A DNA stretch of 64,000 nucleotides from IMG/VR virus record IMGVR_UViG_3300042485_001041, positions 17,219 through 81,218 of that record. One strand, given 5' to 3'. The notes under the pieces were generated by a model. That model saw nothing but the letters and a program-made list of their open reading frames with translations, ran no database searches and was not told the DNA's origin. This DNA comes from a virus. Shown piece after piece: positions 1 to 64,000 of the stretch. How positions within the stretch are numbered: position 1 is the stretch's first letter; every line of letters starts with the position of its first letter. The position numbers and the translations under genes were made by a program.

Positions 1-170
1 TGGGTGTTATCGATCGTAAAGGTGGATGGTATTACTATGGTGACCGTAAGTGGCAAGGCACTGAAGCAGTCATTGACAGCATTCGTGCAGAGATTGATTT
101 AAAAGAAGAGATTCAAAAGTTAGTACTTACTTCAACCAACATACCTTCGACTGGAGATAGCGATGAGTAA
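1..170 (+). CDS. recA: RecA-like recombinase, C-terminal fragment
   Basis: The window opens inside a gene read in frame 3; about 55 C-terminal codons are present, with stop at 168-170. The fragment begins GVIDRKGGWYYYGDRKWQG, which matches the conserved C-terminal part of the RecA core (the I-E-K-S-G-A-W-Y-x-Y region followed by G-Q-G). The Walker motifs lie upstream of the window. RecA catalyses strand exchange, and its place before two resolvases and an exonuclease fits a recombination module. The stop overlaps the next start by 8 bases. Partial, so phage versus host origin is judged only from context. Confidence 0.75.
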   Translation, partial: GVIDRKGGWYYYGDRKWQGTEAVIDSIRAEIDLKEEIQKLVLTSTNIPSTGDSDE

Positions 171-405
171 AGAATTCACCGTAAACGATGAAGCATGGGC
201 ACAAGATCTTGAAAAAGGTGTTGAAGACTACACAGACATGTTGTTTGAAGCAGTATGGGATGGCACAGAAGAAGTAGTACCAGAAACATTATCTGGAGAA
301 CCGTTCTGTGGTTGTTCTTCTTGTTTTTGGCGTGAAACTTTATTCTTCCTAGTACCTAAGATAATCAAAGGTTACGAGGATGGAAAACTAGAACTTGAAG
401 AGTGA
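163..405 (+). CDS. Small acidic protein with CxCxxC motif
   Basis: 80 residues, strongly acidic at both ends (ends KLELEE). A central FCGCSSCFW segment is followed by a hydrophobic stretch (ETLFFLVPKI), suggesting metal binding or a small helical bundle. No family recognised. It overlaps the recA stop and the start of the following resolvase gene, so it is translated as part of the recombination operon. Confidence 0.65.
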   Translation: MSKEFTVNDEAWAQDLEKGVEDYTDMLFEAVWDGTEEVVPETLSGEPFCGCSSCFWRETLFFLVPKIIKGYEDGKLELEE

Positions 406-715
406 AGGTTTAAAGCAATCTCAAAAGCATGAGAAACGCCTAGCCAAAGCAGTTGGCGGAACACGCAACGCTGCATCTGGTGCACTCTGGTCTCGTAAAG
501 GGGACGTCCGTTCCGATGATCTGTTAATCGAACATAAATACACTGGTAAAAAAACTTACACATTAAAGGCTGATGATCTAGAAAAGAATGTTAAAAACGC
601 AATGCTAGAAAGCAGAATGCCTGTGTTCGGGATTAGTTTAAATAACAAAAACTATGTACTATTAACTGAAGATGATTTCCTGGAGATGAGAGAGAAACTA
701 CAATCCAATGGATGA
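395..715 (+). CDS. Hjc-like Holliday junction resolvase (PD-(D/E)XK)
   Basis: 106 residues, TTG start. Key residues fit the archaeal Hjc/phage resolvase pattern: E13 in an N-terminal helix, G-D-V at 36-38, D41/D42, and E46-H-K48 as the E-x-K catalytic pair. The segment GGTRNAASGALWSRKGDV is typical of small phage endonucleases of this fold. It would cut branched DNA during recombination or before packaging. It overlaps the preceding gene by 11 bases and the following WhiB gene by 8. A second, unrelated RuvC-type resolvase lies at 3759-4340. The TTG start is a choice; the only good frame opens here. Confidence 0.7.
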   Translation: MKSEGLKQSQKHEKRLAKAVGGTRNAASGALWSRKGDVRSDDLLIEHKYTGKKTYTLKADDLEKNVKNAMLESRMPVFGISLNNKNYVLLTEDDFLEMREKLQSNG

Positions 716-1043
716 ACCAGATTATTCCTGGCGTTACGAAGCACGTTGTAGGGGTAAGGATGAGACGACCCTAATCTTTTATCCTCCTAGAGATAAAGAT
801 CAATACAAAACCTTAGCAACACAAGCAAAGGCTATGTGTTTTGGTGAAACTGGGAAGAACCCGTGCCCAGTGCAGGCTGAGTGTTTGTGGGATGCAGTTT
901 CCCGCGACGAACCTCATGGTATCTGGGGTGGGCTATCGCACCGTGAAAGAAACGCCTTAATGCGAAAGTGGCAAAAGTTAAAGCGCTCAAAGAAAACAAC
1001 CCTAACCCTAGAAGATTTTATTTTCAGTAAGGACTATCAATGA
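708..1043 (+). CDS. whiB: WhiB-family transcription factor, expanded Cys spacing
   Basis: 111 residues. Four cysteines (C14, C44, C53, C59) and the GIWGG turn at 71-75 followed by a basic C-terminal tail identify an actinobacterial WhiB-like iron-sulfur regulator. WhiB proteins bind a [4Fe-4S] cluster and act with the principal sigma factor. In the usual pattern the second and third cysteines form CxxC; here they are separated by eight residues (C-FGETGKNP-C), an odd insertion. It sits among recombination genes, so it may regulate early phage or host transcription. A more canonical paralogue is encoded at 20034-20303 on the other strand. Confidence 0.88.
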   Translation: MDEPDYSWRYEARCRGKDETTLIFYPPRDKDQYKTLATQAKAMCFGETGKNPCPVQAECLWDAVSRDEPHGIWGGLSHRERNALMRKWQKLKRSKKTTLTLEDFIFSKDYQ

Positions 1044-1891
1044 GTACAGCCCCTTCAAAAGACTTAAAGAAGTTTTTGGATGCAACAAAGAAAGACACAC
1101 GATTAGTAGGGCCAATTGAACGGCACCTAATGCGTCAGCCAGAGGATGACCGTAGTACAACCGTGTTACACCCATCAGAGATGATTAAGGCTGACTTCTG
1201 CCATAAGTATTCTTACTACCTATTAATGGGTGGAAAGAAGAAAGGTGAGAAGCCAAGTCTTAGATTACAGAACATCTTTGATGAAGGTCACTTTATTCAT
1301 GAGAAGTGGCAGCGCCGCATCTATGAGATGGGCAATATGTATGGAGACTTTAAATGTCTAGTTTGTCAGAAGGTTACCTCTGGCCTATCACCTGCCAAGT
1401 GTGACCACTGTGACAGCACACGATTGTTCTATGATGAAGTAGCGTTAGTAGATCCAACTCTACGGATTGCTGGCCACACAGATGGTTGGGTAAAGGGATT
1501 AGGCGAAGACTTTTTAATTGAGATCAAGTCAATCGGAGAAGGAACATTCCGCTTTGAAGCCCCTAACCTATTAATGGATGCAGACAACAACTTAGTCAAG
1601 GCATGGAACAGCATTCGCCGTCCATTCCGAGGACACCTACTGCAAGGTCAGATGTATCTTGAGTTAGCCCGTCGTATGTACGGAGATGATGCGCCTAAAG
1701 AGATTATTTTCTTGTACGAACTAAAGGCCAATCAAGACTACAAAGAGTTCACAGTAAAAGCAGACTTTGAAATGGTTGATAGAGTTTTCTACAACGCACA
1801 GAAGATTAATGACGCTGTTGATGCAGGAGTTAGGCCTAAATGTAATATAAGTCCTGATGGCTGCAAACAGTGTGACTTGATTGGGGAATAA
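1040..1891 (+). CDS. Cas4/RecB-like PD-(D/E)XK exonuclease with zinc finger
   Basis: 283 residues. The nuclease core is visible: H87 (FIHEKWQ), D148 (GHTDGW), E161-x-K163 (LIEIKS) and the helix Q202/Q204 (LLQGQMY), in the order of the Cas4/AddB/RecB nuclease family. A zinc finger is inserted before the core (C106xxC109, C121xxC124), and more cysteines at the C-terminus (GCKQC) could bind iron-sulfur as in Cas4, although the full Cas4 set is not evident. It probably resects DNA ends to feed RecA. Start and stop overlap the neighbouring genes by 1-4 bases, showing translational coupling. Confidence 0.8.
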   Translation: MSTAPSKDLKKFLDATKKDTRLVGPIERHLMRQPEDDRSTTVLHPSEMIKADFCHKYSYYLLMGGKKKGEKPSLRLQNIFDEGHFIHEKWQRRIYEMGNMYGDFKCLVCQKVTSGLSPAKCDHCDSTRLFYDEVALVDPTLRIAGHTDGWVKGLGEDFLIEIKSIGEGTFRFEAPNLLMDADNNLVKAWNSIRRPFRGHLLQGQMYLELARRMYGDDAPKEIIFLYELKANQDYKEFTVKADFEMVDRVFYNAQKINDAVDAGVRPKCNISPDGCKQCDLIGE

Positions 1892-2349
1892 TGGAACTAG
1901 ATCCAGCACTAAAGAAAGGTTTAGACTTACCTAAACCATCCTACGATCAAGCCGTATTGCCGCCCGATATCACGGTACTTAACAGTGAGCAGTTGGCTGA
2001 GATGTTTACCATACTAACTGGCTGGGCAGATTACATAGCCTCTCAGTTGGTACAGGCTCAGTTGGCTGAGCGTGACTCCTTGCGTAGAGCAGAGTTTGCT
2101 GAGAACAAAGCGTTAGTGTTAAACACTCCCCCACCAAAGGGGCTGACGATGACAATCATCAAAGCAAAGATCGACATCGATCCAGATATTATGGCTTTGC
2201 GTGATAAGTATGAAGCGTGTTACGCTTATCGAAAGATGATGGAAATGATGCTCACTAACCAGGAACGAGATATAACACTGGTTTCACGAGAGATCACCCG
2301 TCGGACATCAGACCAACGAGCATTCCGAAAGGATTATGGGACATTATGA
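1891..2349 (+). CDS. Conserved helical phage protein, unknown function
   Basis: 152 residues, mainly charged helices; residues 45-75 and 105-152 look coiled-coil. No catalytic motif seen. It lies between the exonuclease and a secreted protease in the recombination operon, so a recombination accessory or ssDNA-annealing partner is possible but not shown. Start overlaps the upstream stop (TAATG). Confidence 0.7.
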   Translation: MELDPALKKGLDLPKPSYDQAVLPPDITVLNSEQLAEMFTILTGWADYIASQLVQAQLAERDSLRRAEFAENKALVLNTPPPKGLTMTIIKAKIDIDPDIMALRDKYEACYAYRKMMEMMLTNQERDITLVSREITRRTSDQRAFRKDYGTL

Positions 2350-3236
2350 AGAGGGTAATAATTGCGTTAGTAGTTTTATTTGCGGGGTTTTCACCAGCAA
2401 GTGCAGAGACACCACCAGCCATTGTTGTAATTGATACTGGTGTTAACTCATCGCTATTCAAAGACAGCATTGTTTATGAGGTTTGTTTAGTTTCATCATT
2501 CAAATGCCCAAACGGTAAAATGACGATGGAAGGTGCTGGAGCAGCAAATCTGCCAGCAACTACAAATAAAGCCTTTAACCACGGCACACAGATGCTTTCA
2601 TTAGTATTAAAGGTTAACCCAACAGCAAAAGTAATTCCTATCCGTATTGTAGGAATGGCGCCAAACGGTAATCCAGGTTTCTATTCTATGGATGATGTAC
2701 AGAACGCATTGAACTGGGTTGTAGCCAACAGAATTAAGTACAACATTGCAGTTGTTAGCCTTGCACAGGGCGCAGTATTTGCTAAGTGCAGAGTTCCAGC
2801 AGGTATGACAGAGAGTATTGCTACTTTAAAAGCAGCAAACGTTCCAGTAGTTACAGCAGTTGGTAACAACGGTAACCGAACATCAGTATTCTCACCTGCC
2901 TGCTTGCCAGATACAGTCTCTGTTGGAGCAACAGATAACCCACATCCAGGTTCAAGCGGGCTTGCCTATGACCCAACTGCAAAGCCATACATTGCTCGTT
3001 ACAGTAACGGTGCCCAAGGTCAGACTGACTTCTTCCTAAACGCTCGTTGGTACGCAACGATGCTTGATGGATCAACTAAGTTCACCGTTGGCACATCCAA
3101 CGCAACAGCAGTGTTGGCTGGATGGTGGTTACTGAATAGAAAAGAAAGTTTGGACGCAACATTCAATGCGTTGATGGCGACAACTATTGAAACAAAGAAC
3201 GAATTCCAAACAGGAAGGTACATCGTTATTCCATGA
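2346..3236 (+). CDS. Secreted subtilisin-like serine protease (S8)
   Basis: 296 residues. Residues 1-20 form a signal peptide (basic start, hydrophobic core, A-S-A before E21). The S8 triad is in order: D30 in VVIDTGVN, H79 in NHGTQM, S251 in GTSNATA, with the oxyanion Asn in the AVGNNGN segment (174/175). The chain lacks an obvious prodomain, since the catalytic Asp comes 10 residues after the signal. Subtilases are rare in phage replication modules; it may act on host-surface proteins or exclude other phages, by inference. Overlaps both neighbours by 4 bases, so it is a true operon member and not a stray insertion. Confidence 0.85.
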   Translation: MKRVIIALVVLFAGFSPASAETPPAIVVIDTGVNSSLFKDSIVYEVCLVSSFKCPNGKMTMEGAGAANLPATTNKAFNHGTQMLSLVLKVNPTAKVIPIRIVGMAPNGNPGFYSMDDVQNALNWVVANRIKYNIAVVSLAQGAVFAKCRVPAGMTESIATLKAANVPVVTAVGNNGNRTSVFSPACLPDTVSVGATDNPHPGSSGLAYDPTAKPYIARYSNGAQGQTDFFLNARWYATMLDGSTKFTVGTSNATAVLAGWWLLNRKESLDATFNALMATTIETKNEFQTGRYIVIP

Positions 3237-3769
3237 TCATTGGACTGAGTGGCTACGCACAATCTGGTAAGGATACTGTTGCTGATATTTTAACGGCTAA
3301 GTATGGTTACAAACGAGTTGCCTTTGCTGATCCTATCCGTAAATTACTGTACGAATTAAACCCACACTTAAGTAAACATCACTCTTTACAAGAGTTTGTG
3401 GATGAGTATGGTTGGGATATTGCAAAGAAAACTTCAGAGGTGCGTAGCCTTCTTCAGAACTTAGGAGTAGCAGCGCGTAAAGTTATAAACGAAGATGTGT
3501 GGGTAAAGGCCGCACTGCAGGAGGTAACTGTTGACGGAAATTACGTTGTTACTGACGTTCGGTTTGAAAACGAAGCAGCAATGATTAAGTTAATGGGTGG
3601 AGAAGTTTGGCGAGTTAAACGCCCAGGAGTAGAGGCAGTTAACGACCACATTTCTGAACACGCATTAGATGGATATAAAGCAGATCGTATTTTAAGCAAC
3701 GGGGGAACGCTTGAAGAACTAGCCTTTCTAGTTCAATCAAGAATGGGTTCCCTCGTACATGCCGACTAA
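3233..3769 (+). CDS. Deoxynucleoside monophosphate kinase
   Basis: 178 residues. The P-loop GYAQSGKDT lies at 7-15, followed by FADPIRKLLYEL and a VVTDVRFENEA motif, the layout of phage dNMP kinases (T4 gp1-like). It phosphorylates dNMPs toward dNTPs for phage DNA synthesis, working with the ribonucleotide reductase at 14399-16438. Overlaps the protease stop (ATGA) and the RuvC-like start. Confidence 0.85.
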   Translation: MIIGLSGYAQSGKDTVADILTAKYGYKRVAFADPIRKLLYELNPHLSKHHSLQEFVDEYGWDIAKKTSEVRSLLQNLGVAARKVINEDVWVKAALQEVTVDGNYVVTDVRFENEAAMIKLMGGEVWRVKRPGVEAVNDHISEHALDGYKADRILSNGGTLEELAFLVQSRMGSLVHAD

Positions 3770-4340
3770 AAATATCGACGGTGGTTTAACCGAAGACGAT
3801 TGCAACATTGCAGTTGGTATTGATCAATCGTTGACAGGATTTGCCCTTTCAGCGGTTCAAATAGATGACCCATCTAAACATCTAACATGGGTTTATAAAT
3901 CTCCTTATTTTGGTATTGAGAGATTAGCCGATATCCGTCAATGGTTAACAGACCACCTTCATTATCTAAATGAAAAGTTCTGGATCGAAGATATAGCCAT
4001 GGAAGGTACAGTTCTAGCAAGTCATGCAGCCCTAGTATTAGGGGAACTATCTGCCACAGTTCGTTTATCTATCTTTGATTTCTTCCACGATGAACGCAAA
4101 TATCCGCTAAAAGTTCCACCAATGACCTTAAAGAAGTATGCAGCAGGTAAGGGTAATGCCAAGAAACAGGAGATGCTCCTACAAATTTACAAGCGATGGG
4201 GTGTTGAGTTCAACGACGACAACGCAGCCGATGCCTACGCATTAGCCAGATTAGTTGGCGGAGTGCAAATTGATGCTATTGAGAAGGCTGTAGTTGAGCA
4301 AATGAAAGATGCTAAATACCGAGACCAACCACGTATTTAG
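3759..4340 (+). CDS. RuvC-like Holliday junction resolvase
   Basis: 193 residues with the RNase H-like fold of RuvC. D22 lies in the first strand (GIDQSLTGFAL), E82 in IAMEGT, and the acidic group D153/D154/D158 in NDDNAADAYALA, matching the four-acid active site. It would resolve Holliday junctions. Its presence beside an Hjc-type enzyme at 395-715 gives this phage two independent resolvase folds. Confidence 0.82.
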   Translation: MPTKNIDGGLTEDDCNIAVGIDQSLTGFALSAVQIDDPSKHLTWVYKSPYFGIERLADIRQWLTDHLHYLNEKFWIEDIAMEGTVLASHAALVLGELSATVRLSIFDFFHDERKYPLKVPPMTLKKYAAGKGNAKKQEMLLQIYKRWGVEFNDDNAADAYALARLVGGVQIDAIEKAVVEQMKDAKYRDQPRI

Positions 4341-4393
4341 CCTTACCCTTTAGTTCAGGAGTGGCACACCAAATCGAACTAAAGGACTAACAA

Positions 4394-4681
4394 TTGAATA
4401 ACGAGAGTATCCCTACCGAAGAAGACTTCCTACGGGTAAGTGCAAGTTCAAACCCTCAGAGTGTTGCCTCAGCCATTGCTCATGCAATCTATGATAAAAA
4501 AGAAGTAAAACTTCGTGCTGTAGGAGCAGGTGCCGTAAATCAGGCAGTTAAAGCCATTGCAATTTCTAGAGGCTATGTAGCCCCACGTGGCATGGATCTA
4601 TCCTGTGTACCAGGGTTTACTACTATCCAGAGCCGTGACGGTGAAATTTCGGCCATTGTCTTTGCCATTACAGCACACTAA
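4394..4681 (+). CDS. spoVS: SpoVS-family (Alba-like) protein
   Basis: 95 residues. Residues 13-90 match stage V sporulation protein S closely (LRVSASSNPQSVASAIA, VGAGAVNQAVKAIAISRGYVAPRG), a small Alba-fold nucleic-acid-binding domain. In Bacillus SpoVS affects spore coat assembly; its role in phages is unknown, probably RNA or DNA binding. The best start is TTG at 4394, preceded by AAAGGA six bases upstream; no ATG is available in frame. It follows a 53-base gap, so it may begin a new transcript. Confidence 0.9.
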   Translation: MNNESIPTEEDFLRVSASSNPQSVASAIAHAIYDKKEVKLRAVGAGAVNQAVKAIAISRGYVAPRGMDLSCVPGFTTIQSRDGEISAIVFAITAH

Positions 4682-4718
4682 AACAGTTCTATCCTTGTAC
4701 TTAGATTAAGGAGTCAAC

Positions 4719-5180
4719 ATGGCTAATTGGACAGATATGGGTCACGCAATGCGTCGCCGCATGGGCGCACCTTCAAACCATCATGAAGCGACAGGAGCCT
4801 CAATGAGCAACAGAACTAACCTAACCCCAGAAGAGATTATTGCTTCAGTAGAGCACGCAACCAGCCCACGTCGTTACATGGGTATGATCGCCAGTGCTGT
4901 AAACGTGACTGCAACATCTCCACTAAAAGGCAAACTTATGCCTAAGAAGAACACACAAGCAGCCGATCCAACTATTGCTAACAAGGCCAATAAGAAGAAC
5001 GTTCTTGCAGGAAATGCATCACAGGCTGAACGCTTGGGTGCTCGTTATTCTATCGGTGTTAAGTTTCCAAAGGGAACAAACATTGAGTCATCATCAACAA
5101 TGGGTAGCGCAAGAATGGTTCCATCTGTTTCTGGTCGTCAAGCACCTAACTTTGATGCTGGAATGAGCGGCCCTTACTAA
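4719..5180 (+). CDS. Hypothetical basic protein
   Basis: 153 residues, Met-, Ser- and Ala-rich and basic, with no recognised domain. A good ribosome site (AAGGAG at about 4709) precedes ATG. It begins a run of roughly fifteen small, nearly abutting genes to 9440 with similar composition, which look like structural or packaged accessory proteins rather than enzymes. Confidence 0.65.
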   Translation: MANWTDMGHAMRRRMGAPSNHHEATGASMSNRTNLTPEEIIASVEHATSPRRYMGMIASAVNVTATSPLKGKLMPKKNTQAADPTIANKANKKNVLAGNASQAERLGARYSIGVKFPKGTNIESSSTMGSARMVPSVSGRQAPNFDAGMSGPY

Positions 5181-5181
5181 A

Positions 5182-5430
5182 ATGTTATCGCAGCCCCAAT
5201 TTCAATCAGGGCAGGCGCAACCGCAGGCACCTGATGCGCCACCTCCGTTGTCGTTGAGCAAAAACACAACAGGTAGTGCAGCGCAGGCTACTGCATGGAG
5301 TAACCGCAGTCTTGGTGGAGGTAAGCCTCTTGCTTACTCAAGTAAGACTCGTGGCACCACCTTTAATTGGGACGATACGCAACAAACAAACTTGCCTTCA
5401 TCCGATAAGGGTGCTGGGCGAAATGAGTAA
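5182..5430 (+). CDS. Small Gln/Pro/Ser-rich protein with LSxxQF start
   Basis: 82 residues, low complexity (Q, P, S, G). It starts MLSQPQF, one of the many N-terminal LSxxQF motifs in this genome. The start lies directly after the previous stop, and the end overlaps the next gene by 8 bases. No domain seen. Confidence 0.6.
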   Translation: MLSQPQFQSGQAQPQAPDAPPPLSLSKNTTGSAAQATAWSNRSLGGGKPLAYSSKTRGTTFNWDDTQQTNLPSSDKGAGRNE

Positions 5431-5950
5431 AAAAAGTCCTCGTATAAATTCTGAAACTTTAACTCGACCTACTGGATTTCACCCTGCGTTGAGTGCTGTT
5501 GAGTTTGCCGCACGCACAAATGCTAAGCCATTGGTAGACGAACATGGCGTAGAGCGTGGTTTAACTATGAACGTGCACACTGGCGTTACGACCGATGAGA
5601 AACCAGCAGTTGGTTACGCAGTTGGTGGAGAGCGTGATGTTCAGGGCAAACGAATTAACACCAAAAAAGTTAGTTCAGGAAGTAAAGACCCTAAATTAAC
5701 CGCAAATGATGTTTCTAAGTTCTCAGAAAAGATACGAATGGGAACTAAGGACAAGAATGTAAACATGGGTTCATGGGTAGACTCAAGCAAGACAAAGAGT
5801 GGTGTTCAACTTGATGCTTCTCGCGTCTATACAGATAAAGAAGAAGCCACAAAGAAGATGGAAGAACGTAAAGAGGACGCTATGTACGATGTACAGACCT
5901 TTGAAACCATTCGTAACACCAAGAAGAAGCCACGAGAGAAGAATAAATAA
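5423..5950 (+). CDS. Hypothetical basic protein
   Basis: 175 residues from ATG at 5423, which overlaps the upstream stop; the frame is open further upstream, but this start gives the usual coupled spacing. Lys-rich, polar, probably partly disordered, with a charged helical C-terminus (DKEEATKKMEERKED). No family recognised. Confidence 0.65.
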   Translation: MSKKSPRINSETLTRPTGFHPALSAVEFAARTNAKPLVDEHGVERGLTMNVHTGVTTDEKPAVGYAVGGERDVQGKRINTKKVSSGSKDPKLTANDVSKFSEKIRMGTKDKNVNMGSWVDSSKTKSGVQLDASRVYTDKEEATKKMEERKEDAMYDVQTFETIRNTKKKPREKNK

Positions 5951-6483
5951 TGGCTGGCGGTCCTAACAACCTTTCAGCCTCACAGAACTGGCAATCACTC
6001 GGTGGTGGCGGATTTAATGGCTATAACAATCAAGGCGGTGCAGGCACTCCTGTAGCCCGTGACACGATGGATAGCCTACGCATTGGCGTAGGTCGAGTTC
6101 CTTCTGCCGAGTATCCAGATGGTTATCTTGGAACAATTCGTTCACGTCGTGATGACCGTCTGTTAGATTCAATTAAGAATCGCGTCAATCAAAAATCTTA
6201 TCAACGTGGTGTACATAAAGGTGAGCGCATTGAGCCATCAATGTACTACTGGCCTGAAGAGGTTAACCCTATGATGGGTATTCAACGTCAAATGGCAGCA
6301 GTTATTGATACTTCATCAGGTGCAACAGTTTACCGTTCATTGCGTAACGCTCCTCAAATCCACCTAACCCCTGCTCCTCACCTTGTCAATGATGGCAAGG
6401 CAAATACAAGAGCAGATGAGCCAGGTCAGATTAATGCCCGTCGTCAAGCAATGCTTGCATACTTGAGACCAGCGTGGAACTAA
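5950..6483 (+). CDS. Hypothetical protein, NLSxxQ N-terminus
   Basis: 177 residues. Gly/Asn-rich N-terminus (begins MAGGPNNLSASQNW, a variant of the LSxxQF tag), then a basic middle (TIRSRRDDRLLDSIKNR) and a hydrophobic tail. Starts on the previous stop (TAATG). Function unknown. Confidence 0.65.
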   Translation: MAGGPNNLSASQNWQSLGGGGFNGYNNQGGAGTPVARDTMDSLRIGVGRVPSAEYPDGYLGTIRSRRDDRLLDSIKNRVNQKSYQRGVHKGERIEPSMYYWPEEVNPMMGIQRQMAAVIDTSSGATVYRSLRNAPQIHLTPAPHLVNDGKANTRADEPGQINARRQAMLAYLRPAWN

Positions 6484-6846
6484 ATGACACAGAAGTTTGA
6501 TGGAGTTTACGATCACACAAAGCCATGGCGTGCACCCGTTCAGCCAGACCTTGTAGCAAAGAAGTACTCCTATTACGGCCCATGGGCATCCAACATGGAA
6601 CGCCTAACACAACAGGCGCTAATGATTATGAATGTTCCAGGCGCTGATATTCAAGCGATGGTTCGTCCACCTCTGCCTCAGATCCAGTTGTTTCCTGCTC
6701 GTTATGGCTACGGAGACCGCTCACAGCCAGGTATTGATGACATTGTGACTATCGACAGAAATTACACAGAGCCTCGTGTATCTTGGTTCTCAGGTGGCGT
6801 TGCTGGTTATCAAGCAGCCGAGCGTAATGGATTGGGCGGTATCTAA
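6484..6846 (+). CDS. Hypothetical protein
   Basis: 120 residues, aromatic- and proline-rich (YYGPWAS, PPLPQIQLFPARYGYGD). Likely a folded small virion or accessory protein by composition; no family recognised. Abuts the upstream gene and overlaps the next by one base. Confidence 0.65.
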   Translation: MTQKFDGVYDHTKPWRAPVQPDLVAKKYSYYGPWASNMERLTQQALMIMNVPGADIQAMVRPPLPQIQLFPARYGYGDRSQPGIDDIVTIDRNYTEPRVSWFSGGVAGYQAAERNGLGGI

Positions 6847-7043
6847 TGGATGGTGACGGTATGCTATCAATGGAATTACAGGCTCGTCAGATTGCTGAAA
6901 ACGCAACACGTTACAACGGTTCTGCCCCATGTCCAACCTGTGGAGTTGTTATGAACCCTGTAGAATTTATGAACAATAAAGGTCACTGTTTGTCCTGCGT
7001 AACACAACGCAAGGCATCCATAGCGAAAGGTAAGATGGCATAA
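6846..7043 (+). CDS. Small zinc-ribbon protein
   Basis: 65 residues with two cysteine knuckles, C-P-T-C (about residues 29-32) and C-L-S-C (about 48-51), a classic four-Cys zinc ribbon. Lys-rich C-terminus suggests nucleic-acid or protein contact. Coupled to both neighbours by one-base overlaps. Confidence 0.7.
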   Translation: MDGDGMLSMELQARQIAENATRYNGSAPCPTCGVVMNPVEFMNNKGHCLSCVTQRKASIAKGKMA

Positions 7044-7441
7044 TGGCTACTAATGGTATGGATTCATTGAGCAATAACAAACCGCCACGTAAGGCAAAAT
7101 CAAATCCTATTATTTATAAAAAGGAAAAGCCTTCAATGAAACCTGCGATGAGCGAAGACCGTAAGTCTTATCAAGTCAGTAAAAATGTAACTGTACTTGG
7201 CGGCGGCATCGGTGGCGAAACTAAATACCGTAACAAAATTGACTCTAGAGATTTAAAGGGTGCTGCACAAGCAGTTCGTCAAAATGTAAATGCTGTTACT
7301 CCTATTTCAAAATCAGAAGCAAAAGCAAATGCTCGTGGTTTAAAGGCTGCAAATGCGTCAAAGAGATCACCTTCCGCTTTAAGTCAAAAGATTGCAAAGA
7401 AGATGTACCCAGCAGGCGTACCTAAGATGGGAAAGAAGTAA
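7043..7441 (+). CDS. Hypothetical highly basic protein
   Basis: 132 residues, more than a fifth Lys/Arg, with Ala/Ser-rich C-terminal half. Probably DNA-binding or disordered. No motif recognised. It is part of the run of small coupled genes. Confidence 0.62.
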   Translation: MATNGMDSLSNNKPPRKAKSNPIIYKKEKPSMKPAMSEDRKSYQVSKNVTVLGGGIGGETKYRNKIDSRDLKGAAQAVRQNVNAVTPISKSEAKANARGLKAANASKRSPSALSQKIAKKMYPAGVPKMGKK

Positions 7442-7443
7442 TC

Positions 7444-7650
7444 ATGGCCGTTAATATGACACGCTCAATGAACCAATCACTGGCTAGTGGTGCTACCGAT
7501 GGTAAGTACCGCAAAATTCGCCCAGATACAGAAGTTATTCCTGGACAAGGCAATGAAGAGACACTAGCAAATCGTCAATCTCTACATCCTTTCTACGGTT
7601 ATGGTTTCATTACATCTGAGTATCCAAACAAAGTTAATCCAGGGAAGTAA
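7444..7650 (+). CDS. Hypothetical small protein
   Basis: 68 residues; polar start, then HPFYGYGFITSEYPNKVNPGK at the end. No domain. Separated from its neighbours by only two bases on each side. Confidence 0.58.
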   Translation: MAVNMTRSMNQSLASGATDGKYRKIRPDTEVIPGQGNEETLANRQSLHPFYGYGFITSEYPNKVNPGK

Positions 7651-7652
7651 TT

Positions 7653-7925
7653 ATGCGAAGCAAACCAAGAAGCCCACTTCTAGGTGGAAAACGTATGCTT
7701 GCAAATGAAATGCCAAAACCAGGTAGCAAGTATTTTCCAACATCAAAGGTAACCCCAGAAGAACATTTATCTCATCCTGAAACACGTATTGGATTAGATC
7801 CAAATACTGGTAAATCAGTTGTATACAGCGGTGAACTTGGTGGACGCCATGTTGTTGATCCTGTTCCAGTAAGTGGTTCTTTTTTGGCTCGCAACTTCCA
7901 TGATCGCAGAAAAAAAGGTAAGTAA
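7653..7925 (+). CDS. Hypothetical small basic protein
   Basis: 90 residues, basic ends with a central segment GLDPNTGKSVVYSGELGG. Function unknown. Ends on the start of the next short gene (TAATG). Confidence 0.58.
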   Translation: MRSKPRSPLLGGKRMLANEMPKPGSKYFPTSKVTPEEHLSHPETRIGLDPNTGKSVVYSGELGGRHVVDPVPVSGSFLARNFHDRRKKGK

Positions 7926-8074
7926 TGTTTGGTAACTTGTCCAGCCCTCAATTTGGCAGTTCAATGCCTAAACCTAAAATGGGTGCAAGCGCAGGTCCTC
8001 TTGGGTCTTCTAATATGCCTAACCAATCAGGTTCTATGGGCAGCAAAATGATGCCTATGAGAGGCGGAATGTAA
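7925..8074 (+). CDS. Tiny Met/Gly/Ser-rich protein with NLSxxQF tag
   Basis: 49 residues, starting MFGNLSSPQFGSSMPKP and ending in Met/Gly-rich sequence. The start overlaps the upstream stop (TAATG), and the next gene follows within two bases, which supports translation despite the length. The first ten residues match the LSxxQF N-terminal motif seen in cargo-like genes at 31.5-38 kb; beyond it the protein looks disordered. Confidence 0.6.
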   Translation: MFGNLSSPQFGSSMPKPKMGASAGPLGSSNMPNQSGSMGSKMMPMRGGM

Positions 8075-8076
8075 TC

Positions 8077-8466
8077 ATGGCTATTATCCGTAAAGGCGAC
8101 AAAGAAGCAGAACATAAACTTAATCTCCGTGCTATAGCACAATCAGGAAATAGAAACAAGGCTTCTGATAAGAAGACAACTAAAGCAGGACTTTCTTTTA
8201 TAAACAAAAATAAAACAGCAATTACCGTTGATCCAAGTAAGATAATGGTTTCAAAAGATAAATCAGGAAAATCTTCTGCAAATTATAGAGGAGACTTTAA
8301 AGGCCCAATTAGTGGGTCAGCAATTGCCTCTTCAAAAGCAAGTAAAAAAAGAACTTTAGAAAGACAAGGTTCTGGGGTAATTCAAAGCGGAAGATTGGTT
8401 AAGGGCGGCGGTGTTGCTCGAATTGCTGGGTTGGCTAAAGACGTTAAAAAGAAATCAGGTAAGTAA
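8077..8466 (+). CDS. Hypothetical highly basic protein
   Basis: 129 residues, very Lys-rich and low in aromatics; likely nucleic-acid-binding or disordered. No family seen. In the run of small genes with two-base spacings. Confidence 0.6.
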   Translation: MAIIRKGDKEAEHKLNLRAIAQSGNRNKASDKKTTKAGLSFINKNKTAITVDPSKIMVSKDKSGKSSANYRGDFKGPISGSAIASSKASKKRTLERQGSGVIQSGRLVKGGGVARIAGLAKDVKKKSGK

Positions 8467-8468
8467 TC

Positions 8469-8654
8469 ATGGCTAATCCAGTTCCAGATCGTTCACAAGA
8501 TAGCAAAGACGCAAAAATGGCTAGAGATATGGTCAGTGGCATGACTGGAAACATGAAAGCCAAATGTGGCCACGAAGATATGCTCGGTTATTTTTCAGGA
8601 ACAGTATGCGGTAAGTGTGCTCGTAAAAACCAAAAGAAAGCAATGGGTAAGTAA
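8469..8654 (+). CDS. Small zinc-binding protein
   Basis: 61 residues. The C-terminal half contains C-G-H-E and C-G-K-C, consistent with a single zinc site. Basic tail. Function unknown. Confidence 0.6.
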   Translation: MANPVPDRSQDSKDAKMARDMVSGMTGNMKAKCGHEDMLGYFSGTVCGKCARKNQKKAMGK

Positions 8655-8656
8655 CT

Positions 8657-8947
8657 ATGGCAGCAACAGCCGTACCTGATCGTGGGGATGACCCAAACCG
8701 TCGTATAAATGTAGGTAAATATTCTATTGAGTATGGACATAACCCTTTTACAGGACAACCAGAAGCGTGGGCGGGATCTTCAGCACGTCACAACTGGGGA
8801 AGAGCCTATGCCTCAACTATGCATGAAGACGGGAGTATCTCTCACGGTTCTCGTGGAACTGACCCTGTTCCTGCAAAGTATGTACAAACACATATTGAAC
8901 GGACATTAAGAAATATGCCTTCAAAAAAACCGAATTTAGGTAACTAA
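8657..8947 (+). CDS. Hypothetical protein
   Basis: 96 residues. Contains GKYSIEYGHNPFTGQPEAW and HGSRGTDPVPAKY, which suggests a compact beta-rich fold. Shares the opening VPDR with the preceding protein. No family recognised. Confidence 0.6.
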   Translation: MAATAVPDRGDDPNRRINVGKYSIEYGHNPFTGQPEAWAGSSARHNWGRAYASTMHEDGSISHGSRGTDPVPAKYVQTHIERTLRNMPSKKPNLGN

Positions 8948-8949
8948 TC

Positions 8950-9267
8950 ATGGCACAAAGAGTTGCTAAAACTAATAGGGCAAAAGCCCCAGACTTTATT
9001 GCCAGCAAGATTCCTTTTGAGGCATCAGCGCTATCTGGCTTAGAAGGCTCACGCCACGATACTGGAATGATGCCAGAGAGTGAAGCATCACGTTACAAGA
9101 GCGCAAATCCTTCTTATACAGTTATGTCCTATGGAACCCCTATTGCCTGGCATGGTGATAGCGGTTGGGATATGTCAGCAGCAAAACATTCAAGAACTAC
9201 TTCACGCCATCAAGGTATCGTTCGCCGCGCTATCTTCCAAGACGGCCATGATGGAGCACGTCAATAA
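8950..9267 (+). CDS. DUF8033-like protein, paralogue of 28193-28486
   Basis: 105 residues. The C-terminal 40 residues (SYGTPIAWHG, GW, TTSRHQGIVRRAI) match a small domain also encoded on the opposite strand at 28193-28486, with about 27 of 41 core positions identical. I associate this pattern with DUF8033-type domains of phages from memory; the function is not known to me. The two genes sit in different modules and have unrelated N-termini. Confidence 0.7.
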   Translation: MAQRVAKTNRAKAPDFIASKIPFEASALSGLEGSRHDTGMMPESEASRYKSANPSYTVMSYGTPIAWHGDSGWDMSAAKHSRTTSRHQGIVRRAIFQDGHDGARQ

Positions 9268-9440
9268 TGTCTAACCTTTCCTCTAATCAATTTAATAAGA
9301 AATCTTTTAAAAACATGGTTATGGGTGCTCGTCAAATTACAGGGAAAAATAAAAATAAGAAGTTAAAGCGCGACCCTAATCAACGGATACCTAATCCATC
9401 AAAGGGTATTGGAATTGAGTACGCGAATAACAACGGATAA
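9267..9440 (+). CDS. Small basic protein with NLSxxQF tag
   Basis: 57 residues. Begins MSNLSSNQFNKKSF, a clear instance of the N-terminal LSxxQF motif, followed by a Lys-rich tail. Starts on the previous stop (TAATG). It ends the run of tiny genes; a 35-base gap follows. Confidence 0.62.
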   Translation: MSNLSSNQFNKKSFKNMVMGARQITGKNKNKKLKRDPNQRIPNPSKGIGIEYANNNG

Positions 9441-9475
9441 TCTGTTAAGATAATCGGACTACTACAAGGAGCACA

Positions 9476-10021
9476 ATGAGTAACGTACCTCTACTAGGAC
9501 AAAAGAAACAAGAAGAGCCGATGATTCGGCTGCTATTCTGTCTTGTCTGCCAAACTATTGATGAGTTACCGCCCTATGAAGGGCCAGAAGAACAAGATCA
9601 CCTTCTCACTATTGCGTGTGAAGCACACGTGTTTCCATCAGGTGAACCCCACAAAGGTAAGTTATTCGTACTACCTATTCGTGCTTGGGCACATACTGAA
9701 TCAAAGAAAGAAATTATTCGCCAGATTAAAGGCGGAGGATCTGCTGGTTTAGCATCCATTGATGAGACCTTCTACGAGTCACGTTCTACCTTTATGGAAG
9801 ATGCTATGACTTGCTACAAGCGTCATAACAAACCAAAAGATGGATGCCCTGATTGGCACGATAATGATTTAATGTTGATTCCTAAGACTGAAAAAGATCG
9901 TATCAAAGAAGGCATGGGAAGTTATAAGGATGCTCCTGGGCCAAAGACTTACTTATGTGATTTCTGCCCTGTTGCAATCGGTGTAGCAGAGCGTAAACAA
10001 AAACTGTTAGGACTAAAATAA
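9476..10021 (+). CDS. Conserved phage zinc-binding protein
   Basis: 181 residues with separated cysteine pairs: FCLVC near the N-terminus and LCDFCP near the C-terminus, plus an internal C and H set (KPKDGCPDWHDNDL). It may bring the two pairs together around zinc. Preceded by a good ribosome site (AAGGAG at 9465-9470). Function not known; similar layout is common in actinophage accessory proteins. Confidence 0.7.
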   Translation: MSNVPLLGQKKQEEPMIRLLFCLVCQTIDELPPYEGPEEQDHLLTIACEAHVFPSGEPHKGKLFVLPIRAWAHTESKKEIIRQIKGGGSAGLASIDETFYESRSTFMEDAMTCYKRHNKPKDGCPDWHDNDLMLIPKTEKDRIKEGMGSYKDAPGPKTYLCDFCPVAIGVAERKQKLLGLK

Positions 10022-10299
10022 TGGGCGAATCAAAAAAGATCCAGGCTGGATTCTCAGTAATGATAAACGAAGATGGAACACTAACAACTACAGTCTTTCC
10101 TGCAGATGAGAACGTAGCAAGACAAGCAACTACCTTTGACATCTACGGATGTAGCAAAGAGTTAGTAGATGACATTGAAAGCCAACTACTGGCTGACCGT
10201 GTTGCCAAGGCTGTTATCGCCAAGTTAATGCCACCTACGCCAGAAGAAATGGCAAAGGCTCGTATTGCTGAGGCTTTAGCCGAACGTAAGTCTGAATAA
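10021..10299 (+). CDS. Hypothetical protein
   Basis: 92 residues: an N-terminal beta-like half (AGFSVMINEDGTLTTTVFP) and an Ala/Glu-rich helical tail. Start overlaps the upstream stop. No family recognised. Confidence 0.62.
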   Translation: MGESKKIQAGFSVMINEDGTLTTTVFPADENVARQATTFDIYGCSKELVDDIESQLLADRVAKAVIAKLMPPTPEEMAKARIAEALAERKSE

Positions 10300-10316
10300 C
10301 CACATAAACTAGGGGT

Positions 10317-11255
10317 ATGAATCGCCCTGACGGATTAGACCAGATAGTCGGCCCAGTAGTCGTACAGGGTTCTGCTACCTCTTACTTCTCATCCCCAGAA
10401 TCTGGGCTTGATCCAAAGTTATTTACTGGCACTACCTTAAATGGTTGGGTGCGTAATGGTTTGCTACAACTGCTATTTGGTTTCCTAGGCGAAGAATACC
10501 GTCACTCAGATATTTGGGCAAAGGTATGGATCGCTGGTTCTGGCGTATCCTACCAATGGTCTGCTGCTCGTGAGCCAGGAGACTTAGATGTTCTAATTGG
10601 CGTTGACTACATTCAATTCCGCAAAGCACATCCAGAGTATTCAGGTCTAACTGATCTTGAAATTAGCAAGATGCTTAATGAAGATTTCCGCGAGCACTTA
10701 CAACCAGAGACAAAGAACTGGAACGGTTACGAAGTAACTTTCTATGTTAATCCTGGCGCTACAGATATTAGATCAATCAAACCATACGCTGCCTATGACT
10801 TGACTCATAGCGAGTGGACTGTCTTCCCTGAAAGATTTGGCGCTCCACATAACGCTGTATGGGAAGAGATGGCAATCAGAGATCGCACTAATGCGATGGA
10901 TATTGTTGCTCGTTACTCAAAAGCGATGACAGATGTACGTGGAGCACAGAACGATCCAGCACGCCGTAACGCAGAGTCACGGCTACAACAGGCGCTGATG
11001 CAGGGTCATATGTTGTTTGATGACCTTCACGCAGCACGTCGCTTAGCATTTAGTTCTACAGGGCAGGGTTACTCTGACTTCTATAACTACCGCTGGCAAG
11101 CAGGTAAGAAGTATGGAACTGTACCTGCTCTTCGTCAGATGCACGAGTACTGGCAAGCATCTAAGAAAAAAGAAGCAGATGAAACTTACGGTATTGAACT
11201 ACCAGATACCAACACCTTGATTCGTAGAGCAGCAACGTATAGGGCAAAAGGATGA
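10317..11255 (+). CDS. Nucleotidyltransferase-fold protein
   Basis: 312 residues. GSG at 74-76 followed by PGDLDVLIGVDY (D89 and D91) is the G-S and D-x-D arrangement of the polymerase-beta nucleotidyltransferase superfamily, which moves NMPs onto RNA, proteins or small molecules. The C-terminal half is helical. The start may be leaderless: ATG follows TAAACTAGGGGT closely. It begins a group with ART-like and ParB-like genes, suggesting a host-modifying role, by inference. Confidence 0.68.
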   Translation: MNRPDGLDQIVGPVVVQGSATSYFSSPESGLDPKLFTGTTLNGWVRNGLLQLLFGFLGEEYRHSDIWAKVWIAGSGVSYQWSAAREPGDLDVLIGVDYIQFRKAHPEYSGLTDLEISKMLNEDFREHLQPETKNWNGYEVTFYVNPGATDIRSIKPYAAYDLTHSEWTVFPERFGAPHNAVWEEMAIRDRTNAMDIVARYSKAMTDVRGAQNDPARRNAESRLQQALMQGHMLFDDLHAARRLAFSSTGQGYSDFYNYRWQAGKKYGTVPALRQMHEYWQASKKKEADETYGIELPDTNTLIRRAATYRAKG

Positions 11256-11776
11256 GTCAAGATTACGTAGGTCAACACTCTGCGCCAGATCCTGAATTTG
11301 GTGCTCCGATGCACGATGTCACTGCTAATGGTATGTACCCAAAAGATTTTTATGAAAAATCTCATCACTATGTTAGCGGTGCTGAAACAGGTTCACACGA
11401 ATCAATGAGCGCAGTTCGTGCTGTTAAAGGTAAACGGCACGCTTATGTAACTGTGTATCGTGCTGTGCCTCACGGAGTAAAAGGCGCAAAGATTAATGAA
11501 GGAGACTGGGTTACTCCCTCAAGAGAGTACGCCAAAGAACATGGTCGCTCTAACTTAAATAGCAAATATAGAATTATTAGTGTTAAAGCAAAAGCAGGAC
11601 ATCTTTGGAACGATGCTAACTCTATAAACGAATGGGGCTATCATCCATCGGCTCATATAGAGCCTCGTACCCCCGAAGAGAATGCAAAAAGACAAGCAGA
11701 CTTTGCAGCCCTTAACGAACGTTTGCAATCTAGAAAGGCTCATTTACAAGCCTTTGAAGAAGGAGCAGGAAGATGA
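11252..11776 (+). CDS. ADP-ribosyltransferase-like protein (ART fold)
   Basis: 174 residues. The order R70 (TVYRAVP), WVTPS at 86-90 and E127 (INEWGYHP) resembles the R-S-E signature of ADP-ribosyltransferase folds. The C-terminus is a charged helix. If active it would modify host proteins, as phage ARTs such as T4 Alt and Mod do. Overlaps both neighbours by four bases. The fold is inferred from short motifs, so activity is uncertain. Confidence 0.6.
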   Translation: MSQDYVGQHSAPDPEFGAPMHDVTANGMYPKDFYEKSHHYVSGAETGSHESMSAVRAVKGKRHAYVTVYRAVPHGVKGAKINEGDWVTPSREYAKEHGRSNLNSKYRIISVKAKAGHLWNDANSINEWGYHPSAHIEPRTPEENAKRQADFAALNERLQSRKAHLQAFEEGAGR

Positions 11777-12225
11777 GCGCACGTAATTTATCTTTGGCAC
11801 AGCACCTTGCTGCTGGTCAACTACCTATGTTTATGACAGGTAAAGAGATACAGACTCATTTACATCCCTTTCATGGTGATCGTGAAGGGGTGGCCACAGA
11901 CAAGCCAGATCCAGAAGAATGGGGTGGCAAAGAACTTCGACCAGAAACTAATAAAGAAGTGTGGGAAAGAAAGTACGACGAGTCAGTAACTAATGCTGAC
12001 ATGGGTGGCGCAGAGCACGGTGATAAGTACAGTAACTTGGCACAGGATATAGCCCATGAAGGTTTTAAATCCCCCCGTATTCCTGTAAACCTAGACAGAC
12101 AAGAGGTATTGGGTGGTCATCATAGAGTTGCAGTTGGGGCTGAAGAGCACCCTAACCATCTTTTTCCAGTAGTACATTATGACAACATACACGAAGCAAG
12201 GCATCAATTAAAAGAGCACTATTAA
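11773..12225 (+). CDS. ParB/Srx-like domain protein with NLSxxQ tag
   Basis: 150 residues. The N-terminus MSARNLSLAQHL carries a variant of the LSxxQF motif; PMFMTGKEI follows, also seen at 36195-36698 and 37553-37879. The C-terminal region IPVNLDRQEVLGGHHRVAVG matches the ParB box-II pattern (G-x-H-R-x-x-A). Stand-alone ParB-like domains can be nucleases or NTPases. Overlaps the ART-like gene by four bases. It is a distant copy of the expanded family at 32-38 kb. Confidence 0.7.
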   Translation: MSARNLSLAQHLAAGQLPMFMTGKEIQTHLHPFHGDREGVATDKPDPEEWGGKELRPETNKEVWERKYDESVTNADMGGAEHGDKYSNLAQDIAHEGFKSPRIPVNLDRQEVLGGHHRVAVGAEEHPNHLFPVVHYDNIHEARHQLKEHY

Positions 12226-12232
12226 GGACTAA

Positions 12233-12721
12233 ATGAACGTACTACTATCACTAGACGGAATACTAAGTTCGGAATCAGGCGAGCCAAACCGAGCAGGAGT
12301 ACTTCTCTACTACGCCCTAAACACTAACAACCGCGTAGCCATCATCACCTCTCGCAAGAAAGAGGATGCCGAGCACTGGCTCTTCTCTCACGGAATTATT
12401 GGCTATGACGATTTGATGTCGTTGGAAGTCCACCTTGAAGGTGAGGACTTAAAGAAACGACAGTTTACTTTGAGCCGTAGTCGTGCTCCGATCGAGATGT
12501 ACGTTGACTCTGACCCTTCAATGTGTGCGTGGGTCTTTGAGCATCATGCCGTACCCACTATCTTGCTCTCACACCCCAGTTACATCCCAGTTGAGTTCCG
12601 ACCAGATGCCCCACAGGGCGTTCGCAAGTGGTCTGACATAGAGGCTGCCATCACTCGTGTGAATGTCGCTAAGTCCAAGGGTGCAGGTCAACCTAAAGAC
12701 TTAGAGTTCTGGCAAGACTAA
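12233..12721 (+). CDS. HAD-like protein lacking the nucleophile
   Basis: 162 residues with a HAD-like N-terminus: the strand LLSLDGIL, then a helix and AIITSR (motif II S/T), and later YVDSDP (motif IV-like acids). In active HAD phosphatases motif I is D-x-D; here it is S6-L-D8, so the aspartyl nucleophile is replaced by Ser while the second Asp remains. It is probably a non-phosphatase or altered HAD protein. The end overlaps the next gene by one base. Confidence 0.62.
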   Translation: MNVLLSLDGILSSESGEPNRAGVLLYYALNTNNRVAIITSRKKEDAEHWLFSHGIIGYDDLMSLEVHLEGEDLKKRQFTLSRSRAPIEMYVDSDPSMCAWVFEHHAVPTILLSHPSYIPVEFRPDAPQGVRKWSDIEAAITRVNVAKSKGAGQPKDLEFWQD

Positions 12722-14226
12722 TGAATATCATCTTTTCTGGCGCTGAGGTAGGTTCTAATCGAACTCTCCTGGAGGGCCAAAAAGTTACTTACATGGGCAT
12801 CAACTACTTTAACTTGCGTAAGCGGGGATTGCCCAAAACTAAGTTGTGGCTTATAAGCGAACACTTTACTCCAGAAACTCAGGTCTATATCGAGTCTGGG
12901 GCTAAGCAAGCCGAGAAGAATAACCTATCCCGCCAAGAGTTAGTTGACTTGGCCGCTGACTATCAAGAGTTTCTTGTCAACAATGCCGACCGAGCATTTG
13001 CCTTTACTGAGTTCGATTCAACAGTATTGGGTTTGGAATGGGTGAAAGAACAGCGCCCCTTTTTCAGTAACGATCCAAAACTATGGGTAGTATGGCATCA
13101 AGAGTACGGGATGCAGGAGTTAGCATCTATGTCCGAATTATACCGAAATGTCGTTATACCTAATGAAGCAATAGAAGCCCTAACTAACTTGGCGGCCCTA
13201 ACAAGGAGTTACTCCAGACAGTTTGGAACTAACTTTCATGCCCTGGCTTGTGCTAAACCCGACAACCTAAGACAGATACCATTTGCCACAGCAAGCACAA
13301 TGTCATGGCTTTCACCCATGCGTAGAGGTGAGACGATCGTCTGGGATGGAAGCAAGTTAGTCCGTTATCCAAAACGAATGAAGGATCAAGCACGACCTCG
13401 CTACAAGGCAATACTACAGAGCGCAGGACTAGACTATTCAGCGTTTACCGCAGATACTAACCAAGAAGGCACTAAGGTAGCCGTCTGGTCATACAAGAAA
13501 CTAGAGGAATCAATGGACAAGAAATCACCTAACTTCCACATCATCGAGGGTGGTAAAGAGCCCCTAGTATCTGATAACAGCGATGACACCTTATACAGTG
13601 GTTTGATGGAATTAGGGGGTATACCTTCTGATAACAGTGGTGTTGAGATGCGGAAAAAAGAACCAACAGAAGTGATTCAACGCTCCCCAGAAGAGATGCA
13701 GAATCTCCCTGTTTTTGGTTTTAAGATGAAAACAATTGTCGATACCGATGATGAAGGTCGAGAGGTTTTAAAAGATGTTCCAGTTATTCAAACGCAAAAT
13801 TCGTCGCTACGTCAATGTGACACTTGCTTTGTCGCCGCTAACTGTCCTGCTTTCAAGCCTAGTAATAATTGCGCTTTTAATCTCCCAGTAGAAGTAAAGA
13901 CTAAAGATCAACTCAAAGCATTAATGACTGCAATGATTGAAATGCAGGGGCAAAGAGTTGCTTTTATGCGTTTTGCTGAAGAAATGAATGGTGGATACGC
14001 AGATCCCAATGTATCTCAAGAAATAGATCGCCTATTTAAATTGGTTGGCAATCTTAAAGATATGGAAACCAATAAAGAGTTTATCCAGATCACAGCACAG
14101 CGCCAATCTTCTGGCGGAGTTCTCTCTGCGATCTTTGGAGATCGTGCTCAGGCACTCCGAGAGTTGCCAGAAACTCTAAAAGAAGAGAGTGTGACAAGGA
14201 TCATCTCGGAATCTATCGAAGACTAA
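12721..14226 (+). CDS. Large conserved phage protein with Cys cluster
   Basis: 501 residues. The N-terminal half looks alpha/beta (MNIIFSGAEVGSN at the start). Residues about 360-390 hold a dense cysteine group (CDTCFVAANC and a further C about ten residues on), suggesting zinc or an iron-sulfur cluster. A helical C-terminus follows. The family is not one I can name. It sits directly before nrdJ; a role in DNA metabolism is only positional inference. Confidence 0.65.
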   Translation: MNIIFSGAEVGSNRTLLEGQKVTYMGINYFNLRKRGLPKTKLWLISEHFTPETQVYIESGAKQAEKNNLSRQELVDLAADYQEFLVNNADRAFAFTEFDSTVLGLEWVKEQRPFFSNDPKLWVVWHQEYGMQELASMSELYRNVVIPNEAIEALTNLAALTRSYSRQFGTNFHALACAKPDNLRQIPFATASTMSWLSPMRRGETIVWDGSKLVRYPKRMKDQARPRYKAILQSAGLDYSAFTADTNQEGTKVAVWSYKKLEESMDKKSPNFHIIEGGKEPLVSDNSDDTLYSGLMELGGIPSDNSGVEMRKKEPTEVIQRSPEEMQNLPVFGFKMKTIVDTDDEGREVLKDVPVIQTQNSSLRQCDTCFVAANCPAFKPSNNCAFNLPVEVKTKDQLKALMTAMIEMQGQRVAFMRFAEEMNGGYADPNVSQEIDRLFKLVGNLKDMETNKEFIQITAQRQSSGGVLSAIFGDRAQALRELPETLKEESVTRIISESIED

Positions 14227-14398
14227 CTTATCTGATAACAGTAAGTGGAGGATAGTGGATCAAGGTGGATAGGCTTTTACCCTTTTGTCCAACGCAAAAG
14301 TAGTAAAGCAAGTTAGCAAGTATGTGATAGGTTTCCAACCATCACAATGAACTCCCTTGTGAGGGGTATTTAATCATTTATAGAAATAGGGTAGGTGT
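14227..14398 (+). promoter_or_regulatory. nrdJ leader with two hairpins
   Basis: This 172-base gap holds a hairpin at 14324-14345 (GTGAT-A-GGTT / AACC-ATCAC, loop TCC) and a smaller one near 14352-14363 (CCCT-TGTG-AGGG) before the start of the B12-dependent reductase. These could regulate translation. I looked for the conserved B12-box of cobalamin riboswitches and do not see it. Confidence 0.35.
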
Positions 14399-16438
14399 AT
14401 GTCGTTATTTTCATTTAAGTTAGCCGAAGAGTTTGTGGCTCCGTATCGATCAAAGCAAGCGCCATTTGGATACCGAGATGCTGCTGGTAACTCCGTAGGT
14501 GAGATCACTTTCTTGCGTACCTATTCACGCCTTAAGGCAGATGGTACGAAAGAAACTTGGGTCGATGTCTGCGAACGAGTCATCAACGGTATGTACTCGC
14601 TTCAAAAGGATCACGCCAAAGTAAGTCGCCTACCTTGGTCAGATGCCAAGGCAGCCTCATCTGCTAAAGAAGCCTTTGATCGACTCTTCCAACTTAAGTG
14701 GACACCACCTGGCCGAGGACTATGGGTAATGGGAACTTCGCTTGTCAATGAACAGCGCAACTCCGCAGCCCTTCAAAACTGCGCCTTCGTATCTACGGGA
14801 TCAATGACCAAGAACGATCCAGCAAAGCCATTCGCATTCCTAATGGAAGCATCAATGCTCGGAGTGGGCGTTGGCTTTGACGATAAGGGTGCAGATAAAG
14901 AATTTAACATCTATGAACCACAAGGAGAATACACCTATGACATCCCAGACACCAGAGAAGGATGGGTCGAGTCAACCGCAGCCCTCATCAATTCCTTCCT
15001 ACGACCAGATTCGAAAACTCCAGTATTTGGTTACGAAGCGATCCGCCCAGCAGGTGAACCGATCAAGACGTTCGGTGGAACCGCAGCGGGAGCAGACCCC
15101 TTAATTCGTTTACATAACTACATCACTAAGATGTTTACTGGTCGTGCTGGCCAGAAACTAACTCGTGTAGATATTGCTGACATCGGAAACATGATTGGTG
15201 TTTGCGTTGTATCAGGCAACGTTCGTAGATCAGCAGAGTTACTTATTGGTCGTGTAGATGACCAAGACTTCCTTAACCTAAAGAACGCAGAGAAGTTCCC
15301 AGAGCGTAACTCTTACGATCCTGCTAACCCAGGTTGGGCTTGGATGTCTAACAATTCTGTGGCTGTTAATGTCGGAGATAACCTAGATAACATCATCGAT
15401 GGCATCGCTCGTAATGGTGAGCCAGGAGTTATCTGGATGGACATCTCTAAGCAATATGGTCGCCTTGCTGACCCAATCAACAACAAGGACTGGCGCATTG
15501 CTGGTTACAACCCCTGTGCTGAACAATCACTTGAATCTTACGAGTGTTGTACTTTGGTTGAAACTTACTTAAACCGTCACGAGAACCTTGAAGACTTCAA
15601 GCGCACTTTAAAGTTTGCTTATCTTTACGCTAAGACTGTTACTTTACTTCCAACTCACTGGGAAGAAACTAACGCCATCATGCAGCGTAACCGCCGTATT
15701 GGTACATCTGTATCTGGTGTTGCTAACTTCGCAGATAACAAAGGACTTCCAATTCTGCGTCAATGGATGGATGAAGGTTACAAAGTTATCCAAGGCTACG
15801 ATAAGACTTACTCCGAATGGCTTGGTGTTCGTGAGTCAATCAAGATGACTACTGTTAAGCCATCAGGCACAGTAAGTATCTTGGCTGGTGAAAGTCCAGG
15901 AGTTCACTGGACTGTTGGTGGTAAGTATTTCTATCGCGCTATTCGTTTTGCTAATAGCGATCCGATGCTTCCGCTATTCCAGATGGCTAACTACCGAGTA
16001 GAACCCGCATCGGAATCGCCCGAAACAACTTCTGTTGTATTTTTCCCAGTAAAGTCTGAGGCTAAAAGAAGTGAGAAGGATGTAAGTATCTACGAGAAGA
16101 TGGCACTCGCTGCTACTGCTCAACGATACTGGTCTGACAACTCTGTATCTGTAACTATCTCTTTTGATCCAGAGACAGAAGCCTCGGCTATTGGTACGGC
16201 TTTACATATGTACGATGGTCAACTAAAGACTGTTTCGTTCTTGCCTTCTGGTAATGCTATCTACCCACAGATGCCTTACACACAGATTACTGAAGAAGAG
16301 TATGAAGCAGAGGGAGTAATGAAACTATTCCCTATCGATCTTGCTGGTGTCTATGCTGGTATGGCTTCTGATGCTATTGGTGAGGCTTACTGTACGACTG
16401 ATGCTTGCGAAGTGAAGTTAATTAAAGATAACCAGTAA
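14399..16438 (+). CDS. nrdJ: Adenosylcobalamin-dependent ribonucleotide reductase (class II)
   Basis: 679 residues, monomeric RTPR type like the Lactobacillus leichmannii enzyme. Active-site residues are in place: C128 (LQNCAF), the radical cysteine C373 and E375 in NPCAE, C384 in the YECC pair, and the C-terminal redox pair CTTDAC. It reduces ribonucleotides to deoxyribonucleotides using coenzyme B12 and needs no oxygen or small subunit, supplying dNTPs to the phage. A thioredoxin-like partner is not visible in the window. A terminator follows 24 bases downstream. The nearby CobS/CobT-like genes at 23.8-26.6 kb may be linked to the cofactor, by inference. Confidence 0.93.
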   Translation: MSLFSFKLAEEFVAPYRSKQAPFGYRDAAGNSVGEITFLRTYSRLKADGTKETWVDVCERVINGMYSLQKDHAKVSRLPWSDAKAASSAKEAFDRLFQLKWTPPGRGLWVMGTSLVNEQRNSAALQNCAFVSTGSMTKNDPAKPFAFLMEASMLGVGVGFDDKGADKEFNIYEPQGEYTYDIPDTREGWVESTAALINSFLRPDSKTPVFGYEAIRPAGEPIKTFGGTAAGADPLIRLHNYITKMFTGRAGQKLTRVDIADIGNMIGVCVVSGNVRRSAELLIGRVDDQDFLNLKNAEKFPERNSYDPANPGWAWMSNNSVAVNVGDNLDNIIDGIARNGEPGVIWMDISKQYGRLADPINNKDWRIAGYNPCAEQSLESYECCTLVETYLNRHENLEDFKRTLKFAYLYAKTVTLLPTHWEETNAIMQRNRRIGTSVSGVANFADNKGLPILRQWMDEGYKVIQGYDKTYSEWLGVRESIKMTTVKPSGTVSILAGESPGVHWTVGGKYFYRAIRFANSDPMLPLFQMANYRVEPASESPETTSVVFFPVKSEAKRSEKDVSIYEKMALAATAQRYWSDNSVSVTISFDPETEASAIGTALHMYDGQLKTVSFLPSGNAIYPQMPYTQITEEEYEAEGVMKLFPIDLAGVYAGMASDAIGEAYCTTDACEVKLIKDNQ

Positions 16439-16461
16439 CGCTTCTGGTATTGCTTTGGCTT

Positions 16462-16490
16462 AAGCCCTGCCTTCTGGTAGGGCTTTTGCT
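16462..16490 (+). terminator. Rho-independent terminator after nrdJ
   Basis: Stem AAGCCCT (16462-16468) with AGGGCTT (16479-16485), loop GCCTTCTGGT, followed by TTGCTTTT. It lies between converging operons. Confidence 0.7.
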
Positions 16491-16494
16491 TTTG

Positions 16495-16623
16495 CTATGG
16501 CTTTGGTTCTAACTTGTCTACATAACTACCGATTGGCTCTGCGTGTTCATCACAGCAGAGTGAGCCATCTACCCAGATGTACCATTCAACTGGTTGTAAG
16601 CAATCCTCAACATAGCAATTCAT
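16495..16623 (-). CDS. Tiny Cys-rich protein
   Basis: 42 residues (starts MNCYVEDCLQPVEW). Cysteines C3, C8, C23, C24 and H27 suggest a zinc knuckle. The ATG overlaps the upstream stop (ATGA), which supports real translation. It is the last gene of the leftward operon and ends just before the convergent nrdJ terminator. Confidence 0.55.
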   Translation of the reverse strand: MNCYVEDCLQPVEWYIWVDGSLCCDEHAEPIGSYVDKLEPKP

Positions 16624-17012
16624 GCTTCTGGTATCGCTTCACAAACAAACCCACTATGAGAAGCAAGGATTCGCTCACATAAGACGCTATTTGCCATCAT
16701 CTTGCCCTGCTTCTTGGTAAGTCCTTTGGCTGGGTGGGTATCTAAGATGTTGTTACAGGTAGGACAGACAAGCACAAAGTTATTTTTTAGCGGGGGTCTG
16801 TCGCCGTAGGTCTGTATCTTCCAACCCAACTGAACTAACTTGCCCCAGAACAGTTCTTCTACCTCAATGTCGGCAAAGGGCTCACTCCAGTCAAGAGGTA
16901 ACTCTTCCTGATGCCAACCCTCTTGGTAGGACTTACTTCGAGAGTGCTCTTGCTTTTCGTAGTGCTTCTGCTTCAACTCCTGCTGATGTTGCTTGTACGG
17001 ATCTCTGATCAT
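16620..17012 (-). CDS. Hypothetical zinc-binding protein
   Basis: 130 residues. The N-terminal third is a charged Gln/Lys/His-rich helix; residues about 82-85 hold C-P-T-C and two further cysteines follow (VLCER, FVCEA), a possible zinc ribbon. It lacks the His residues of HNH nucleases, so I do not call it one. A G-rich ribosome site (GGGGGC) lies about six bases before ATG. Confidence 0.6.
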   Translation of the reverse strand: MIRDPYKQHQQELKQKHYEKQEHSRSKSYQEGWHQEELPLDWSEPFADIEVEELFWGKLVQLGWKIQTYGDRPPLKNNFVLVCPTCNNILDTHPAKGLTKKQGKMMANSVLCERILASHSGFVCEAIPEA

Positions 17013-17068
17013 TTAATGCCCCCTAACTAACTAACTTCACCTGGCAGCCAGGTAGAGTTACTTTGGAG

Positions 17069-17100
17069 ATAGCCCCCCGTCATTTCTGACGAGGGGCTAT
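17069..17100. terminator. Strong intergenic hairpin
   Basis: Inverted repeat ATAGCCCC ... GGGGCTAT with inner GTCA-TTTC-TGAC. It lies just past the end of the leftward lysozyme-like gene. There is no U-tract on the minus strand, so it could be a weak terminator or an RNA-stability element. Confidence 0.5.
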
Positions 17101-17106
17101 CCCGAT

Positions 17107-17697
17107 CTACTGCGTTTTTGCTTCTGCTATGGCTTTTGCTTTTGCTTTCGCTATTGCTTTGGCTTTGACTTCAGGGAACTTTGCCAGCCATGCTTTCGTT
17201 CTGGCTGTCATACCTTTCCACGAAGCCCAGTTTTCGCCCCCGTTGCTCATGTGATAAGCAATTTGGGCGTTAATCACAGGGTTTAGCAATTCGGCATTAG
17301 ATTCTAAGCCAAACTTTTCTCTGCGATCTGCGCCTAACCCACCGATCATATTGATCTGGAATACTCCGTATGAACTGTCACCAGTCTTACGATTTCCGTT
17401 ATAGGCGAGTGGTCGACCATTTGATTCTTTCTTCGCTACTGCCCATGCTTCTCGTAGGTCTTTCCCTTCGAACCCAACCGCATTTAGTAGTTCTACTAAC
17501 TGGTGGTCAGTCAAAGAGTCCGAGTTATGATACTTGGACAGGATTACTTCTTCGTATTGCTTTACTGCTACTAACGCTTCGGCTCTGGTCGGAGTAAAGG
17601 CTGGCGGTAAACCGACAACCCCATTAAGTACCACGAACATCGCTGTAAACAGCGAACCGAATACGATCTTGCCTTTTCGAGTTAGTTTCATCATCAC
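17107..17697 (-). CDS. Exported lysozyme/transglycosylase-like protein
   Basis: 196 residues. Residues 1-40 form a basic start and hydrophobic segment with a possible cleavage after AEA. The core KKESNGRPLAYN (E91 likely catalytic) and SSYGVFQINM match the SLT/goose-lysozyme type fold that cuts peptidoglycan glycan strands. The last 20 residues are a Lys/Ala repeat (KAKAIAKAKAKAIAEA), perhaps for wall or DNA-independent charge binding. It is separate from the late endolysin at 38458-39201. Being next to int and leftward, it may be expressed in the lysogen. Overlaps the int stop by four bases. Confidence 0.72.
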   Translation of the reverse strand: MMMKLTRKGKIVFGSLFTAMFVVLNGVVGLPPAFTPTRAEALVAVKQYEEVILSKYHNSDSLTDHQLVELLNAVGFEGKDLREAWAVAKKESNGRPLAYNGNRKTGDSSYGVFQINMIGGLGADRREKFGLESNAELLNPVINAQIAYHMSNGGENWASWKGMTARTKAWLAKFPEVKAKAIAKAKAKAIAEAKTQ

Positions 17698-18971
17698 TCC
17701 AAATAGTCATTGACAGTTTCACCTGCTTTTGACTGGTTGTGACGAAGGCGATGTAAGTATCGCTCTGTCGTCTGTATTGATTGGTGACCTAGTCGCTCTT
17801 TGACCTCATGGACATCTACCCCGTTTTTTAATAACTGGGTAGCGTTTGCGTGCCTGAGATCGTGAGTTCTAGGCTTCCAATCTATGCCTGACTTGGCTAT
17901 TGCTTTGTTCCAGATCGTTCTCCATACATCTCGTGGAAGGTGACTCGATTGATCGATAAACCCCTGTTGCTTCTGGTATGGCTTCTGGTATGGCTTTGCC
18001 TTTTGCCTATGCTTTCGCACCGACTCTCGGCAATCACCACACCTACAACCGCCATGCGTGTAGGCATACAGAGTTCCATGCTGGAACTGTTTTCCGTCTT
18101 TTGCGAATGGTCGCTCAGACATTTTATTCTCTCCACGAGAAGCCTCTATTTTACTTTCTATGGTCACTAGTGACTTAGGGAAGAGCAGATCATCTTTTGC
18201 TAGGGCTTTAGCCTTGACATGAGCCTTAATCTCATGTAACAGGGCTTGGCTTAACATAAGGCTTCGCTTATGACCTGACTTGGTCGCATCGACTACCAAG
18301 AATCGACTGCTATGGCTTTTGCCTAGATCGCTCACTCTTCGCTGTACGAACACCTCTCCCGAAGTGAAGTTGATGTCTTTGACTCGCAACTCGGTGGCTT
18401 CACCGAATCGGCAACCCGAAGCGATCAAGAATTGCGCGAATAATTGGGCATTCTTATTCGGTAAATGCTTAATTATGGACTTGAACTGCTCTGGCTCTAA
18501 TACCTGCTGTAAGTCGGCATGGCGTTGCTTAATCCTTATCCCATGAGTCGGGTTACTGGCTAACTCACCCGTCTGGACTAGTCGCTTAAAGGCAGACCCC
18601 AGAGAGGCTTTGACTTGCCTCAGCGTTGCTGGTTGAACCCCACTTAACTTCAACTCTTCCAGCAGGTGAACTAACTTTCGGCGGTCAATGGAAGTTACTT
18701 TGAGATGCCCGATCTTTGGCAGGGCATACTGCCTAAGCACCGACTCGTAACCCTTACGGGTGATAGGCATGAGATCAGCAACGGGCAACCACTCTTCGAT
18801 ATAGGTGGATAGGGTCATAGAAGCCCTAGAAGCCCCCTCTGAATCCGATCGCTCGGCTTGTAAGGCGTGGTATTCGGCTTCGGTTTTCGTATCCCAAGTG
18901 CCAGCAGAGAGCCGTTTACCGCCCTTGCGATAATAGCCAGTCCAACGATCTTTACGCTTTACGGCATACAT
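17694..18971 (-). CDS. int: Tyrosine integrase with inserted zinc-knuckle segment
   Basis: 425 residues. Arm-binding N-terminus (1-50), core-binding helical domain (about 52-145), catalytic domain with R188 (GCRFGEA), K231, H370-x-x-R373 (THDLRH), H396 (LGHQ) and nucleophile Y405. It integrates and excises the phage by site-specific recombination. Unusually, residues about 282-338 between the first Arg and HxxR insert a segment HGTLYAYTHGGCRCGDCRES (C309, C311, C314) followed by a KPYQKPYQK repeat; similar HGT..CRC..C motifs stand alone in other actinophage proteins. No attP core could be recognised by eye. Confidence 0.93.
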   Translation of the reverse strand: MYAVKRKDRWTGYYRKGGKRLSAGTWDTKTEAEYHALQAERSDSEGASRASMTLSTYIEEWLPVADLMPITRKGYESVLRQYALPKIGHLKVTSIDRRKLVHLLEELKLSGVQPATLRQVKASLGSAFKRLVQTGELASNPTHGIRIKQRHADLQQVLEPEQFKSIIKHLPNKNAQLFAQFLIASGCRFGEATELRVKDINFTSGEVFVQRRVSDLGKSHSSRFLVVDATKSGHKRSLMLSQALLHEIKAHVKAKALAKDDLLFPKSLVTIESKIEASRGENKMSERPFAKDGKQFQHGTLYAYTHGGCRCGDCRESVRKHRQKAKPYQKPYQKQQGFIDQSSHLPRDVWRTIWNKAIAKSGIDWKPRTHDLRHANATQLLKNGVDVHEVKERLGHQSIQTTERYLHRLRHNQSKAGETVNDYLE

Positions 18972-18996
18972 AACTAACTTCCCCCTTCCGCTGCGT

Positions 18997-19043
18997 GTTA
19001 CTCGTGAGTAACCTACTGCTGAGTAATGTTACTGGTCAGTAAC
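18997..19043. promoter_or_regulatory. Pair of 16-bp palindromic operators upstream of int
   Basis: Two perfect palindromes, GTTACTCGTGAGTAAC (18997-19012) and GTTACTGGTCAGTAAC (19028-19043), start 31 bp apart, about three helical turns. They share GTTACT-N4-AGTAAC and lie 26-72 bp upstream of the int start. They may bind the phage repressor, excisionase or integrase arms. A third copy is at 39829-39844. Confidence 0.65.
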
Positions 19044-19054
19044 TTAAAGGTCAA

Positions 19055-19088
19055 AAAATAGCCCCTAGACCAGAACCGATCTAGGGGC
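19055..19088 (-). terminator. Rho-independent terminator after the excisionase gene
   Basis: On the minus strand GCCCCTAGA and TCTAGGGGC (19088-19061) form a nine-base-pair stem with a ten-base loop, followed by TATTTTTTG. It ends leftward transcription before int, so int needs its own promoter in 18972-19054. Confidence 0.8.
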
Positions 19089-19119
19089 GTAAAGGCTAAG
19101 GCTTAGGGAATCTGCTCTG

Positions 19120-19204
19120 AAGTAACTTGCGGTCGGTCGCGGGAAAGTTACTTCACGCTCGAAGTAACTTTGGGCGGATACCTTCAGCAGAGTTAGAGTT
19201 ACTT
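19120..19204. repeat. Cluster of AAGTAACTT half-site repeats
   Basis: Four near-identical copies of AAGTAACTT or its complement occur at 19120-19128, 19145-19153, 19162-19170 and 19197-19204. They are shorter relatives of the operator palindromes and probably bind the same protein or act as arm-type sites. Confidence 0.5.
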
Positions 19205-19396
19205 ATCCAGTTCAATCTCGATCTGGTTTGCTCTCTTACTCTGCCATTCGGTGATCGTTTCTTGCTTCCAGATAGGCGTTCGCCCCATGTAGCGATCTGG
19301 CTCTGGAAGGGTGCTTCGCTTTCGATAGGTGTAAATCGTTTCCACCTTTAGACCCGTTAAGGTAGCGATGTCGGTACTTGTTAGCCATTCGCTCAC
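19199..19396 (-). CDS. xis: Excisionase / MerR-type helix-turn-helix protein
   Basis: 65 residues. The pattern WLTSTDIATLTGLKVETIYTYR...PEPDRYMGRTPIWKQETI is the winged-helix layout of AlpA/excisionase proteins: HTH then a wing with the PIW turn. It would bend attachment DNA for excision or regulate int. It is next to int but separated by a terminator and an operator cluster. Start overlaps the upstream stop (ATGA). Confidence 0.72.
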   Translation of the reverse strand: MSEWLTSTDIATLTGLKVETIYTYRKRSTLPEPDRYMGRTPIWKQETITEWQSKRANQIEIELDK

Positions 19397-19869
19397 TTAG
19401 TTTCACCATTCTTTGATTTAGTTTCATCTGGATTTTTTCCCCACTTCAATTCTCTAGTTTGGGCATCTGCCCATAGATAGGGCGATGAAATACCTACTTT
19501 GAAATCGTAATACTCTGGTGCTTTACGCTTTAAGTTGCTCTGGTGCGATAGGTGTAACACTTCATCACCAACCCAGAATGGAAGTCCTGTATCTGGAAGT
19601 AACGCATGAACTGCCACGAATCTAGCGAGCATCGTGTCCTGATAGCCCCTAGCACGCCACTCCATACAGATAGCCATTCCGTATTCGCATAGAGCGCGTT
19701 CATAACCGCGCCACATTTTAACAGCAGGGTGATTAACCCAACCTTCGCTATTACCGAGAAGAGTATTAAGAATCTGCCACGCTTCAACGCGCTGTTTACC
19801 TAATCGCCTGTAATCAAGTGCCATAGCAGTTTTACCGAACTCGGCATAAGGCATGAATGTATTAACCAT
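19393..19869 (-). CDS. Pyrimidine-dimer glycosylase-like (MSMEG_1276-type) protein
   Basis: 158 residues. It starts NTFMPYAEFGKTAMALDYRRLGKQRVEAWQIL, with NHPAVKMWRGYE and ALCEYG following, a pattern I know from a family annotated as pyrimidine dimer DNA glycosylase/endonuclease V-like in actinobacteria and phages. It could repair UV damage, useful for a sunlit-water phage. That annotation is based on distant similarity, so biochemical function is uncertain. One base after the upstream small gene. Confidence 0.6.
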   Translation of the reverse strand: MVNTFMPYAEFGKTAMALDYRRLGKQRVEAWQILNTLLGNSEGWVNHPAVKMWRGYERALCEYGMAICMEWRARGYQDTMLARFVAVHALLPDTGLPFWVGDEVLHLSHQSNLKRKAPEYYDFKVGISSPYLWADAQTRELKWGKNPDETKSKNGETK

Positions 19870-20031
19870 TTATTTTCTCCATGTAATTTCGCCATGAGTA
19901 TCGCATTCGAACTCGATAATAGTTTCTTCTCCGCGTAAGTAAGTACCGCAATTTTCGCAATAACCTTCATCTACAAGATGTGGCATAGTCCAACCGCATA
20001 CATCTGAGCAATCGCATTCTTCGGTTTCCAT
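19870..20031 (-). CDS. Small Cys-rich zinc ribbon
   Basis: 53 residues, acidic, with C6, C8, C12, a second pair C25xxC28, C43 and H46. This many cysteines in so short a protein indicates one or two zinc sites. Its stop directly precedes the following ATG. Function unknown. Confidence 0.62.
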   Translation of the reverse strand: METEECDCSDVCGWTMPHLVDEGYCENCGTYLRGEETIIEFECDTHGEITWRK

Positions 20032-20033
20032 AA

Positions 20034-20303
20034 TTAAAACTCCTTCGCTACTGATTGATACTTGTGGCGTTGCTCTCTGCGCTTTAAGTTCTGGCGTTCA
20101 CCTTCGGTAAGTCCACCGAAGATCCCGTAAGCGACATTATTAGTTAGCGCGAAAGTAAGGCACGCATTCTTATCTGCTGGCTTACAACTGGCGCATAGTG
20201 ACTTTGCTTCGTGAATCTTTAAGTGTTCAGTCGGGTCTGGAAAGAATATATCTGGGTCATTAGCCGACTGACAGGGCGCATCTATGATCTCGTATCTAGC
20301 CAT
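20034..20303 (-). CDS. whiB: WhiB-family transcription factor
   Basis: 89 residues. C11, C37xxC40 and C48 give the iron-sulfur cluster ligands, GIFGG at 60-64 the WhiB turn, then a basic tail RQNLKRREQRHK. This is a near-canonical WhiB-like regulator, unlike the copy at 708-1043 with widened spacing. Phage WhiB proteins can inhibit or mimic host WhiB2, as TM4 WhiB does. Here it may control the leftward or lysogeny genes. Overlaps the upstream gene by eight bases. Confidence 0.88.
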   Translation of the reverse strand: MARYEIIDAPCQSANDPDIFFPDPTEHLKIHEAKSLCASCKPADKNACLTFALTNNVAYGIFGGLTEGERQNLKRREQRHKYQSVAKEF

Positions 20304-20601
20304 TATCTTTGCCCTTCTTATAGTCGATGAATGTATCTAGCATCTCGCTTAACTCTTCTGGCGTTACTTCTGCTAGTCGAGTAAGAATCTCGATAACTGT
20401 AAGCATTCCCCAGATTAAGTATTCAGGGTCGAGTTCATGCTTTGCCATGATCTCGTTTAAGTGTTCATTAGCGATGTGAGTCTGAATCTCTTCTGGAAGA
20501 TGATCTTCTCGCTCTGACTCCAACTTAAATCCGCGACATAACTTCAAGAACTCGTTAGCAAGTTCGATTGAATTAACTCTTAATTGCTCTTCACTACTCA
20601 T
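20296..20601 (-). CDS. Hypothetical acidic helical protein
   Basis: 101 residues, Glu/Leu-rich, all helical in appearance; no motif. Translationally coupled to the HTH protein upstream (overlap 8 bases) and the WhiB gene downstream, so may take part in regulation. Confidence 0.65.
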   Translation of the reverse strand: MSSEEQLRVNSIELANEFLKLCRGFKLESEREDHLPEEIQTHIANEHLNEIMAKHELDPEYLIWGMLTVIEILTRLAEVTPEELSEMLDTFIDYKKGKDNG

Positions 20602-20740
20602 TTATTTTCCCCTTCTGTAAGTAAGTGCTTTCAATCTGACGCACTTGTAACCGAGTTAGTTCGAATTGATCTGCGACTGTTGCTAGTGACTTACCAGCAA
20701 GTCGAAGATCGACTATCTGTTTTTTTATTTCATCGTTCAT
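20594..20740 (-). CDS. Small helix-turn-helix protein
   Basis: 48 residues from ATG at 20740 (starts MNDEIKKQIVDLRLAGKSLA). The sequence I-V-D-L-R-L-A-G-K-S-L-A-T-V-A-D-Q-F is a resolvase/sigma-4 type HTH. It overlaps the next gene by eight bases and sits directly downstream of two structured elements, which may be its leader. Confidence 0.62.
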   Translation of the reverse strand: MNDEIKKQIVDLRLAGKSLATVADQFELTRLQVRQIESTYLQKGKINE

Positions 20741-20773
20741 AATAGGTATTCCATTCTCTAGGTAAATAAATAG

Positions 20774-20916
20774 TTAGTAGAGATCGCTCAGAAGTAGAAC
20801 GGGTGCGTGTAATAGGCTCGGACTCGAAAGTCGGTACAGCCCATTAATCTGATCAGATTTTCGTACACTCTTTTCAGTCTTATCGAAGTCTGCTAGGTGT
20901 GAACGATCTCTACTAA
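20774..20916. ncRNA. Candidate structured RNA 1 (13-bp closing stem)
   Basis: A perfect 13-bp inverted repeat, TTAGTAGAGATCG (20774-20786) with CGATCTCTACTAA (20904-20916), closes 117 bases. Inside are a hairpin with GGCT/AGCC and GACT-CGAA-AGTC (about 20816-20841) and the palindrome AATCTGATCAGATT. The region has no coding frame of note. Strand is unknown; leftward transcription of the neighbours makes the minus strand likelier. It could be an sRNA, a processed leader or a decoy for a host RNA-binding protein. Confidence 0.5.
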
Positions 20917-20923
20917 TAATGGA

Positions 20924-21052
20924 ATCGAGCAGGGGCAGGTATAACTCTTTTCAACAGCGCGGAAAGTACGCTGAGGACTGTCATGGCTATCCTTCAAGGG
21001 TAAGGAGTGGGTCATAGAAGCCCAGTTAACCCCTTGTTTACCCCCACTCGAT
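20924..21052. ncRNA. Candidate structured RNA 2
   Basis: A second, weaker element adjoins the first: ATCGAG (20924-20929) pairs with CTCGAT (21047-21052), extended by GGGG / CCCC runs across an internal loop. The 317-base gap from 20741 to 21057 holds only these two elements. Confidence 0.35.
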
Positions 21053-21057
21053 AAGTT

Positions 21058-21306
21058 TTATTCTTCTTCTGGCTCGCAATCGCAATCTTCTTCTGCGTGT
21101 TCATCGCAATTCCATTGGCAGTTTTCACCGACCCAATCGTTGACATGACCAACGCATACATCTAACGCATCGTCTGCGATCTCGTGTCCGTCTGCCATAC
21201 CTTTGAAGTCCGATGAATCCCACCATGTAATTACGATCTCTTCTTTGAGATCAGTTGCGTAAGTGCGATTAAGTATTTCGATCGCTTCTTTAACTGTAAC
21301 TATCAT
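21058..21306 (-). CDS. Acidic Cys-rich protein
   Basis: 82 residues, about a quarter Asp/Glu. N-terminus KEAIEILNRTYATDLKEEIVITWW is folded-looking; the tail NCQWNCDEHAEEDCDC resembles a metal-binding tail. Similar small acidic proteins in phages can mimic DNA, but that is not shown here. Confidence 0.65.
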   Translation of the reverse strand: MIVTVKEAIEILNRTYATDLKEEIVITWWDSSDFKGMADGHEIADDALDVCVGHVNDWVGENCQWNCDEHAEEDCDCEPEEE

Positions 21307-21459
21307 TTATTTATCCAATCCGTAGCACTCGACCATTGATTTGAAGCAGTAATGATCGCCAACCCAGTTGATGTGGTTAACGATCGCACCAATAATTAGT
21401 AGAACGATGATCGAACTGATGATCGCTACTACCCAACCTAACTTAGTTAAATTATTCAT
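21307..21459 (-). CDS. Small single-pass membrane protein
   Basis: 50 residues from ATG at 21459, which overlaps the HNH stop (TAATG). One strong transmembrane helix (WVVAIISSIIVLLIIGAIV) near the N-terminus, then a short tail with two cysteines. The frame is open upstream to 21531, but that extension would run into the HNH gene. Possible inner-membrane or superinfection role; not known. Confidence 0.65.
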   Translation of the reverse strand: MNNLTKLGWVVAIISSIIVLLIIGAIVNHINWVGDHYCFKSMVECYGLDK

Positions 21460-22040
21460 TACGCAACCCTCTCTAGGTACATTCGGTATCTCCATGAGTT
21501 TCGTTCGATAAGAGTTTTCTCTTGGTGGCAACTAGCGCAACGAATCACGCACTTATTAATCTCGCGTTGGATTATGTGTGACGGGTAATTCTTTAAGACT
21601 CCGTTGCTGATGTCGAAAAGTTTTTTACCGCGCACATGGTCGAAGGTTGCTTGAAGCGGATTAATCATTCCGCAATCAACGCATGGCTTCTGGTAATAAC
21701 GAAATACAAGTCTGCGAGCAGGACTCTCTTTCGTTATGTGATTGTGCTTTTGTATCGCACTAACGCATGGTTTACATCTACCTTCTCGACTTGGTTTGCG
21801 CCCTTTGCGATTTGCTAATTGAAATGATGAAATTACTTTCACCTTCTCGCATGATGAACACTTGCGTTTGCCTTTGGCTTCTAGTGCTAATCGTTTAGCA
21901 GTTCGATCTGCCGAAGTTTTACGCTGAATAGACTGGCAACGCTTACACCTTGCGCGTTTTCCATACTTGCCGTCAACGAACTTATTAAACTCTTTGAGTG
22001 GCAAGTCCTTGAAGCAACCTAAGCAGTTTTTAGTACGCAT
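21459..22040 (-). CDS. HNH endonuclease with zinc fingers
   Basis: 193 residues. Two N-terminal four-Cys fingers (CLGC...CKRC and CSSC...CKPC) are followed by an HNH core: CVDCG, ATFDHVRG with the catalytic D-H, and CVIRCASCHQEKT. Such proteins are common as phage homing or packaging-associated nucleases. Free-standing position among small genes suits a homing endonuclease. Distinct from the HNH protein at 34692-35120. Confidence 0.85.
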   Translation of the reverse strand: MRTKNCLGCFKDLPLKEFNKFVDGKYGKRARCKRCQSIQRKTSADRTAKRLALEAKGKRKCSSCEKVKVISSFQLANRKGRKPSREGRCKPCVSAIQKHNHITKESPARRLVFRYYQKPCVDCGMINPLQATFDHVRGKKLFDISNGVLKNYPSHIIQREINKCVIRCASCHQEKTLIERNSWRYRMYLERVA

Positions 22041-22748
22041 TTAATCCCAATCAGTAGTTAGTCCTGCGAGAGAGAGAGTTTTATACTTTAGATCGTCATG
22101 GTTAGACGGCGTTACATAACCAACCACGAATCTACTTCCAGTAGTCGCAACGATCACGCCTCTACGCAATCGACCATGAGCCTGAACCCATACCCTGTCA
22201 CCAACGAAGGCGTTATATGGTGGCTTCGCGTTCTGCCAACTACCTTCGTATTGTTCACCAGCAAGCGAGATCAGTTCATTTTTAATAGCGCGAATCTTTG
22301 AAAGTATCTCTAATTTATCTTTCGCCACTTTCATAGTTTTAGCCATTGATCTACCGCGACCGATACCGCACACCACCGCATGATGAGTTAGCCAATTTAA
22401 CTCTGCGTTATCATGCTTCGTGCCGATCTCCCACGCATACGCCGTATAAACATTTACTAGTTTAGTTTCACCATAACCACCAACCAGAGAAGCATCAACG
22501 CTGTAATGAGAAGTTAACGGGTTGCCATTAACATCTAAAACTTCTCGCATTGAGTATCTAACTTCGGTGATAATTAGTTGAAAGTGATCTTTGAAAGTTT
22601 CTTCATGGAAGATAGTTTCAATAACTTTTATCTCGTGAGTTGTATCCATGAACTTGTAACTATCAGGCTGTCTGCGACCAGTCCATTCGTTAGTGTGGAA
22701 GTGATACTTCTCGTAGCACACTTTGAATCGATCTAAGAAAATACTCAT
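22041..22748 (-). CDS. Hypothetical protein
   Basis: 235 residues. No motif recognised; residues about 178-215 (FVGDRVWVQAHGRLRRGVIVATTGSRFVVGYV) look like a small SH3-like beta barrel (KOW/Tudor type). Overlaps its upstream neighbour by four bases. Confidence 0.65.
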   Translation of the reverse strand: MSIFLDRFKVCYEKYHFHTNEWTGRRQPDSYKFMDTTHEIKVIETIFHEETFKDHFQLIITEVRYSMREVLDVNGNPLTSHYSVDASLVGGYGETKLVNVYTAYAWEIGTKHDNAELNWLTHHAVVCGIGRGRSMAKTMKVAKDKLEILSKIRAIKNELISLAGEQYEGSWQNAKPPYNAFVGDRVWVQAHGRLRRGVIVATTGSRFVVGYVTPSNHDDLKYKTLSLAGLTTDWD

Positions 22749-23362
22749 GCCACCGAATCCCTTGCTTCGAGAATCTTCTCGATTAGTGTTTGAAGTACGC
22801 GAGCATCGAACTCGACAGTCGCTATTGGCGTGTAGTCACCATTCGCATCTCTGCGATTACCAACTGAACCGCGAACGCTGTTAATGCGATCACCGATAAT
22901 TGTTTTTAGCGCGAGCATTGAAGAATCAAGAATGCGCTGTTGGTAGTTTTCCAACTCTGCTCTCTTGCGTTGCGCCTCTTCGCGTTCGATACGAGCCTTC
23001 TCTTCACGAGCCTGTTCTTCTGCTTCACGAACTGCCCAACGCGCTTCTAGTGACGGATATTCAGCCACGATGTCCTGTGGGCGTGCGAGCCAGTAAGTCC
23101 ATTCATCAGGTTTGGTTGCCCACTTCTGAGATCGCACCATGTAACCAACGCTTCGTGCGCCCTTGTCGGCAGGTTGGAAGTTTGGGTTATGTGGTGAATC
23201 AAATCGAAATACCTTGTAATCGTATTTATCTAGTGACACTAATTCCGCATTCGCAAGTGAACCGCGACTTACAGTATCGGGATTTTTCTTATCCGATGAT
23301 GAATAATCCCATGAAGGAATTACGCCGTAGTGAACTCCAACTTTTAATTCGCCTGATTTCAT
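22745..23362 (-). CDS. Hypothetical protein with coiled coil
   Basis: 205 residues: an N-terminal beta-rich part (about 1-100), a charged coiled coil (EAEEQAREEKARIEREEAQRK, about 110-140) and a helical end. Could oligomerise; function unknown. Confidence 0.65.
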   Translation of the reverse strand: MKSGELKVGVHYGVIPSWDYSSSDKKNPDTVSRGSLANAELVSLDKYDYKVFRFDSPHNPNFQPADKGARSVGYMVRSQKWATKPDEWTYWLARPQDIVAEYPSLEARWAVREAEEQAREEKARIEREEAQRKRAELENYQQRILDSSMLALKTIIGDRINSVRGSVGNRRDANGDYTPIATVEFDARVLQTLIEKILEARDSVA

Positions 23363-23749
23363 TTATTTATTCTCCTTAGTTACTAGTTCGATAATTCGTT
23401 CGGCAGTTTGATCGAGTGCTACATCAACGATAGTTACATCGCTGTTAACGCTTTTCAAGTGATCTGTAATAACTTTAGTTATACATTTTTCGTAATCGTA
23501 ATCTTCATCTGTATTTTGATCTAACACTAAGTTGCCGTTATTAGAATCGTAATAAACAGTTACAAGTAATTGTTTTTTCTTCATGTTTAGTTTCCCTTGT
23601 TTAGTTAAAGAGTTCGCGCACTTTACGCAAACCGAGTAGAGGTAGCCGTCAGGATAAGTAACTTCTCTTTCATTCTTAGAGTTACTAATAAGTTCTCGGC
23701 ATTCATAGCATGAGATAAGAGCCTTTACTTTTATTCCCTTGTAATTCAT
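23363..23749 (-). CDS. Zinc-ribbon protein with internal ribosome site
   Basis: 128 residues from ATG at 23749, which has GGGAAAC six bases upstream; the frame is open to 23809 but without a site. The N-terminal half has C-Y-E-C and C-V-K-C knuckles; the C-terminal half starts MKKKQLLVTVYYD and is alpha/beta. An identical-looking AAGGGAAAC precedes that internal ATG (near 23583), so two products, or a fusion of two former genes, are possible. Confidence 0.62.
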   Translation of the reverse strand: MNYKGIKVKALISCYECRELISNSKNEREVTYPDGYLYSVCVKCANSLTKQGKLNMKKKQLLVTVYYDSNNGNLVLDQNTDEDYDYEKCITKVITDHLKSVNSDVTIVDVALDQTAERIIELVTKENK

Positions 23750-23773
23750 ATTCGTTTCCCTTGTTAGTTGGTT

Positions 23774-23834
23774 AGGGGTGGAGTGGGGCAAGTTAGTACC
23801 AAGCCCCACCCCACCGAGTCACCTAGAGAGTGAC
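23774..23834. terminator. Two hairpins between VWA gene and zinc-ribbon gene
   Basis: GTGGGGC and GCCCCAC (within 23779-23809) form one GC-rich stem and GTCAC-CTAGAGA-GTGAC (23818-23834) another, just past the VWA stop. No U-run is present on the leftward strand, so termination would be partial. Confidence 0.45.
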
Positions 23835-23836
23835 AT

Positions 23837-25762
23837 TTAGTTTCGAACGAGTCTGCGAGTGATCGCGTACTTCACGATCTTTCGAGCCATTCCAATTAGA
23901 TCGAGTGGATTATTAATAACCGCACCGATCTCGCAACGATGTGAAGTTTCACTATCGAGAACGATCTGTTCGTTTGAATTGGGAATGTATGCGAACGCCG
24001 TTAACACGCCAGCACGAGCCATTCGATCGATCGCATCGTGAGTTTGCTTTAAGTCACCGCCCCATTCTCCGTCAGTAATGGCGAAGAAAATACGAACTGG
24101 TTTATCAGTTTCGGCAAGTAACTTAGTCGCGTACTTAACGGCTTGATCTGGCTCAGTACCGCCACCAGCACCAGCATCTCGAATCACGCCAGTTGCTTTA
24201 TCTTTTGCGCGATACAGCAGGTTAGTATCACTATTGAAAGTGATAACAGTTGTATTCGCATTGATCTTGTCGAGTGCGCGTTTAATTGCGTACATCGCCT
24301 TGTATGCCTTCTCTGCCTTATGACCAGACATCGAACCAGAGTTATCGAGAATGACTACGCATTCGATCTCGCAAGCATCTTCGATACCTTCATTCCATGA
24401 ATCGAAAACAGTTTCGATGTCCTCTCCACGCAAGTAACGCCCTGCGTGTAAGCGACCACTCGACTCGTAAGTTTCCCAAGCAGGGTCATACGATGATTTC
24501 AACCGCAACAGTTCACGAGCGAATGTTGCTGATGCTTCAACAGTTTTAGAATCAGGGCGAAGCGAATTAAATCGCTCTAACTCTGGCTCTTTAGCGTTAT
24601 TGGTAGCAAGAGAAGGTAAGCCACCAATCTGGCGCATGATGTCGCGGATTTCATCTGCGATCTCGGCACTAGTAAGAATGTCATTCAGAGTTGATTGAAG
24701 TAACTCTGCTAGTTCGTTACCGACTCCGTCAGAACTTTCATCGTTGATTTCATCGTCACCATAATCTTCGAACTCGACTTGATCGATGTCTAATTCGATA
24801 GTTGGTTTTGATTTCATCTTCTCTGCGAGTTCGGCATCGTCTGCCTGATCTAATTTAGAAGCACGATCTGAATCGCGCTTCTGTTGTTTAGGTGGTTGAG
24901 GGCGTGAAGCCATAGAGGACTCGATACCTTCGTGTGGGCGATTGCCATGACCGAATGGGTCATTGAGAATGACATTGAAATCGCCTTCTTTGCCCTCTCC
25001 AGCAGGTTTAACTTTGATCTGGGTGCTTCCACCTTCACCAGAGCCGTCACCGCTTCCAGAGCCGTCACCTTTGGGCAACAGCGTATGGAATCGCGCTATT
25101 AATTCTTTCCCTTTTTCAGTATCAGTAGGGAATACAAGTAAGCGATAAGCATCGACTATCTCGCATATTTCAGCGATATTTTCTTGCTCTGGATACGCAT
25201 TACGAGAGTTCGCTCTAATTTGAACAGGTAAGTATCTGCGACCACGAAGTAGCGGATACGAATTAACGAAGGCATCTGGCTTCTCTACGAAGTGAATCAG
25301 AATCGTAGAAGTAAACCAATCAACAGTTGAGGGATAGCGAGTAGTAAATAAAGTTTCTATTCGCTGATCTTCAAGTGCGTTATATGCCGAGAAGTAATTG
25401 TTATCTCTAACGAACTCGAAGATGTCTGAACCTTCTCGTGCTGTATAGAGAATGTGACTGATCTCGTGAAGATCAAGCCCTTTAAGTCCAGCGATTGATT
25501 TAGCATCATTTAGATCGCCAATTAATCGTGAATTAAAAGTTACTTCACTAGCACCAGAGTAAGCAGGTGAGTTCATCGATGAATGCTCGACCTTTACAGT
25601 CACCTTGCGGAAAGTGAATGCTGAGTTCACTCGACCGAATAAGTGACAGAAGCGTTCGATCTTCTGGCGATGTAGTTCTGCTTCATCGCGCTGGCGCATT
25701 AGCGCACCAGCATCTAGCCCTTGTAGAAGTTCATCTACTTGGTCATGTATTGAACCGCGCAT
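23837..25762 (-). CDS. CobT-like VWA protein with HExxH motif
   Basis: 641 residues. N-terminal part has H99-E-I-S-H103 and, after it, NALEDQRIE, a zinc-metalloprotease-like signature typical of CobT-type proteins. A Gly/Ser and acidic disordered linker spans about 230-350. A von Willebrand A domain follows with MIDAS D473-N-S-G-S. CobT pairs with the AAA+ CobS in aerobic cobaltochelatase; related MoxR/VWA pairs remodel other complexes. The CobS/MoxR-like partner lies directly upstream in the operon. Whether it inserts cobalt is unproven. Confidence 0.82.
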   Translation of the reverse strand: MRGSIHDQVDELLQGLDAGALMRQRDEAELHRQKIERFCHLFGRVNSAFTFRKVTVKVEHSSMNSPAYSGASEVTFNSRLIGDLNDAKSIAGLKGLDLHEISHILYTAREGSDIFEFVRDNNYFSAYNALEDQRIETLFTTRYPSTVDWFTSTILIHFVEKPDAFVNSYPLLRGRRYLPVQIRANSRNAYPEQENIAEICEIVDAYRLLVFPTDTEKGKELIARFHTLLPKGDGSGSGDGSGEGGSTQIKVKPAGEGKEGDFNVILNDPFGHGNRPHEGIESSMASRPQPPKQQKRDSDRASKLDQADDAELAEKMKSKPTIELDIDQVEFEDYGDDEINDESSDGVGNELAELLQSTLNDILTSAEIADEIRDIMRQIGGLPSLATNNAKEPELERFNSLRPDSKTVEASATFARELLRLKSSYDPAWETYESSGRLHAGRYLRGEDIETVFDSWNEGIEDACEIECVVILDNSGSMSGHKAEKAYKAMYAIKRALDKINANTTVITFNSDTNLLYRAKDKATGVIRDAGAGGGTEPDQAVKYATKLLAETDKPVRIFFAITDGEWGGDLKQTHDAIDRMARAGVLTAFAYIPNSNEQIVLDSETSHRCEIGAVINNPLDLIGMARKIVKYAITRRLVRN

Positions 25763-25772
25763 GGAGTCCTCT

Positions 25773-26642
25773 CTAAGCGTTCGCGTACTCGGTTGTAATG
25801 GACTCTACGGCTATGCCCAAGTCCTCTTTGATGTTGTAACCAGCACCTTCTAAGAGCATCTTTACAGCAGGTCGCTCTTCTTCGGTGAAGTTATTAGTAA
25901 AGATTTCGCACGCTAGATCGTATGACAATTCTTTCGAAATCTTCTCGAAAGTTTTTAGAATGCGAGATGTAATTGGAGTTTCGAAGATCGTTGCGTTATT
26001 GGAGTGTGAACCACTAGAAGATGTAGAGCGCATTCCGTAAGCAAGATCAAGCAGAGCAGGTGAAGCGATGTATTGACTTTCAACAGCGCGATCGAAATCG
26101 TAATGAAGTTTGATCTCGAAGCGATCTGCTAATTGCTCTGGTAGTGGTTGAGAGCCACGATAGTTTGGATTGAAGTCAGCGATGATTAATAGATCAGGGT
26201 GCGCCTTAATAACTTCGCCCTTGTGTCCTAGAAGCGTAATAACACGCGAGAAGTCCAGAAGTGGAAGTACGAAGTGTTTAGCGTTCTTGGCTAACTTATC
26301 GATCTCACCAAGATTGAGAATGCCACCATGACGAACTAAGTTTACGATCTGCGAATCGACCCACTCTAGTTTTCCATTTTCATCTGGCACATAAGAGCCT
26401 TGAAGTTCCGAAGCACTTAATGAATCGTTCGAAGGCACATTGTAATAAGGCAAGCCACGAAGCGAAGCGATGTATTGAGCGAATGAAGATTTACCAGTAC
26501 CAGAATGTCCGAAGTTAAGGATATTCATTTTGTTTTTGATTGCGTAATCTGCGATTGCGATTTCAGATACGCCAGCGAATGATCGTGGCACATAATGCGC
26601 CATTGAATCGAGCGAAGGTATAAATTGGTTGATCGTTGACAT
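25773..26642 (-). CDS. CobS/MoxR-like AAA+ ATPase
   Basis: 289 residues. P-loop GHSGTGKS at 45-52; Walker B region GGILNLGEID with E113 present but Gly where the usual Asp is, an oddity; sensor and arginine-finger region ADFNPNYRG...LADRFE. It fits MoxR/CobS AAA+ chaperones, which act with VWA proteins such as the product of the next gene (10 bases away). Cobaltochelatase is one candidate role; another is remodelling of a phage or host complex. Confidence 0.84.
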   Translation of the reverse strand: MSTINQFIPSLDSMAHYVPRSFAGVSEIAIADYAIKNKMNILNFGHSGTGKSSFAQYIASLRGLPYYNVPSNDSLSASELQGSYVPDENGKLEWVDSQIVNLVRHGGILNLGEIDKLAKNAKHFVLPLLDFSRVITLLGHKGEVIKAHPDLLIIADFNPNYRGSQPLPEQLADRFEIKLHYDFDRAVESQYIASPALLDLAYGMRSTSSSGSHSNNATIFETPITSRILKTFEKISKELSYDLACEIFTNNFTEEERPAVKMLLEGAGYNIKEDLGIAVESITTEYANA

Positions 26643-26701
26643 GTTATTCCGTTTCTCTAGGTGATTGGTTTGGTTTTATTTTCTTACTTATTAAGTTGTA
26701 G

Positions 26702-26842
26702 TTACGAATGGATAGTGAGTAGCAAGTAACTCGGCATGGAATGGGTTGGGCTTCGCGGTCACTACGGCTAAAGATCAGCGGTAGCGAAAGGATTGTCGCG
26801 CCATGTGATGTCTGGATACAGGTGGTCACTATCCATTCGTAA
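26702..26842. ncRNA. Candidate structured RNA 3 (17-bp closing stem)
   Basis: TTACGAATGGATAGTGA (26702-26718) and TCACTATCCATTCGTAA (26826-26842) are a perfect 17-bp inverted repeat enclosing 107 bases with further pairing (CATGG/CCATG; CTTCGC and CTAC/GTAG/GCGAAAG nested). It has almost the same length as the 20774-20916 element (141 versus 143) but no sequence similarity. It lies between two leftward genes; processing or an sRNA are possible. Confidence 0.5.
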
Positions 26843-26845
26843 TTC

Positions 26846-27118
26846 TTATTCATAGTCAGTTGTAACAGCATCTACATTCTTAGCGATTATTTTAGAAGCC
26901 AGATATACATCTTCTAACTCACTCGCTAATTCTTGGAATTGATTAAAGATCGCGCACTCTTCATCGATCGCTGGACATAACTTGTCCATGATTGATTGAA
27001 GAAGTTCGGTCACCTTCTCTGGTGCTGGTTCATCTCGATCTAACGCGTTCTCTAACGCCATTCCAAGAATGGTGCTGGCGAGTCCGAGTTCATCGAGTGT
27101 GAAAGTAATCTTTGCCAT
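26846..27118 (-). CDS. Hypothetical acidic helical protein
   Basis: 90 residues, helical, acidic, with two internal cysteines. No motif. A good ribosome site (AAGGGGAAATAAATA) precedes ATG. It stops four bases before the structured element downstream. Confidence 0.68.
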   Translation of the reverse strand: MAKITFTLDELGLASTILGMALENALDRDEPAPEKVTELLQSIMDKLCPAIDEECAIFNQFQELASELEDVYLASKIIAKNVDAVTTDYE

Positions 27119-27132
27119 TTATTTATTTCCCC

Positions 27133-27819
27133 TTACTGATAATGAGAAGCGCACCACTTGCCCATGCCAGCCACTACGGACTTTTGAAGGGTTAAGGTGC
27201 GGTGACAATGAACGCAAGTGCCAGTAGCGATACCGAATGCGGAAGCATCAGTAAGTGATAGTCGATCAGTTGCTTTAAGAGTTGCCAACACTTTTGAATT
27301 AAGAGTCCAAGATTTATTTATTGGGTCATACTCTAAAGCGAAGAGTCGATCACTATTTCGAAGTTTGCGTACTGAGTAATAAGTTTCATTAACTCGATAC
27401 GCACCGACAGTCGCTTCGATGATTACTTCTAACTTTGGAAGCATAACTAAATAAGTGATAAGCACTTTCGCTTGATCGCGTGTTAGTTGGTGATACGAGT
27501 CAACCGAATAGTGAGTAGTGATCTCAGTAAGTTTCTCTTGCGCCTTCTGGCGAGTTTGAAGTAAGAGATCGATGTATCCAGACTGCTTCTCACTAATTCG
27601 ATCTTCAACCTTCTTAGGACAAGCAAGTAATTGCTCGATGATGCGAGAGGCGTGCTTCTTGTTTACCTGCTCGGCGTTAGCGATCTCGAACTCATGTATG
27701 CGTTCATCTAACAGGCGTTGAATAAATCGTGCCTGTGCTGGTGAGCAGTATTTAACAGCGAACTCGCCGTACTGATTGCTGGCAGGTGCGCCAGCAGGTT
27801 TGCCTTTAGTAATTGACAC
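27133..27819 (-). CDS. DUF6011-like zinc-finger protein
   Basis: 228 residues. A helical body (about 20-110) is followed by a C-terminal G-T-C-V-H-C-H-R-T-L...GKWCASH element, which resembles the DUF6011 zinc finger (CxxCgRxL ... GxGxxC) frequent in actinophages. Function unknown; possibly DNA-related. Two bases from its upstream neighbour. Confidence 0.68.
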   Translation of the reverse strand: MSITKGKPAGAPASNQYGEFAVKYCSPAQARFIQRLLDERIHEFEIANAEQVNKKHASRIIEQLLACPKKVEDRISEKQSGYIDLLLQTRQKAQEKLTEITTHYSVDSYHQLTRDQAKVLITYLVMLPKLEVIIEATVGAYRVNETYYSVRKLRNSDRLFALEYDPINKSWTLNSKVLATLKATDRLSLTDASAFGIATGTCVHCHRTLTLQKSVVAGMGKWCASHYQ

Positions 27820-27821
27820 TT

Positions 27822-28106
27822 CTATTCCCCCTCTTCTGAGTTACACCAAGCATCTAGCCGTAGTGACTCGATAATTTGACTAGCGATCATGTCCGTTCTA
27901 CCTTCACGAGTTTTTACCTTCTCTGGTAGATCAATTAAGCGATCGTAATCGCCTTCATTAATAGCGTTGATTGAAGCGATAGCAACTGGAAGCATGATTA
28001 GTGGTACTGGTGGATAGCAATTTGATGTTAAGTGAATTGTTAATTGCTGTTCGATTGAATTAACGAACTCGCCAGAAGCAAGTTCGATTGCGTGAATAGA
28101 ACCCAT
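27822..28106 (-). CDS. Hypothetical protein
   Basis: 94 residues, mixed helical. No motif. It follows a 28-residue membrane peptide gene without a gap and ends with an acidic tail. Confidence 0.62.
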   Translation of the reverse strand: MGSIHAIELASGEFVNSIEQQLTIHLTSNCYPPVPLIMLPVAIASINAINEGDYDRLIDLPEKVKTREGRTDMIASQIIESLRLDAWCNSEEGE

Positions 28107-28193
28107 TTAGTTATTCCCCTCTAGTGATTGAAAAGTTAATGCGATTGCTGTACCGATTATTGAAGCGATGATTGCGAGTAAAAAGATAGTCAT
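28107..28193 (-). CDS. 28-residue membrane peptide
   Basis: Starts MTIFLLAIIASIIGTAIALTF: nearly the whole peptide is one transmembrane helix. ATG overlaps the previous stop (TAATG), and the stop sits directly before the next start; GAGGGGAAT inside its end serves the next gene. Coupling on both sides supports a real gene. Could be a small holin-like or toxin-like peptide; no evidence for either. Confidence 0.55.
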   Translation of the reverse strand: MTIFLLAIIASIIGTAIALTFQSLEGNN

Positions 28194-28486
28194 TAGATCG
28201 CTCTCCTTACATAACCTTGATGCTTCGAAGTTGTAGTTGAGTATTTGACATTCGGAATAGTCCAACCGAACTTTCCATGCCATGCGATTGGAGTGCCATA
28301 CGAATACACGATGTAATCGGGGAACTCAGTTGCCAGTTGAAGTGCCAAGTGACTATCTAAGCGACCAGTAGAAGGCGAGAACTCTTCACAATTAGGTGAG
28401 ATCACATAACCAGAGAAGTTGTTACCTTGAAATGCCACGCGATTATGAATTAGTACGCCAGCCTTTTGGTTTGATGATTTAGTCAT
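28193..28486 (-). CDS. DUF8033-like protein, paralogue of 8950-9267
   Basis: 97 residues. The C-terminal 40 residues (VYSYGTPIAWHG, GW, KYSTTTSKHQGYVRRAI) are strikingly like the end of the rightward-strand protein at 8950-9267. The N-terminus has a separate beta-like part (GVLIHNRVAFQGNNF). One-base overlaps tie it to both neighbours. Confidence 0.7.
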   Translation of the reverse strand: MTKSSNQKAGVLIHNRVAFQGNNFSGYVISPNCEEFSPSTGRLDSHLALQLATEFPDYIVYSYGTPIAWHGKFGWTIPNVKYSTTTSKHQGYVRRAI

Positions 28487-28650
28487 TAGTTATTCCCCTT
28501 TAGTTTTCCAGTAAAAGATAATTCGATGATGAATGCTCGGTTATATGCCAAGAAGTTTTCAAGATCGCCAATAGTTTCGAAATCCTCTTTACGATTAAAA
28601 ATCTCTTTGCGATTCCATTGATTAACGATGCGATAAGTTGCTGTAATCAT
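28486..28650 (-). CDS. Small hypothetical protein
   Basis: 54 residues (starts MITATYRIVNQWNRKEIFNR). Start and stop each overlap neighbours by one base, which supports translation. No domain recognised. Confidence 0.6.
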   Translation of the reverse strand: MITATYRIVNQWNRKEIFNRKEDFETIGDLENFLAYNRAFIIELSFTGKLKGNN

Positions 28651-28817
28651 TATTTAGTACCTGCGATCTTCAAGTTCTTGATTGCGTTGAAGTCGAAAGT
28701 TGAGTAATAACGAGTTCCGTCATTTAGTAGTAAGTCGATGCTCGAAGGTGTGATGCGACCACGAGCGATGATTTTGCCGTCTTTATCTATGAACACTTGA
28801 TCGGTATTTTTCTTCAT
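28650..28817 (-). CDS. Small hypothetical protein
   Basis: 55 residues (starts MKKNTDQVFIDKDGKIIARG), probably one beta-rich domain. The ribosome site AAGGGAAAC precedes ATG. No family recognised. Confidence 0.6.
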   Translation of the reverse strand: MKKNTDQVFIDKDGKIIARGRITPSSIDLLLNDGTRYYSTFDFNAIKNLKIAGTK

Positions 28818-28870
28818 TTCGTTTCCCTTTGTTTTTACTGGTGAAATTGATTATCGATTTGATAACCACC

Positions 28871-28899
28871 ACATCGCACCGATTTACTCGATGCGATGT
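28871..28899. terminator. Intergenic hairpin
   Basis: ACATCGCA (28871-28878) and TGCGATGT (28892-28899) form an eight-base-pair stem with 13-base loop between two leftward genes. No U-tract; attenuator or processing site possible. Confidence 0.35.
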
Positions 28900-28907
28900 A
28901 GAAGCGA

Positions 28908-29252
28908 TCAGATAGTTAGAAGTCGAAGTGCTGAGTGAATTGATTTACCGAGTTGTAACGCACGCTGTTGCGCCTCTTCTGTCAGTTCAACTCGATTGCC
29001 GTCACGAACTGAATTGGGAAAGTAACCCTTGCCAGCGCACAGAAGAGAAGTCCAGAGAAGATCGAGTTCGCTCTGGGTAAGTGTGATCGTTGCGGTTGGT
29101 TCATCGGTAGCAATAGCCGACCAGCACCATGAGCAGAAGCCGTCACGAGTTGCGATTACATCAGTTCTAGTTGCTTGAAGATGATTAATACAATGAAGGC
29201 TCTGGCACTTTTGAATTGAAGGTGCTGTTGAAGTAATTTCGCCTAGTTTCAT
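28908..29252 (-). CDS. Hypothetical zinc-binding protein (first gene of the leftward operon)
   Basis: 114 residues from ATG at 29252, chosen because GGAAAG lies just upstream; an in-frame ATG at 29288 would add 12 residues. C/H pairs (KCQSLHCINH and FCSWCW) suggest a zinc ribbon, followed by a helical part. Its position makes it the first product of the leftward transcript. Confidence 0.62.
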   Translation of the reverse strand: MKLGEITSTAPSIQKCQSLHCINHLQATRTDVIATRDGFCSWCWSAIATDEPTATITLTQSELDLLWTSLLCAGKGYFPNSVRDGNRVELTEEAQQRALQLGKSIHSALRLLTI

Positions 29253-30408
29253 TTTCTTTCCATTCCAGTAATGATTAATTGAATACATCGAGTTATGTAT
29301 TCACCCCACTAGTAACCAGAGATAGATCGCTGTCTATTTACCAGTTACTAGTAGAGAAAACACATAAGCAGATAATTACTAATTGAGTTGCCCAGTTCGT
29401 TCACTATGCTTCATGCGGATTGGTTACCGATTGCGCTGTTATTAACAGATAGTCCATGTGAACTGGATTCAATCTCCATAATTATTTTCCCTAAGCCATA
29501 TCTGCTATTCACAATTAATTTCTTAATCGTTGGAGTTGTTTACATTTAATGAAGTTAATCGCTCGTTATTAGTAGTAATCGCTAGTTAATAAATAGTGGA
29601 TTCTATTTATTCATTCATCGCGTAGTAATAAGTTTTCGCAATTAGATTTTCATCTCTTGAATTATTCGCTCGTTATTCGTAATCGCATTCACTAATAGCA
29701 TCTAGTAGATAGATCGCTTTCGCCTTAGTTAGTTATTAATCGAGTTCATTGGTACAGAACACAATTAAAAGAATGCGATTCGTAATCGCAGATTTTCTTA
29801 GCCTCTATTTAATTAAGTTATTTAGTAACGATCGCCAGTTGAGTACCGCGCCTTAGCGTTGTTAGTTCGGGTCAGTTCACCGACCATTACTAAATAACTT
29901 TGAGCATTTTTCACTTCTGATTAATAAACCGATCAGTTGCCCCTAGAGGATTCTGAAAAGATCGATCGTTGGTCGCGTGCGCTATGGGAGAAATGTACCA
30001 CTCAGCCCGATCAGTTGATAACAGGCTCGATCTATTTACTCCGCGTTGCCGATCTAATTGTTAAGCCGAATGAGCGTGCGTGGGATTGAGCGTAAATACA
30101 CCTGAGAGGGCGTAGAAGGGGTCTAAGAGCCGAGTACCCCCAGTTTGAAGGTAATCACCCCAGAGCAGGTGAGATCGTGGCTCATAGGGCGCGTGTGGAG
30201 AGGGGTGTTTATGCGTTAATGTCCGAATTGCCCGATATATGTAAGTCCACGCCGACAATGTGAAAGTTAGATAGTTAGATGCGCCGATGCGCCAGAGCCA
30301 GATGAAATTGCGCCGATGTATTTTTTTTCTCAGTATTAACAATTTAATCACTAAGAGAGAGTAGAGAAGATAAGAAGAAAACAATTAAGAGGGAGATGTA
30401 ATTAATTA
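29253..30408. promoter_or_regulatory. Non-coding divergent control region
   Basis: About 1.15 kb without a convincing gene between leftward and rightward blocks. It holds ACTAGTAAC/GTTACTAGT as a 9-bp inverted repeat (29308-29316, 29344-29352), CGCTCGTTATT twice (29560-29570, 29667-29677), CCGATCAGTTG twice (29929-29939, 30007-30017) and GCGCCGATG twice (30281-30289, 30310-30318). It must contain the leftward promoter; I could not assign one hexamer pair with confidence. Confidence 0.55.
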
Positions 30409-30546
30409 ATGATTAGTAGAAAAGATTATCCATTAGTTGATCGAGTTGATTCAAACAGCAGATTTAATTTATTGATGTGGTTAGCGAAGTACCAGATGAA
30501 TAACCCCGATGTAGTAGAGATAGAGATTGATTCACATAACTATTAA
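30409..30546 (+). CDS. Small hypothetical protein
   Basis: 45 residues (starts MISRKDYPLVDRVDSN), amphipathic and codon-use-like its neighbours. AGAGGGAG lies 13-18 bases upstream, a bit far. It stands alone in the divergent region, so the call is tentative. Confidence 0.4.
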   Translation: MISRKDYPLVDRVDSNSRFNLLMWLAKYQMNNPDVVEIEIDSHNY

Positions 30547-30596
30547 TAAATAATAATAAATAATAAATGATCGATGTGATGATGTGATCGATGTGA
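30543..30596. other. Candidate origin: AT-rich tract plus two 12-bp iterons
   Basis: An AT-only tract of TAA/ATA triplets (30541-30567) is followed by two copies of TGATCGATGTGA (30568-30579, 30585-30596), 17 bp apart. AT-rich DNA beside iterons is the common layout of replication origins, but no initiator gene is visible in the window. It could equally be an operator. Confidence 0.35.
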
Positions 30597-30847
30597 ACTC
30601 GAATAGCAGGTGGTTAGTACCTGATAACAACTGGGTGGCACACCTGACAGTCTGGTGTTACGCGCACAGCCACGCCACTTGCCAGAGCAGTAGCCGAAGA
30701 TCGTGTCACCAAGATTGTCACCAAGTTAGTTAATCAATAACTATTTACGCTCATGTTAACTAGTTCGCACCTGACTAGTAATCAGGAGTAATTGTTAACA
30801 CCGACCCCCACCCCCTACCCCACCCACCCTTAATCGCACGCACGCAA
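30547..30847. promoter_or_regulatory. Upstream region of the effector operon
   Basis: 301 bases without a gene. Besides the iterons it holds TGTCACCAAG twice (30704-30713, 30716-30725), two TGTTAAC sites (30754-30760, 30793-30799) around a pair of ACTAGT sites (30759-30764, 30774-30779), and the hairpin CCTGA-CTAGTAA-TCAGG (30770-30786). Then a C-rich stretch leads to the first gene. Likely a regulated promoter. Confidence 0.45.
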
Positions 30848-31531
30848 GTGCCGAGCCAGGTGTCAGACACGGTTGACGACTTTTACGCTGAGGCAGTGCG
30901 GATTTTAAGCCATAATCGCCATATGCCCGCTCACAGCGTCTGCCGCACCTGCGGAAAGAAGATTAAGCAAGAAGGCTCCACTTGGAGTTCTCATTTGGGC
31001 GATAAGTGCTGGGGCAAGGGCACCCACAACCCCGTTCACACCGTTATCTCAGAAGGCTTAAAATCGGCCCCAGTATCAGTTCCTAGTCGTTTGCTTAATG
31101 AAACCTTGTTTCGTGGGTTGCCAGGTACTAAGTTGGAGACTCCACTTGGAATGCACTGGTCATCTGTATCGGGGCTTGACCACGTTTCTGGTTATTCGGG
31201 AGGAATAGGTAGTGGCGCTAGTCTATTTTCTGGCGGAGAAGGTAAAAAGGGCGAGAAGTCAACTATCATTCACGCTAAGGTAAACAACCGAGCAATCATC
31301 AACCCTCGCTCATCAGAGGGTAAGAAGATGGCTGGTCGTCATCAAATTTGGGGCGGAGGAGCCCCTGAGTACGAAGAGACGGTTCGCCCTGGTGCAAACG
31401 TTGAAGTAACTAAGTTAACTCGTGTACGTAACGTTACCGATGCCTCTCATGACGAATCTGGTAAGTACACTCCAGCGGTAACAAAGCAACGAGAGATCCG
31501 TTACAAGAAACCAAGACAGGTACAAGCATAA
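30848..31531 (+). CDS. ART-like protein with N-terminal zinc finger
   Basis: 227 residues if GTG at 30848 is used; ATG at 30923 is the alternative and neither has a good ribosome site. A zinc finger (C-R-T-C near 32-35, later H and C in SSHLGDKC) precedes an ART-like domain: LFRGLPG (Arg), GMHWSSVSG, STIIHAKVNNRAI, and EYEETVRPGANVEVT (acidic end). This architecture repeats in the genes at 31531 and 32384. May ADP-ribosylate host targets; inferred from motif order only. First gene of the effector operon. Confidence 0.62.
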   Translation: MPSQVSDTVDDFYAEAVRILSHNRHMPAHSVCRTCGKKIKQEGSTWSSHLGDKCWGKGTHNPVHTVISEGLKSAPVSVPSRLLNETLFRGLPGTKLETPLGMHWSSVSGLDHVSGYSGGIGSGASLFSGGEGKKGEKSTIIHAKVNNRAIINPRSSEGKKMAGRHQIWGGGAPEYEETVRPGANVEVTKLTRVRNVTDASHDESGKYTPAVTKQREIRYKKPRQVQA

Positions 31532-31953
31532 TGGCCGCTCAAGACAACCTTTCAGAAGCCTTGTTCACCGTGCCTCTGCATCGTGGGGTAAAGAGCACCT
31601 CTACCCTTAGTAACCCTGTAGGAATCCACTGGACAGACGTACCTAAAGTTGCAGAGAAGTTTGCAAGGGCAAAGGTCATGTATCCCAATGAACGAGGTTC
31701 TGGAAGAGTCATCCATGGCAAAGTTAACGAAAAAGCCATTGTTGATAAAAAGTCTAAAGAAGGTCGCACATTACGTAAACTTCATGGAATTGAGCCCTAC
31801 GAGAACGAACATGAGAATACCGTAAGACCAGGAGCCACTGTACTTGTTACAGGGTCTACTCGCATAACCCACACAGTTGATCCCAAGGGCAAAGAGAAGA
31901 TAGAACGCCGTAGAGAACGACGTTATAACCCACCACGACAGGTGCGTGCATAA
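31531..31953 (+). CDS. ART-like protein, NLSxxxF tag
   Basis: 140 residues. N-terminus MAAQDNLSEALF is a degenerate form of the LSxxQF tag. The rest parallels the preceding protein: PLHRGVKST (Arg), VGIHWTDVPKVAEKFA, RVIHGKVNEKAI, and ENEHENTVRPGATVLVT, ending in a basic tail RRERRYNPPRQVRA. These are probably the R, S/T-like and E elements of an ART fold. Starts on the upstream stop (TAATG). Confidence 0.65.
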   Translation: MAAQDNLSEALFTVPLHRGVKSTSTLSNPVGIHWTDVPKVAEKFARAKVMYPNERGSGRVIHGKVNEKAIVDKKSKEGRTLRKLHGIEPYENEHENTVRPGATVLVTGSTRITHTVDPKGKEKIERRRERRYNPPRQVRA

Positions 31954-32384
31954 TGGCTGCCTCAGACAACCTATCTCCTAAACAGTTCAACAGGCCTCTA
32001 GTACGCCCTGCTGAGATGGCAGACCCAGATATGCGGCCAGGAGCAAAGAACTACCCTCGTAAGAAATTTAACGTACATGCAGAGATGGGTAAGTCATGGA
32101 AGGCCGTGACACCACCTAATTCCTTTGACATGAAGACAGGTGCTCCGCTACCTGTACAGCCAGGCGCTATCTCTATCGTCACACCTGAAAACGGAGATGC
32201 ATGGACTAATTGGCCTGAACATACTGACCCAGACAAAATTCGCATGGCTAAGAAGTTAGTTAAGAACAACTTGACTCGTGAAGCCCAGAAGAGCAGAGAC
32301 CCAAAGGTTCGTATGCAATCACGTCAAGCCTCTTACAAGGCTAACCAGATTCAATCTGCTATTCAGAATCGTACAAATAAATAA
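31953..32384 (+). CDS. Tagged hypothetical protein
   Basis: 143 residues. Begins MAASDNLSPKQFNRPL, the consensus form of the tag. The remainder is basic and Pro-rich, then helical (KKLVKNNLTREAQKSRD); no domain recognised. TAATG overlaps on both sides. Confidence 0.65.
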   Translation: MAASDNLSPKQFNRPLVRPAEMADPDMRPGAKNYPRKKFNVHAEMGKSWKAVTPPNSFDMKTGAPLPVQPGAISIVTPENGDAWTNWPEHTDPDKIRMAKKLVKNNLTREAQKSRDPKVRMQSRQASYKANQIQSAIQNRTNK

Positions 32385-32863
32385 TGGCTGCCTCAGACCA
32401 CCTAGGACCTCAGTGGAGTCAACCTGAACTAACTTTTCAAGTACACCGTGGACTTACTCGTAAGCCTCAAAAGGGTAGATGGCTAGGTATGCACTGGTCA
32501 GCAGATCCAGCGGTAGCAAGAAGGTTTGCTGGGCCGTTTGGCCACGTTGTACATGGTGAGGTACCAATGAGTTCTGTTGAGACAGATACTGGCACTCTAA
32601 GAAGTGAGCGCGTTATTGACGATTCTAAAGTTAAAGAGCCATACAAACAAGAGAAAGAAGTGTCAGTTACGGTTGGCAAGCCTGTAAAGGTCACTGGCGT
32701 AACTGGTCCTGAAGCAGATAAAGAGACAGGTAACTGGAACGGAGTGCGTCGCACTACTCCCAACTCAAATACCGCAACTACGGCTGAGTGGCAAGAAGCC
32801 ATGAAGAATAAGCGTCCAGCAAGAAAGCGCACCTATAAAAAGCCAAGAGAGATGACAGCCTAA
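32384..32863 (+). CDS. ART-like protein, tagged
   Basis: 159 residues. Tag-like start MAASDHLGPQWSQ. Then VHRGLTRKPQKGRWLGMHWSADPAVARRFAG, HVVHGEVPMSS and KEVSVTVGKPVKVTGV: the same ART-like motif series as its two upstream relatives, with a weaker acidic element. Basic C-terminus KRTYKKPREMTA resembles the ends of its relatives. Confidence 0.62.
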   Translation: MAASDHLGPQWSQPELTFQVHRGLTRKPQKGRWLGMHWSADPAVARRFAGPFGHVVHGEVPMSSVETDTGTLRSERVIDDSKVKEPYKQEKEVSVTVGKPVKVTGVTGPEADKETGNWNGVRRTTPNSNTATTAEWQEAMKNKRPARKRTYKKPREMTA

Positions 32864-33237
32864 TGGCCGCTGAAGATAACTTAAGCAATGCCCAGTGGCA
32901 TCAGTTGGAGATGTACAAAACAGCCAAGGACTTGTATGGGCACAGACTCTCTGATGTAGAGGTGGAACATGACCGTCTTAAAAACGATGAAGGCATAGAC
33001 CCTGAAGAACACGATGTAGATGTTAAAGGTTGGGTTATGGATCGTAAATTATCCGAAAGCAAAAGAAGCGGCCTGTACAGCAATATCAAAAGTCGTGGAG
33101 TTACAGATCCTGTAAGTTTAGGTCAAGGTCGTTGGGGCGTGTATAAACGAGGTGTCGTAAGTGATGGACACCACCGCATTGCTGCCGCAAACGATATTGA
33201 CCCTAATATGTTAGTTCCAGTAGAGCATCAGAAATAG
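32863..33237 (+). CDS. ParB-like domain protein, tagged
   Basis: 124 residues. N-terminus MAAEDNLSNAQWHQLEMYK carries the tag. C-terminal half VTDPVSLGQGRWGVYKRGVVSDGHHRIAAAN has the ParB box-II sequence (G-H-H-R-x-x-A) after a strand-loop. The helical middle is charged. A stand-alone ParB-like domain may act as a nuclease or CTP-dependent clamp; unknown here. Confidence 0.7.
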   Translation: MAAEDNLSNAQWHQLEMYKTAKDLYGHRLSDVEVEHDRLKNDEGIDPEEHDVDVKGWVMDRKLSESKRSGLYSNIKSRGVTDPVSLGQGRWGVYKRGVVSDGHHRIAAANDIDPNMLVPVEHQK

Positions 33238-33304
33238 GCCTTACCTCCCCTAACTAATATTTTTTTATTCAGTAAAAGTAAGGCAGTAGCCTTATCCTTA
33301 CCAT

Positions 33305-33547
33305 ATGGAAAAAGACCCTAAAGAGTTGTGGGCAGACTCCATGGCTAGACAAGATATGACCCAGATGTGGCATAACCACTCTCAGTCTAAAGGGGATAAA
33401 GAGCATAAAGGCATTCCCGCCTCCACCTGTCCAGCCTGTTTTGAGAACGACCCAGTAACAGTTGAACACTCTTACGAGTCTGACCGTGAAGCGGCAAGAG
33501 GCCACTTGACTTCCCAACAATTTGATAAGATGTTTGGACACCTATGA
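33305..33547 (+). CDS. Small zinc-knuckle protein with C-terminal LTSQQF
   Basis: 80 residues: C-P-A-C in the middle (STCPACFEN), with His residues around it. Its C-terminus RGHLTSQQFDKMFGHL resembles the N-terminal tag of its neighbours but at the other end. Start follows TTATCCTTACCAT with no Shine-Dalgarno, a possible leaderless start after a 67-base gap. Overlaps the next gene by four bases. Confidence 0.6.
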   Translation: MEKDPKELWADSMARQDMTQMWHNHSQSKGDKEHKGIPASTCPACFENDPVTVEHSYESDREAARGHLTSQQFDKMFGHL

Positions 33548-33780
33548 GCCAAGAGAACTTAAGCCAAGAGCAATTCAAGGTATATGACTTTGAGGCCGCT
33601 AAGAATATGAAGAAGAGCACTGGTCGTGCCGTTGCTTGGCAGAAGGACAATGACGAGTATCACCCAGATACCAAGAAGCATGATGATGAGGCTCTGGCTA
33701 TCCACGATGAGCCAGCCAAGCCAGATAACATGGCAGTTAAAGCCGCCAAGTTCATTGGCCTGATGGACCCAATCGGCTAA
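33544..33780 (+). CDS. Tagged hypothetical protein
   Basis: 78 residues. Starts MSQENLSQEQFKVYDF, a consensus tag, followed by charged helices (AAKNMKKS, DEYHPDTKKHDDEA). No domain. Overlaps upstream by four bases and abuts the next start. Confidence 0.65.
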   Translation: MSQENLSQEQFKVYDFEAAKNMKKSTGRAVAWQKDNDEYHPDTKKHDDEALAIHDEPAKPDNMAVKAAKFIGLMDPIG

Positions 33781-34203
33781 ATGGTTGCTTCAGATAACCT
33801 ATCTCCCAAACAGTTCAACCGTTTGAGCATGGGCGCCCCTATTGTAAAAAATTTAGGTATTGTCGCTCACGATCCTAAAGAAGACGATACTGAAGAAGGT
33901 TTTAATCGTACAGAGGCTATGTACGCTAATAAAGAGCACCATAATCCAGGTGACATGTGGGACATGCCTTCCTCAGAAGAGTTACATACAACTCAAAGCG
34001 TTTTAAACAAATCTACGATTAGACACTTTGTAGATAACCCTAATAACCCTGAAGAGTGGAAAGATGGCGAAGGCTACAACGCTCCAGAGGTTTACACTCA
34101 CCAGGGTAAGTTGTGGGTTCACGAAGGCCACCATCGCCTTATCGCCTCTCGTTTAAGGGGAGACTCAAGTACAAAAGTTCATCACTGGGATACTGGTCAG
34201 TAA
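33781..34203 (+). CDS. ParB-like domain protein, tagged
   Basis: 140 residues. Starts MVASDNLSPKQFNRLSMG. After an acidic middle, YTHQGKLWVHEGHHRLIASRLRG gives the ParB box-II pattern. Same domain type as 32863-33237 but divergent around it. Ends in TAATG with the GNAT gene. Confidence 0.7.
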   Translation: MVASDNLSPKQFNRLSMGAPIVKNLGIVAHDPKEDDTEEGFNRTEAMYANKEHHNPGDMWDMPSSEELHTTQSVLNKSTIRHFVDNPNNPEEWKDGEGYNAPEVYTHQGKLWVHEGHHRLIASRLRGDSSTKVHHWDTGQ

Positions 34204-34670
34204 TGGCTGAGTTTCACTCAGAATGGGGCCACGGCTATCAACCAGCCCCACCTACCAATTTAAACCTTAAGCAGTTTGCTCCACACATTCGCTACGAAGT
34301 TCCACAGGCAGATAAGCCATTTGGCAATGCGGCAACTAACTTTGGCCTACATACTGCTGGCGTAGAACTGACAACCCAGGCACCAGACTCAGATAAGCCA
34401 TCTGAGACCCTTGGACACCTCCATTGGCATGCAACACGAGGTGAGATACTAGATGTCCACGTTGTTCCAGGCGCACGACGTAAGGGCGTTGCTACAGCGT
34501 TACTTGCTGCTGCAAAAGATGTTGCAGCAAAAACAGGTGTGCCAGCGCCAGTTCACTCAAAAGATAGAAGTGACATGGGTGATAAGTGGGCAAAATCAGT
34601 CGGCGGCGAAATGCCAGAGCGTTTAAAGATCGGTGGAATACAAGATTTTGAGGGTATTCTTAAAAAATAA
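34203..34670 (+). CDS. GNAT acetyltransferase, tagged
   Basis: 155 residues from ATG at 34203, which overlaps the upstream stop. LNLKQF occurs at about 20-25, slightly deeper than other tags. The GNAT core is clear: a strand (GEILDVHVVPGARRKGVATALL) with the R-x-x-G-x-A acetyl-CoA loop, then a helix. It could acetylate host or phage proteins or small molecules. Confidence 0.75.
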   Translation: MAEFHSEWGHGYQPAPPTNLNLKQFAPHIRYEVPQADKPFGNAATNFGLHTAGVELTTQAPDSDKPSETLGHLHWHATRGEILDVHVVPGARRKGVATALLAAAKDVAAKTGVPAPVHSKDRSDMGDKWAKSVGGEMPERLKIGGIQDFEGILKK

Positions 34671-34691
34671 ACGGTAAAACCATGTGGTAAT

Positions 34692-35120
34692 GTGCGCGAT
34701 GTGCCAAGACCTAATACACCAGAAGGTAAAGAGAAGAAGCGCGAAGACCAAAAACGCTATTATCAGCGTAATAAAAGCAGTTACATAGCCAAAAACAAGG
34801 TAAAAAGGGCTGAAATCAAGGATTTTCTTCGAAAATACAAGGAATTTAAGGGTTGCGGCGACTGTAGCGGCAAATTTCCCTTCTATATTTTAGATTTTGA
34901 CCATCGCGACCCCGCTATGAAGCGATTTAGCCCCGCGAAGATGGCACATAACAATAGTTGGACAGCCATGGTTGAAGAAATTGCCAAGTGTGATGTACTC
35001 TGTGCTAATTGTCATCGAGAACGCACATATAAGGATGGCCATCGCTTCTTAGGTCAGAAAAATACTAAGAAAGTCTTTACTGAGAAAAAGAAACGGAGCA
35101 CAAGTGAGAACAATTGCTGA
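34692..35120 (+). CDS. HNH endonuclease
   Basis: 142 residues; GTG at 34692 is taken, with a second GTG at 34701, neither with a clear ribosome site. A basic helix opens the protein, then the HNH core CGDCSG...ILDFDHRDP...CDVLCANCHRERT. Same enzyme class as 21459-22040 but with unrelated N-terminus. Within the effector operon it may be a homing gene. Confidence 0.8.
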   Translation: MRDVPRPNTPEGKEKKREDQKRYYQRNKSSYIAKNKVKRAEIKDFLRKYKEFKGCGDCSGKFPFYILDFDHRDPAMKRFSPAKMAHNNSWTAMVEEIAKCDVLCANCHRERTYKDGHRFLGQKNTKKVFTEKKKRSTSENNC

Positions 35121-35286
35121 GATAATCGCAAGAATCAAGAGTGAAGATAGAGAGTTGATGGATCGTTTTGCTGGCCAAAGCGCCGTTGCTTATCTAGAAG
35201 GCTTAACTTGTAAGGATGGCTGTCACCCATGTGACAAATGCCAAAGCATATTCGAAGCAATCGAAATAATAGGGAGAATCAAATGA
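35104..35286 (+). CDS. Small Cys-rich protein
   Basis: 60 residues, GTG start with GGAG six bases upstream, overlapping the HNH gene. C-K-D-G-C-H-P-C-D-K-C in the second half indicates a metal site between two helices. Function unknown. Confidence 0.62.
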   Translation: MRTIAEIIARIKSEDRELMDRFAGQSAVAYLEGLTCKDGCHPCDKCQSIFEAIEIIGRIK

Positions 35287-35423
35287 GAGACTTTTCAAAA
35301 CTACCAATCATCGTTGTAGATGATGACTTCTTTGAGTATGTAGCAGAGATGGGTCATAGCGACGAAATTACTTATGAGGATTATGTACTGCTCTGTCAAG
35401 AGTGGTTAGCAGATAACACGTGA
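35283..35423 (+). CDS. Small acidic protein
   Basis: 46 residues from ATG at 35283 (AGGGAGAATCAA before it; overlaps upstream stop). Acidic, with VVDDDFFEYVAEMG. No domain. Confidence 0.6.
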   Translation: MRDFSKLPIIVVDDDFFEYVAEMGHSDEITYEDYVLLCQEWLADNT

Positions 35424-35427
35424 GCCG

Positions 35428-35640
35428 ATGATGTGGTCATGGGTATTAGCGGCAATCGGCGTTACAGGTATCTTTCTTGTAGGTCGAAAAACTATATGGG
35501 GTTGGTTAGTCTTATTCCTTAACGAAGTTCTTTGGACTATCTATGCCGTAACCACAGAGCAGTACGGCTTTATCTTTGCCGCTATCGCATACGGAATTGT
35601 TTATGTTAGATCATTTCTACATTGGAGAAGCACCGAGTGA
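35428..35640 (+). CDS. Small membrane protein
   Basis: 70 residues with about two transmembrane helices (WVLAAIGVTGIFLVG and LVLFLNEVLWTIYAV...FIFAAIAYGIVYV). The shape resembles short phage membrane proteins in host nucleotide/NAD uptake or holins, but no signature is seen. Confidence 0.6.
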   Translation: MMWSWVLAAIGVTGIFLVGRKTIWGWLVLFLNEVLWTIYAVTTEQYGFIFAAIAYGIVYVRSFLHWRSTE

Positions 35641-36191
35641 GTCATATAGTAGAACTGGCTAAAGAAGAAGTTCGTGCCTGCGCTGATATCGCCCTAAACC
35701 GATGGATGATGAAGTGGGGATCAATAGATCGCCCTAACTACGCAGGCGATAACAAGAAGAACATGGAGCCTGAAATTGCGGCCAATGTTCGAAGCATCGT
35801 TGCTGAGTACGCCGTAGCCAAGTTATACAAGAAGGCATTCACCTTTCCCTTCTATACAAATGAAGAGCACCACTTCCGTAAAGACATCGCAGATGTTGGC
35901 CAGAACATTGAGGTCAAGAGCATCCGCACAAGAGATGAGATACCTGTCTTTCCTAAAGACCTACGAGATGACTGGATACTAGTTGGGGCCTTCGTGACCG
36001 ACCGTGATTACTACTCAACCGTCAAGGTATATGGCTGGATGCACATGTCAGATGTACCTGAGAAAGCCAAATGGTCTGTAGAGCGCGATTACAATGGAAA
36101 AATTTTGCGCGAGTGTTGGCGGGTTCCAGAAGAAGCCTTTGAACAGGGTTTGTTAATCCCTACAAATTCAGGAGTTAGCCTTACAATTTAA
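35637..36191 (+). CDS. PD-(D/E)XK nuclease-like protein
   Basis: 184 residues from GTG at 35637, which has GGAG nine bases before it; ATG at 35622 would add five residues. E57 (AEYAVAK), D86 (IADVGQ) and E92-x-K94 (IEVKS) give the E-D-ExK layout of restriction-endonuclease folds. It could cut host or competitor DNA. No methylase partner is visible. Confidence 0.65.
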   Translation: MSHIVELAKEEVRACADIALNRWMMKWGSIDRPNYAGDNKKNMEPEIAANVRSIVAEYAVAKLYKKAFTFPFYTNEEHHFRKDIADVGQNIEVKSIRTRDEIPVFPKDLRDDWILVGAFVTDRDYYSTVKVYGWMHMSDVPEKAKWSVERDYNGKILRECWRVPEEAFEQGLLIPTNSGVSLTI

Positions 36192-36194
36192 GGC

Positions 36195-36698
36195 ATGATG
36201 AAGCGCCCACCTAAAGATTTAGGTCAAGCATTGAAGGCTGGCTATCAGCCTATGTTTATGACTGGTGGCGAAGTTAAGAAGCACTTTGCTCCTTATAAGC
36301 AAGATCGTCAATACAAACCAGGCGGAGTCAAAGAAACTGATCAAGAGTTGTGGGATCGCAAGTTAACTGAATCAAAACAAACTGGTGAACAAAGATATGG
36401 CAAAGATGCTTTTGAAAGAGATAGCCGAGGTGCATGGCGCAGTTTGTCTGGCCCTGATTTAGTTCGTCGAGGAATTGGTGCAAAGACTTCTCTAGAGTCA
36501 GTTGCTCAGAGTAAAGGCATGCCTGGTGGCGCACTTCACTTACAAGATAACAATTTAGGTTCTCCATCTGGAAAACCACAGGTACTAGGTGGCCATCACC
36601 GTGTCGCCTTATCTGCCGCACAATTTCCAGAACATTTATTTCCAATTAAATATGCGCCACACATCGATGCCGCTAGAAGCGAACCAGGTTACCGATGA
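36195..36698 (+). CDS. ParB-like domain protein (MFMT subfamily)
   Basis: 167 residues. DLGQALKAGYQPMFMTGGEVKKHF opens it, closely matching the start of 11773-12225, and QVLGGHHRVALSAAQFPEHLFPIKY is the same ParB box-II followed by HLFP. So the two are paralogues in modules 24 kb apart. The tag itself is replaced by DLGQALKAG. It overlaps the next gene by four bases. Confidence 0.7.
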   Translation: MMKRPPKDLGQALKAGYQPMFMTGGEVKKHFAPYKQDRQYKPGGVKETDQELWDRKLTESKQTGEQRYGKDAFERDSRGAWRSLSGPDLVRRGIGAKTSLESVAQSKGMPGGALHLQDNNLGSPSGKPQVLGGHHRVALSAAQFPEHLFPIKYAPHIDAARSEPGYR

Positions 36699-36976
36699 AA
36701 GAATACTCACTAGGCGGATTTGCGGGAAAGATCTCCGAAAAGGTTAGCCCATACACAAAAACACGAGTAAGTGTCTATCACTCAGAGCAAGCAGGCTTTG
36801 ATCACTCAGATGGTCAGCGTTATACAACAATCTGCGAAGATCACGGCAACCTTGTCTCCACTCGCTCACAAGGTGCGGCAAAGTCTGCAGCGGTTAACCC
36901 AATTGACTGGTGTGAAGATTGTCAAGAAAAAGGTAAGACACTAACTGATCACTTCAACGATGGAGCGGCTAAGTAA
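36695..36976 (+). CDS. Small Cys-containing hypothetical protein
   Basis: 93 residues; CEDH in the middle and C-E-D-C near the end suggest zinc binding. Contains RVSVYHSEQAGFDHSDG. Starts four bases before the upstream stop and ends on the next ATG. Confidence 0.62.
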   Translation: MKEYSLGGFAGKISEKVSPYTKTRVSVYHSEQAGFDHSDGQRYTTICEDHGNLVSTRSQGAAKSAAVNPIDWCEDCQEKGKTLTDHFNDGAAK

Positions 36977-37347
36977 TGAGCGCATCAGACCACTTAAACC
37001 CTAGTCAGTTTAATACTTACTACCATGCTACTGATGAGCACTCGGCAGAGTCTATTAAAAAAACAGGTCTTCGCAACGGCACCTACATGACTCCTCATCT
37101 AGATGTCGCTAATGATTATGGGACTCACATATTCAAAGTACATGTGCCAAAGAGCCATACCTTTGCAAGCAGTCCAGATCATTATTACGAGAGTGACTTC
37201 ATTCCTAGAGAACACCAAGGCTATGTAACTGAAGAGCACCCTAATTCAGCAGACCGTGTGCACATGGAATCTAGCAAGTTAAAAATAGAAGGCCCAAAGA
37301 GTATGGAAGAGTGGCTCGGTAACAAAAGTGGAAACTGGCGTGCATGA
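36976..37347 (+). CDS. Tagged ART/PARP-like protein
   Basis: 123 residues. Tag MSASDHLNPSQFN, then YYHATDEHSAESIKKTGLRNGTYMTPHLDVANDYGTHIFKVHVP. This Y-H-A-T...I...GL...T...A..YG pattern is seen in ART-fold proteins with an H-Y-E type centre (PARP, Tpt1). So this is a different ART branch from the three proteins at 30.8-32.9 kb. Activity unproven. Confidence 0.65.
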   Translation: MSASDHLNPSQFNTYYHATDEHSAESIKKTGLRNGTYMTPHLDVANDYGTHIFKVHVPKSHTFASSPDHYYESDFIPREHQGYVTEEHPNSADRVHMESSKLKIEGPKSMEEWLGNKSGNWRA

Positions 37348-37556
37348 GCCGTAAAGATAACTTTGAAGCAGCACATGTTGCTGCTCGTGAGATTGCTCCA
37401 GGTGACTACCTTGATGCATCAATGAAGTTACGTGTACATGCAGCCAAAATGATTGGCAATGACTTTGTTGTAGCCCATAAGTTACGTGGCTCTAAGGCAC
37501 CTGGCGTATCTATGTATAAGCCAGATGAGAAAGTTAGAGTGTGGCGTAAGAAATGA
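37344..37556 (+). CDS. Small basic protein
   Basis: 70 residues, basic, probable beta-barrel-like (VVAHKLRGS, KVRVWRKK). Overlaps both neighbours by four bases. Function unknown. Confidence 0.62.
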   Translation: MSRKDNFEAAHVAAREIAPGDYLDASMKLRVHAAKMIGNDFVVAHKLRGSKAPGVSMYKPDEKVRVWRKK

Positions 37557-37879
37557 GCGCTGAAGATAATCTTTCGTATGAACAACTTGCTATGTTCATG
37601 ACTCCTAAAGAAATTAAATCTAAATATGATGTTTCTGAGGGCGAGTACTCCGATGACGAACATGAGCCTAATCAGTTATACGCACGTAAGCGTCGTGAGG
37701 CTAAGAAAAGCGGTTTGTTTAAGAAAATAAGAAAAGAAGGCGTTCAAATTCCAGTTCAACTTTCTTCAGCAGATAAAACTATTGCAGATGGACATCACAG
37801 AGTTGCATCAGAACGAGACAACCGCTTAATGCCAGTAGAGCATTTAGAGCCTGAAGAGATCTGGTGGCGGAATAGATGA
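37553..37879 (+). CDS. ParB-like domain protein, tagged
   Basis: 108 residues. Tag MSAEDNLSYEQL then AMFMTPKEI, the element shared with 11773 and 36195. RKRREAKKSGLFKKIRKEGVQIPVQLSSADKTIADGHHRVASE provides the helix, strand and ParB box-II. The shortest full member of the family. Confidence 0.72.
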   Translation: MSAEDNLSYEQLAMFMTPKEIKSKYDVSEGEYSDDEHEPNQLYARKRREAKKSGLFKKIRKEGVQIPVQLSSADKTIADGHHRVASERDNRLMPVEHLEPEEIWWRNR

Positions 37880-38001
37880 ACAACATATCCGCTACGCAAT
37901 TTGGCGCTCAAATAATGCCAAAAGAAACGTATGTCAATGTAGCGATGCAGATGACGCCTCCATCAGAGGCCTCTAACACAGCAAGTAGTACAAAAGCATG
38001 A
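37876..38001 (+). CDS. Tiny tagged protein
   Basis: 41 residues, starting MNNISATQFGAQIMPKETY, an I-S variant of the tag; the rest is Ser/Thr/Ala-rich. Coupled at both ends (ATGA overlaps). It is almost only a tag. Confidence 0.58.
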   Translation: MNNISATQFGAQIMPKETYVNVAMQMTPPSEASNTASSTKA

Positions 38002-38102
38002 CTAAACAAATCTTTGATTTAACCTGTAAACTATGTAACCATAATATGTATTTAGGTGTCTGCATTGTGGATACCTGTAAATGTATTTGCCAACCAAAAT
38101 AA
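37998..38102 (+). CDS. Tiny Cys-rich peptide
   Basis: 34 residues (starts MTKQIFDLTCKLCNHNMY) with six cysteines and one His in a knuckle-like series (CKLC, C, CKCIC). Overlaps the previous gene as ATGA. Probably a zinc or iron site; function unknown. Confidence 0.55.
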   Translation: MTKQIFDLTCKLCNHNMYLGVCIVDTCKCICQPK

Positions 38103-38122
38103 CTAAAGAAAGAAGAAACTAA

Positions 38123-38437
38123 ATGGCTGAGTATCACGAAGACCCACAGTACCTGGCACGTGAGAACGACTACATGTCAGTACACCCTGTAGGTAACGCA
38201 AAAGTGGGTAAAGGAATGAGTGATAGGCACCCATCAGCCATCCACCAACATTTAGCAAATGATTACGGTGGAGCCCGAACTGCTAATCACGTTCGTGGAG
38301 ATATACGTCATGGACTTACAATGCTAAAGGAAAGCGGAGTCACTACACATGGCGGTATGCTAACTGCAGAAGATATGGGACACAGTGCTCGTGCTCACCT
38401 ATACTTGGAAGCACAATCTAAACTTAAAGGTAACTAA
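38123..38437 (+). CDS. Hypothetical protein
   Basis: 104 residues, His-rich, helical (HQHLANDYGGARTANHVRGDIRHGLTMLK). No motif. AAAGAAAGAAG upstream serves as ribosome site. Last gene before the lysis region. Confidence 0.62.
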   Translation: MAEYHEDPQYLARENDYMSVHPVGNAKVGKGMSDRHPSAIHQHLANDYGGARTANHVRGDIRHGLTMLKESGVTTHGGMLTAEDMGHSARAHLYLEAQSKLKGN

Positions 38438-38457
38438 TACTAAGAAAGGTAAAACAC

Positions 38458-39201
38458 ATGGCCGATAAAGGAACAGCAGCAGCAATCATTGAAATTGCTA
38501 AGAAGGAAGTGGGCACTATTGAGGGCCCTAAAGATAACCAGACAAAATATGGCGCATTTACAAAAGCCAACTTTCTTCCATGGTGCGGAAGTTTCGTTAA
38601 CTGGTGTGCTAACCAAGCAGGCGTAAAGGTACCTAACACTGTCTCTACCGTGTCAGGCGCTGCCGCATTTAAGAAGATGAAGACTTGGTTTGAGGCTGAC
38701 TGCGGTCAATCTCCACAACCTGGCGATATCCTGTATTTTGATTTCCCAGGAGACGGCGTCGATAGAATTTCTCACGTAGGTATCTGCTCAGGTATTGACT
38801 CAGATGGCGTTGTGACCGCTATCGAGGGCAATACATCTTCTAGCAAAAAGGGAAGCCAAAGAAATGGCGGAGAAGTCTGCATCCAGACTCGTGCCTACAA
38901 AGCAAACAAAAAGAAGATTTCAGTCTCAATCGTAGGTTGGGGCCGTCCTAACTACGTTGGCAACGAAGTCGAAGCCGAGATTCCAGCATCTGATACCCCA
39001 GCCTTCCCAGGCAAGATTAAGCCAGGGGATACAGGCGAAGGCGTAAAGATTGTTCAGAAGGCTCTAGGCCTAAAGGCTGATGGAGAATACGGCGCAGCGA
39101 CAAAAGCCGCAGTTGCCGCATTTCAGGACAATCACGACATGTTGGACTCAAATGGCGTTGTTGGCCCTAAAACTTGGGCACAATTGATCAAATTCCTCTA
39201 A
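38458..39201 (+). CDS. Endolysin: CHAP amidase/peptidase with peptidoglycan-binding domain
   Basis: 247 residues. CHAP domain at about 1-165 with C43 (PWCGSF), H107 (ISHVGI) and N125 (IEGNTS) as the papain-like centre; a short Pro-rich linker; then a PG_binding_1 domain (about 185-247: KPGDTGEGVKIVQKALGLKADGEYG...VVGPKTW). It cleaves peptidoglycan stem peptides or amide bonds at the end of infection. No signal peptide, so it needs a holin; candidates lie at 40201, 44872 and 45075. Confidence 0.9.
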   Translation: MADKGTAAAIIEIAKKEVGTIEGPKDNQTKYGAFTKANFLPWCGSFVNWCANQAGVKVPNTVSTVSGAAAFKKMKTWFEADCGQSPQPGDILYFDFPGDGVDRISHVGICSGIDSDGVVTAIEGNTSSSKKGSQRNGGEVCIQTRAYKANKKKISVSIVGWGRPNYVGNEVEAEIPASDTPAFPGKIKPGDTGEGVKIVQKALGLKADGEYGAATKAAVAAFQDNHDMLDSNGVVGPKTWAQLIKFL

Positions 39202-39248
39202 TTTAGAGATAGAACTCTCTAGGGGCAGTTAATGCTATCCTTGGAGAC

Positions 39249-39797
39249 ATGACAACTATTGTAGGAGTGCAATATAAGGACCGCTGTGTTCTGGCGGCCG
39301 ATAACCAGGTAACTGGTGACGGCGGTCGTAGATACAACCATCCAGAGATGAAGAAGATCTCTCAACGTGGTGCGTTCTTAATCGCAGGTAGTGGTGAAGT
39401 AATGCCTTGCGATGTTGTCCAGCATATGTGGGTTCCGCCAAAACTTACGGCAAAAGATGGCGAAGACATTTACCACTTCATGATTACCAAAGCAATGCCT
39501 TCTCTCAGAAAATGCTTAACTGATAACGGTTATGACTTCAATGAGGGTAAGGGAGATGGAAAAGCGGAAGAAAACCGCTTTAGTTTCATCCTTGCTGTTG
39601 GTGGAGAACTATTTGATGTAGCCGATGATCTATCAGTCATTCGGTCAGGAGATGGGATCTACGGAGTAGGTTCTGGGTCTTCTTATGCAGTTGGTGCGTT
39701 ACACGCTGGAGCAAAGCCCTCTGAGGCTATTGAGATTGCCTCAAGGCTAGATGTCAATACTTCTGGGCCAATTCAGGTAGTGGAGCAACTTAAGTAA
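39249..39797 (+). CDS. HslV/proteasome-like Ntn hydrolase
   Basis: 182 residues. After removal of Met1, Thr2 becomes the N-terminal nucleophile; TTIVGVQYKDRCVLAADNQVT has the D18 (D17 in proteasome numbering) and the later K35/K36 and GSG (about 47-49) of HslV and proteasome beta subunits. Phage versions are uncommon. No HslU-like ATPase is visible. It may degrade tagged or misfolded proteins or mature virion parts, by inference. A hairpin-containing 47-base gap precedes it. Confidence 0.78.
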   Translation: MTTIVGVQYKDRCVLAADNQVTGDGGRRYNHPEMKKISQRGAFLIAGSGEVMPCDVVQHMWVPPKLTAKDGEDIYHFMITKAMPSLRKCLTDNGYDFNEGKGDGKAEENRFSFILAVGGELFDVADDLSVIRSGDGIYGVGSGSSYAVGALHAGAKPSEAIEIASRLDVNTSGPIQVVEQLK

Positions 39798-39828
39798 CTC
39801 TTTGTGTCACATATCACAGGTGATCTAA

Positions 39829-39844
39829 GTTACTCTAAAGTAAC
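39829..39844. promoter_or_regulatory. Third copy of the 16-bp operator palindrome
   Basis: GTTACTCTAAAGTAAC fits GTTACT-N4-AGTAAC, as at 18997 and 19028. It lies upstream of the gene at 39903, between it and the HslV-like gene. A further AAGTAACT half-site overlaps the stop at 39792. Confidence 0.6.
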
Positions 39845-39889
39845 AACTTCATAAGAGGCTCCTGGGTATGAGCACGCAAAAACTACCCC

Positions 39890-39895
39890 TATACT
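39890..39895 (+). promoter_or_regulatory. Candidate -10 box, leaderless start
   Basis: TATACT at 39890-39895 stands only seven bases before ATG 39903. Transcription starting about seven bases on would give a leaderless mRNA, common in actinobacteria. The -35 region is weak, and the operator palindrome lies about 46 bp upstream. Confidence 0.35.
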
Positions 39896-39902
39896 TCTCC
39901 TT

Positions 39903-40166
39903 ATGTCTAAAACACAAGATAAGCGTTTACAGAAGAAACAAGACCATGCGGAATTCCTTTGGAAGGACGCCCAATTAAAAGCGGCACTGGCTAAGACAGA
40001 GTTAGATCTAGCCGTAGAAACATTTAAGGATTTAAATAAAGAAATGACAACAGAACAGATATCAGCAACCCAAGAACAAGTAGAGATACAATACAAACGC
40101 ATTGAGCAGTACCTAATGTCAGAAAAAGAACTCTATTTAGAACGTATGGGAATCCAACTAGATTGA
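39903..40166 (+). CDS. Hypothetical coiled-coil protein
   Basis: 87 residues, Lys/Glu/Gln-rich, one long helix (KALAKTELDLAVETFKDLNKEM). No ribosome site, but a -10-like box just upstream. It is the first gene after the third operator copy, so may be repressed in the lysogen. Confidence 0.62.
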   Translation: MSKTQDKRLQKKQDHAEFLWKDAQLKAALAKTELDLAVETFKDLNKEMTTEQISATQEQVEIQYKRIEQYLMSEKELYLERMGIQLD

Positions 40167-40200
40167 TAATAGGTACAACTGAGGGGGAATCGAGAACGGT

Positions 40201-40554
40201 ATGAGGAACTTAATGAAGAGTTTAAACAATGTATTAATGCGCATTGTCGCAGTTTTTGCAGCAAGTGGTCTTAGTGTTATTGGTGCTGGTGCAATCGCTG
40301 GCATCTCAACTGTTAAGGCAATTACAGTTGCAGGACTAACAGCAGTAGCAGCAGTTATCGAAAAGTTGGCTCGTGCTTTTATGGACGATGGAAAACTAAC
40401 TCTAGACGAAATCAACGCCGCGTTTTCAACCGTTGATAAGGGTGCAAAGACTGTGGCAGATGTAGAAGTAGAAGATCGTCAAGCAAAGACTAAAACTAAA
40501 GCAGCAGGTCTTATTTCAGTTCCTGCTAAAGAAGACGACCCTAACTACAACTAA
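40201..40554 (+). CDS. Small membrane protein, holin candidate
   Basis: 117 residues. N-terminal helix, then two hydrophobic segments (IVAVFAASGLSVIGAGAIAG and ITVAGLTAVAAVIEKLA) and a charged, soluble tail. The layout resembles r1t-type holins, which release endolysin. Preceded by GAGGGGGAA. Its stop codon overlaps that of the convergent FmdB-like gene. Confidence 0.55.
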   Translation: MRNLMKSLNNVLMRIVAVFAASGLSVIGAGAIAGISTVKAITVAGLTAVAAVIEKLARAFMDDGKLTLDEINAAFSTVDKGAKTVADVEVEDRQAKTKTKAAGLISVPAKEDDPNYN

Positions 40555-40733
40555 CCTCTGCTATCTGTAGAGTAAAAGCCGCCGCCTCTAAAGGCTAGGC
40601 CAAATTGAGAGTAAACACGTTGAAGAGCGTAGCCACACTTGTCGCAGACATAATTAGGTTCTGCATCATGGATGCTACGCTCTTTTTCGTAATCTAAATC
40701 GCACTCAATACATGCGTACTCGTATTTAGGCAT
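40551..40733 (-). CDS. FmdB-type zinc-ribbon protein
   Basis: 60 residues from ATG at 40733 (TTG at 40745, overlapping the upstream stop, is an alternative start). MPKYEYACIECDLDYEKERSIHDAEPNYVCDKCG...GFYSTD matches the FmdB family: C-x-x-C, C-x-x-C and the closing GxGFYxTD. Function in phages unknown. It is antisense to the surrounding genes. Confidence 0.82.
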   Translation of the reverse strand: MPKYEYACIECDLDYEKERSIHDAEPNYVCDKCGYALQRVYSQFGLAFRGGGFYSTDSRG

Positions 40734-40741
40734 GTGTCTTG

Positions 40742-40873
40742 TCAATCATTTGTTTTCTCCAATTTATGCTTGTGCTCACAATATCGTGCCAGACTTGCAA
40801 CTACAAATATCTTACGGCAGTATGAGCAAGTAAACCTTTTTAGGTCATCCACTCCACCATTATGTCCGTACAC
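40742..40873 (-). CDS. Small zinc-finger protein
   Basis: 43 residues if GTG at 40873 is used; the start is uncertain because the frame runs further upstream over the rightward gene at 40902. The finger FTCSYCRKIF...YCEHKHK is C2H2-like (CxxC then C/H-x-H). Its stop overlaps the FmdB-like start. Confidence 0.55.
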   Translation of the reverse strand: MYGHNGGVDDLKRFTCSYCRKIFVVASLARYCEHKHKLEKTND

Positions 40874-40901
40874 CGAGAGATAAAAGGGGCAAAATAGAGA
40901 C

Positions 40902-41066
40902 ATGTTATCTGAGCCACAATTTAAGGAAAAGGCTAGTATCGAACTAAACGGTGCGATGCCTATGGACTCTAAGTTTGATGGCCCTTCATCTCCTAAAGCA
41001 AACAAACAAGATGGAGTGATGGTAGCGAATAAAGACCTGATGCTTGCTAAGCCAGGGTTCTTTTAA
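40902..41066 (+). CDS. Small protein with LSxxQF start
   Basis: 54 residues, starting MLSEPQFKEKASIEL, another LSxxQF N-terminus; the rest is Lys/Ala/Met-rich. Ends in TAATG with the next gene, which supports it despite its length. Confidence 0.6.
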   Translation: MLSEPQFKEKASIELNGAMPMDSKFDGPSSPKANKQDGVMVANKDLMLAKPGFF

Positions 41067-41266
41067 TGACTAACATCGTCGATGCTAGAGAGCCAATAAC
41101 TCTTTCAGATCGATGCGATACCTGCGGTGCTGGTGCGATGGTTCGTGCAACGATGTTAACTGGTGAGTTGTATTTTTGTGGGCACCATGCTCGCAAACTT
41201 GGAACTAGTTTAGTTTTACAGGCTGTTGACGTGTATGACCCAGAAGGAGCGTTTAACTTTGGATAG
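41066..41266 (+). CDS. DUF7455-like small zinc ribbon
   Basis: 66 residues: SDRCDTCGAGAMVRATMLTGELYFCGHHARK, a C-x-x-C then C-x-H-H ribbon well known as short actinobacterial proteins. Function not established. Starts on the upstream stop. Confidence 0.8.
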   Translation: MTNIVDAREPITLSDRCDTCGAGAMVRATMLTGELYFCGHHARKLGTSLVLQAVDVYDPEGAFNFG

Positions 41267-41636
41267 ATACGAAACTGGTAAAGGACTGATGGGTGGGCCT
41301 GGTGGGACTTACGGTCGATACTCTGTAGGCCCTGCTGTATCAGCGGAAGGAAAAAGAATGCGCAATTTATCAACTCAGTTTGATACTGCTGAAGATATTG
41401 AAGAGAGACAACGGAAACGCTTTGGCCGTAGACGTGAGTCAGGTTATACTGGCGCAGGATTCTGGTTCTTTAATTATCCAAATATGATTGGTTCAGTTGG
41501 TTCAGGAACAGACCCGCGTGATACTGGAAGAGGCCAAGACCAAACAGTGAGCGGCAACGGTGATGTTGCTTCAGCAACTGATGGAACTGGAATGGGCGGC
41601 ACTGCTGCAGGTTTTGTTGGAGGATTAGGTTCATGA
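41259..41636 (+). CDS. Hypothetical Gly-rich protein
   Basis: 125 residues from TTG at 41259, chosen because AAGGAG (41244-41249) lies nine bases upstream; the frame is open further up. Gly/Arg-rich. NLSTQF occurs internally (about residues 37-42), one residue shorter than the tag. No domain. Confidence 0.6.
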   Translation: MDRYETGKGLMGGPGGTYGRYSVGPAVSAEGKRMRNLSTQFDTAEDIEERQRKRFGRRRESGYTGAGFWFFNYPNMIGSVGSGTDPRDTGRGQDQTVSGNGDVASATDGTGMGGTAAGFVGGLGS

Positions 41637-41848
41637 GTAATCAACTTAATCGTAAAACATTAATGGTTAATCAACGTAGCGGTATTAAACAACATTTTAA
41701 TTACACACCTGATTTTTCGGCTAAATCAGTTGCAGAACCATCAATTATATCTTGGGCTCATAGAGGACGTGGAGTACAGGGAGAATCTGTTAACTCAACA
41801 AACAATGCGGCCAAGTTAATCGTTAATAAGAATTGGAAACCGCTATAA
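41633..41848 (+). CDS. Hypothetical protein
   Basis: 71 residues, polar and basic; no motif. Overlaps the previous gene by four bases. A TATAAT sequence spans its last codons and stop. Confidence 0.6.
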   Translation: MSNQLNRKTLMVNQRSGIKQHFNYTPDFSAKSVAEPSIISWAHRGRGVQGESVNSTNNAAKLIVNKNWKPL

Positions 41849-41849
41849 T
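41844..41849 (+). promoter_or_regulatory. Candidate -10 (TATAAT) for the secreted protein gene
   Basis: TATAAT lies 35 bases before the start of the 996-residue gene. A matching -35 is weak (CGTTAA at 41821-41826, 17 bp away). The leader also contains GAGGGCATTTAGT (41855-41867), repeated before the holin-like gene at 45075. Confidence 0.35.
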
Positions 41850-41884
41850 CCCGTAGAGGGCATTTAGTATTCCGAGGGGAATCC

Positions 41885-44875
41885 TTGAAAGCACTGCGTA
41901 TACTCGCAGCACTATTCGTCGCAACTTCTTTTGCATTCTTTCCCGCACTAATCGCAACACCTACTTATGCGGCTACTCCTGCCACAACGCTGGCGGAATA
42001 CAACGCACAGATTGCTGCCGCTACACAGGCAGTGGCTGCTGCTCAGGCTGCCGTTAACACAGCGCAATCAAATTACGATAGCAACTTAATTGAGCAAGCA
42101 ACTGCATCTGGCTCTGGCTTAACTGCCAAGGTTTACAACAATACGATGAGCATGACGCCTAATGCGTCTGCTCTTTGTGCCACGACTACTGTAAGCCAGA
42201 TCAACTTTCAATGGGGTAGTGGTGGCATCTTAGGCTGTGACCCTGAAAGAGTTACTGTTAACTTTTATGGAACAATTACAGTGCCTACTACAGGCACATA
42301 CCAATTTAGAAACATTGCTGATGATGGTTTCTACATGACTATTAATGGTCAAGTAGTTGTAGATGAATGGGTAGACAAGGGCTGTAATGGCAGCCTAGGT
42401 GCTGGTATTCAATTGACTGCTGGAACTGCTTACACTATTGATGCGTGGTTTTACGAAAACAGTGGTGGAGCCTGCTCTATGCTCTATGTATACGAACCTT
42501 CAGGTAACTATCAAGTAGTTCCTGCATCTTGGTTTGGTCAAACTGCAGTAGTGACAATGGTTAAAGACCCAGCGCTACTAGTTATCCTACAGAACGCACA
42601 AACAGCATTAGCAGATGCACAGGCTGCACTGGCTGCAATCCCACCTTATACAGCACACGTAGATGCGCCAAGTAATTTGACGTTAACTGATAATCCTGGC
42701 GCATCAACAATAACTTTAAACTGGAGCGCTCCTACTACAGGAGACCCAGTAGAGCGTTACGCAATTTCTTGGACTACTGCAGGGTTTAATGGTTGGGGTA
42801 TTGCTACTGGAAATGTTGGCGATGCTAATGCGTTAAACACTTTTATAACTATAAATTATTCGGTAATAGCACAAGCAGGTTTAGATAAAACTTACACCTT
42901 TAGCATTAGATCAGATAACGACACATTACGTTTGTACTCTGGTATTTCTAATTCTGTGGATTTTTATCTTCCAGCGCCGCCGCCAGTGATCGTGCCTGAG
43001 CCAAGCGCGAGTCCTTCGACAAGTCCAAGTAGTGATCCCACTCCTGAGCCGACTCCCAGTACTCAGCCTTCGCCTTCTCCGTCAACCACACCCCAGCCCA
43101 GCCCAGAACCATCAGTAGAACCCAACCCAGAAACAGAGCCTTCTCCATCGCCTACCCCTTCCGCGCCAATCGAGCCTTCTCCAACTCCAGTACCTTCACC
43201 TTCGCCTTCAACGGAGCCGAACCCAACACCCACCCCAGAACCGTCCCCAAGCCAAACATCACCAGCAGTAGAACCGACTCCATCACCTTCTCCTTCTCCA
43301 ACAGGGCCAACTGCTGAAGAGTTGGCAATAGCAGCCGCTACTGCAGAAGTAGCAAGACTAGCAGAAGTGGCAAGACTAGCAGAAGTAGCAAGACTAGCAG
43401 AGGTAGAAAGACTTGCAGAGATTGCTAGGTTAGCAGAGGCAGCAAGATTGGTAGAAGTAGCAAGGCTTGCAGAAGTGGCAAGACTAGCAGAGGTGGCAAG
43501 GCTTGCAGAAGCAGAAAGACTTGAGGCTGCCCGTATAGCAGCAGCGGTTGAGGCTGCTCGCGTAGCAGCAGAAGTTGAGGCTGCCCGTATAGCAGCAGAG
43601 GTTGAGGCTGCTCGCGTAGCAGCAGAAGCAGCAGCCCAAGCAGAGGCTGACAGAATTGCTGCAGAAGAAGCAGCAGAAGAAGCAGCAAGAATTCAAGCAG
43701 AAATAGAAGCCAAGGCAGAAGAAGAACGTATAGAAGCGGAAATTGAAGCAGCAAGAATTCAAGCAGAAATAGAAGCCAAGGCAGAAGAAGAACGAATTGC
43801 AGAAGAAATTAAAGCAGCAGAAGAAAAAGCAGAGGCAGAGGCAAAGGCAGAAGAAGAACGTATAGCGGCGGAAGAAGCGGCAGCCAAAGCGGAGGAAGAG
43901 CGCATTGCTGCTGAAGAGGCAGCAGCCAAAGCAGAAGAAGAGCGTTTAGCCGCTGAAGCATTAAAGGCCGAGCAAGAAGCAGAGGCCGCTGCTAAGGCAG
44001 AGGAAGAACGATTAGCAGAAGAAGAACGGTTAAAAGCAGAAGCAGAAGCCAAGGCAGCAGAAGAAGCGGCAGCAAAAGCCGAGGCTGAAGCAGAAGCCGC
44101 AGAAGAAGCAAAGTTAAAGGCAGAGGCAGATGCTAAGGCTGCAAAAGAAGCCGCTGAAAAAGCAGCAGAAGAAGCCAAAGCAAAAGCAGAAGCCGATCGT
44201 TTAGCCACAGAAGCAGCCGCTAAAGCAAGAGCAGAAGCAGAGGCTAAGGCAAAGGCTGAACAACAAGCCGCTTCTATTACAGATGGAAAGATTACTGTTG
44301 CTGAGACTAAAGAAGTAGTTAATAACTTACTTTCCGATGGAAACATCACAAAGGCCGAAGTTACTGCTCTTGTTGAAACTCTAACTAAAGACGGGGAAGA
44401 GTTAACTTCAGAGGAGCGGACATTAGTTGCAGAGGTTGTTATTGCTCAGTTTGTTGGTGAAGCCGTTCCTTTAGCAACGTTAGTAGCGTCTGGTATCACT
44501 TATGCCGATCTTCCACCAGAACAACCTGTTGACGTTAGAACCGATGCAAACGGTAATGCCGTTATCATTACTGCAGAAGTTGCGGCACAAGTTGAACTGC
44601 TTCAAGATCCTGGCGCATTACTGGCTGAAGCATTCTCAGATCCAGGTGCTGCTCTTGCGGCACTTGGAAGTATCGGTGCAGACATGAGCGCTGAAGAGCG
44701 TGAAGAATCAACACAAGCAGTTGTTGCAACAGTAGTTGCTGCAGGTGCAGCAATTAGTGCAGCAGCAAGTGCAGCAACATCCGCAGCAACTGGCTCTGCA
44801 GGTTCAACTGGAGGCGGAAATTCTGGTGGAGGAACTCCATCAGGACAATCAGGCGTTAGGAGACGCAAACAGTGA
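41885..44875 (+). CDS. Large secreted PA14 / Fn3 / coiled-coil protein
   Basis: 996 residues, TTG start with GAGGGGA five bases before it. Signal peptide 1-30 (ends T-Y-A). Then a helix, a PA14 domain (about 76-225; GTYQFRNIADDGFYMTINGQVVVDEW), an Fn3-like domain (about 258-360), a Pro/Ser/Thr spacer (361-475), a long Ala/Glu/Arg coiled coil (476-800), and an acidic C-terminal domain. PA14 domains bind carbohydrate or act in adhesion. A host-secreted or virion-bound adhesin is possible. It sits between lysis genes and ends overlapping a small membrane protein. Confidence 0.75.
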   Translation: MKALRILAALFVATSFAFFPALIATPTYAATPATTLAEYNAQIAAATQAVAAAQAAVNTAQSNYDSNLIEQATASGSGLTAKVYNNTMSMTPNASALCATTTVSQINFQWGSGGILGCDPERVTVNFYGTITVPTTGTYQFRNIADDGFYMTINGQVVVDEWVDKGCNGSLGAGIQLTAGTAYTIDAWFYENSGGACSMLYVYEPSGNYQVVPASWFGQTAVVTMVKDPALLVILQNAQTALADAQAALAAIPPYTAHVDAPSNLTLTDNPGASTITLNWSAPTTGDPVERYAISWTTAGFNGWGIATGNVGDANALNTFITINYSVIAQAGLDKTYTFSIRSDNDTLRLYSGISNSVDFYLPAPPPVIVPEPSASPSTSPSSDPTPEPTPSTQPSPSPSTTPQPSPEPSVEPNPETEPSPSPTPSAPIEPSPTPVPSPSPSTEPNPTPTPEPSPSQTSPAVEPTPSPSPSPTGPTAEELAIAAATAEVARLAEVARLAEVARLAEVERLAEIARLAEAARLVEVARLAEVARLAEVARLAEAERLEAARIAAAVEAARVAAEVEAARIAAEVEAARVAAEAAAQAEADRIAAEEAAEEAARIQAEIEAKAEEERIEAEIEAARIQAEIEAKAEEERIAEEIKAAEEKAEAEAKAEEERIAAEEAAAKAEEERIAAEEAAAKAEEERLAAEALKAEQEAEAAAKAEEERLAEEERLKAEAEAKAAEEAAAKAEAEAEAAEEAKLKAEADAKAAKEAAEKAAEEAKAKAEADRLATEAAAKARAEAEAKAKAEQQAASITDGKITVAETKEVVNNLLSDGNITKAEVTALVETLTKDGEELTSEERTLVAEVVIAQFVGEAVPLATLVASGITYADLPPEQPVDVRTDANGNAVIITAEVAAQVELLQDPGALLAEAFSDPGAALAALGSIGADMSAEEREESTQAVVATVVAAGAAISAAASAATSAATGSAGSTGGGNSGGGTPSGQSGVRRRKQ
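43345..44265 (+). repeat. Coiled-coil coding repeat
   Basis: Tandem, imperfect repeats (units such as AEVARL, EEERIAAEEAAAKA) fill about 300 codons. The same DNA leaves long open frames on the minus strand, which are artefacts. Confidence 0.8.
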
Positions 44876-45036
44876 AACTAATAAAAGACATGGTTGAACA
44901 ACTGTGGACACTACTTGGAATGTTTATTGCTTGGGTAGTTCTTGACGGAAGTGCGAAAACCATCGTTGGTTACGCAATTATTGCAACTCTATTTGCATGG
45001 GCTATCACGTATCCCCTGCGTAATCGAGACGAATAA
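44872..45036 (+). CDS. Two-helix membrane protein, holin candidate
   Basis: 54 residues, GTG start overlapping the previous stop (GTGA), AGGAGA eight bases upstream. Two hydrophobic segments (LWTLLGMFIAWVVL and IVGYAIIATLFAWAI) with a charged tail RNRDE, typical of small class II holins or of membrane anchors. Confidence 0.6.
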   Translation: MKLIKDMVEQLWTLLGMFIAWVVLDGSAKTIVGYAIIATLFAWAITYPLRNRDE

Positions 45037-45074
45037 GGGATTATTTCCCTTGAGGGCATTTAGTTAGGAGAAGT

Positions 45075-45266
45075 ATGGATATCAAGACACTAAAGGCTGC
45101 AGGAGCAACTTGGCTTCGTGCATCGATTGCCGCTGTTGCGGCCCTGTACATGGCAGGAATTACGGACCCAAAGACATTGGCTAACGCTTTTGTTGCAGGT
45201 TTGCTCGGACCAGCAGCAAAGTTTGTTAATCCAAAAGATCCATCATACGGCTTAGGCAAGAAGTAA
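45075..45266 (+). CDS. Holin-like membrane protein
   Basis: 63 residues: TWLRASIAAVAALYMAGITDPKTLANAFVAGLLGPAAKFVNPKDPSYG, a two-helix r1t-like phage holin pattern widely seen in actinophages. TAGGAGAAGT precedes ATG. It would permit endolysin release at lysis. Confidence 0.68.
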   Translation: MDIKTLKAAGATWLRASIAAVAALYMAGITDPKTLANAFVAGLLGPAAKFVNPKDPSYGLGKK

Positions 45267-45284
45267 CTTAGGAGAGATGCACCA

Positions 45285-45674
45285 GTGACAACGTTCTTTA
45301 CAACCATGGGCATTGTCGCTGGTGCATTCATAAGCATAGGAGTGCTGTTGAGTCCCTTGTATAAGAAGACTAGACGTTTTATGCAATGGATGGAACGGTT
45401 CATGCGCGACTGGGAAGGTGAACCTGCTGAACCAGGTAGAGACCGTGTTCCAGGCGTTATGGAGCGCTTGAACAGTATGGATGGGGAACTAAGTCAAAAC
45501 GGTGGCTACACCACTGTAAAGGACCGTGTAGACCGTCTGTACGAGAACCAGGCTAAGGTTATGGAAAATCAGGATAAAGTCCTAGAAGCCTTCGTAGAAT
45601 TGGGCGAAAGATTAATCGCCATTGAAAATTGTTTAACTAAAACTGAGGTTGATACTACAAAGTACGGAATTTAA
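45285..45674 (+). CDS. DUF2746-like membrane/coiled-coil protein
   Basis: 129 residues, GTG start after GGAGAGATGCACCA. One N-terminal transmembrane helix (GIVAGAFISIGVLL), then W-E-G-E-P-A-E-P-G-R-D-R-V-P-G-V-M-E-R-L and a C-terminal coiled coil. This layout matches DUF2746 of actinophage lysis cassettes. Role uncertain. Confidence 0.72.
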   Translation: MTTFFTTMGIVAGAFISIGVLLSPLYKKTRRFMQWMERFMRDWEGEPAEPGRDRVPGVMERLNSMDGELSQNGGYTTVKDRVDRLYENQAKVMENQDKVLEAFVELGERLIAIENCLTKTEVDTTKYGI

Positions 45675-45688
45675 GGGAAGATAGATAC

Positions 45689-46048
45689 ATGAGTAATCAG
45701 TTTATGTCCAAGGACTGGAACCCAGCCATCGGCATAGTGCAGGCAATTGACGCAATTGCTAATATTAAAACACACTCTGATAATCATCATTATCAAACTG
45801 CAATGAAGCATCAACAGGTTAATCATGATAACCTACAAAACCATACAAGAGAAACTCCAACGCCATCCAATACTGGAGCACCAGTACCTGGTTATAAAAA
45901 GCGTGGAAGTAACATCACACCCGAATCGACAGGAGCACCCGTGCCAGGAGCAAACAAAGCAACAGGTAAGATCACCCCAAAACACACTAAGGCTTACCCT
46001 AAAAAATTAAAACAAACTCCCCCTGGAACTAAGCCAAAGAAGAAGTAA
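45689..46048 (+). CDS. Hypothetical protein with TGAPVPG repeats
   Basis: 119 residues. Contains two TGAPVPG units after TPSN and TPES, in a Pro/Lys-rich tail; N-terminal part is His-rich. Disordered look. Ends in TAATG with the next gene. Confidence 0.6.
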   Translation: MSNQFMSKDWNPAIGIVQAIDAIANIKTHSDNHHYQTAMKHQQVNHDNLQNHTRETPTPSNTGAPVPGYKKRGSNITPESTGAPVPGANKATGKITPKHTKAYPKKLKQTPPGTKPKKK

Positions 46049-46398
46049 TGGCTGGCGCACTTAACCCAGATAACGATTCCTACTCCCACTTTAATGCTGG
46101 AGTAGATTCTCGTCATGCCCCAATGAGTGCAATCGATAAGAAGATGCTTAACTTTGCTATAAAACTAGCACAGCAACCAGCAACTAAAACTCATGGTCAA
46201 ATACTTAACAACTTTGGCATGTACCCTCCAGAGTTCTGGTTAAGGGCTCAGCGCATGACTGGTCACCCAGGTATTTCAAAACGACAAAAAGCAAAATTAG
46301 ATGAGGTCTTTCCTGACCCTTCACGACCAGGCCCTATGAGTGGCGGCGCCCCGATTGATACTAGTAAAAATAAGTTTAGCCATGGATTGGAGTGGTAA
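46048..46398 (+). CDS. Hypothetical protein
   Basis: 116 residues, helical (KKMLNFAIKLAQQPATKTHGQILNNFG), Pro/Gly-rich tail. No family recognised. Overlaps the next ATG. Confidence 0.62.
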   Translation: MAGALNPDNDSYSHFNAGVDSRHAPMSAIDKKMLNFAIKLAQQPATKTHGQILNNFGMYPPEFWLRAQRMTGHPGISKRQKAKLDEVFPDPSRPGPMSGGAPIDTSKNKFSHGLEW

Positions 46399-46643
46399 TG
46401 AAATGCGCTAATTGCGATAACAATGCGTTGTTTATGTACCGCATGACCAGAAATAAAGCGCTTTATTATTGCGGTAAAGACCTTCCTAAGTTCTTAGATG
46501 AACGACGTAGAGCAGGGTTACTTGCTATTACTGAAGAGTTTACTAAAGAAAAGGAAATTGCCCTTGAGATTCTGTCAACTCCAGATCCAGAAGAAGAGCC
46601 AACCCCAATAGCAAAGAAGACAACTAAAAAGTCTGTTAAGTAA
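46398..46643 (+). CDS. Small zinc-binding protein
   Basis: 81 residues from ATG at 46398, placed on the upstream stop with GGAG before it. C-A-N-C and YYC give three or four ligands, then a basic helix and acidic, Lys-rich tail. Similar in look to 41066-41266. Confidence 0.65.
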   Translation: MKCANCDNNALFMYRMTRNKALYYCGKDLPKFLDERRRAGLLAITEEFTKEKEIALEILSTPDPEEEPTPIAKKTTKKSVK

Positions 46644-46880
46644 ATGAAGTTGATTCGCAAGTTTGCGGTGCAGGGTCATGCCGTACCCGCGTACTCACAC
46701 AGTCCTAGAGGCCCATTTCCACCTGAAGTACTAGCAGAGCCACAGATGGATCAAAGCGAATATCACGCAGATTCTTTACATGTAGGTCTAGATGATGTCC
46801 GATTCTTCAAATGTAAAGACTGTAATACCATTTTAGAAAGAAATGAACTTGAAGGCCATGATTGCAGTGATTTTAAGTAG
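46644..46880 (+). CDS. Small zinc-finger protein
   Basis: 78 residues: C-K-D-C...H-D-C near the C-terminus (FFKCKDCNTILERNELEGHDC), a single C-x-x-C/H-x-C finger. N-terminus basic, Pro-rich. Abuts upstream. Confidence 0.62.
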   Translation: MKLIRKFAVQGHAVPAYSHSPRGPFPPEVLAEPQMDQSEYHADSLHVGLDDVRFFKCKDCNTILERNELEGHDCSDFK

Positions 46881-46889
46881 ACTTGTCAT

Positions 46890-46913
46890 GCCTCTAAGCG
46901 CATGAGGCTTTAA
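46890..46913 (+). terminator. Weak terminator
   Basis: GCCTC (46890-46894) and GAGGC (46904-46908) with a nine-base loop, followed by TTTAAC. It separates the small-gene run from the head genes. Confidence 0.45.
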
Positions 46914-46938
46914 CTTCTCTAGAGAAAGCAGACTATTC

Positions 46939-47631
46939 ATGGCAACAAATAACAACGGTAATCTTTTAGATTCCGCAGGCGAAGTCGCTATTGACTTCGT
47001 ATGGGGTAACTTCCCTATTCAACCAAACGATGCTCGTCCAGATGCAGCAAGTGCAACTCTTTCGGAAACAGTTTACACAAGAGTTCCAGGTCGTCTAGCC
47101 CCAGCACTTGACAACCACATCATCGCTCTTTCAGGATGGAATGGTTTCCCACTATACAACCCAGATACAGCAGGCGAAGACGTTGCAGGTCCAACTGACT
47201 ACGTACTCGTACCTTCAGTAATTGGTTTGACAACAGCACTTGCAACTGATGCAATGAAGGACGCATCACTCGTTCCTACAACTGCAGCAGCAGCAACAAA
47301 TGCCGCAAAGGCAGTAACAGCAATTGCCCGTACAGCAGGTAGCACCACAGTTACAGTTACATCCTCAACTCACGGTTTTACTGCTGGACAAAAGGTTGTA
47401 CTTGGTAACTCTGGAGATGCAGCAGCAAACGGTACTTACACCGTAGTAACTGCAAGTGCTAACTCCTTTACAGCAACAGGAACATTAACAACGGTTCTTG
47501 CTCTAACAGGGCTGTCAGCAACCGCTGTTGGTCTTGAAGGAACAATTAAGACCCAATCAATTGCAGCAGGAGCAAATACAATCGCTCCAGCAGCAGCAGT
47601 AACAATTACACCATTCGCAGCAGCATCATAA
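46939..47631 (+). CDS. Putative virion protein with PASTA-like and beta domains
   Basis: 230 residues, Ala/Thr-rich. VPSVIGLTTALATDAMKDASLVP resembles a PASTA repeat, and STHGFTAGQKVVLGNSGDAAANGTYTVVTA looks like the beta domain common in phage decoration and tail proteins. Its position just before the head genes suggests a structural role. Confidence 0.62.
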   Translation: MATNNNGNLLDSAGEVAIDFVWGNFPIQPNDARPDAASATLSETVYTRVPGRLAPALDNHIIALSGWNGFPLYNPDTAGEDVAGPTDYVLVPSVIGLTTALATDAMKDASLVPTTAAAATNAAKAVTAIARTAGSTTVTVTSSTHGFTAGQKVVLGNSGDAAANGTYTVVTASANSFTATGTLTTVLALTGLSATAVGLEGTIKTQSIAAGANTIAPAAAVTITPFAAAS

Positions 47632-47640
47632 TCTAAACGT

Positions 47641-48354
47641 ATGACAAGACCTCGGAGCGGTGCAGCAGGCGGTCGACGCCTGCCTGCGCCGTCTCCAGAG
47701 GAGCAACTAGGCGCGTTTTATGGCGTCAGCAGAACACAGACAAACAACTTAAAAAAGATTACGGGTGTTAATAACCCATTTCAAGGGCTGCCTACTTCAG
47801 CATCTGGTGGAGAGTTTGGCGAATACCAAGAGATTATTGGTATGCCAGAGACTATGAAGTACTTCTTAACTGATAAAGAACATGCAGAGATGGGTTACAC
47901 CAAAAATCTCGCAGGACTTCCTGCCTCAAAAGACAGACTAACAAGTCGTCAATTTTATGATGTCACTGAAGGTCCCGAAATGATTCCTGGATACAAGGGC
48001 CCTCAAATGGAAGAAGACACCTCAGCAGCACCATTGACAGTTGTACCAACCTCTACAACTAATCCTGCACGCCCACGAACTGTGGCGGCTGGCTATGACA
48101 GAGATGAAGAGAAAGTTACAGTTGTATTCCGCGATGGAACCTTCTACAACTACTATGAAGTTACACCTGCTGAATGGCAAGCATTTAAAGCCCGTGTTTC
48201 AAAGGGCCGATATATTTACAAGTATCTAGACTTTAAACCACGAGGCGCCGCAGACGTGGGTAGTATCTCTCAAACAGCACGAAAAGCCTTTTACAAGTTT
48301 ACTCGTGCGGCTCAAATCAAAAGCGGCGGTAAGAAGACTAAAGAACTGAAATAG
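47641..48354 (+). CDS. KTSC-domain protein
   Basis: 237 residues. AAGYDRDEEKVTVVFRDGTFYNYYEVTPAEWQAFKARVSKGRYIYKYLD at about 153-200 fits the KTSC domain, which is found in phage and lysyl-tRNA-synthetase-like proteins. LTSRQF appears in the middle. The N-terminal part has no known domain. Probably a head-related protein by location. Confidence 0.7.
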   Translation: MTRPRSGAAGGRRLPAPSPEEQLGAFYGVSRTQTNNLKKITGVNNPFQGLPTSASGGEFGEYQEIIGMPETMKYFLTDKEHAEMGYTKNLAGLPASKDRLTSRQFYDVTEGPEMIPGYKGPQMEEDTSAAPLTVVPTSTTNPARPRTVAAGYDRDEEKVTVVFRDGTFYNYYEVTPAEWQAFKARVSKGRYIYKYLDFKPRGAADVGSISQTARKAFYKFTRAAQIKSGGKKTKELK

Positions 48355-48361
48355 GGAGCAA

Positions 48362-48769
48362 ATGCCAAAGGTACACAATATCGGCCCAGTATTTGTTCAA
48401 CTAACTAACTTCCCATATGCCTGGGATAAGAAACTAGTAGTCCGTGGTTGGACTCAAGAGATCGAAGAGCCTTTTAGAACCTCAGCCCCTTTTATAGTAC
48501 GCTTGCCTGGATATCGGGCACTAGTCTTAGGGAAGTGGACTGGCATGCAATCTGAAGAAGAAGCGTTAAACACAGCGCTAAACAGACGGGATGTAACAGA
48601 GGATGATTTTACGGAAGAAGCAGGGTGGACACCAGCCGCAGACGCGAATCGAGAAACGAGTAGCCACAATCTCTACTCCAGATTTGATCTCATGGATGGA
48701 GCAAGCAATGTACACAGTGGGCAAACATTTAACGAGTTGGCAGCGCAATCAGAGCCAAGCAGATCTTGA
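48362..48769 (+). CDS. Hypothetical protein
   Basis: 135 residues; N-terminal beta part (PVFVQLTNFPYAWDKKLVVRGW) and a polar tail. AGGGAGCAA precedes ATG. Overlaps the next small gene by 62 bases. Confidence 0.65.
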   Translation: MPKVHNIGPVFVQLTNFPYAWDKKLVVRGWTQEIEEPFRTSAPFIVRLPGYRALVLGKWTGMQSEEEALNTALNRRDVTEDDFTEEAGWTPAADANRETSSHNLYSRFDLMDGASNVHSGQTFNELAAQSEPSRS

Positions 48770-48845
48770 TGAAGTACTTGTGGCTGCAGAAGCCTTTCAA
48801 GCCATTGCTAAAGAATTAAAGAGACGGTCTAACACAACTCTATGA
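48708..48845 (+). CDS. Small helical protein upstream of terminase
   Basis: 45 residues from ATG at 48708 (GGAG six bases upstream; ATG at 48696 also possible). A single helical domain (starts MYTVGKHLTSWQRNQ). It overlaps the terminase start (ATGA). Position suggests a terminase-associated or small-subunit function, but it is much shorter than usual small subunits. Confidence 0.55.
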   Translation: MYTVGKHLTSWQRNQSQADLDEVLVAAEAFQAIAKELKRRSNTTL

Positions 48846-50422
48846 GTAATATTGACGAGAAGTTTGAAGAGATAAGTCCAGAGTTCTTTTTAAACGAAGA
48901 ACAACCTGTAGACGAGCCTGTTGATGAGGCTCTTGATGAACTCTCACAGCAATTTGTTGACAAACTTATCGACAAGATTATGGACTTCTTAAAAGTCTTA
49001 GTTGGACACGACCTTCACCCTTATCAAAAACCGTTGGCACGTCGTGTAATCGAATCAGTAATCATTAACGATGGCGAAGAAATTACAGCCCTTGCTGCAC
49101 GTCAGTCAGGTAAGTCAGAGACGGTGGCTGACACAGTAGCCACATTGATGATTCTGCTACCACGTTTAGCAAAGTTGTACCCAGATTTACTAGGTAAATT
49201 TAAAGATGGCTTATGGGTTGGTCTATTTGCACCTACTGAAACACAGGCTGAAACCCTTTATGGACGCACAGTTAATCGCTTAACCTCTGAAAGAGCCCTT
49301 GAGATTTTGGGCGATCCAGAAATCGATGACAGCGCTACCCGCGTAGGTGGTGTAACACGCCAGATTCGTTTAAAGAAGTCTGGTTCAACAATTACTATGA
49401 TGACCGCTAACCCAAGGGCAAAAATTGAATCCAAGTCTTTTCATCTTATTGTTATTGACGAGTGCCAAGAGGCTGATGACTTTGTGGTATCAAAAAGTAT
49501 TTCTCCGATGCTTGCCTATTACGCAGGAACAATGGTCAAGACTGGTACGCCTACAACGAGTAAGAACAATTTTTACCGCGCTATTCAAATGAACCGCAGA
49601 CGCCAGACAACTCGTGGAAATAGGCAGAACCATTTCCAATGGGACTGGCGTGAAGTGGTAAAGGTAAATGAGAACTACGATAAGTTCGTTAGAAAAGAAA
49701 TGTTGCGTATTGGAGAAGAGTCCGATGAGTTCCAGATGTCGTACAACTGTAAGTGGTTACTTGAAAGAGGAATGTTTGTTACTTCAAACATTATGGATGA
49801 GTTGGGCGATACATCTTCGGAACTGGTTAAGTCTTGGCATAAAACCCCCGTCGTTGTTGGGGTCGACCCTGCTCGTAAAACTGACTCGACGGTTGTTACT
49901 GTGGTGTGGGTTGACTGGGATCGCCCTGATGAGTTTGGTTATTTTGATCACCGCGTTTTAAACTGGTTAGAGATGCAGGGAGATGACTGGGAAGAGCAGT
50001 ACTACCAGATCGTAAACTTCTTAGAAAATTATGACGTACTAGCAGTTGGCGTAGATGCTAACGGTGTAGGCGACGCAGTAGCCCAACGTTTAAAGTTATT
50101 GCTGCCTAGAGCCGAAGTTATGTCTTTAACCTCTAGCCCATCTGAGCAGTCAAGACGATGGAAACATCTACAGGCTTTGATTCAGCGCAAGATGATCTCT
50201 TGGCCTTCTCATGCAAAAACTCGCAGATTGCGTACTTGGAAGCGGTTTTACCAACAGATGGTGGATGCCGAAGTTACTTTTAAAGGACCTAACTTCTTAG
50301 TAGCAGCCCCAGATGAATCCTACGCACACGACGACTTTGTAGACTCTTTATCAATTGCTTGCTCGCTTACCCAAGACTTAGTAATGCCCGAAGTTGTAGC
50401 CTCTAGTAATCCTTTTTTCTAG
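48842..50422 (+). CDS. terL: Terminase large subunit
   Basis: 526 residues. ATPase: Walker A ARQSGKS (86-92), Walker B LIVIDE (202-207), and a coupling motif further on (KTGTPTTS). Nuclease: GVDPARKTDST with the RNase H-like Asp, and later DANG and AHDDFVDSL acids. It packages DNA into the prohead and cuts the concatemer. Confidence 0.95.
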   Translation: MSNIDEKFEEISPEFFLNEEQPVDEPVDEALDELSQQFVDKLIDKIMDFLKVLVGHDLHPYQKPLARRVIESVIINDGEEITALAARQSGKSETVADTVATLMILLPRLAKLYPDLLGKFKDGLWVGLFAPTETQAETLYGRTVNRLTSERALEILGDPEIDDSATRVGGVTRQIRLKKSGSTITMMTANPRAKIESKSFHLIVIDECQEADDFVVSKSISPMLAYYAGTMVKTGTPTTSKNNFYRAIQMNRRRQTTRGNRQNHFQWDWREVVKVNENYDKFVRKEMLRIGEESDEFQMSYNCKWLLERGMFVTSNIMDELGDTSSELVKSWHKTPVVVGVDPARKTDSTVVTVVWVDWDRPDEFGYFDHRVLNWLEMQGDDWEEQYYQIVNFLENYDVLAVGVDANGVGDAVAQRLKLLLPRAEVMSLTSSPSEQSRRWKHLQALIQRKMISWPSHAKTRRLRTWKRFYQQMVDAEVTFKGPNFLVAAPDESYAHDDFVDSLSIACSLTQDLVMPEVVASSNPFF

Positions 50423-50503
50423 TTAGACAACATAACTAGGCAAAAAGGGTGGAAACTATGTACTAAGGAAAAGGCCTTTCCAATACATCCTTAAGGAGTA
50501 AGT

Positions 50504-50899
50504 ATGACAATTTCACCAGCACCACAATTCCCAGAGCGTTCACCTCAGAACTACGAAATGAAGGGTGCCGACAACGCTACTCGTCGTGGACCACTTCGCT
50601 TTGAAGAAGGTATCGCTACAGATACAGACGTTCCAGCAGATTTCCAGAAGGGCATGATGCAGGGTTCTGCAGTTGCTCCAGGACGCCCAAACCGTAATGC
50701 CCCAGTATGGCAAAAGACTGCAGCAGAAACTCTTGCAGAACGTGCTCATGTTGGTTCAGCATCATGGGTTGAAGCACCAACATTCCTTGGTGAGTTCGCA
50801 CATGGAACAATGAATGACTATTCAGCAGCAAAGATTGAAACAGTTGCTCGCTCAGGCGGACGTACACAACGTATGTCAGCAACAGTCATAAACGACTAA
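50504..50899 (+). CDS. Hypothetical virion-module protein
   Basis: 131 residues, Ala/Gly/Arg-rich. AAGGAGTAAGT precedes ATG. Located between terminase and portal; no domain recognised. Possibly a minor head protein. Confidence 0.62.
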   Translation: MTISPAPQFPERSPQNYEMKGADNATRRGPLRFEEGIATDTDVPADFQKGMMQGSAVAPGRPNRNAPVWQKTAAETLAERAHVGSASWVEAPTFLGEFAHGTMNDYSAAKIETVARSGGRTQRMSATVIND

Positions 50900-50920
50900 T
50901 AGTTTAATAAGTACGCCGAG

Positions 50921-50946
50921 CCACCCTTGCACTAGTGTGAGGGTGG
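50921..50946 (+). terminator. Hairpin between head genes
   Basis: CCACCCT (50921-50927) and AGGGTGG (50940-50946) with a 12-base loop which itself contains CACTAGTG. No U-tract follows. Confidence 0.5.
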
Positions 50947-50968
50947 TAAGGCTATCCTTGGAGGAGAT

Positions 50969-51214
50969 ATGAAGAAACCAGCAAACCCAAAGTTGTATGC
51001 AACCATTGTTGCTATGGCACGGGCTAAGTACTCTTCCTATCCAAATCCTGGCGCAAGTGCTTGGGTTCATAAAAGATATATTCAAAGCGGTGGACAGTTT
51101 ATTGAAACCACTGAAGCAACACGTCGTGCTGGTATGGCACAGAAAAAACAAGACAAAGAAAAGTCTAAACATCTTGAAGAAAAGAAAGATGCTAAGAAAG
51201 ATAAGAAGAAGTAA
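50969..51214 (+). CDS. DUF5872-like small basic protein
   Basis: 81 residues. LYATIVAMARAKYSSYPNPGASAWVHKRYIQSGGQF is a small helical domain I associate with phage DUF5872 proteins (K-x-Y-P-x-A-x-A-W-V-x-x-x-Y), followed by a Lys-rich tail. It overlaps the portal gene start (TAATG). GGAGGAGAT upstream. Confidence 0.65.
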   Translation: MKKPANPKLYATIVAMARAKYSSYPNPGASAWVHKRYIQSGGQFIETTEATRRAGMAQKKQDKEKSKHLEEKKDAKKDKKK

Positions 51215-52950
51215 TGTCATTTCTTGATTTCAGCCCTCCATCGTATAGAGCGGCATCAAGCGACCTTACAATCTCAATCTCTCCACTCGGACTTGTAGAA
51301 CTTGCAGATGAAGAATTTGAAGTACACGGTCCCCGCCTAAACCGTTACTCACTTAACTGGGCGATGTACCTCGGTCATCACTGGGGTTACCGTCGTGAAC
51401 AAGGCGAAATGCAAATTGCGGTTAACTACTACCGCGCATTCAATGACTATCTTTCACGTTTTACATTTGGTAACGGTATACATTTTCGTTCACCTAAAGC
51501 AACAGAAGCAATTGTTCCAGACCGTTTAGAGCGTATCTGGGAAGTAGACAACGACAAGATGCGTGTTCTACTTGAGATCGGACAACAGGGCGGAATTACT
51601 GGCGACGTTTTTGTTAAGGTCGCATACGAAGAGCCATGGACAGACTCCGCAAACCATTTCCATCCTGGTCGTGTTCGCCTTCTTCCAATGAACTCATCTT
51701 TCTGTTTCCCTGAGTTCCACCCACACGATCGCACACGACTATTGCGTTTCAAGCAGAAGTATCGTTTCTGGGGAACATCCCTTGAAGGTACACGTCAAGT
51801 GTTTACCTATACTGAAATTCTTACAGATGACGTTATTGAAGAGTACGTCAACGATGAATTGATTGACTCTCGCCCAAATCCACTTGGTTTAATTCCAGTG
51901 GTACATATACCTAACGTTCCTGTTTCAGGATCTCCGTGGGGTCTCTCCGACGCACACGACATCATCACTATCAACCGTGCATATAACGAAATTAGCACTG
52001 ATGTCGCTGACATCATTAACTACCACGCATCACCTGTAACGGTAATCGTGGGTGCTAAAGCCTCTAACCTAGAAAAAGGCGCTAAGAAGGTTTGGGGCGG
52101 TCTTCCAAAAGATGCTCAGGTCTTCAACCTAGAAGGCGGTGCACAAGGTATTGACGGAGCCTTGAAGTACCTAGAACTATTAAAGCGCTCAATGCACGAA
52201 ATTATGAACATCCCAGAAACCGCACTGGGTCAAGTTCAAGCAATCTCTAACACTTCAGGTGTTGCTCTTTCTATTCAGTATCAGCCATTGATGAACCGTT
52301 ACTCACAAAAGGTAGCGCAGTACGGCAAGGGCATTGAACGAATTAACGAATTAGCACTTCGTACTCTGTTCTTAAAAGAACCAGAGACAATGTTTTACAA
52401 CCCAGACTTTGACGGCCCAATTAAAGAAGGCCAGTACCCACAACTTGATCCTAATGATCCAATCTCTTATCAGAACTACGCACATTTCCCAGCACCTCTA
52501 CCACTAGACAAGTTAATTGCTCTGAATGAAATTCAGACCAAACTGGGCATGGGTCTTGAGTCTAAGGAAGGCGCATTGCGTACCTTGGGCGAAGAGTTCC
52601 CAGAAGAGAAGTTGGAAGAGATTCGTCAAGAACTTATCTCAGATGCTCAGGCAGATGGCGCTCTACAACTTATCAAGATTCAGATTCAAAAACAGATTAT
52701 GGATATGACAGGCATGATGCCTGGGCCTGATGGGAACTCGGCTATCCCAATGCAGCCACAGCAACTAGGAGACGGCGACATTATGGGCGATGGAATGCTA
52801 GGGCCACAAGATCCTCAAAACCCAGAGAACGCAGAGAGCCAAGCAACTAAGGGCGCTGCAGTTCAGGGCGAAGCCGAGATCCGAAACAAACTTGTCACTG
52901 ATGCCTATGGAACAAAAATTCCACAAAGGAGAACAGTAGACAAGGAATAA
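51214..52950 (+). CDS. Portal protein
   Basis: 578 residues. Position between terminase and scaffold, size and features such as NYYRAFNDYLSRFTFGNGIHF, GLIPVVHIPN and IPETALGQVQAISNTSGVAL (clip/wing-like region) fit phage portals of the SPP1/N4-like type. The portal forms the ring through which DNA enters and leaves. The acidic C-terminus is Gln/Met-rich. Confidence 0.85.
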   Translation: MSFLDFSPPSYRAASSDLTISISPLGLVELADEEFEVHGPRLNRYSLNWAMYLGHHWGYRREQGEMQIAVNYYRAFNDYLSRFTFGNGIHFRSPKATEAIVPDRLERIWEVDNDKMRVLLEIGQQGGITGDVFVKVAYEEPWTDSANHFHPGRVRLLPMNSSFCFPEFHPHDRTRLLRFKQKYRFWGTSLEGTRQVFTYTEILTDDVIEEYVNDELIDSRPNPLGLIPVVHIPNVPVSGSPWGLSDAHDIITINRAYNEISTDVADIINYHASPVTVIVGAKASNLEKGAKKVWGGLPKDAQVFNLEGGAQGIDGALKYLELLKRSMHEIMNIPETALGQVQAISNTSGVALSIQYQPLMNRYSQKVAQYGKGIERINELALRTLFLKEPETMFYNPDFDGPIKEGQYPQLDPNDPISYQNYAHFPAPLPLDKLIALNEIQTKLGMGLESKEGALRTLGEEFPEEKLEEIRQELISDAQADGALQLIKIQIQKQIMDMTGMMPGPDGNSAIPMQPQQLGDGDIMGDGMLGPQDPQNPENAESQATKGAAVQGEAEIRNKLVTDAYGTKIPQRRTVDKE

Positions 52951-52952
52951 TT

Positions 52953-52973
52953 AAAGTTTATTCAGTAAACTTT
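52953..52973 (+). terminator. Hairpin after portal
   Basis: AAAGTTTA (52953-52960) and TAAACTTT (52966-52973) form a perfect eight-base-pair stem with loop TTCAG. AT-rich, so weak; it may be an mRNA processing signal before the highly expressed scaffold and capsid genes. Confidence 0.4.
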
Positions 52974-53082
52974 ACGTTTACCGAGACATGCGCATTTAAA
53001 TGTAATGCAATTATCTCATAACAACCAAGTGGCAAGCCGCAAGGCATTCGGACAATTACCTAAGAAAGATAAGTGAATCACT

Positions 53083-53850
53083 ATGGATAATGAACAAGAA
53101 ATTCAGTTAGAAGTTGCGAATCAAGACCTGATTCCAGCAGCGACAGAAGTTTTCCAGAATGAGGTTTCATCTGTGTATACCGCAGACGATATGGCTAAGG
53201 CTCGTGAGCAAGAAAAAGCCAAGTTATACCCTCAGATGGAAAAAATGAAAGAAGAACTTTCGACCTTGAAGAAGGCTCGTGAGGAAGAAGCAGCACGCCA
53301 AGCAGAAGCAAAAGCCAAGCGTGATGCTGAGAAAGCAGAAAAAGAAGCAAAGCGTAAAGCCGATGAGGAAAGTGAAATGTCCCTCAAGGAACTCCTCGCT
53401 AAGAAGGAGCAAGAATTTCAGTCTCAGTTAGATGCTGAACGTCTTGAGAGAGAAAAGGCTTTTGCACTTCTCGATAGAGAACGTCAGTTCCAAGAATTAA
53501 TGAACTATCGTCAAGGCCGACTAGAACAAGAACGTGACAGTATTGTTCCTGAACTAATCGACTTGATTCAAGGTAATTCACAAGAAGAAGTAGAGCAGAG
53601 TATTTCAATGCTTAAAGAGAAATCAGCAAGCATCCTGCAATCTGCGCAAGCAGCAATGCAATCTGCAAAGCAACAAATGGCAGGTACACGTATTACGTCG
53701 CCTGCATCAGGACCCCTCGATAATGATCCGTCACAACAATCGTATACACCCGATTCAATTCGGGACATGTCATTGGCAGACTATGCGAAACAACGCGCCA
53801 AGTTACTTGGCAACGCAGCATCAAATAGAGGCCAGGGTCTTTTCGGTTAA
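53083..53850 (+). CDS. Scaffolding protein
   Basis: 255 residues, highly charged. A long coiled coil (about 40-175, with EEAARQAEAKAKRDAEKAEKEAKRK) and Gln/Ser-rich C-terminus. Its place directly before the major capsid gene and the composition match phage scaffolds, which direct prohead assembly and then leave. No protease gene is visible nearby. Confidence 0.8.
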   Translation: MDNEQEIQLEVANQDLIPAATEVFQNEVSSVYTADDMAKAREQEKAKLYPQMEKMKEELSTLKKAREEEAARQAEAKAKRDAEKAEKEAKRKADEESEMSLKELLAKKEQEFQSQLDAERLEREKAFALLDRERQFQELMNYRQGRLEQERDSIVPELIDLIQGNSQEEVEQSISMLKEKSASILQSAQAAMQSAKQQMAGTRITSPASGPLDNDPSQQSYTPDSIRDMSLADYAKQRAKLLGNAASNRGQGLFG

Positions 53851-53884
53851 AACCCTCAACCAACTAAAGAAAGGACTGCCCTAA

Positions 53885-55012
53885 ATGGCGTCTGCAATTA
53901 CAGGCACTGGCCAACTCGCTGGTGCACCTACAGCCTACTCAGGCTCGAACTCAAGCCTTAACCAGGCTATTCAAACAATCTGGTCAAAAGAAATTTTGTT
54001 CCAGGCAATGCCAATCCTTCGTTTCGAACAGTTCGCAGTTAAGAAGACTGAACTAGGAGTTGCTCCTGGTCTTCGCGTTAACTTCCTTCGTTACAAGAAC
54101 TTTGCTGTTGATCCGTCACCTCTTACAGAAGGTGTACGTATGACAACAAACGCTCTAACAGCAGAACAGATTGCAATCACAGTTGCTGAACACGGCTACG
54201 CAGTAGCAGTTTCAGAACTACTTTTGAATGCATCATTCGACGATGTTATGGCATCTGCCTCACGTCTTCTAGGTCGCCACATGGCACAATACCTAGATGT
54301 ACAGGCTCGCAACACACTATCAGCAGCAACATCAGCAGTGTTCGGTTACGACCGTACAGGCGTACAAGGTGTTAATGACTGGTACAACGAAGGTACAGCA
54401 GCAACACAGATCTCAGACCTAGATGGTAACTTCAAGTTGTCAACTGGTGCTGTAAAGGATGCTGCTCTTACTCTTGCTGGCAAGAACATCCCTCGCTTAG
54501 GTGAGACATACGTACAATTCGTACACCCAAAGCAGTCACGTGACATTCGTTCGAACCCAGAGTTCATCGAAGTTACAAAGTACGCTGCTCCAGGTAACTT
54601 CATGCTAGGTGAAATCGGTCGTCTATACGACGTAGTATTCATCGAAACAACACAGGTTAAGAAGTTGGCAGTTAACGCTGCATACACAACTTCAACATCT
54701 GTTGGTGTTCCAGCAGATCAATACAGCATTCCTGTTAAGGCTAACACAGCCCCAGGTAATGGTGGAAACCCAGAGTCTGCAGATTTCACTGCAGAAAAGG
54801 GTTACCTAACAACAGCAACTGGTAACGGTGCTGAAGTTTACGAATCAATCATGATTGGTGACAATGCATTTGGTCACGCAATCTCTCTCCCAGTTGAACT
54901 TCGCGATGGTGGCGTTCTTGACTTCGGTCGTGAGCACGCTCTTGCTTGGTACGCAATTTGGGGTCTAGGCGTAATCACAGATCAAGCAATTGTGAAGGTT
55001 TACACCAACTAA
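53885..55012 (+). CDS. Major capsid protein (N4-gp56 family)
   Basis: 375 residues. NQAIQTIWSKEILFQAMPILRFEQFA, LTEGVRMTTNALTAEQIAITVAEHGYAVAVSELLL and LLGRHMAQYLDVQARNTL match N4-gp56-type HK97-fold capsid proteins. It forms the head shell. Strong codon bias and a downstream strong hairpin suit high expression. Preceded by AGAAAGGACTGCCCTAA. Confidence 0.9.
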   Translation: MASAITGTGQLAGAPTAYSGSNSSLNQAIQTIWSKEILFQAMPILRFEQFAVKKTELGVAPGLRVNFLRYKNFAVDPSPLTEGVRMTTNALTAEQIAITVAEHGYAVAVSELLLNASFDDVMASASRLLGRHMAQYLDVQARNTLSAATSAVFGYDRTGVQGVNDWYNEGTAATQISDLDGNFKLSTGAVKDAALTLAGKNIPRLGETYVQFVHPKQSRDIRSNPEFIEVTKYAAPGNFMLGEIGRLYDVVFIETTQVKKLAVNAAYTTSTSVGVPADQYSIPVKANTAPGNGGNPESADFTAEKGYLTTATGNGAEVYESIMIGDNAFGHAISLPVELRDGGVLDFGREHALAWYAIWGLGVITDQAIVKVYTN

Positions 55013-55028
55013 TAGTTTTACCCGATGA

Positions 55029-55059
55029 CTGGGGGCCCTACTCCTTCCTGGGCCCCCAG
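55029..55059 (+). terminator. Strong hairpin after major capsid gene
   Basis: CTGGGGGCCC (55029-55038) and GGGCCCCCAG (55050-55059) form a ten-base-pair GC stem with an 11-base loop. No U-run, so either partial termination or 3-prime end protection of capsid mRNA. Confidence 0.6.
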
Positions 55060-55094
55060 ACATCACTAATACCTAACTTAGGAGAATAAACACC

Positions 55095-55466
55095 GTGGCA
55101 AATAAACCAACAAGTCCGCTCGACGCAACAGGCCTAGCAGCGGAAAGAGCAACAAAGAAGAACGCAGCAGAACTACAAAAGCGAAAAGATGAAATTTCTA
55201 TCGCTGCACAGATTGAGGTAGAGAGCCTGGAACGGGATGTCTTTGATCCTAAGAAACCAGATGCTCCTCTAGTTCTAGACGAGATCGAAAATGTCGGAGT
55301 TTCAACTGCAGGTGACATGGTTGTTATCCGCACGATCACAGACATTGAAGACATGACATATGGAGTTGGTAACTCTTACACCTTTAAAGCAGGTGTTAAG
55401 TACCGTGTTCCGTCAGGTCTTGCCGCTTACCTAGAACAACTTGGATATATTTGGCGGCCAAACTAA
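55095..55466 (+). CDS. Hypothetical head protein
   Basis: 123 residues, GTG start (TTAGGAGAATAAACACC before it). N-terminal charged helix, then a beta part (GNSYTFKAGVKYRVPSGLAAYLEQLGYIW). By position a capsid-associated or head-completion protein. Confidence 0.65.
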   Translation: MANKPTSPLDATGLAAERATKKNAAELQKRKDEISIAAQIEVESLERDVFDPKKPDAPLVLDEIENVGVSTAGDMVVIRTITDIEDMTYGVGNSYTFKAGVKYRVPSGLAAYLEQLGYIWRPN

Positions 55467-55479
55467 GCCGTCAGCAGTA

Positions 55480-55541
55480 GTCCGTCCCTCAACTGGTTCC
55501 CGCCCTCCTCCCAGTTGAGGGGTCGGACCCTTTTCTTTTTG
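55480..55541 (+). terminator. Rho-independent terminator
   Basis: GTCCG plus CCCTCAACTGG (55480-55496) pairs with CCAGTTGAGGG plus CGGAC (55511-55528), followed by CCTTTTCTTTTT. It closes the capsid transcript. Confidence 0.85.
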
Positions 55542-55599
55542 TGCTGAATTAAGAGCAATTACACGAGATGATTGCTCTTAGTATTTTTACGGAGGTTAC

Positions 55600-56658
55600 G
55601 TGGCTAACATCTCAAGTCTTGCCGACAGACTGCGGTCTGAGATTGGCGACATTGGCAAGTCTTTTGTTTACCAATTTACAACTGATGGAACCACTAACCG
55701 TTTCTTTGTCCCGTACTCCCCTTTAGATGGTCTCAACTTAGTTGTAAACGTAGATGGGGAGGATGTATCGGATGCGGTAGAAGTAGAAGAGCAGACTGGC
55801 TTTATTGTTCTTGATGACACTCCTGCTGTAGATCTAAACGTAATTGTGGCGGGTAACTACTACCGTTACTTTACCAACTCTGAAGTATGTCAGTTTGTAA
55901 GTGATGCTTTTGAACAACACTCAACTTTTCACACAGATGCTTACGGTAGAGCAATGACTATTACTACCCTGCCTTCAGTAGAAGAATACCCAGTACTTGT
56001 GTACGCATCCACACTTGCGATGTATACCTTGGCTACAGATGCCTCGTTTGACATTGACATTACAGCGCCAGACGGAGTAATGATCCCTCGCTCTGAGCGC
56101 TATCGCCAGTTAATGCAGATGATTGATGTCCGAAAGAATCAATACAAGGAACTCTGCTCACAACTTGGTATTGGTCTGTACAAGATAGATGTATTTTCTT
56201 TGCGCCGTATTTCAAAGACTACAAACGAATACGTGCCAATTTATCAGCCACAAGAAATTGATGATAAGTCAACTAAGACTAGAGTTCGTCTACCTATTCC
56301 AACCTATGGAAATGTTAAAACAACTCCAACAACGGTTGTTCAAGACCTCAGTATCTACGAAGGCGATGCATACGAATTTTCTATTCGTTTAGACTTTGAA
56401 GTTAACAACTTAACTCCGTTGGCACAAATTAGAGTACTGCCAGGTGCAGCCTATGTAGTCACTGAATTTACTGTGACAAAACCAGACATTACTGAAGATG
56501 GCGATAATCAACGCACATTAGTTCTATCTTTAACAGGAGATCAAACTCGTTTACTTCCTGGTAAGTCTTACTATGACGTACAATTAACAGACGCAGAAGG
56601 CGTAACTAATACTTACGTCTCTGGAATAATCTTCGTTACAAAAGAGGTAAGCCAATGA
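55600..56658 (+). CDS. Putative head-tail connector / baseplate-like protein
   Basis: 352 residues, GTG start after GGAGGTTAC. N-terminal two thirds look like an adaptor (VYASTLAMYTLATDASFDIDITAPDG...ERYRQLMQMIDVRKNQYKEL); the last 110 residues look like an Ig/BppU-type beta sandwich (DLSIYEGDAYEFSIRLDFE). Order after the capsid gene suggests head-tail joining. The start overlaps nothing upstream; the end overlaps the fibre gene by four bases. Confidence 0.62.
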   Translation: MANISSLADRLRSEIGDIGKSFVYQFTTDGTTNRFFVPYSPLDGLNLVVNVDGEDVSDAVEVEEQTGFIVLDDTPAVDLNVIVAGNYYRYFTNSEVCQFVSDAFEQHSTFHTDAYGRAMTITTLPSVEEYPVLVYASTLAMYTLATDASFDIDITAPDGVMIPRSERYRQLMQMIDVRKNQYKELCSQLGIGLYKIDVFSLRRISKTTNEYVPIYQPQEIDDKSTKTRVRLPIPTYGNVKTTPTTVVQDLSIYEGDAYEFSIRLDFEVNNLTPLAQIRVLPGAAYVVTEFTVTKPDITEDGDNQRTLVLSLTGDQTRLLPGKSYYDVQLTDAEGVTNTYVSGIIFVTKEVSQ

Positions 56659-57251
56659 GCCCAAGCCAATACACACGTCCAGGGTCTGCCACTGTACCTA
56701 TTGCAGTTAACAACGTCGTTTTAATCACCACCCCAGAAGGTACAACTCATGCTTCTGGTTGTGGTTGTGGTTCTTGTTCTGGTGATGGGGGAGCCGTCAC
56801 AGGTGCTCAAGGTACACAGGGTGTTAGAGGCGCACAAGGATTACAAGGAGTTCAAGGTACACAAGGAATTGGTACTCAAGGTACCCAAGGAACTATCGGT
56901 ACTGCAACTCAAGGTACCCAAGGTACAACTGGTACTGCGACTCAAGGAACCCAAGGAACTATCGGTGTTCAAGGTGCGGACGGTATTGCCAGCGCTACCC
57001 TCGATAGCACTGATGACCTTACTGAAGGCACTACAAATAGGTACTTTACAGTTGGACGTGTCTCATATGAACACACTCAAGGAGCCGCCAGTGCTTCTTG
57101 GGCGATCACTCATAATTTAGGCTTTAAGCCTAACGTTACAGTTGTAGACTCTGCTGGTAACATTGTTGAAGGTGAAATTGCGTACACTAATTCGAACTCA
57201 TTAACGGTCTCCTTTCAATCCGCTTTCTCAGGTTATGCCTACATATCTTAA
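56655..57251 (+). CDS. Collagen-like fibre protein (short)
   Basis: 198 residues. An N-terminal beta part with G-C-G-C-G-S-C, then G-x-y repeats rich in Thr and Gln (about 53-112) and a C-terminal beta domain (YFTVGRVSYEHTQGAASASWAITHNLGFKPNVTVVD). DLTEGTTNRYF also occurs in the big fibre at 60719. Probably a trimeric tail or head fibre. Confidence 0.75.
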   Translation: MSPSQYTRPGSATVPIAVNNVVLITTPEGTTHASGCGCGSCSGDGGAVTGAQGTQGVRGAQGLQGVQGTQGIGTQGTQGTIGTATQGTQGTTGTATQGTQGTIGVQGADGIASATLDSTDDLTEGTTNRYFTVGRVSYEHTQGAASASWAITHNLGFKPNVTVVDSAGNIVEGEIAYTNSNSLTVSFQSAFSGYAYIS

Positions 57252-57263
57252 AGGAGATAGACC

Positions 57264-60200
57264 GTGGCCCGTAAGTTTTTAACCCCAATTGATTTAGGCA
57301 AACTTGAACTTCAAAATGCCCGTATTCAGAATCTCGCTACAGTCAGTAAGCCAGCCAACCCAGTCGAAGGTCAGATTTACTATGACACTGACGATAAGGT
57401 TGTAAAGACATGGAACGGCACTGCGTGGATTAACGCAAGCCAAGGAACCCAAGGAACTACTGGTGCACAGGGTACGCAGGGTACTGCTGGTGCACAGGGT
57501 CTTGATGGCTCTAACGGTACGCAAGGTACCGAAGGAACGCAGGGCACCGAAGGTGCTCAAGGCACTGTTGGTTCTCAGGGAACTGAAGGAGCGCAAGGTA
57601 CAGACGGTGCTCAAGGTCTTGATGGTTCTAACGGAACTCAAGGTACTGAAGGTGCTCAAGGCACCGAAGGTACACAGGGTACAGAGGGTGCTCAAGGCAT
57701 TGAAGGCGCACAAGGCATTGAAGGCGCACAAGGTATTGAGGGTGCACAAGGTATTGAGGGTGCACAAGGTATTGAGGGTGCACAAGGTTTAGAAGGATCG
57801 CAAGGTCTACAAGGTGCTGAAGGTAACTTCGGTGGTATCACAGTTGTTTACAACTACGATGATACTACAACAGTCGCAGACCCAGGCGACAACAATGCTC
57901 GTTTTAACAATGCTAACCCAACTCTAGTTTCACACCTTGCACTGGACGACAATCCTGCTGATGGTAACTATGACGTCTCTAACTTCTTAACAACTATTGA
58001 TGATTCAACATCTACCATCAAGGGTCACGTAAAGGTTTCTAGAAAATTTGATACTGCTACTTTTGCCCTTTACACAATTTCTGGTGTTACAGATAGCACT
58101 GGTTGGTTTGATGTAGAAGTTGCTTACGTATCTGGTCAAGGAGCATTTACTGACGGAGAAGAAATTCTCTTTACATTTGCTCGTACAGGTGATGTTGGTG
58201 CTCAAGGTACACAGGGTACTGTTGGTGCACAAGGAACTGAAGGCTCTACAGGAGCGCAGGGTACAGACGGCTCTACTGGTGCTCAGGGAACTACAGGAGC
58301 GCAAGGTACTGTTGGTTCACAAGGAACTACAGGAGCCCAAGGTACTGAAGGTACAGATGCACTTTGGAACTTTACTGGCGCTTATAGTGGTGGTGCCTCC
58401 TACGCAGTTGGCGACGTAGCAACTTACGAAGGACAGACTTGGTACCGTGTAGGTGCTAATGGTGGTAACACTGGAGACACTCCTTCACCTGGATTCTGGA
58501 CATTAATTGCAGCACAAGGTTCTCAAGGCACGACTGGTTCTCAAGGAACTGAAGGTACGCAAGGTACTGAAGGAGCCCAAGGCACAGAAGGTGCACAGGG
58601 AACTCAAGGAACTGATGGAACTCAAGGAGTCCAAGGATCTGAAGGAACTCAGGGCACACAGGGAACTGAAGGTACTCAAGGCGTACAAGGCTCTGAAGGT
58701 ACACAGGGAACTCAGGGAGCAGAAGGCGCTCAAGGAACTCAAGGTACTGAGGGAGCGCAAGGTACTGAAGGTACCCAAGGTGCTGTTGGTGCTGAAGGTT
58801 CATTCGGCGGTGTAACTGTTGAGTACGTATTCAGTACTAACACTGCAATGGCTGACCCAGGACAAGGGTTCATTCGCCTAAACGATGCCTCTAACAACGG
58901 TGCAACAGCCTTTGCTATTGACACACACGATGTTGATAACACAAACATTGCTTCTTATCTTCAAACTATTGATGACTCTACCTCAACCATTAAGGGTCAC
59001 TTAAAGATATCTCGTAAGTTTGACCCATCTGTCTTTACTCTTTACGCAATTAACTCAATGGTTAATCAATCTGGATGGTTTGAACTAAACATTACAGAAC
59101 TATCTTTCGGTGGAGTTATAGGTAATAACGATGAAGTATTAATTACTTTTGCTCGTACTGGTGACATCGGTGCTCAAGGAACCCAAGGTACTGAAGGTAC
59201 TCAAGGCGTTCAAGGTACTGTAGGTTCACAAGGTACTCAAGGAACACTCGGAGCCCAAGGAACTCAAGGCACCGAAGGTGCTCAGGGTATCGAAGGCGTA
59301 CAGGGTGTACAAGGATCTGAGGGTACGCAAGGCGTACAGGGATCTGAAGGTACACAGGGTACTGAAGGATCTCAAGGTACAGAGGGTGCTCAAGGAACAC
59401 TAGGAGCAACTGGAACTGGTTTTGTTTACTTAGGTAACTACATAAGTGGAAACGGCTACAGCAGCGGAATTGCTGTTGTATCTGGCTCTGACGGAAACCT
59501 ATACATCGCAACTTCAAACGGCGAACTAGGTGATCCAGTTAGCACCCCTGCTGATTGGGACCTCTACTTACCTAAAGGTATCCAAGGAACAGTTGGTTCA
59601 CAAGGTACTGAAGGAACTCAAGGTATCGAAGGCGCACAGGGCACTGAGGGAACTCAAGGAACTGTTGGTTCTCAAGGTACTGAGGGAACTCAAGGAACCG
59701 AAGGATCTCAAGGTACTGAAGGATCTCAGGGAACTGAAGGCGCTCAAGGTATCGAAGGTGCTCAAGGTACTGAGGGACACTCAGACCGCTACAAGACAAC
59801 TTCTTCAACCTCACGTGCAATTGCGGTAGCAAACAACGTAAGTTTTGTATTAGCAGATGCTGATCTCTCATACTCAGTAGGTCAGGACGTAGTAGTTGCT
59901 TACGATGTAAACAACAACATGTCTGCAACTGTAGTAAGTTACACAGCAGGAACTAACACACTCGTTGTAGACGTCAATGACGTTATAGGTTCAGGAACAT
60001 TTGCTTCTTGGTCAATCAACCTAGATGGTGCTACTGGTGTACAAGGTACAACTGGTGCCCAAGGCGTACAAGGTACTGTAGGAGCCCAAGGTACTGTCGG
60101 AACTCAAGGTACTGTAGGAGCCCAAGGAACTGAGGGTGCACAGGGTACTGAAGGTACACAGGGAACCCTTGGTGCTCAAGGAACCGAAGGTGCTCAAGGT

Positions 60201-60452
60201 ACCTCTGGTCAACTTGGAACTTACGCAACAACTATTACTGGAACTTCTACAGACGGTGGAGCAACTGGAACTACACAGTTCACAGTCACACACGCTCTTG
60301 GAACTACAGACATCATGGTTACAGTCTGGGACACCACATCAAAGGCCGAAGTTGTAACTGACGTTGTGTACGTAACAACATCTACAGTCACAGTCGGATT
60401 TGCAGTAGCCCCAGTTACAACTCAGGCATACAGAGTAGTAGTCAAGGCTTAA
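57264..60452 (+). CDS. Large collagen-like fibre protein
   Basis: 1062 residues. About six G-x-y blocks (mostly G-T-Q, G-A-Q, G-T-E, almost no Pro) alternate with beta domains: two copies of a roughly 120-residue domain (FGGITVVYNY... and FGGVTVEYVF..., each with TIDDSTSTIKGH and ending FARTGD), a carbohydrate-binding-like module (YAVGDVATYEGQTWYR), and a C-terminal beta domain. It should trimerise into a long fibre for host contact. A third copy of the repeated domain is in the protein at 60719-63754. Confidence 0.82.
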   Translation: MARKFLTPIDLGKLELQNARIQNLATVSKPANPVEGQIYYDTDDKVVKTWNGTAWINASQGTQGTTGAQGTQGTAGAQGLDGSNGTQGTEGTQGTEGAQGTVGSQGTEGAQGTDGAQGLDGSNGTQGTEGAQGTEGTQGTEGAQGIEGAQGIEGAQGIEGAQGIEGAQGIEGAQGLEGSQGLQGAEGNFGGITVVYNYDDTTTVADPGDNNARFNNANPTLVSHLALDDNPADGNYDVSNFLTTIDDSTSTIKGHVKVSRKFDTATFALYTISGVTDSTGWFDVEVAYVSGQGAFTDGEEILFTFARTGDVGAQGTQGTVGAQGTEGSTGAQGTDGSTGAQGTTGAQGTVGSQGTTGAQGTEGTDALWNFTGAYSGGASYAVGDVATYEGQTWYRVGANGGNTGDTPSPGFWTLIAAQGSQGTTGSQGTEGTQGTEGAQGTEGAQGTQGTDGTQGVQGSEGTQGTQGTEGTQGVQGSEGTQGTQGAEGAQGTQGTEGAQGTEGTQGAVGAEGSFGGVTVEYVFSTNTAMADPGQGFIRLNDASNNGATAFAIDTHDVDNTNIASYLQTIDDSTSTIKGHLKISRKFDPSVFTLYAINSMVNQSGWFELNITELSFGGVIGNNDEVLITFARTGDIGAQGTQGTEGTQGVQGTVGSQGTQGTLGAQGTQGTEGAQGIEGVQGVQGSEGTQGVQGSEGTQGTEGSQGTEGAQGTLGATGTGFVYLGNYISGNGYSSGIAVVSGSDGNLYIATSNGELGDPVSTPADWDLYLPKGIQGTVGSQGTEGTQGIEGAQGTEGTQGTVGSQGTEGTQGTEGSQGTEGSQGTEGAQGIEGAQGTEGHSDRYKTTSSTSRAIAVANNVSFVLADADLSYSVGQDVVVAYDVNNNMSATVVSYTAGTNTLVVDVNDVIGSGTFASWSINLDGATGVQGTTGAQGVQGTVGAQGTVGTQGTVGAQGTEGAQGTEGTQGTLGAQGTEGAQGTSGQLGTYATTITGTSTDGGATGTTQFTVTHALGTTDIMVTVWDTTSKAEVVTDVVYVTTSTVTVGFAVAPVTTQAYRVVVKA
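57436..57827 (+). repeat. Collagen-like coding repeat block
   Basis: Nine-base units encoding G-x-y with GGTACTCAA-type codons repeat about 43 times here. Similar blocks lie at about 58195-58350, 58513-58800, 59167-59410, 59575-59775, 60037-60205, 61060-61335 and 61707-61990. The repeats keep other frames open, giving spurious reading frames on both strands. Confidence 0.85.
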
Positions 60453-60455
60453 TAT

Positions 60456-60719
60456 ATGAGCAGAAAAGCACTCGTCCCTATCAACGTACTGTCCAGTGGT
60501 GTACAGCCAACTGGACGGTACGATGGTGACGTCTACTTTAATTCTCTTAGCCAAAGTTTCTTTGTTTATAACGGAGTTACTTGGTTAGAATTTTTGCCGA
60601 ATATTCAACCAGTAACAGAAGACGGTGGCGTTGTAGGTTCTGCACAGACAAGTGATCTTGACGGTGGAGCACCAGCAACAACTGACTTTGAAACAATCTT
60701 CGATGGAGGAAACGCTTAA
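60456..60719 (+). CDS. Small fibre-associated protein
   Basis: 87 residues. VQPTGRYDGDVYFNSLSQSFFVYNGVTWLEFLP resembles the start of the large fibre (GQIYYDTDDKVVKTWNGTAWI), a short beta module used in phage tail fibres. Acidic, Gly-rich end. Overlaps the next start (TAATG). Confidence 0.68.
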   Translation: MSRKALVPINVLSSGVQPTGRYDGDVYFNSLSQSFFVYNGVTWLEFLPNIQPVTEDGGVVGSAQTSDLDGGAPATTDFETIFDGGNA

Positions 60720-63700
60720 TGGCAATTAGAATCCAAGTACGCCGTGGAACTTCTACTCAATGGAGCACTTCTGACCCAGTCTTAGCCGCTGGTGAGATTG
60801 GCTTTGAGACCAACACTGGCAAGTTTAAAGTCGGTATAGGTGGCACTACTGTGTGGGGCGATCTTCCATACTTCTTAGATGCTGACGATGTTGCTAGTGC
60901 TATCTCTTCCGCAGCGTTAGATACCACCGATGATCTTACAGAGGGTACAACTAACCTTTACCATTCTGTACAACACACTTACGAGGCACTAACAAGTGGA
61001 ACTCGTAGCAACATCACCTTTGCTCTTCAAGGTGGAGTAATTGATGTATCTGTTCCTACAGTTCAAGGTACTCAAGGAACCATTGGTGCACAGGGTGTAC
61101 AAGGGCCTCAAGGTGTACAGGGAGTCCAGGGCGTACAAGGTCTACAAGGCACACAAGGTACAGACGGTACCCAAGGCGCTACTGGAACTCAAGGTACACA
61201 AGGAACCCAAGGCACACAGGGTACCCAAGGTACTCAAGGTACTCAGGGTATTGAAGGAACTCAGGGCACCCAAGGAACTCAAGGAACTCAGGGCACCCAA
61301 GGAACTCAAGGTGTTCTAGGCGTACAAGGTGCGGCTGGTAACTTTGGTGGCGCTACTTTTGATTACACATTTAGCACAACGACAACTGAGGCTGACCCAG
61401 GCGCTGGAAATGTTCGCTTTAATGCATCTCCTACAACAGCAACTGCTATGTATATCGATGCAAGTGACGACGCTGCAACAGACCTCTCAACATTCTTAAA
61501 CACAATCGATGACTCGACATCAACTATCAGAGGTCACTTCCGTATCTCAAAGAAGTTTGATGACAGCATCTTTAAACTTTACACAATTGGTTCTCTTACA
61601 GATAACACAGGCTGGTTTACAGTTAACTGTTCTTATGTATCTGGTAACGGAACACTGTCTAACTCAGACGATGTACTTGTAACGTTTGCTCGCACTGGTG
61701 ATAAGGGTGATACTGGAACTCAAGGTACACAGGGTGTACAAGGAGTTCAAGGTACAGAAGGTGCTCAAGGAACACAGGGAACCCAAGGAGTTCAAGGTGT
61801 TCAGGGTGTTCAGGGTGTTCAAGGTGCACAAGGTTTACAAGGGCCTCAAGGCGTACAAGGAGTTCAGGGCGTTCAAGGCACACAGGGAACTGAAGGTACA
61901 CAAGGAGTTCAGGGTACTGAAGGAACTCAGGGAACTCAAGGAGCAGAAGGTGCTCAAGGAACTCAGGGTACTGTTGGTGCACAAGGTGTTTCAGGCCTAA
62001 CAGGATACACCGCGCCAACACTAGGTAGCACTTCTATTGCCTCTGGCTCTACAACTGCCTCAGTATCTGACCTAACTCTTATTAATGGTGATATTCAGAA
62101 TTATACTTTTGGACTTATTGCTGTAAGTAGTTGGGGAATTTCATATTCTGGTACTGCTTCTACAGAGAGCATGGACTGGACCATGCCACTTGAAGACGTT
62201 TCTCTTGCGTCAGTTGCTTTCGGTAACAATACATGGGTGGCTGTTCCTACCTCTGGAAACATTGCTCGGTACTCAACTGATGGTGTTACATGGAAAACAT
62301 CAACACTACCTGCCTCTAAATCATGGCAATCTATTGTTTTTACTGCCAACGCATTTGTTGCAATTGATAGCGCAGCGTCTGCTTACTCTGTTAGGTCATC
62401 TGATGGCATTACCTGGACTGTTAACGCAACTGTAACTGCAGGTGCAATAAATGGCACTGGTGGTGGATTAGTTTATGGCACAAATGGCGTTATAGCATTT
62501 AGAACCCCAGGAAATGGCTCCCGCTCAACTAACAACGGTATTACTTGGACTTCTACTACTATTCCTGCAACTGGTGGCCCAAACTATGTTTCAGCCGCTT
62601 ATGGTGCTGGTAAATATGTTGTTATTGCTGGCGGTACTTCCACAAACAAAACTGCTTATTCAAGCAATGGAACCTCATGGACAGCGGGTACTCTGCCGAC
62701 TTCTGCAAACTGGTCAGCCATTACTTTCGGCAATGGTAAGTTTGTTGCTGTAGCAAAAGATAGCAACATTGCGGCTTACTCAACAGACGGTATTAACTGG
62801 ACATCTTCAACAATTTCGCGTTCAAGTGATTGGGTTGAAATTACTTATGGCGATGGTAAGTACGTAGTAGTTGGAAGTACAAGTCAAAGAATTGCTACAT
62901 CTACAGATGGCATTTCATGGTCTGACGGATACTTTAATACTAGCGGCAATGTCTACGGTATAATTTATGGTCTTGGCACACCTGCTTCAGGTACTGCAGG
63001 ACAAGTTCTTTCATCTAGTGGCTCTGCTCTAACTTGGAAAAACACAAAACTTTACACAGAAGTCTTTACTGTTAACGAAAGTGCCGCTAGTTTTGATTAT
63101 TACAACAGTACAGAATGGGTTTGTCCAGCGGGAGTTACTCAAATACATGCTCACCTTATTGGTGGTGGCGGTTCCTCTGGTGCGGTTACTACGACAGTTT
63201 TCTCTGGTGGCGGCAGCGCAAGTAACACAAATGGACCTACTGACTCTGGTGGTTTTTCTAGCATTTACGACGTAAGTGCTGATGCCTACCTTGCTCAAGC
63301 AGCGGGTGGAACTGCAGGGTACTCTGCTGGAGTTTCTAGCGGCACCGAGCCAAGCGGCACTGGTGACTACAGTGTGTCTAGTTACAGTTCTTCTACTAAT
63401 CAGTATCTGAACACAAGCCTTACTTCACAAAACGATAGACCTTATGGTTCTGGCGGTTGCGATAATGTTGGAACCATAGGCATGTCTTGGACGATGACAG
63501 ACTCTACTGACGATTTTACTTTACCAGTTGCTAGATATGTAGCCAACACTGGTGGAGGAAACCCAGGAAAAGAATTATTCATTACCTTAGCCGTAGTTCC
63601 TGGACAATCTTACTACATGGCGGGCGGTTTCGGTGGTGGTCATGCTTACTGGAGTGGCGGCATGCCTGGTAGTGGAACTCTCATTAAAAATGCCGATTCT

Positions 63701-63754
63701 CCACAATATGGCACTATGGGTGCCGTCATAATTCGTTATGTAAAGAATGATTAA
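60719..63754 (+). CDS. Large collagen-like tail fibre with beta-propeller-like region
   Basis: 1011 residues. Starts with the phage hyaluronidase/fibre N-domain (IRIQVRRGTSTQWSTSDPVLAAGEIGFETNTGKFKVG), then G-x-y blocks and one copy of the FGG...TIDDSTST...FARTGD domain. Residues about 480-745 hold repeated YSTDGxxW motifs (sialidase/Asp-box-like propeller blades). A Gly-rich C-terminus follows (HLIGGGGSSG). The propeller and end are likely receptor-binding. Confidence 0.82.
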   Translation: MAIRIQVRRGTSTQWSTSDPVLAAGEIGFETNTGKFKVGIGGTTVWGDLPYFLDADDVASAISSAALDTTDDLTEGTTNLYHSVQHTYEALTSGTRSNITFALQGGVIDVSVPTVQGTQGTIGAQGVQGPQGVQGVQGVQGLQGTQGTDGTQGATGTQGTQGTQGTQGTQGTQGTQGIEGTQGTQGTQGTQGTQGTQGVLGVQGAAGNFGGATFDYTFSTTTTEADPGAGNVRFNASPTTATAMYIDASDDAATDLSTFLNTIDDSTSTIRGHFRISKKFDDSIFKLYTIGSLTDNTGWFTVNCSYVSGNGTLSNSDDVLVTFARTGDKGDTGTQGTQGVQGVQGTEGAQGTQGTQGVQGVQGVQGVQGAQGLQGPQGVQGVQGVQGTQGTEGTQGVQGTEGTQGTQGAEGAQGTQGTVGAQGVSGLTGYTAPTLGSTSIASGSTTASVSDLTLINGDIQNYTFGLIAVSSWGISYSGTASTESMDWTMPLEDVSLASVAFGNNTWVAVPTSGNIARYSTDGVTWKTSTLPASKSWQSIVFTANAFVAIDSAASAYSVRSSDGITWTVNATVTAGAINGTGGGLVYGTNGVIAFRTPGNGSRSTNNGITWTSTTIPATGGPNYVSAAYGAGKYVVIAGGTSTNKTAYSSNGTSWTAGTLPTSANWSAITFGNGKFVAVAKDSNIAAYSTDGINWTSSTISRSSDWVEITYGDGKYVVVGSTSQRIATSTDGISWSDGYFNTSGNVYGIIYGLGTPASGTAGQVLSSSGSALTWKNTKLYTEVFTVNESAASFDYYNSTEWVCPAGVTQIHAHLIGGGGSSGAVTTTVFSGGGSASNTNGPTDSGGFSSIYDVSADAYLAQAAGGTAGYSAGVSSGTEPSGTGDYSVSSYSSSTNQYLNTSLTSQNDRPYGSGGCDNVGTIGMSWTMTDSTDDFTLPVARYVANTGGGNPGKELFITLAVVPGQSYYMAGGFGGGHAYWSGGMPGSGTLIKNADSPQYGTMGAVIIRYVKND

Positions 63755-63763
63755 GGAGAGAAA

Positions 63764-64000
63764 ATGAATTACTCTTACGAGATAAATGAACATACTGCAG
63801 CAACAGTTATGTACGGCACTGAAACTCAAAAAGGCACCGTTACAAAACATAATGTGGGATGGACACTGGAAGAAGCAAAAGCCTGGGCGCTAGAGACTAT
63901 CCAGTTAATAAAAGACAATGATGGTGTTTACCCAACTACACCACCTACACCTACAGTTGTTACTCCTCCTGCTGTAGTTTACAGTGAAGAGAACTTGTAA
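63764..64000 (+). CDS. Small protein after tail fibre
   Basis: 78 residues, complete, the stop being the last three bases. Beta/alpha start (VMYGTETQKGTVTKHNVGWTLEEAKAWALETI) and Pro/Thr-rich tail. AAGGAGAGAAA precedes ATG. Could be a fibre chaperone or assembly protein by position; unproven. Confidence 0.65.
   Translation: MNYSYEINEHTAATVMYGTETQKGTVTKHNVGWTLEEAKAWALETIQLIKDNDGVYPTTPPTPTVVTPPAVVYSEENL

Follow-up and report, generated by a model that had tools for sequence, protein, structure and literature searches.

Nearly proline-free collagen-like linkers as probable sites of domain exchange in the fibre genes of an actinophage-like virus

Comparison of fibre genes among related phages, which a first-pass annotation of this DNA had proposed, revealed that individual phages carry different alleles of whole domains, at different places and in different numbers, and that the borders of the differing segments lie across collagen-like G-X-Y linkers. 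We consider it probable that the fibre encoded here is a chain of exchangeable domains carried on proline-free collagen-like rods, and that these domains have been exchanged via recombination at the linkers; such exchange is an evolutionary reading of metagenome contigs and not recombination caught in action. The genes would be tail-fibre genes in whose products small domains sit on Thr/Gln rods between constant N-terminal attachment modules and constant C-terminal modules.

Layout of the fibre genes and their phage

The window, by which we mean the whole stretch of DNA analysed, is 64,000 nucleotides long (44.8% G+C) and runs from base 17219 to base 81218, the last, of a virus record (IMG/VR IMGVR_UViG_3300042485_001041), so that the fibre genes lie at the extreme end of the contig. 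Profile searches with Pfam and PHROG families placed terminase, portal and major head protein genes upstream, followed by four genes on the plus strand, here called A to D. The capsid protein was 60.2-62.1% identical over 100% of the protein to six records and is thereby a homologue of the Borockvirus capsid; its relatives include the Streptomyces phages BRock, LuckySocke, Alone3, pSt2308 and GiJojo (60-62%), and among 14 capsid relatives found in bacterial genome records, 12 belonged to actinobacteria and two to metagenome bins of other phyla. In Borockvirus-like Streptomyces phages, as here, the capsid gene is followed at the corresponding position by a spike or fibre gene, annotated there as tailspike or tail fibre. 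Tail sheath genes are annotated downstream of the spike/fibre gene in LuckySocke, Alone3, BRock, pSt2308 and GiJojo, while the contig of the window stops after the fibre genes. Judging by these capsid relatives and by the sheath genes of the Streptomyces phages, the virus is actinophage-like, probably has a contractile tail and is likely to infect actinobacteria. We further infer a freshwater origin and a host from a low-GC freshwater group (PMC10202952 gives context on freshwater actinophages). Megablast of positions 53000-64000 against named phages returned no nucleotide relatives, and a protein search of 50,697 phage records with the whole of gene B found nothing at E 1e-20. A neighbouring GT25 glycosyltransferase was considered as a part of the system and set aside as too weak a candidate (16 of 30 collagen-bearing contigs versus 0 of 5 others, P = 0.049, with contigs that are non-independent and of unequal reach); it is kept as a lead only.

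Gene A (56655-57251) encodes a fibre-related protein of 198 residues with PHROG matches to tail families and families of unknown function, a Cys-rich CGCGSC motif and a C-terminal domain common to other phage proteins. It contains G-X-Y runs of 8 and 5 triplets (56802-56873 and 56946-56990; 13 triplets in all, no Pro; runs were counted at a length of at least four triplets), matches the Pfam Collagen family under the curated cut-off (E 7.5e-4) and holds no copy of the FGG...TIDDSTST...FARTGD domain described below; neither feature of gene A had been mentioned in the first-pass annotation. Pfam Collagen (PF01391) was matched far more strongly by the 1062-residue protein of gene B (57264-60452; E = 2.2e-68, 226.4 bits) and the 1011-residue protein of gene D (60719-63754; E = 6.3e-30, 103.2 bits), in each case against a cut-off of 27.2, and these scores, together with uninterrupted runs of 19-44 triplets having Gly at every third position, place both proteins in the family.

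Gene B opens with a constant N-terminal module (Bnt, 57264-57443) and continues with six G-X-Y blocks of 44 (57444-57839, its final triplets overlapping the start of the next domain), 19 (58188-58358), 33 (58518-58814), 29 (59160-59420), 23 (59577-59783) and 22 triplets (60027-60224), which sum to 170 triplets with no Pro. Between successive blocks lie a first copy of the domain (D1, 57825-58193, 123 residues), F4 (58356-58514), a second copy (D2, 58800-59165, 122 residues), F5 (59415-59579) and F3 (59784-60032). The protein ends in a constant C-terminal module (F2, 60219-60449), a beta domain modelled by AlphaFold2 with a mean pLDDT of 96.1, whose model had no match in the PDB at E <= 0.001. 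The three further interior domains F4, F5 and F3, likewise flanked by G-X-Y runs, are additions to the earlier description. F4 was rejected as a member of the CBM5/12 family, its match to PF02839 (E 0.0019, 18.6 bits versus a cut-off of 26.2) being a resemblance only. Gene C (60456-60719, 87 residues) weakly matches a PHROG family that is likewise hit by the N-terminal module of the fibre. In gene D, an N-terminal region (60719-61066) that includes an Mtd_N domain (60731-60835; PF18454, E 5.3e-12) is followed by a block of 32 triplets (61067-61354), one copy of the domain (61340-61702, 121 residues) and a block of 35 triplets (61697-62011), the two blocks together holding 67 triplets and two Pro. 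The C-terminal region (62012-63751) reads as a weakly beta-propeller-like repeat stretch and then a glycine-rich end, and matched DUF6242 under the cut-off (E 1.1e-5).

The domain therefore occurs three times in two proteins, each copy directly between G-X-Y runs, just as the first-pass annotation had described. Its statement that the blocks are nearly free of Pro, with Thr, Ala, Gln and Glu instead, also held: the X position is mainly Thr, Ala or Ser (in D also Val) and the Y position mainly Gln or Glu, and across 7866 triplets in 56 distinct B genes from related contigs and the window, Pro took up 0.01% of X and 0.01% of Y positions and Lys plus Arg 0.36% of Y positions. If triple-helical, the blocks of gene B would together be about 148 nm long, taking the rise of 0.29 nm per residue used in PMC3368898; the triple helix is an assumption that the Pro-free composition makes uncertain.

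Across the three copies of the domain (121-123 residues), 47 columns are invariant, and identity to the first copy is 44 and 55% for the other two. AlphaFold2 returned a confident model, mostly beta with one helix (mean pLDDT 92.8), for which Foldseek found no match in the PDB at E <= 0.001. A sequence search of the PDB gave two matches at E 0.5 and 0.7, VIA-align gave Z values of 4.9-6.3 among the matches listed, possibly just a common arrangement, and the domain alone matched no PHROG family. The absence of a PDB match does not establish a new fold. Against viral structure models, the domain had 45 matches at E <= 0.001, of which five came from three giant viruses, Marseillevirus LCMAC102 (38% identity), Indivirus and Klosneuvirus, and 26 were named collagen triple helix repeat proteins; the domain is therefore a widespread companion of collagen-like viral proteins.

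Alleles and architectures among relatives

Related loci were taken as the best 80 of 130 with the domain as query, the best 80 of at least 600 with the capsid, the best 80 of 162 with the gene before A and the best 80 of 263 in a set resembling phage HTVC010P; since only best-matching loci were taken, rare or distant architectures are under-sampled. Domain-query loci (the best 80 of 130) clearly differed in architecture. Among loci with the gene before A, 43 lacked gene B, 34 were identical to another locus and 32 had a truncated gene; these were dropped. The 60 complete B orthologues found through this upstream gene were therefore not chosen for the domain. These orthologues have a variable interior between constant ends. 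Bnt is present by selection, having been the criterion for picking orthologues, whereas F2 was not a criterion and stood at the C-terminus in 59 of the 60 non-identical genes (it is missing in L025); in 10 of the 60, the gene picked had neither cassette nor G-X-Y (in L012 a neighbouring gene was picked). A set of 56 distinct complete B genes with cassettes, each required to carry the N-terminal module, F2 and one or more D or F4 domains, was used for the comparisons that follow. All main-set loci are metagenome contigs, and gene pairs are not independent.

A fixed domain order in all relatives, named beforehand as the outcome that would speak against shuffling, was not found: the 56 genes fall into 14 domain architectures, with 37 allele strings. 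Each of the 157 interior domain copies is flanked on both sides by G-X-Y no more than 12 residues away. Of 90 allele classes, 26 had more than one neighbour on the same side, and four-gamete combinations were found at three junctions (3 quartets), including those of the first and second domain alleles.

The nearest relative of the window, L159, shares a capsid at 99.1% and the gene upstream of A at 94.7% identity, and its gene D copy of the domain is 100% identical in nucleotides. Within gene B, nucleotide identity to L159 was 97% for Bnt, 73% for D1, 78% for F4, 73% for D2, 99% for F5, 63% for F3 and 97% for F2, so that F5 stands nearly unchanged amid two replaced domains; a residue walk along the two proteins placed the drops and recoveries of identity at or inside G-X-Y stretches. 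Close counterparts of the replaced modules occur in other phages and in part at other places: F4 of L159 is 99% identical to that of L005, F3 of the window 92% to that of L005, and D1 of the window 92% to the second D copy of L005 but 69% to the first. D2 of the window is 99% identical to the second copy in L007, which is flanked there by D and F4 and not by F4 and F5. Between L021 and L026, module identities of 98, 99, 66, 96 and 97% indicate that the second D alone was replaced. Among 29 genes with two D copies, listed by hand, a single D1 class was paired with six different D2 classes, and each pairing turned up under 2-4 metagenome ids; D2 classes 1 and 4 were paired with another D1 class too.

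With metagenome contigs throughout the main set, the question arises of whether short-read assemblers joined different phages inside the repetitive G-X-Y DNA, and exact tracts in linkers beside replaced domains do reach 119 nt between L159 and the window and 179 nt between L021 and L023. We consider such assembly chimeras very unlikely, because the same D1-D2 combinations recur under those 2-4 metagenome ids (some perhaps samples of one lake) and because many of the alleles that moved or are shared have changed since they were exchanged (92, 91 and 89% identity versus 60-75% for other alleles), which is beyond what an assembly chimera can make. The exact matches are also short in other pairs, the longest beside the replaced D2 of L021 and L026 being just 47 and 38 nt, and those beside the replaced D1, F4 and D2 of L005 and the window 15-62 nt.

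The Mtd_N domain of gene D raises another reading, in which targeted mutation by a diversity-generating retroelement, or plain positive selection, diverged the domains without any exchange. Replacement extends to third positions, however, with identities between L021 and L026 of 41% in D2 versus 98% in D1 and 92% in F3, and between L042 and L045 of 53% in D2 versus 92% in D1 and 81% in F2. Diverged alleles also recur nearly intact elsewhere, and their sharing across different backbones likewise argues against this reading, as does a search of the 81-kb contig (perhaps incomplete) that found no RVT_1 reverse transcriptase while a control search was positive in 3 of 14 genomes. We hold divergence without exchange to be highly improbable, and domain exchange remains our preferred reading.

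Identity breaks and linker DNA

To locate breaks, a junction was called discordant when one neighbour was at least 95% and the other at most 80% identical. In 257 pairs of the same architecture, 16 had discordant neighbour domains, at 30 junctions. With half-domains as units, discordance was seen at 49 of 339 linker crossings versus 0 of 400 domain midpoints, and other cut-offs gave 78 of 408 versus 0 of 451, and 36 of 339 versus 0 of 400. The proposal in the first-pass annotation that the blocks are recombination hinges for shuffling is supported as an evolutionary interpretation. Over all pairs of any architecture, discordance within a domain was found in 0 of 3000 comparisons for D, 0 of 776 for F3, 0 of 1167 for F2 and 0 of 10 for F5; it was found in 3 of 190 for F4 and 7 of 1035 for Bnt, and breaks inside small or end modules therefore do occur.

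Linker DNA was analysed for exact repeats in 57 genes, namely the 56 B genes and gene D of the window. These repeats exceeded synonymous-shuffle nulls (median z 3.4 at 15 nt and 5.7 at 24 nt), and the longest exact repeat was 35 versus 26 nt. For synonymous change, equal-length linkers with both flanks at least 95% identical were compared: median linker protein identity was 98.0% (118 comparisons), four-fold sites matched at 91.3% in linkers versus 98.4% in flanks, and synonymous identity was lower in the linker than in the flanks by more than 5 points in 52 of the 118 comparisons and higher in none. Linker differences were also clustered (median dispersion 2.08 versus 0.82; P < 0.05 in 81% of 80 comparisons with equal gene length and equal domain positions), the pairs L059/L072 and L058/L062 having been left out as of unequal gene length and out of register past the first indel. 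Because pairs are not independent, these linker statistics are descriptions and not tests. The pattern is consistent with homologous linker tracts being imported while selection acts on the protein, although a raised mutation rate in repeats could also be a source of the synonymous excess. Since the protein sequence of the linkers is conserved, they are not merely slippery DNA, and their conservation in protein, and often in length, speaks for structural constraint over free hinges.

That constraint is also part of the main rival, which is survivorship after random recombination. Breakpoints would fall anywhere, those between domains alone would leave a folding protein, and the G-X-Y blocks would be structural rods and not hotspots. 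Linker proteins about 98% identical between relatives are indeed constrained, chimeras within a domain would often misfold, and if breaks inside domains were selected against, the observed discordance could arise with no linker hotspots. Survivorship alone nevertheless leaves unexplained both the clustered, extra synonymous change in linkers between flanks of at least 95% identity and the exact linker repeats above null expectation, and we judge it rather unlikely as the full account.

Under our preferred reading of exchange at the linkers, all linkers would have one 9-nt codon pattern, and homologous recombination between co-infecting phages could occur at any Gly-in-register position; as the linkers share this in-register pattern, a domain swap would keep the reading frame and the G-X-Y phase. 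Recombination at the linkers would be helped by a phage RecA, which is encoded on the contig (E 3e-47; none of the RecT, Erf, YqaJ and Rad52 families was found in the 81-kb contig), and would yield new combinations of receptor contacts, given the putative receptor role of the domains. A broader proposal, which we offer tentatively and hold to be doubtful, is that the Pro-free Thr/Gln block may be a shared adapter whose protein is held by selection while its DNA is overwritten by recombination, so that any cassette could be exchanged in frame; diversification would then be a property of the linker, acting combinatorially on a pool of domains with relatives in pelagiphages, cyanophages and giant viruses.

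If exchange at the linkers is true, a phage lineage re-sorts receptor-contact domains with its fibre intact, using a single low-complexity in-frame repeat for the joints. The genes also offer natural material for asking what selection favours in collagen-like fibre repeats, be it structure, exchange or both, and they raise a biophysical problem, namely how a G-X-Y rod coheres without Pro and nearly without basic residues.

Comparison with known systems

One copy of the domain, searched in named phages, matched Pelagibacter and Caulobacter phages. The Pelagibacter phage HTVC010P has tail proteins with a short G-X-Y run and three distant copies, of which the matched one is 33% identical, and two of its copies adjoin without G-X-Y, unlike here; collagen repeats are also mentioned for pelagimyophages (PMC7029224). 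A pelagiphage set of 84 ORFs in 82 loci (80 contigs, HTVC010P and Caulobacter phage DMCA) had the order D-D-GXY-D in 54 ORFs and the same with further GXY in 18 (72 of 84). In 56 distinct three-copy genes of this set, discordance was found in 5 of 88 comparisons across G-X-Y, 0 of 62 at the D|D border free of G-X-Y and 1 of 188 inside domains. Exchange at the pelagiphage G-X-Y linker is thus rare, and its direction agrees with the actinophage set; as the pelagiphage order is mostly fixed, the domain does not in general shuffle as it does in the actinophage set.

Antireceptors of Streptococcus thermophilus phages were reportedly the subject of work by Duplessis and Moineau in 2001. In these phages, domains are separated by collagen-like repeats and accompanied by a host-range domain (PMC5601072). 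The likeness to the present fibres is one of layout, in that collagen-like repeats set the domains apart in both and a domain enclosed by repeats changes independently of the remaining, conserved parts, as in modular antireceptors of that type. In the present genes, by contrast, interior domain types recur, a gene has as many as six linkers, domains change place, alleles are reassorted and Pro is nearly absent.

The side tail fibres EPclA-D of EHEC prophages occur in modular combinations that PMC3368898 holds to be consistent with recombination, and, like here, end domains cap collagen blocks whose lengths differ by multiples of three. EPclA-D have one or two collagen domains, Pro-rich at X and with many charged residues, and a proven triple helix, whereas the blocks here, known from sequence, are without Pro and nearly without basic residues. 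Recent domain shuffling has been described as general in phage tail fibres and spikes (PMC10684548), in an account whose main text never says collagen; here, the joints are one repeated type of linker with mapped boundaries. A literature search, with most subscription journals outside its reach, found no work on actinophages in which the boundaries of exchange are mapped to G-X-Y linkers. The principle of collagen-separated, exchangeable fibre domains is already known, and what is added here is its unusual extent, boundaries that have been mapped, blocks composed without Pro and linkers that are conserved in protein but variable in DNA.

Glycosyltransferase cluster beside the fibre genes

In the related metagenome-contig locus L009, a cluster of GT25 glycosyltransferase, methyltransferase, TPR-protein and GH130-like genes occupies positions 16009-18829 on the minus strand, the GT25 assignment being made by PF01755 (36.2 bits against a cut-off of 24). 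In many other loci such a cluster lies directly 3' of gene D (for example, L005:8391-9122, minus strand). The cluster is convergent to the fibre gene and only a few bases from its end; the contig of the window stops short of this position. The GT25 gene was present in 16 of 30 collagen-bearing contigs and in 0 of 5 others, a weak association; its product could modify the Thr-rich rods of the fibres. In fibre gene A, the first G-X-Y run is immediately preceded by a CGCGSC motif (residues 36-41, window 56760-56777), which was read from the sequence and might form a disulfide or bind metal at the end of a chain.

Recombination, integration and other genes

A RecA homologue (365-aa frame, E = 3e-47) is encoded just ahead of the window, at 16357-17157 of the same contig, and a phage integrase family protein (E = 1.3e-26) at window 17694-18971, minus strand; the integrase gene suggests a temperate lifestyle, either current or surviving only as a remnant. 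The window also encodes a subtilase-family protease (2346-3236, plus strand; PF00082, E = 9.5e-12) and a 996-aa ORF (41885-44875, plus strand) with tandem repeat units of 18, 54, 66 and 84 bases, which had no match among PHROG families. A VWA-domain protein adjoins an AAA_5 ATPase at 23837-26642 on the minus strand, together a MoxR-like pair, here in a phage.

Domain D in other viruses

In Pelagibacter phage HTVC010P (NC_020481.1), three copies of domain D lie in the region 5053-6937, and the third, which follows a short G-X-Y run, is in a different reading frame from the first two. All three copies share one frame in most contigs related to HTVC010P, and the frame change is read as a frameshift or sequencing error within the repeat. 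Besides phages, the domain D fold is found in collagen-repeat proteins of the giant viruses Marseillevirus LCMAC102, Indivirus and Klosneuvirus, the copy at window 57825-58193 being 38% identical to the Marseillevirus LCMAC102 protein.
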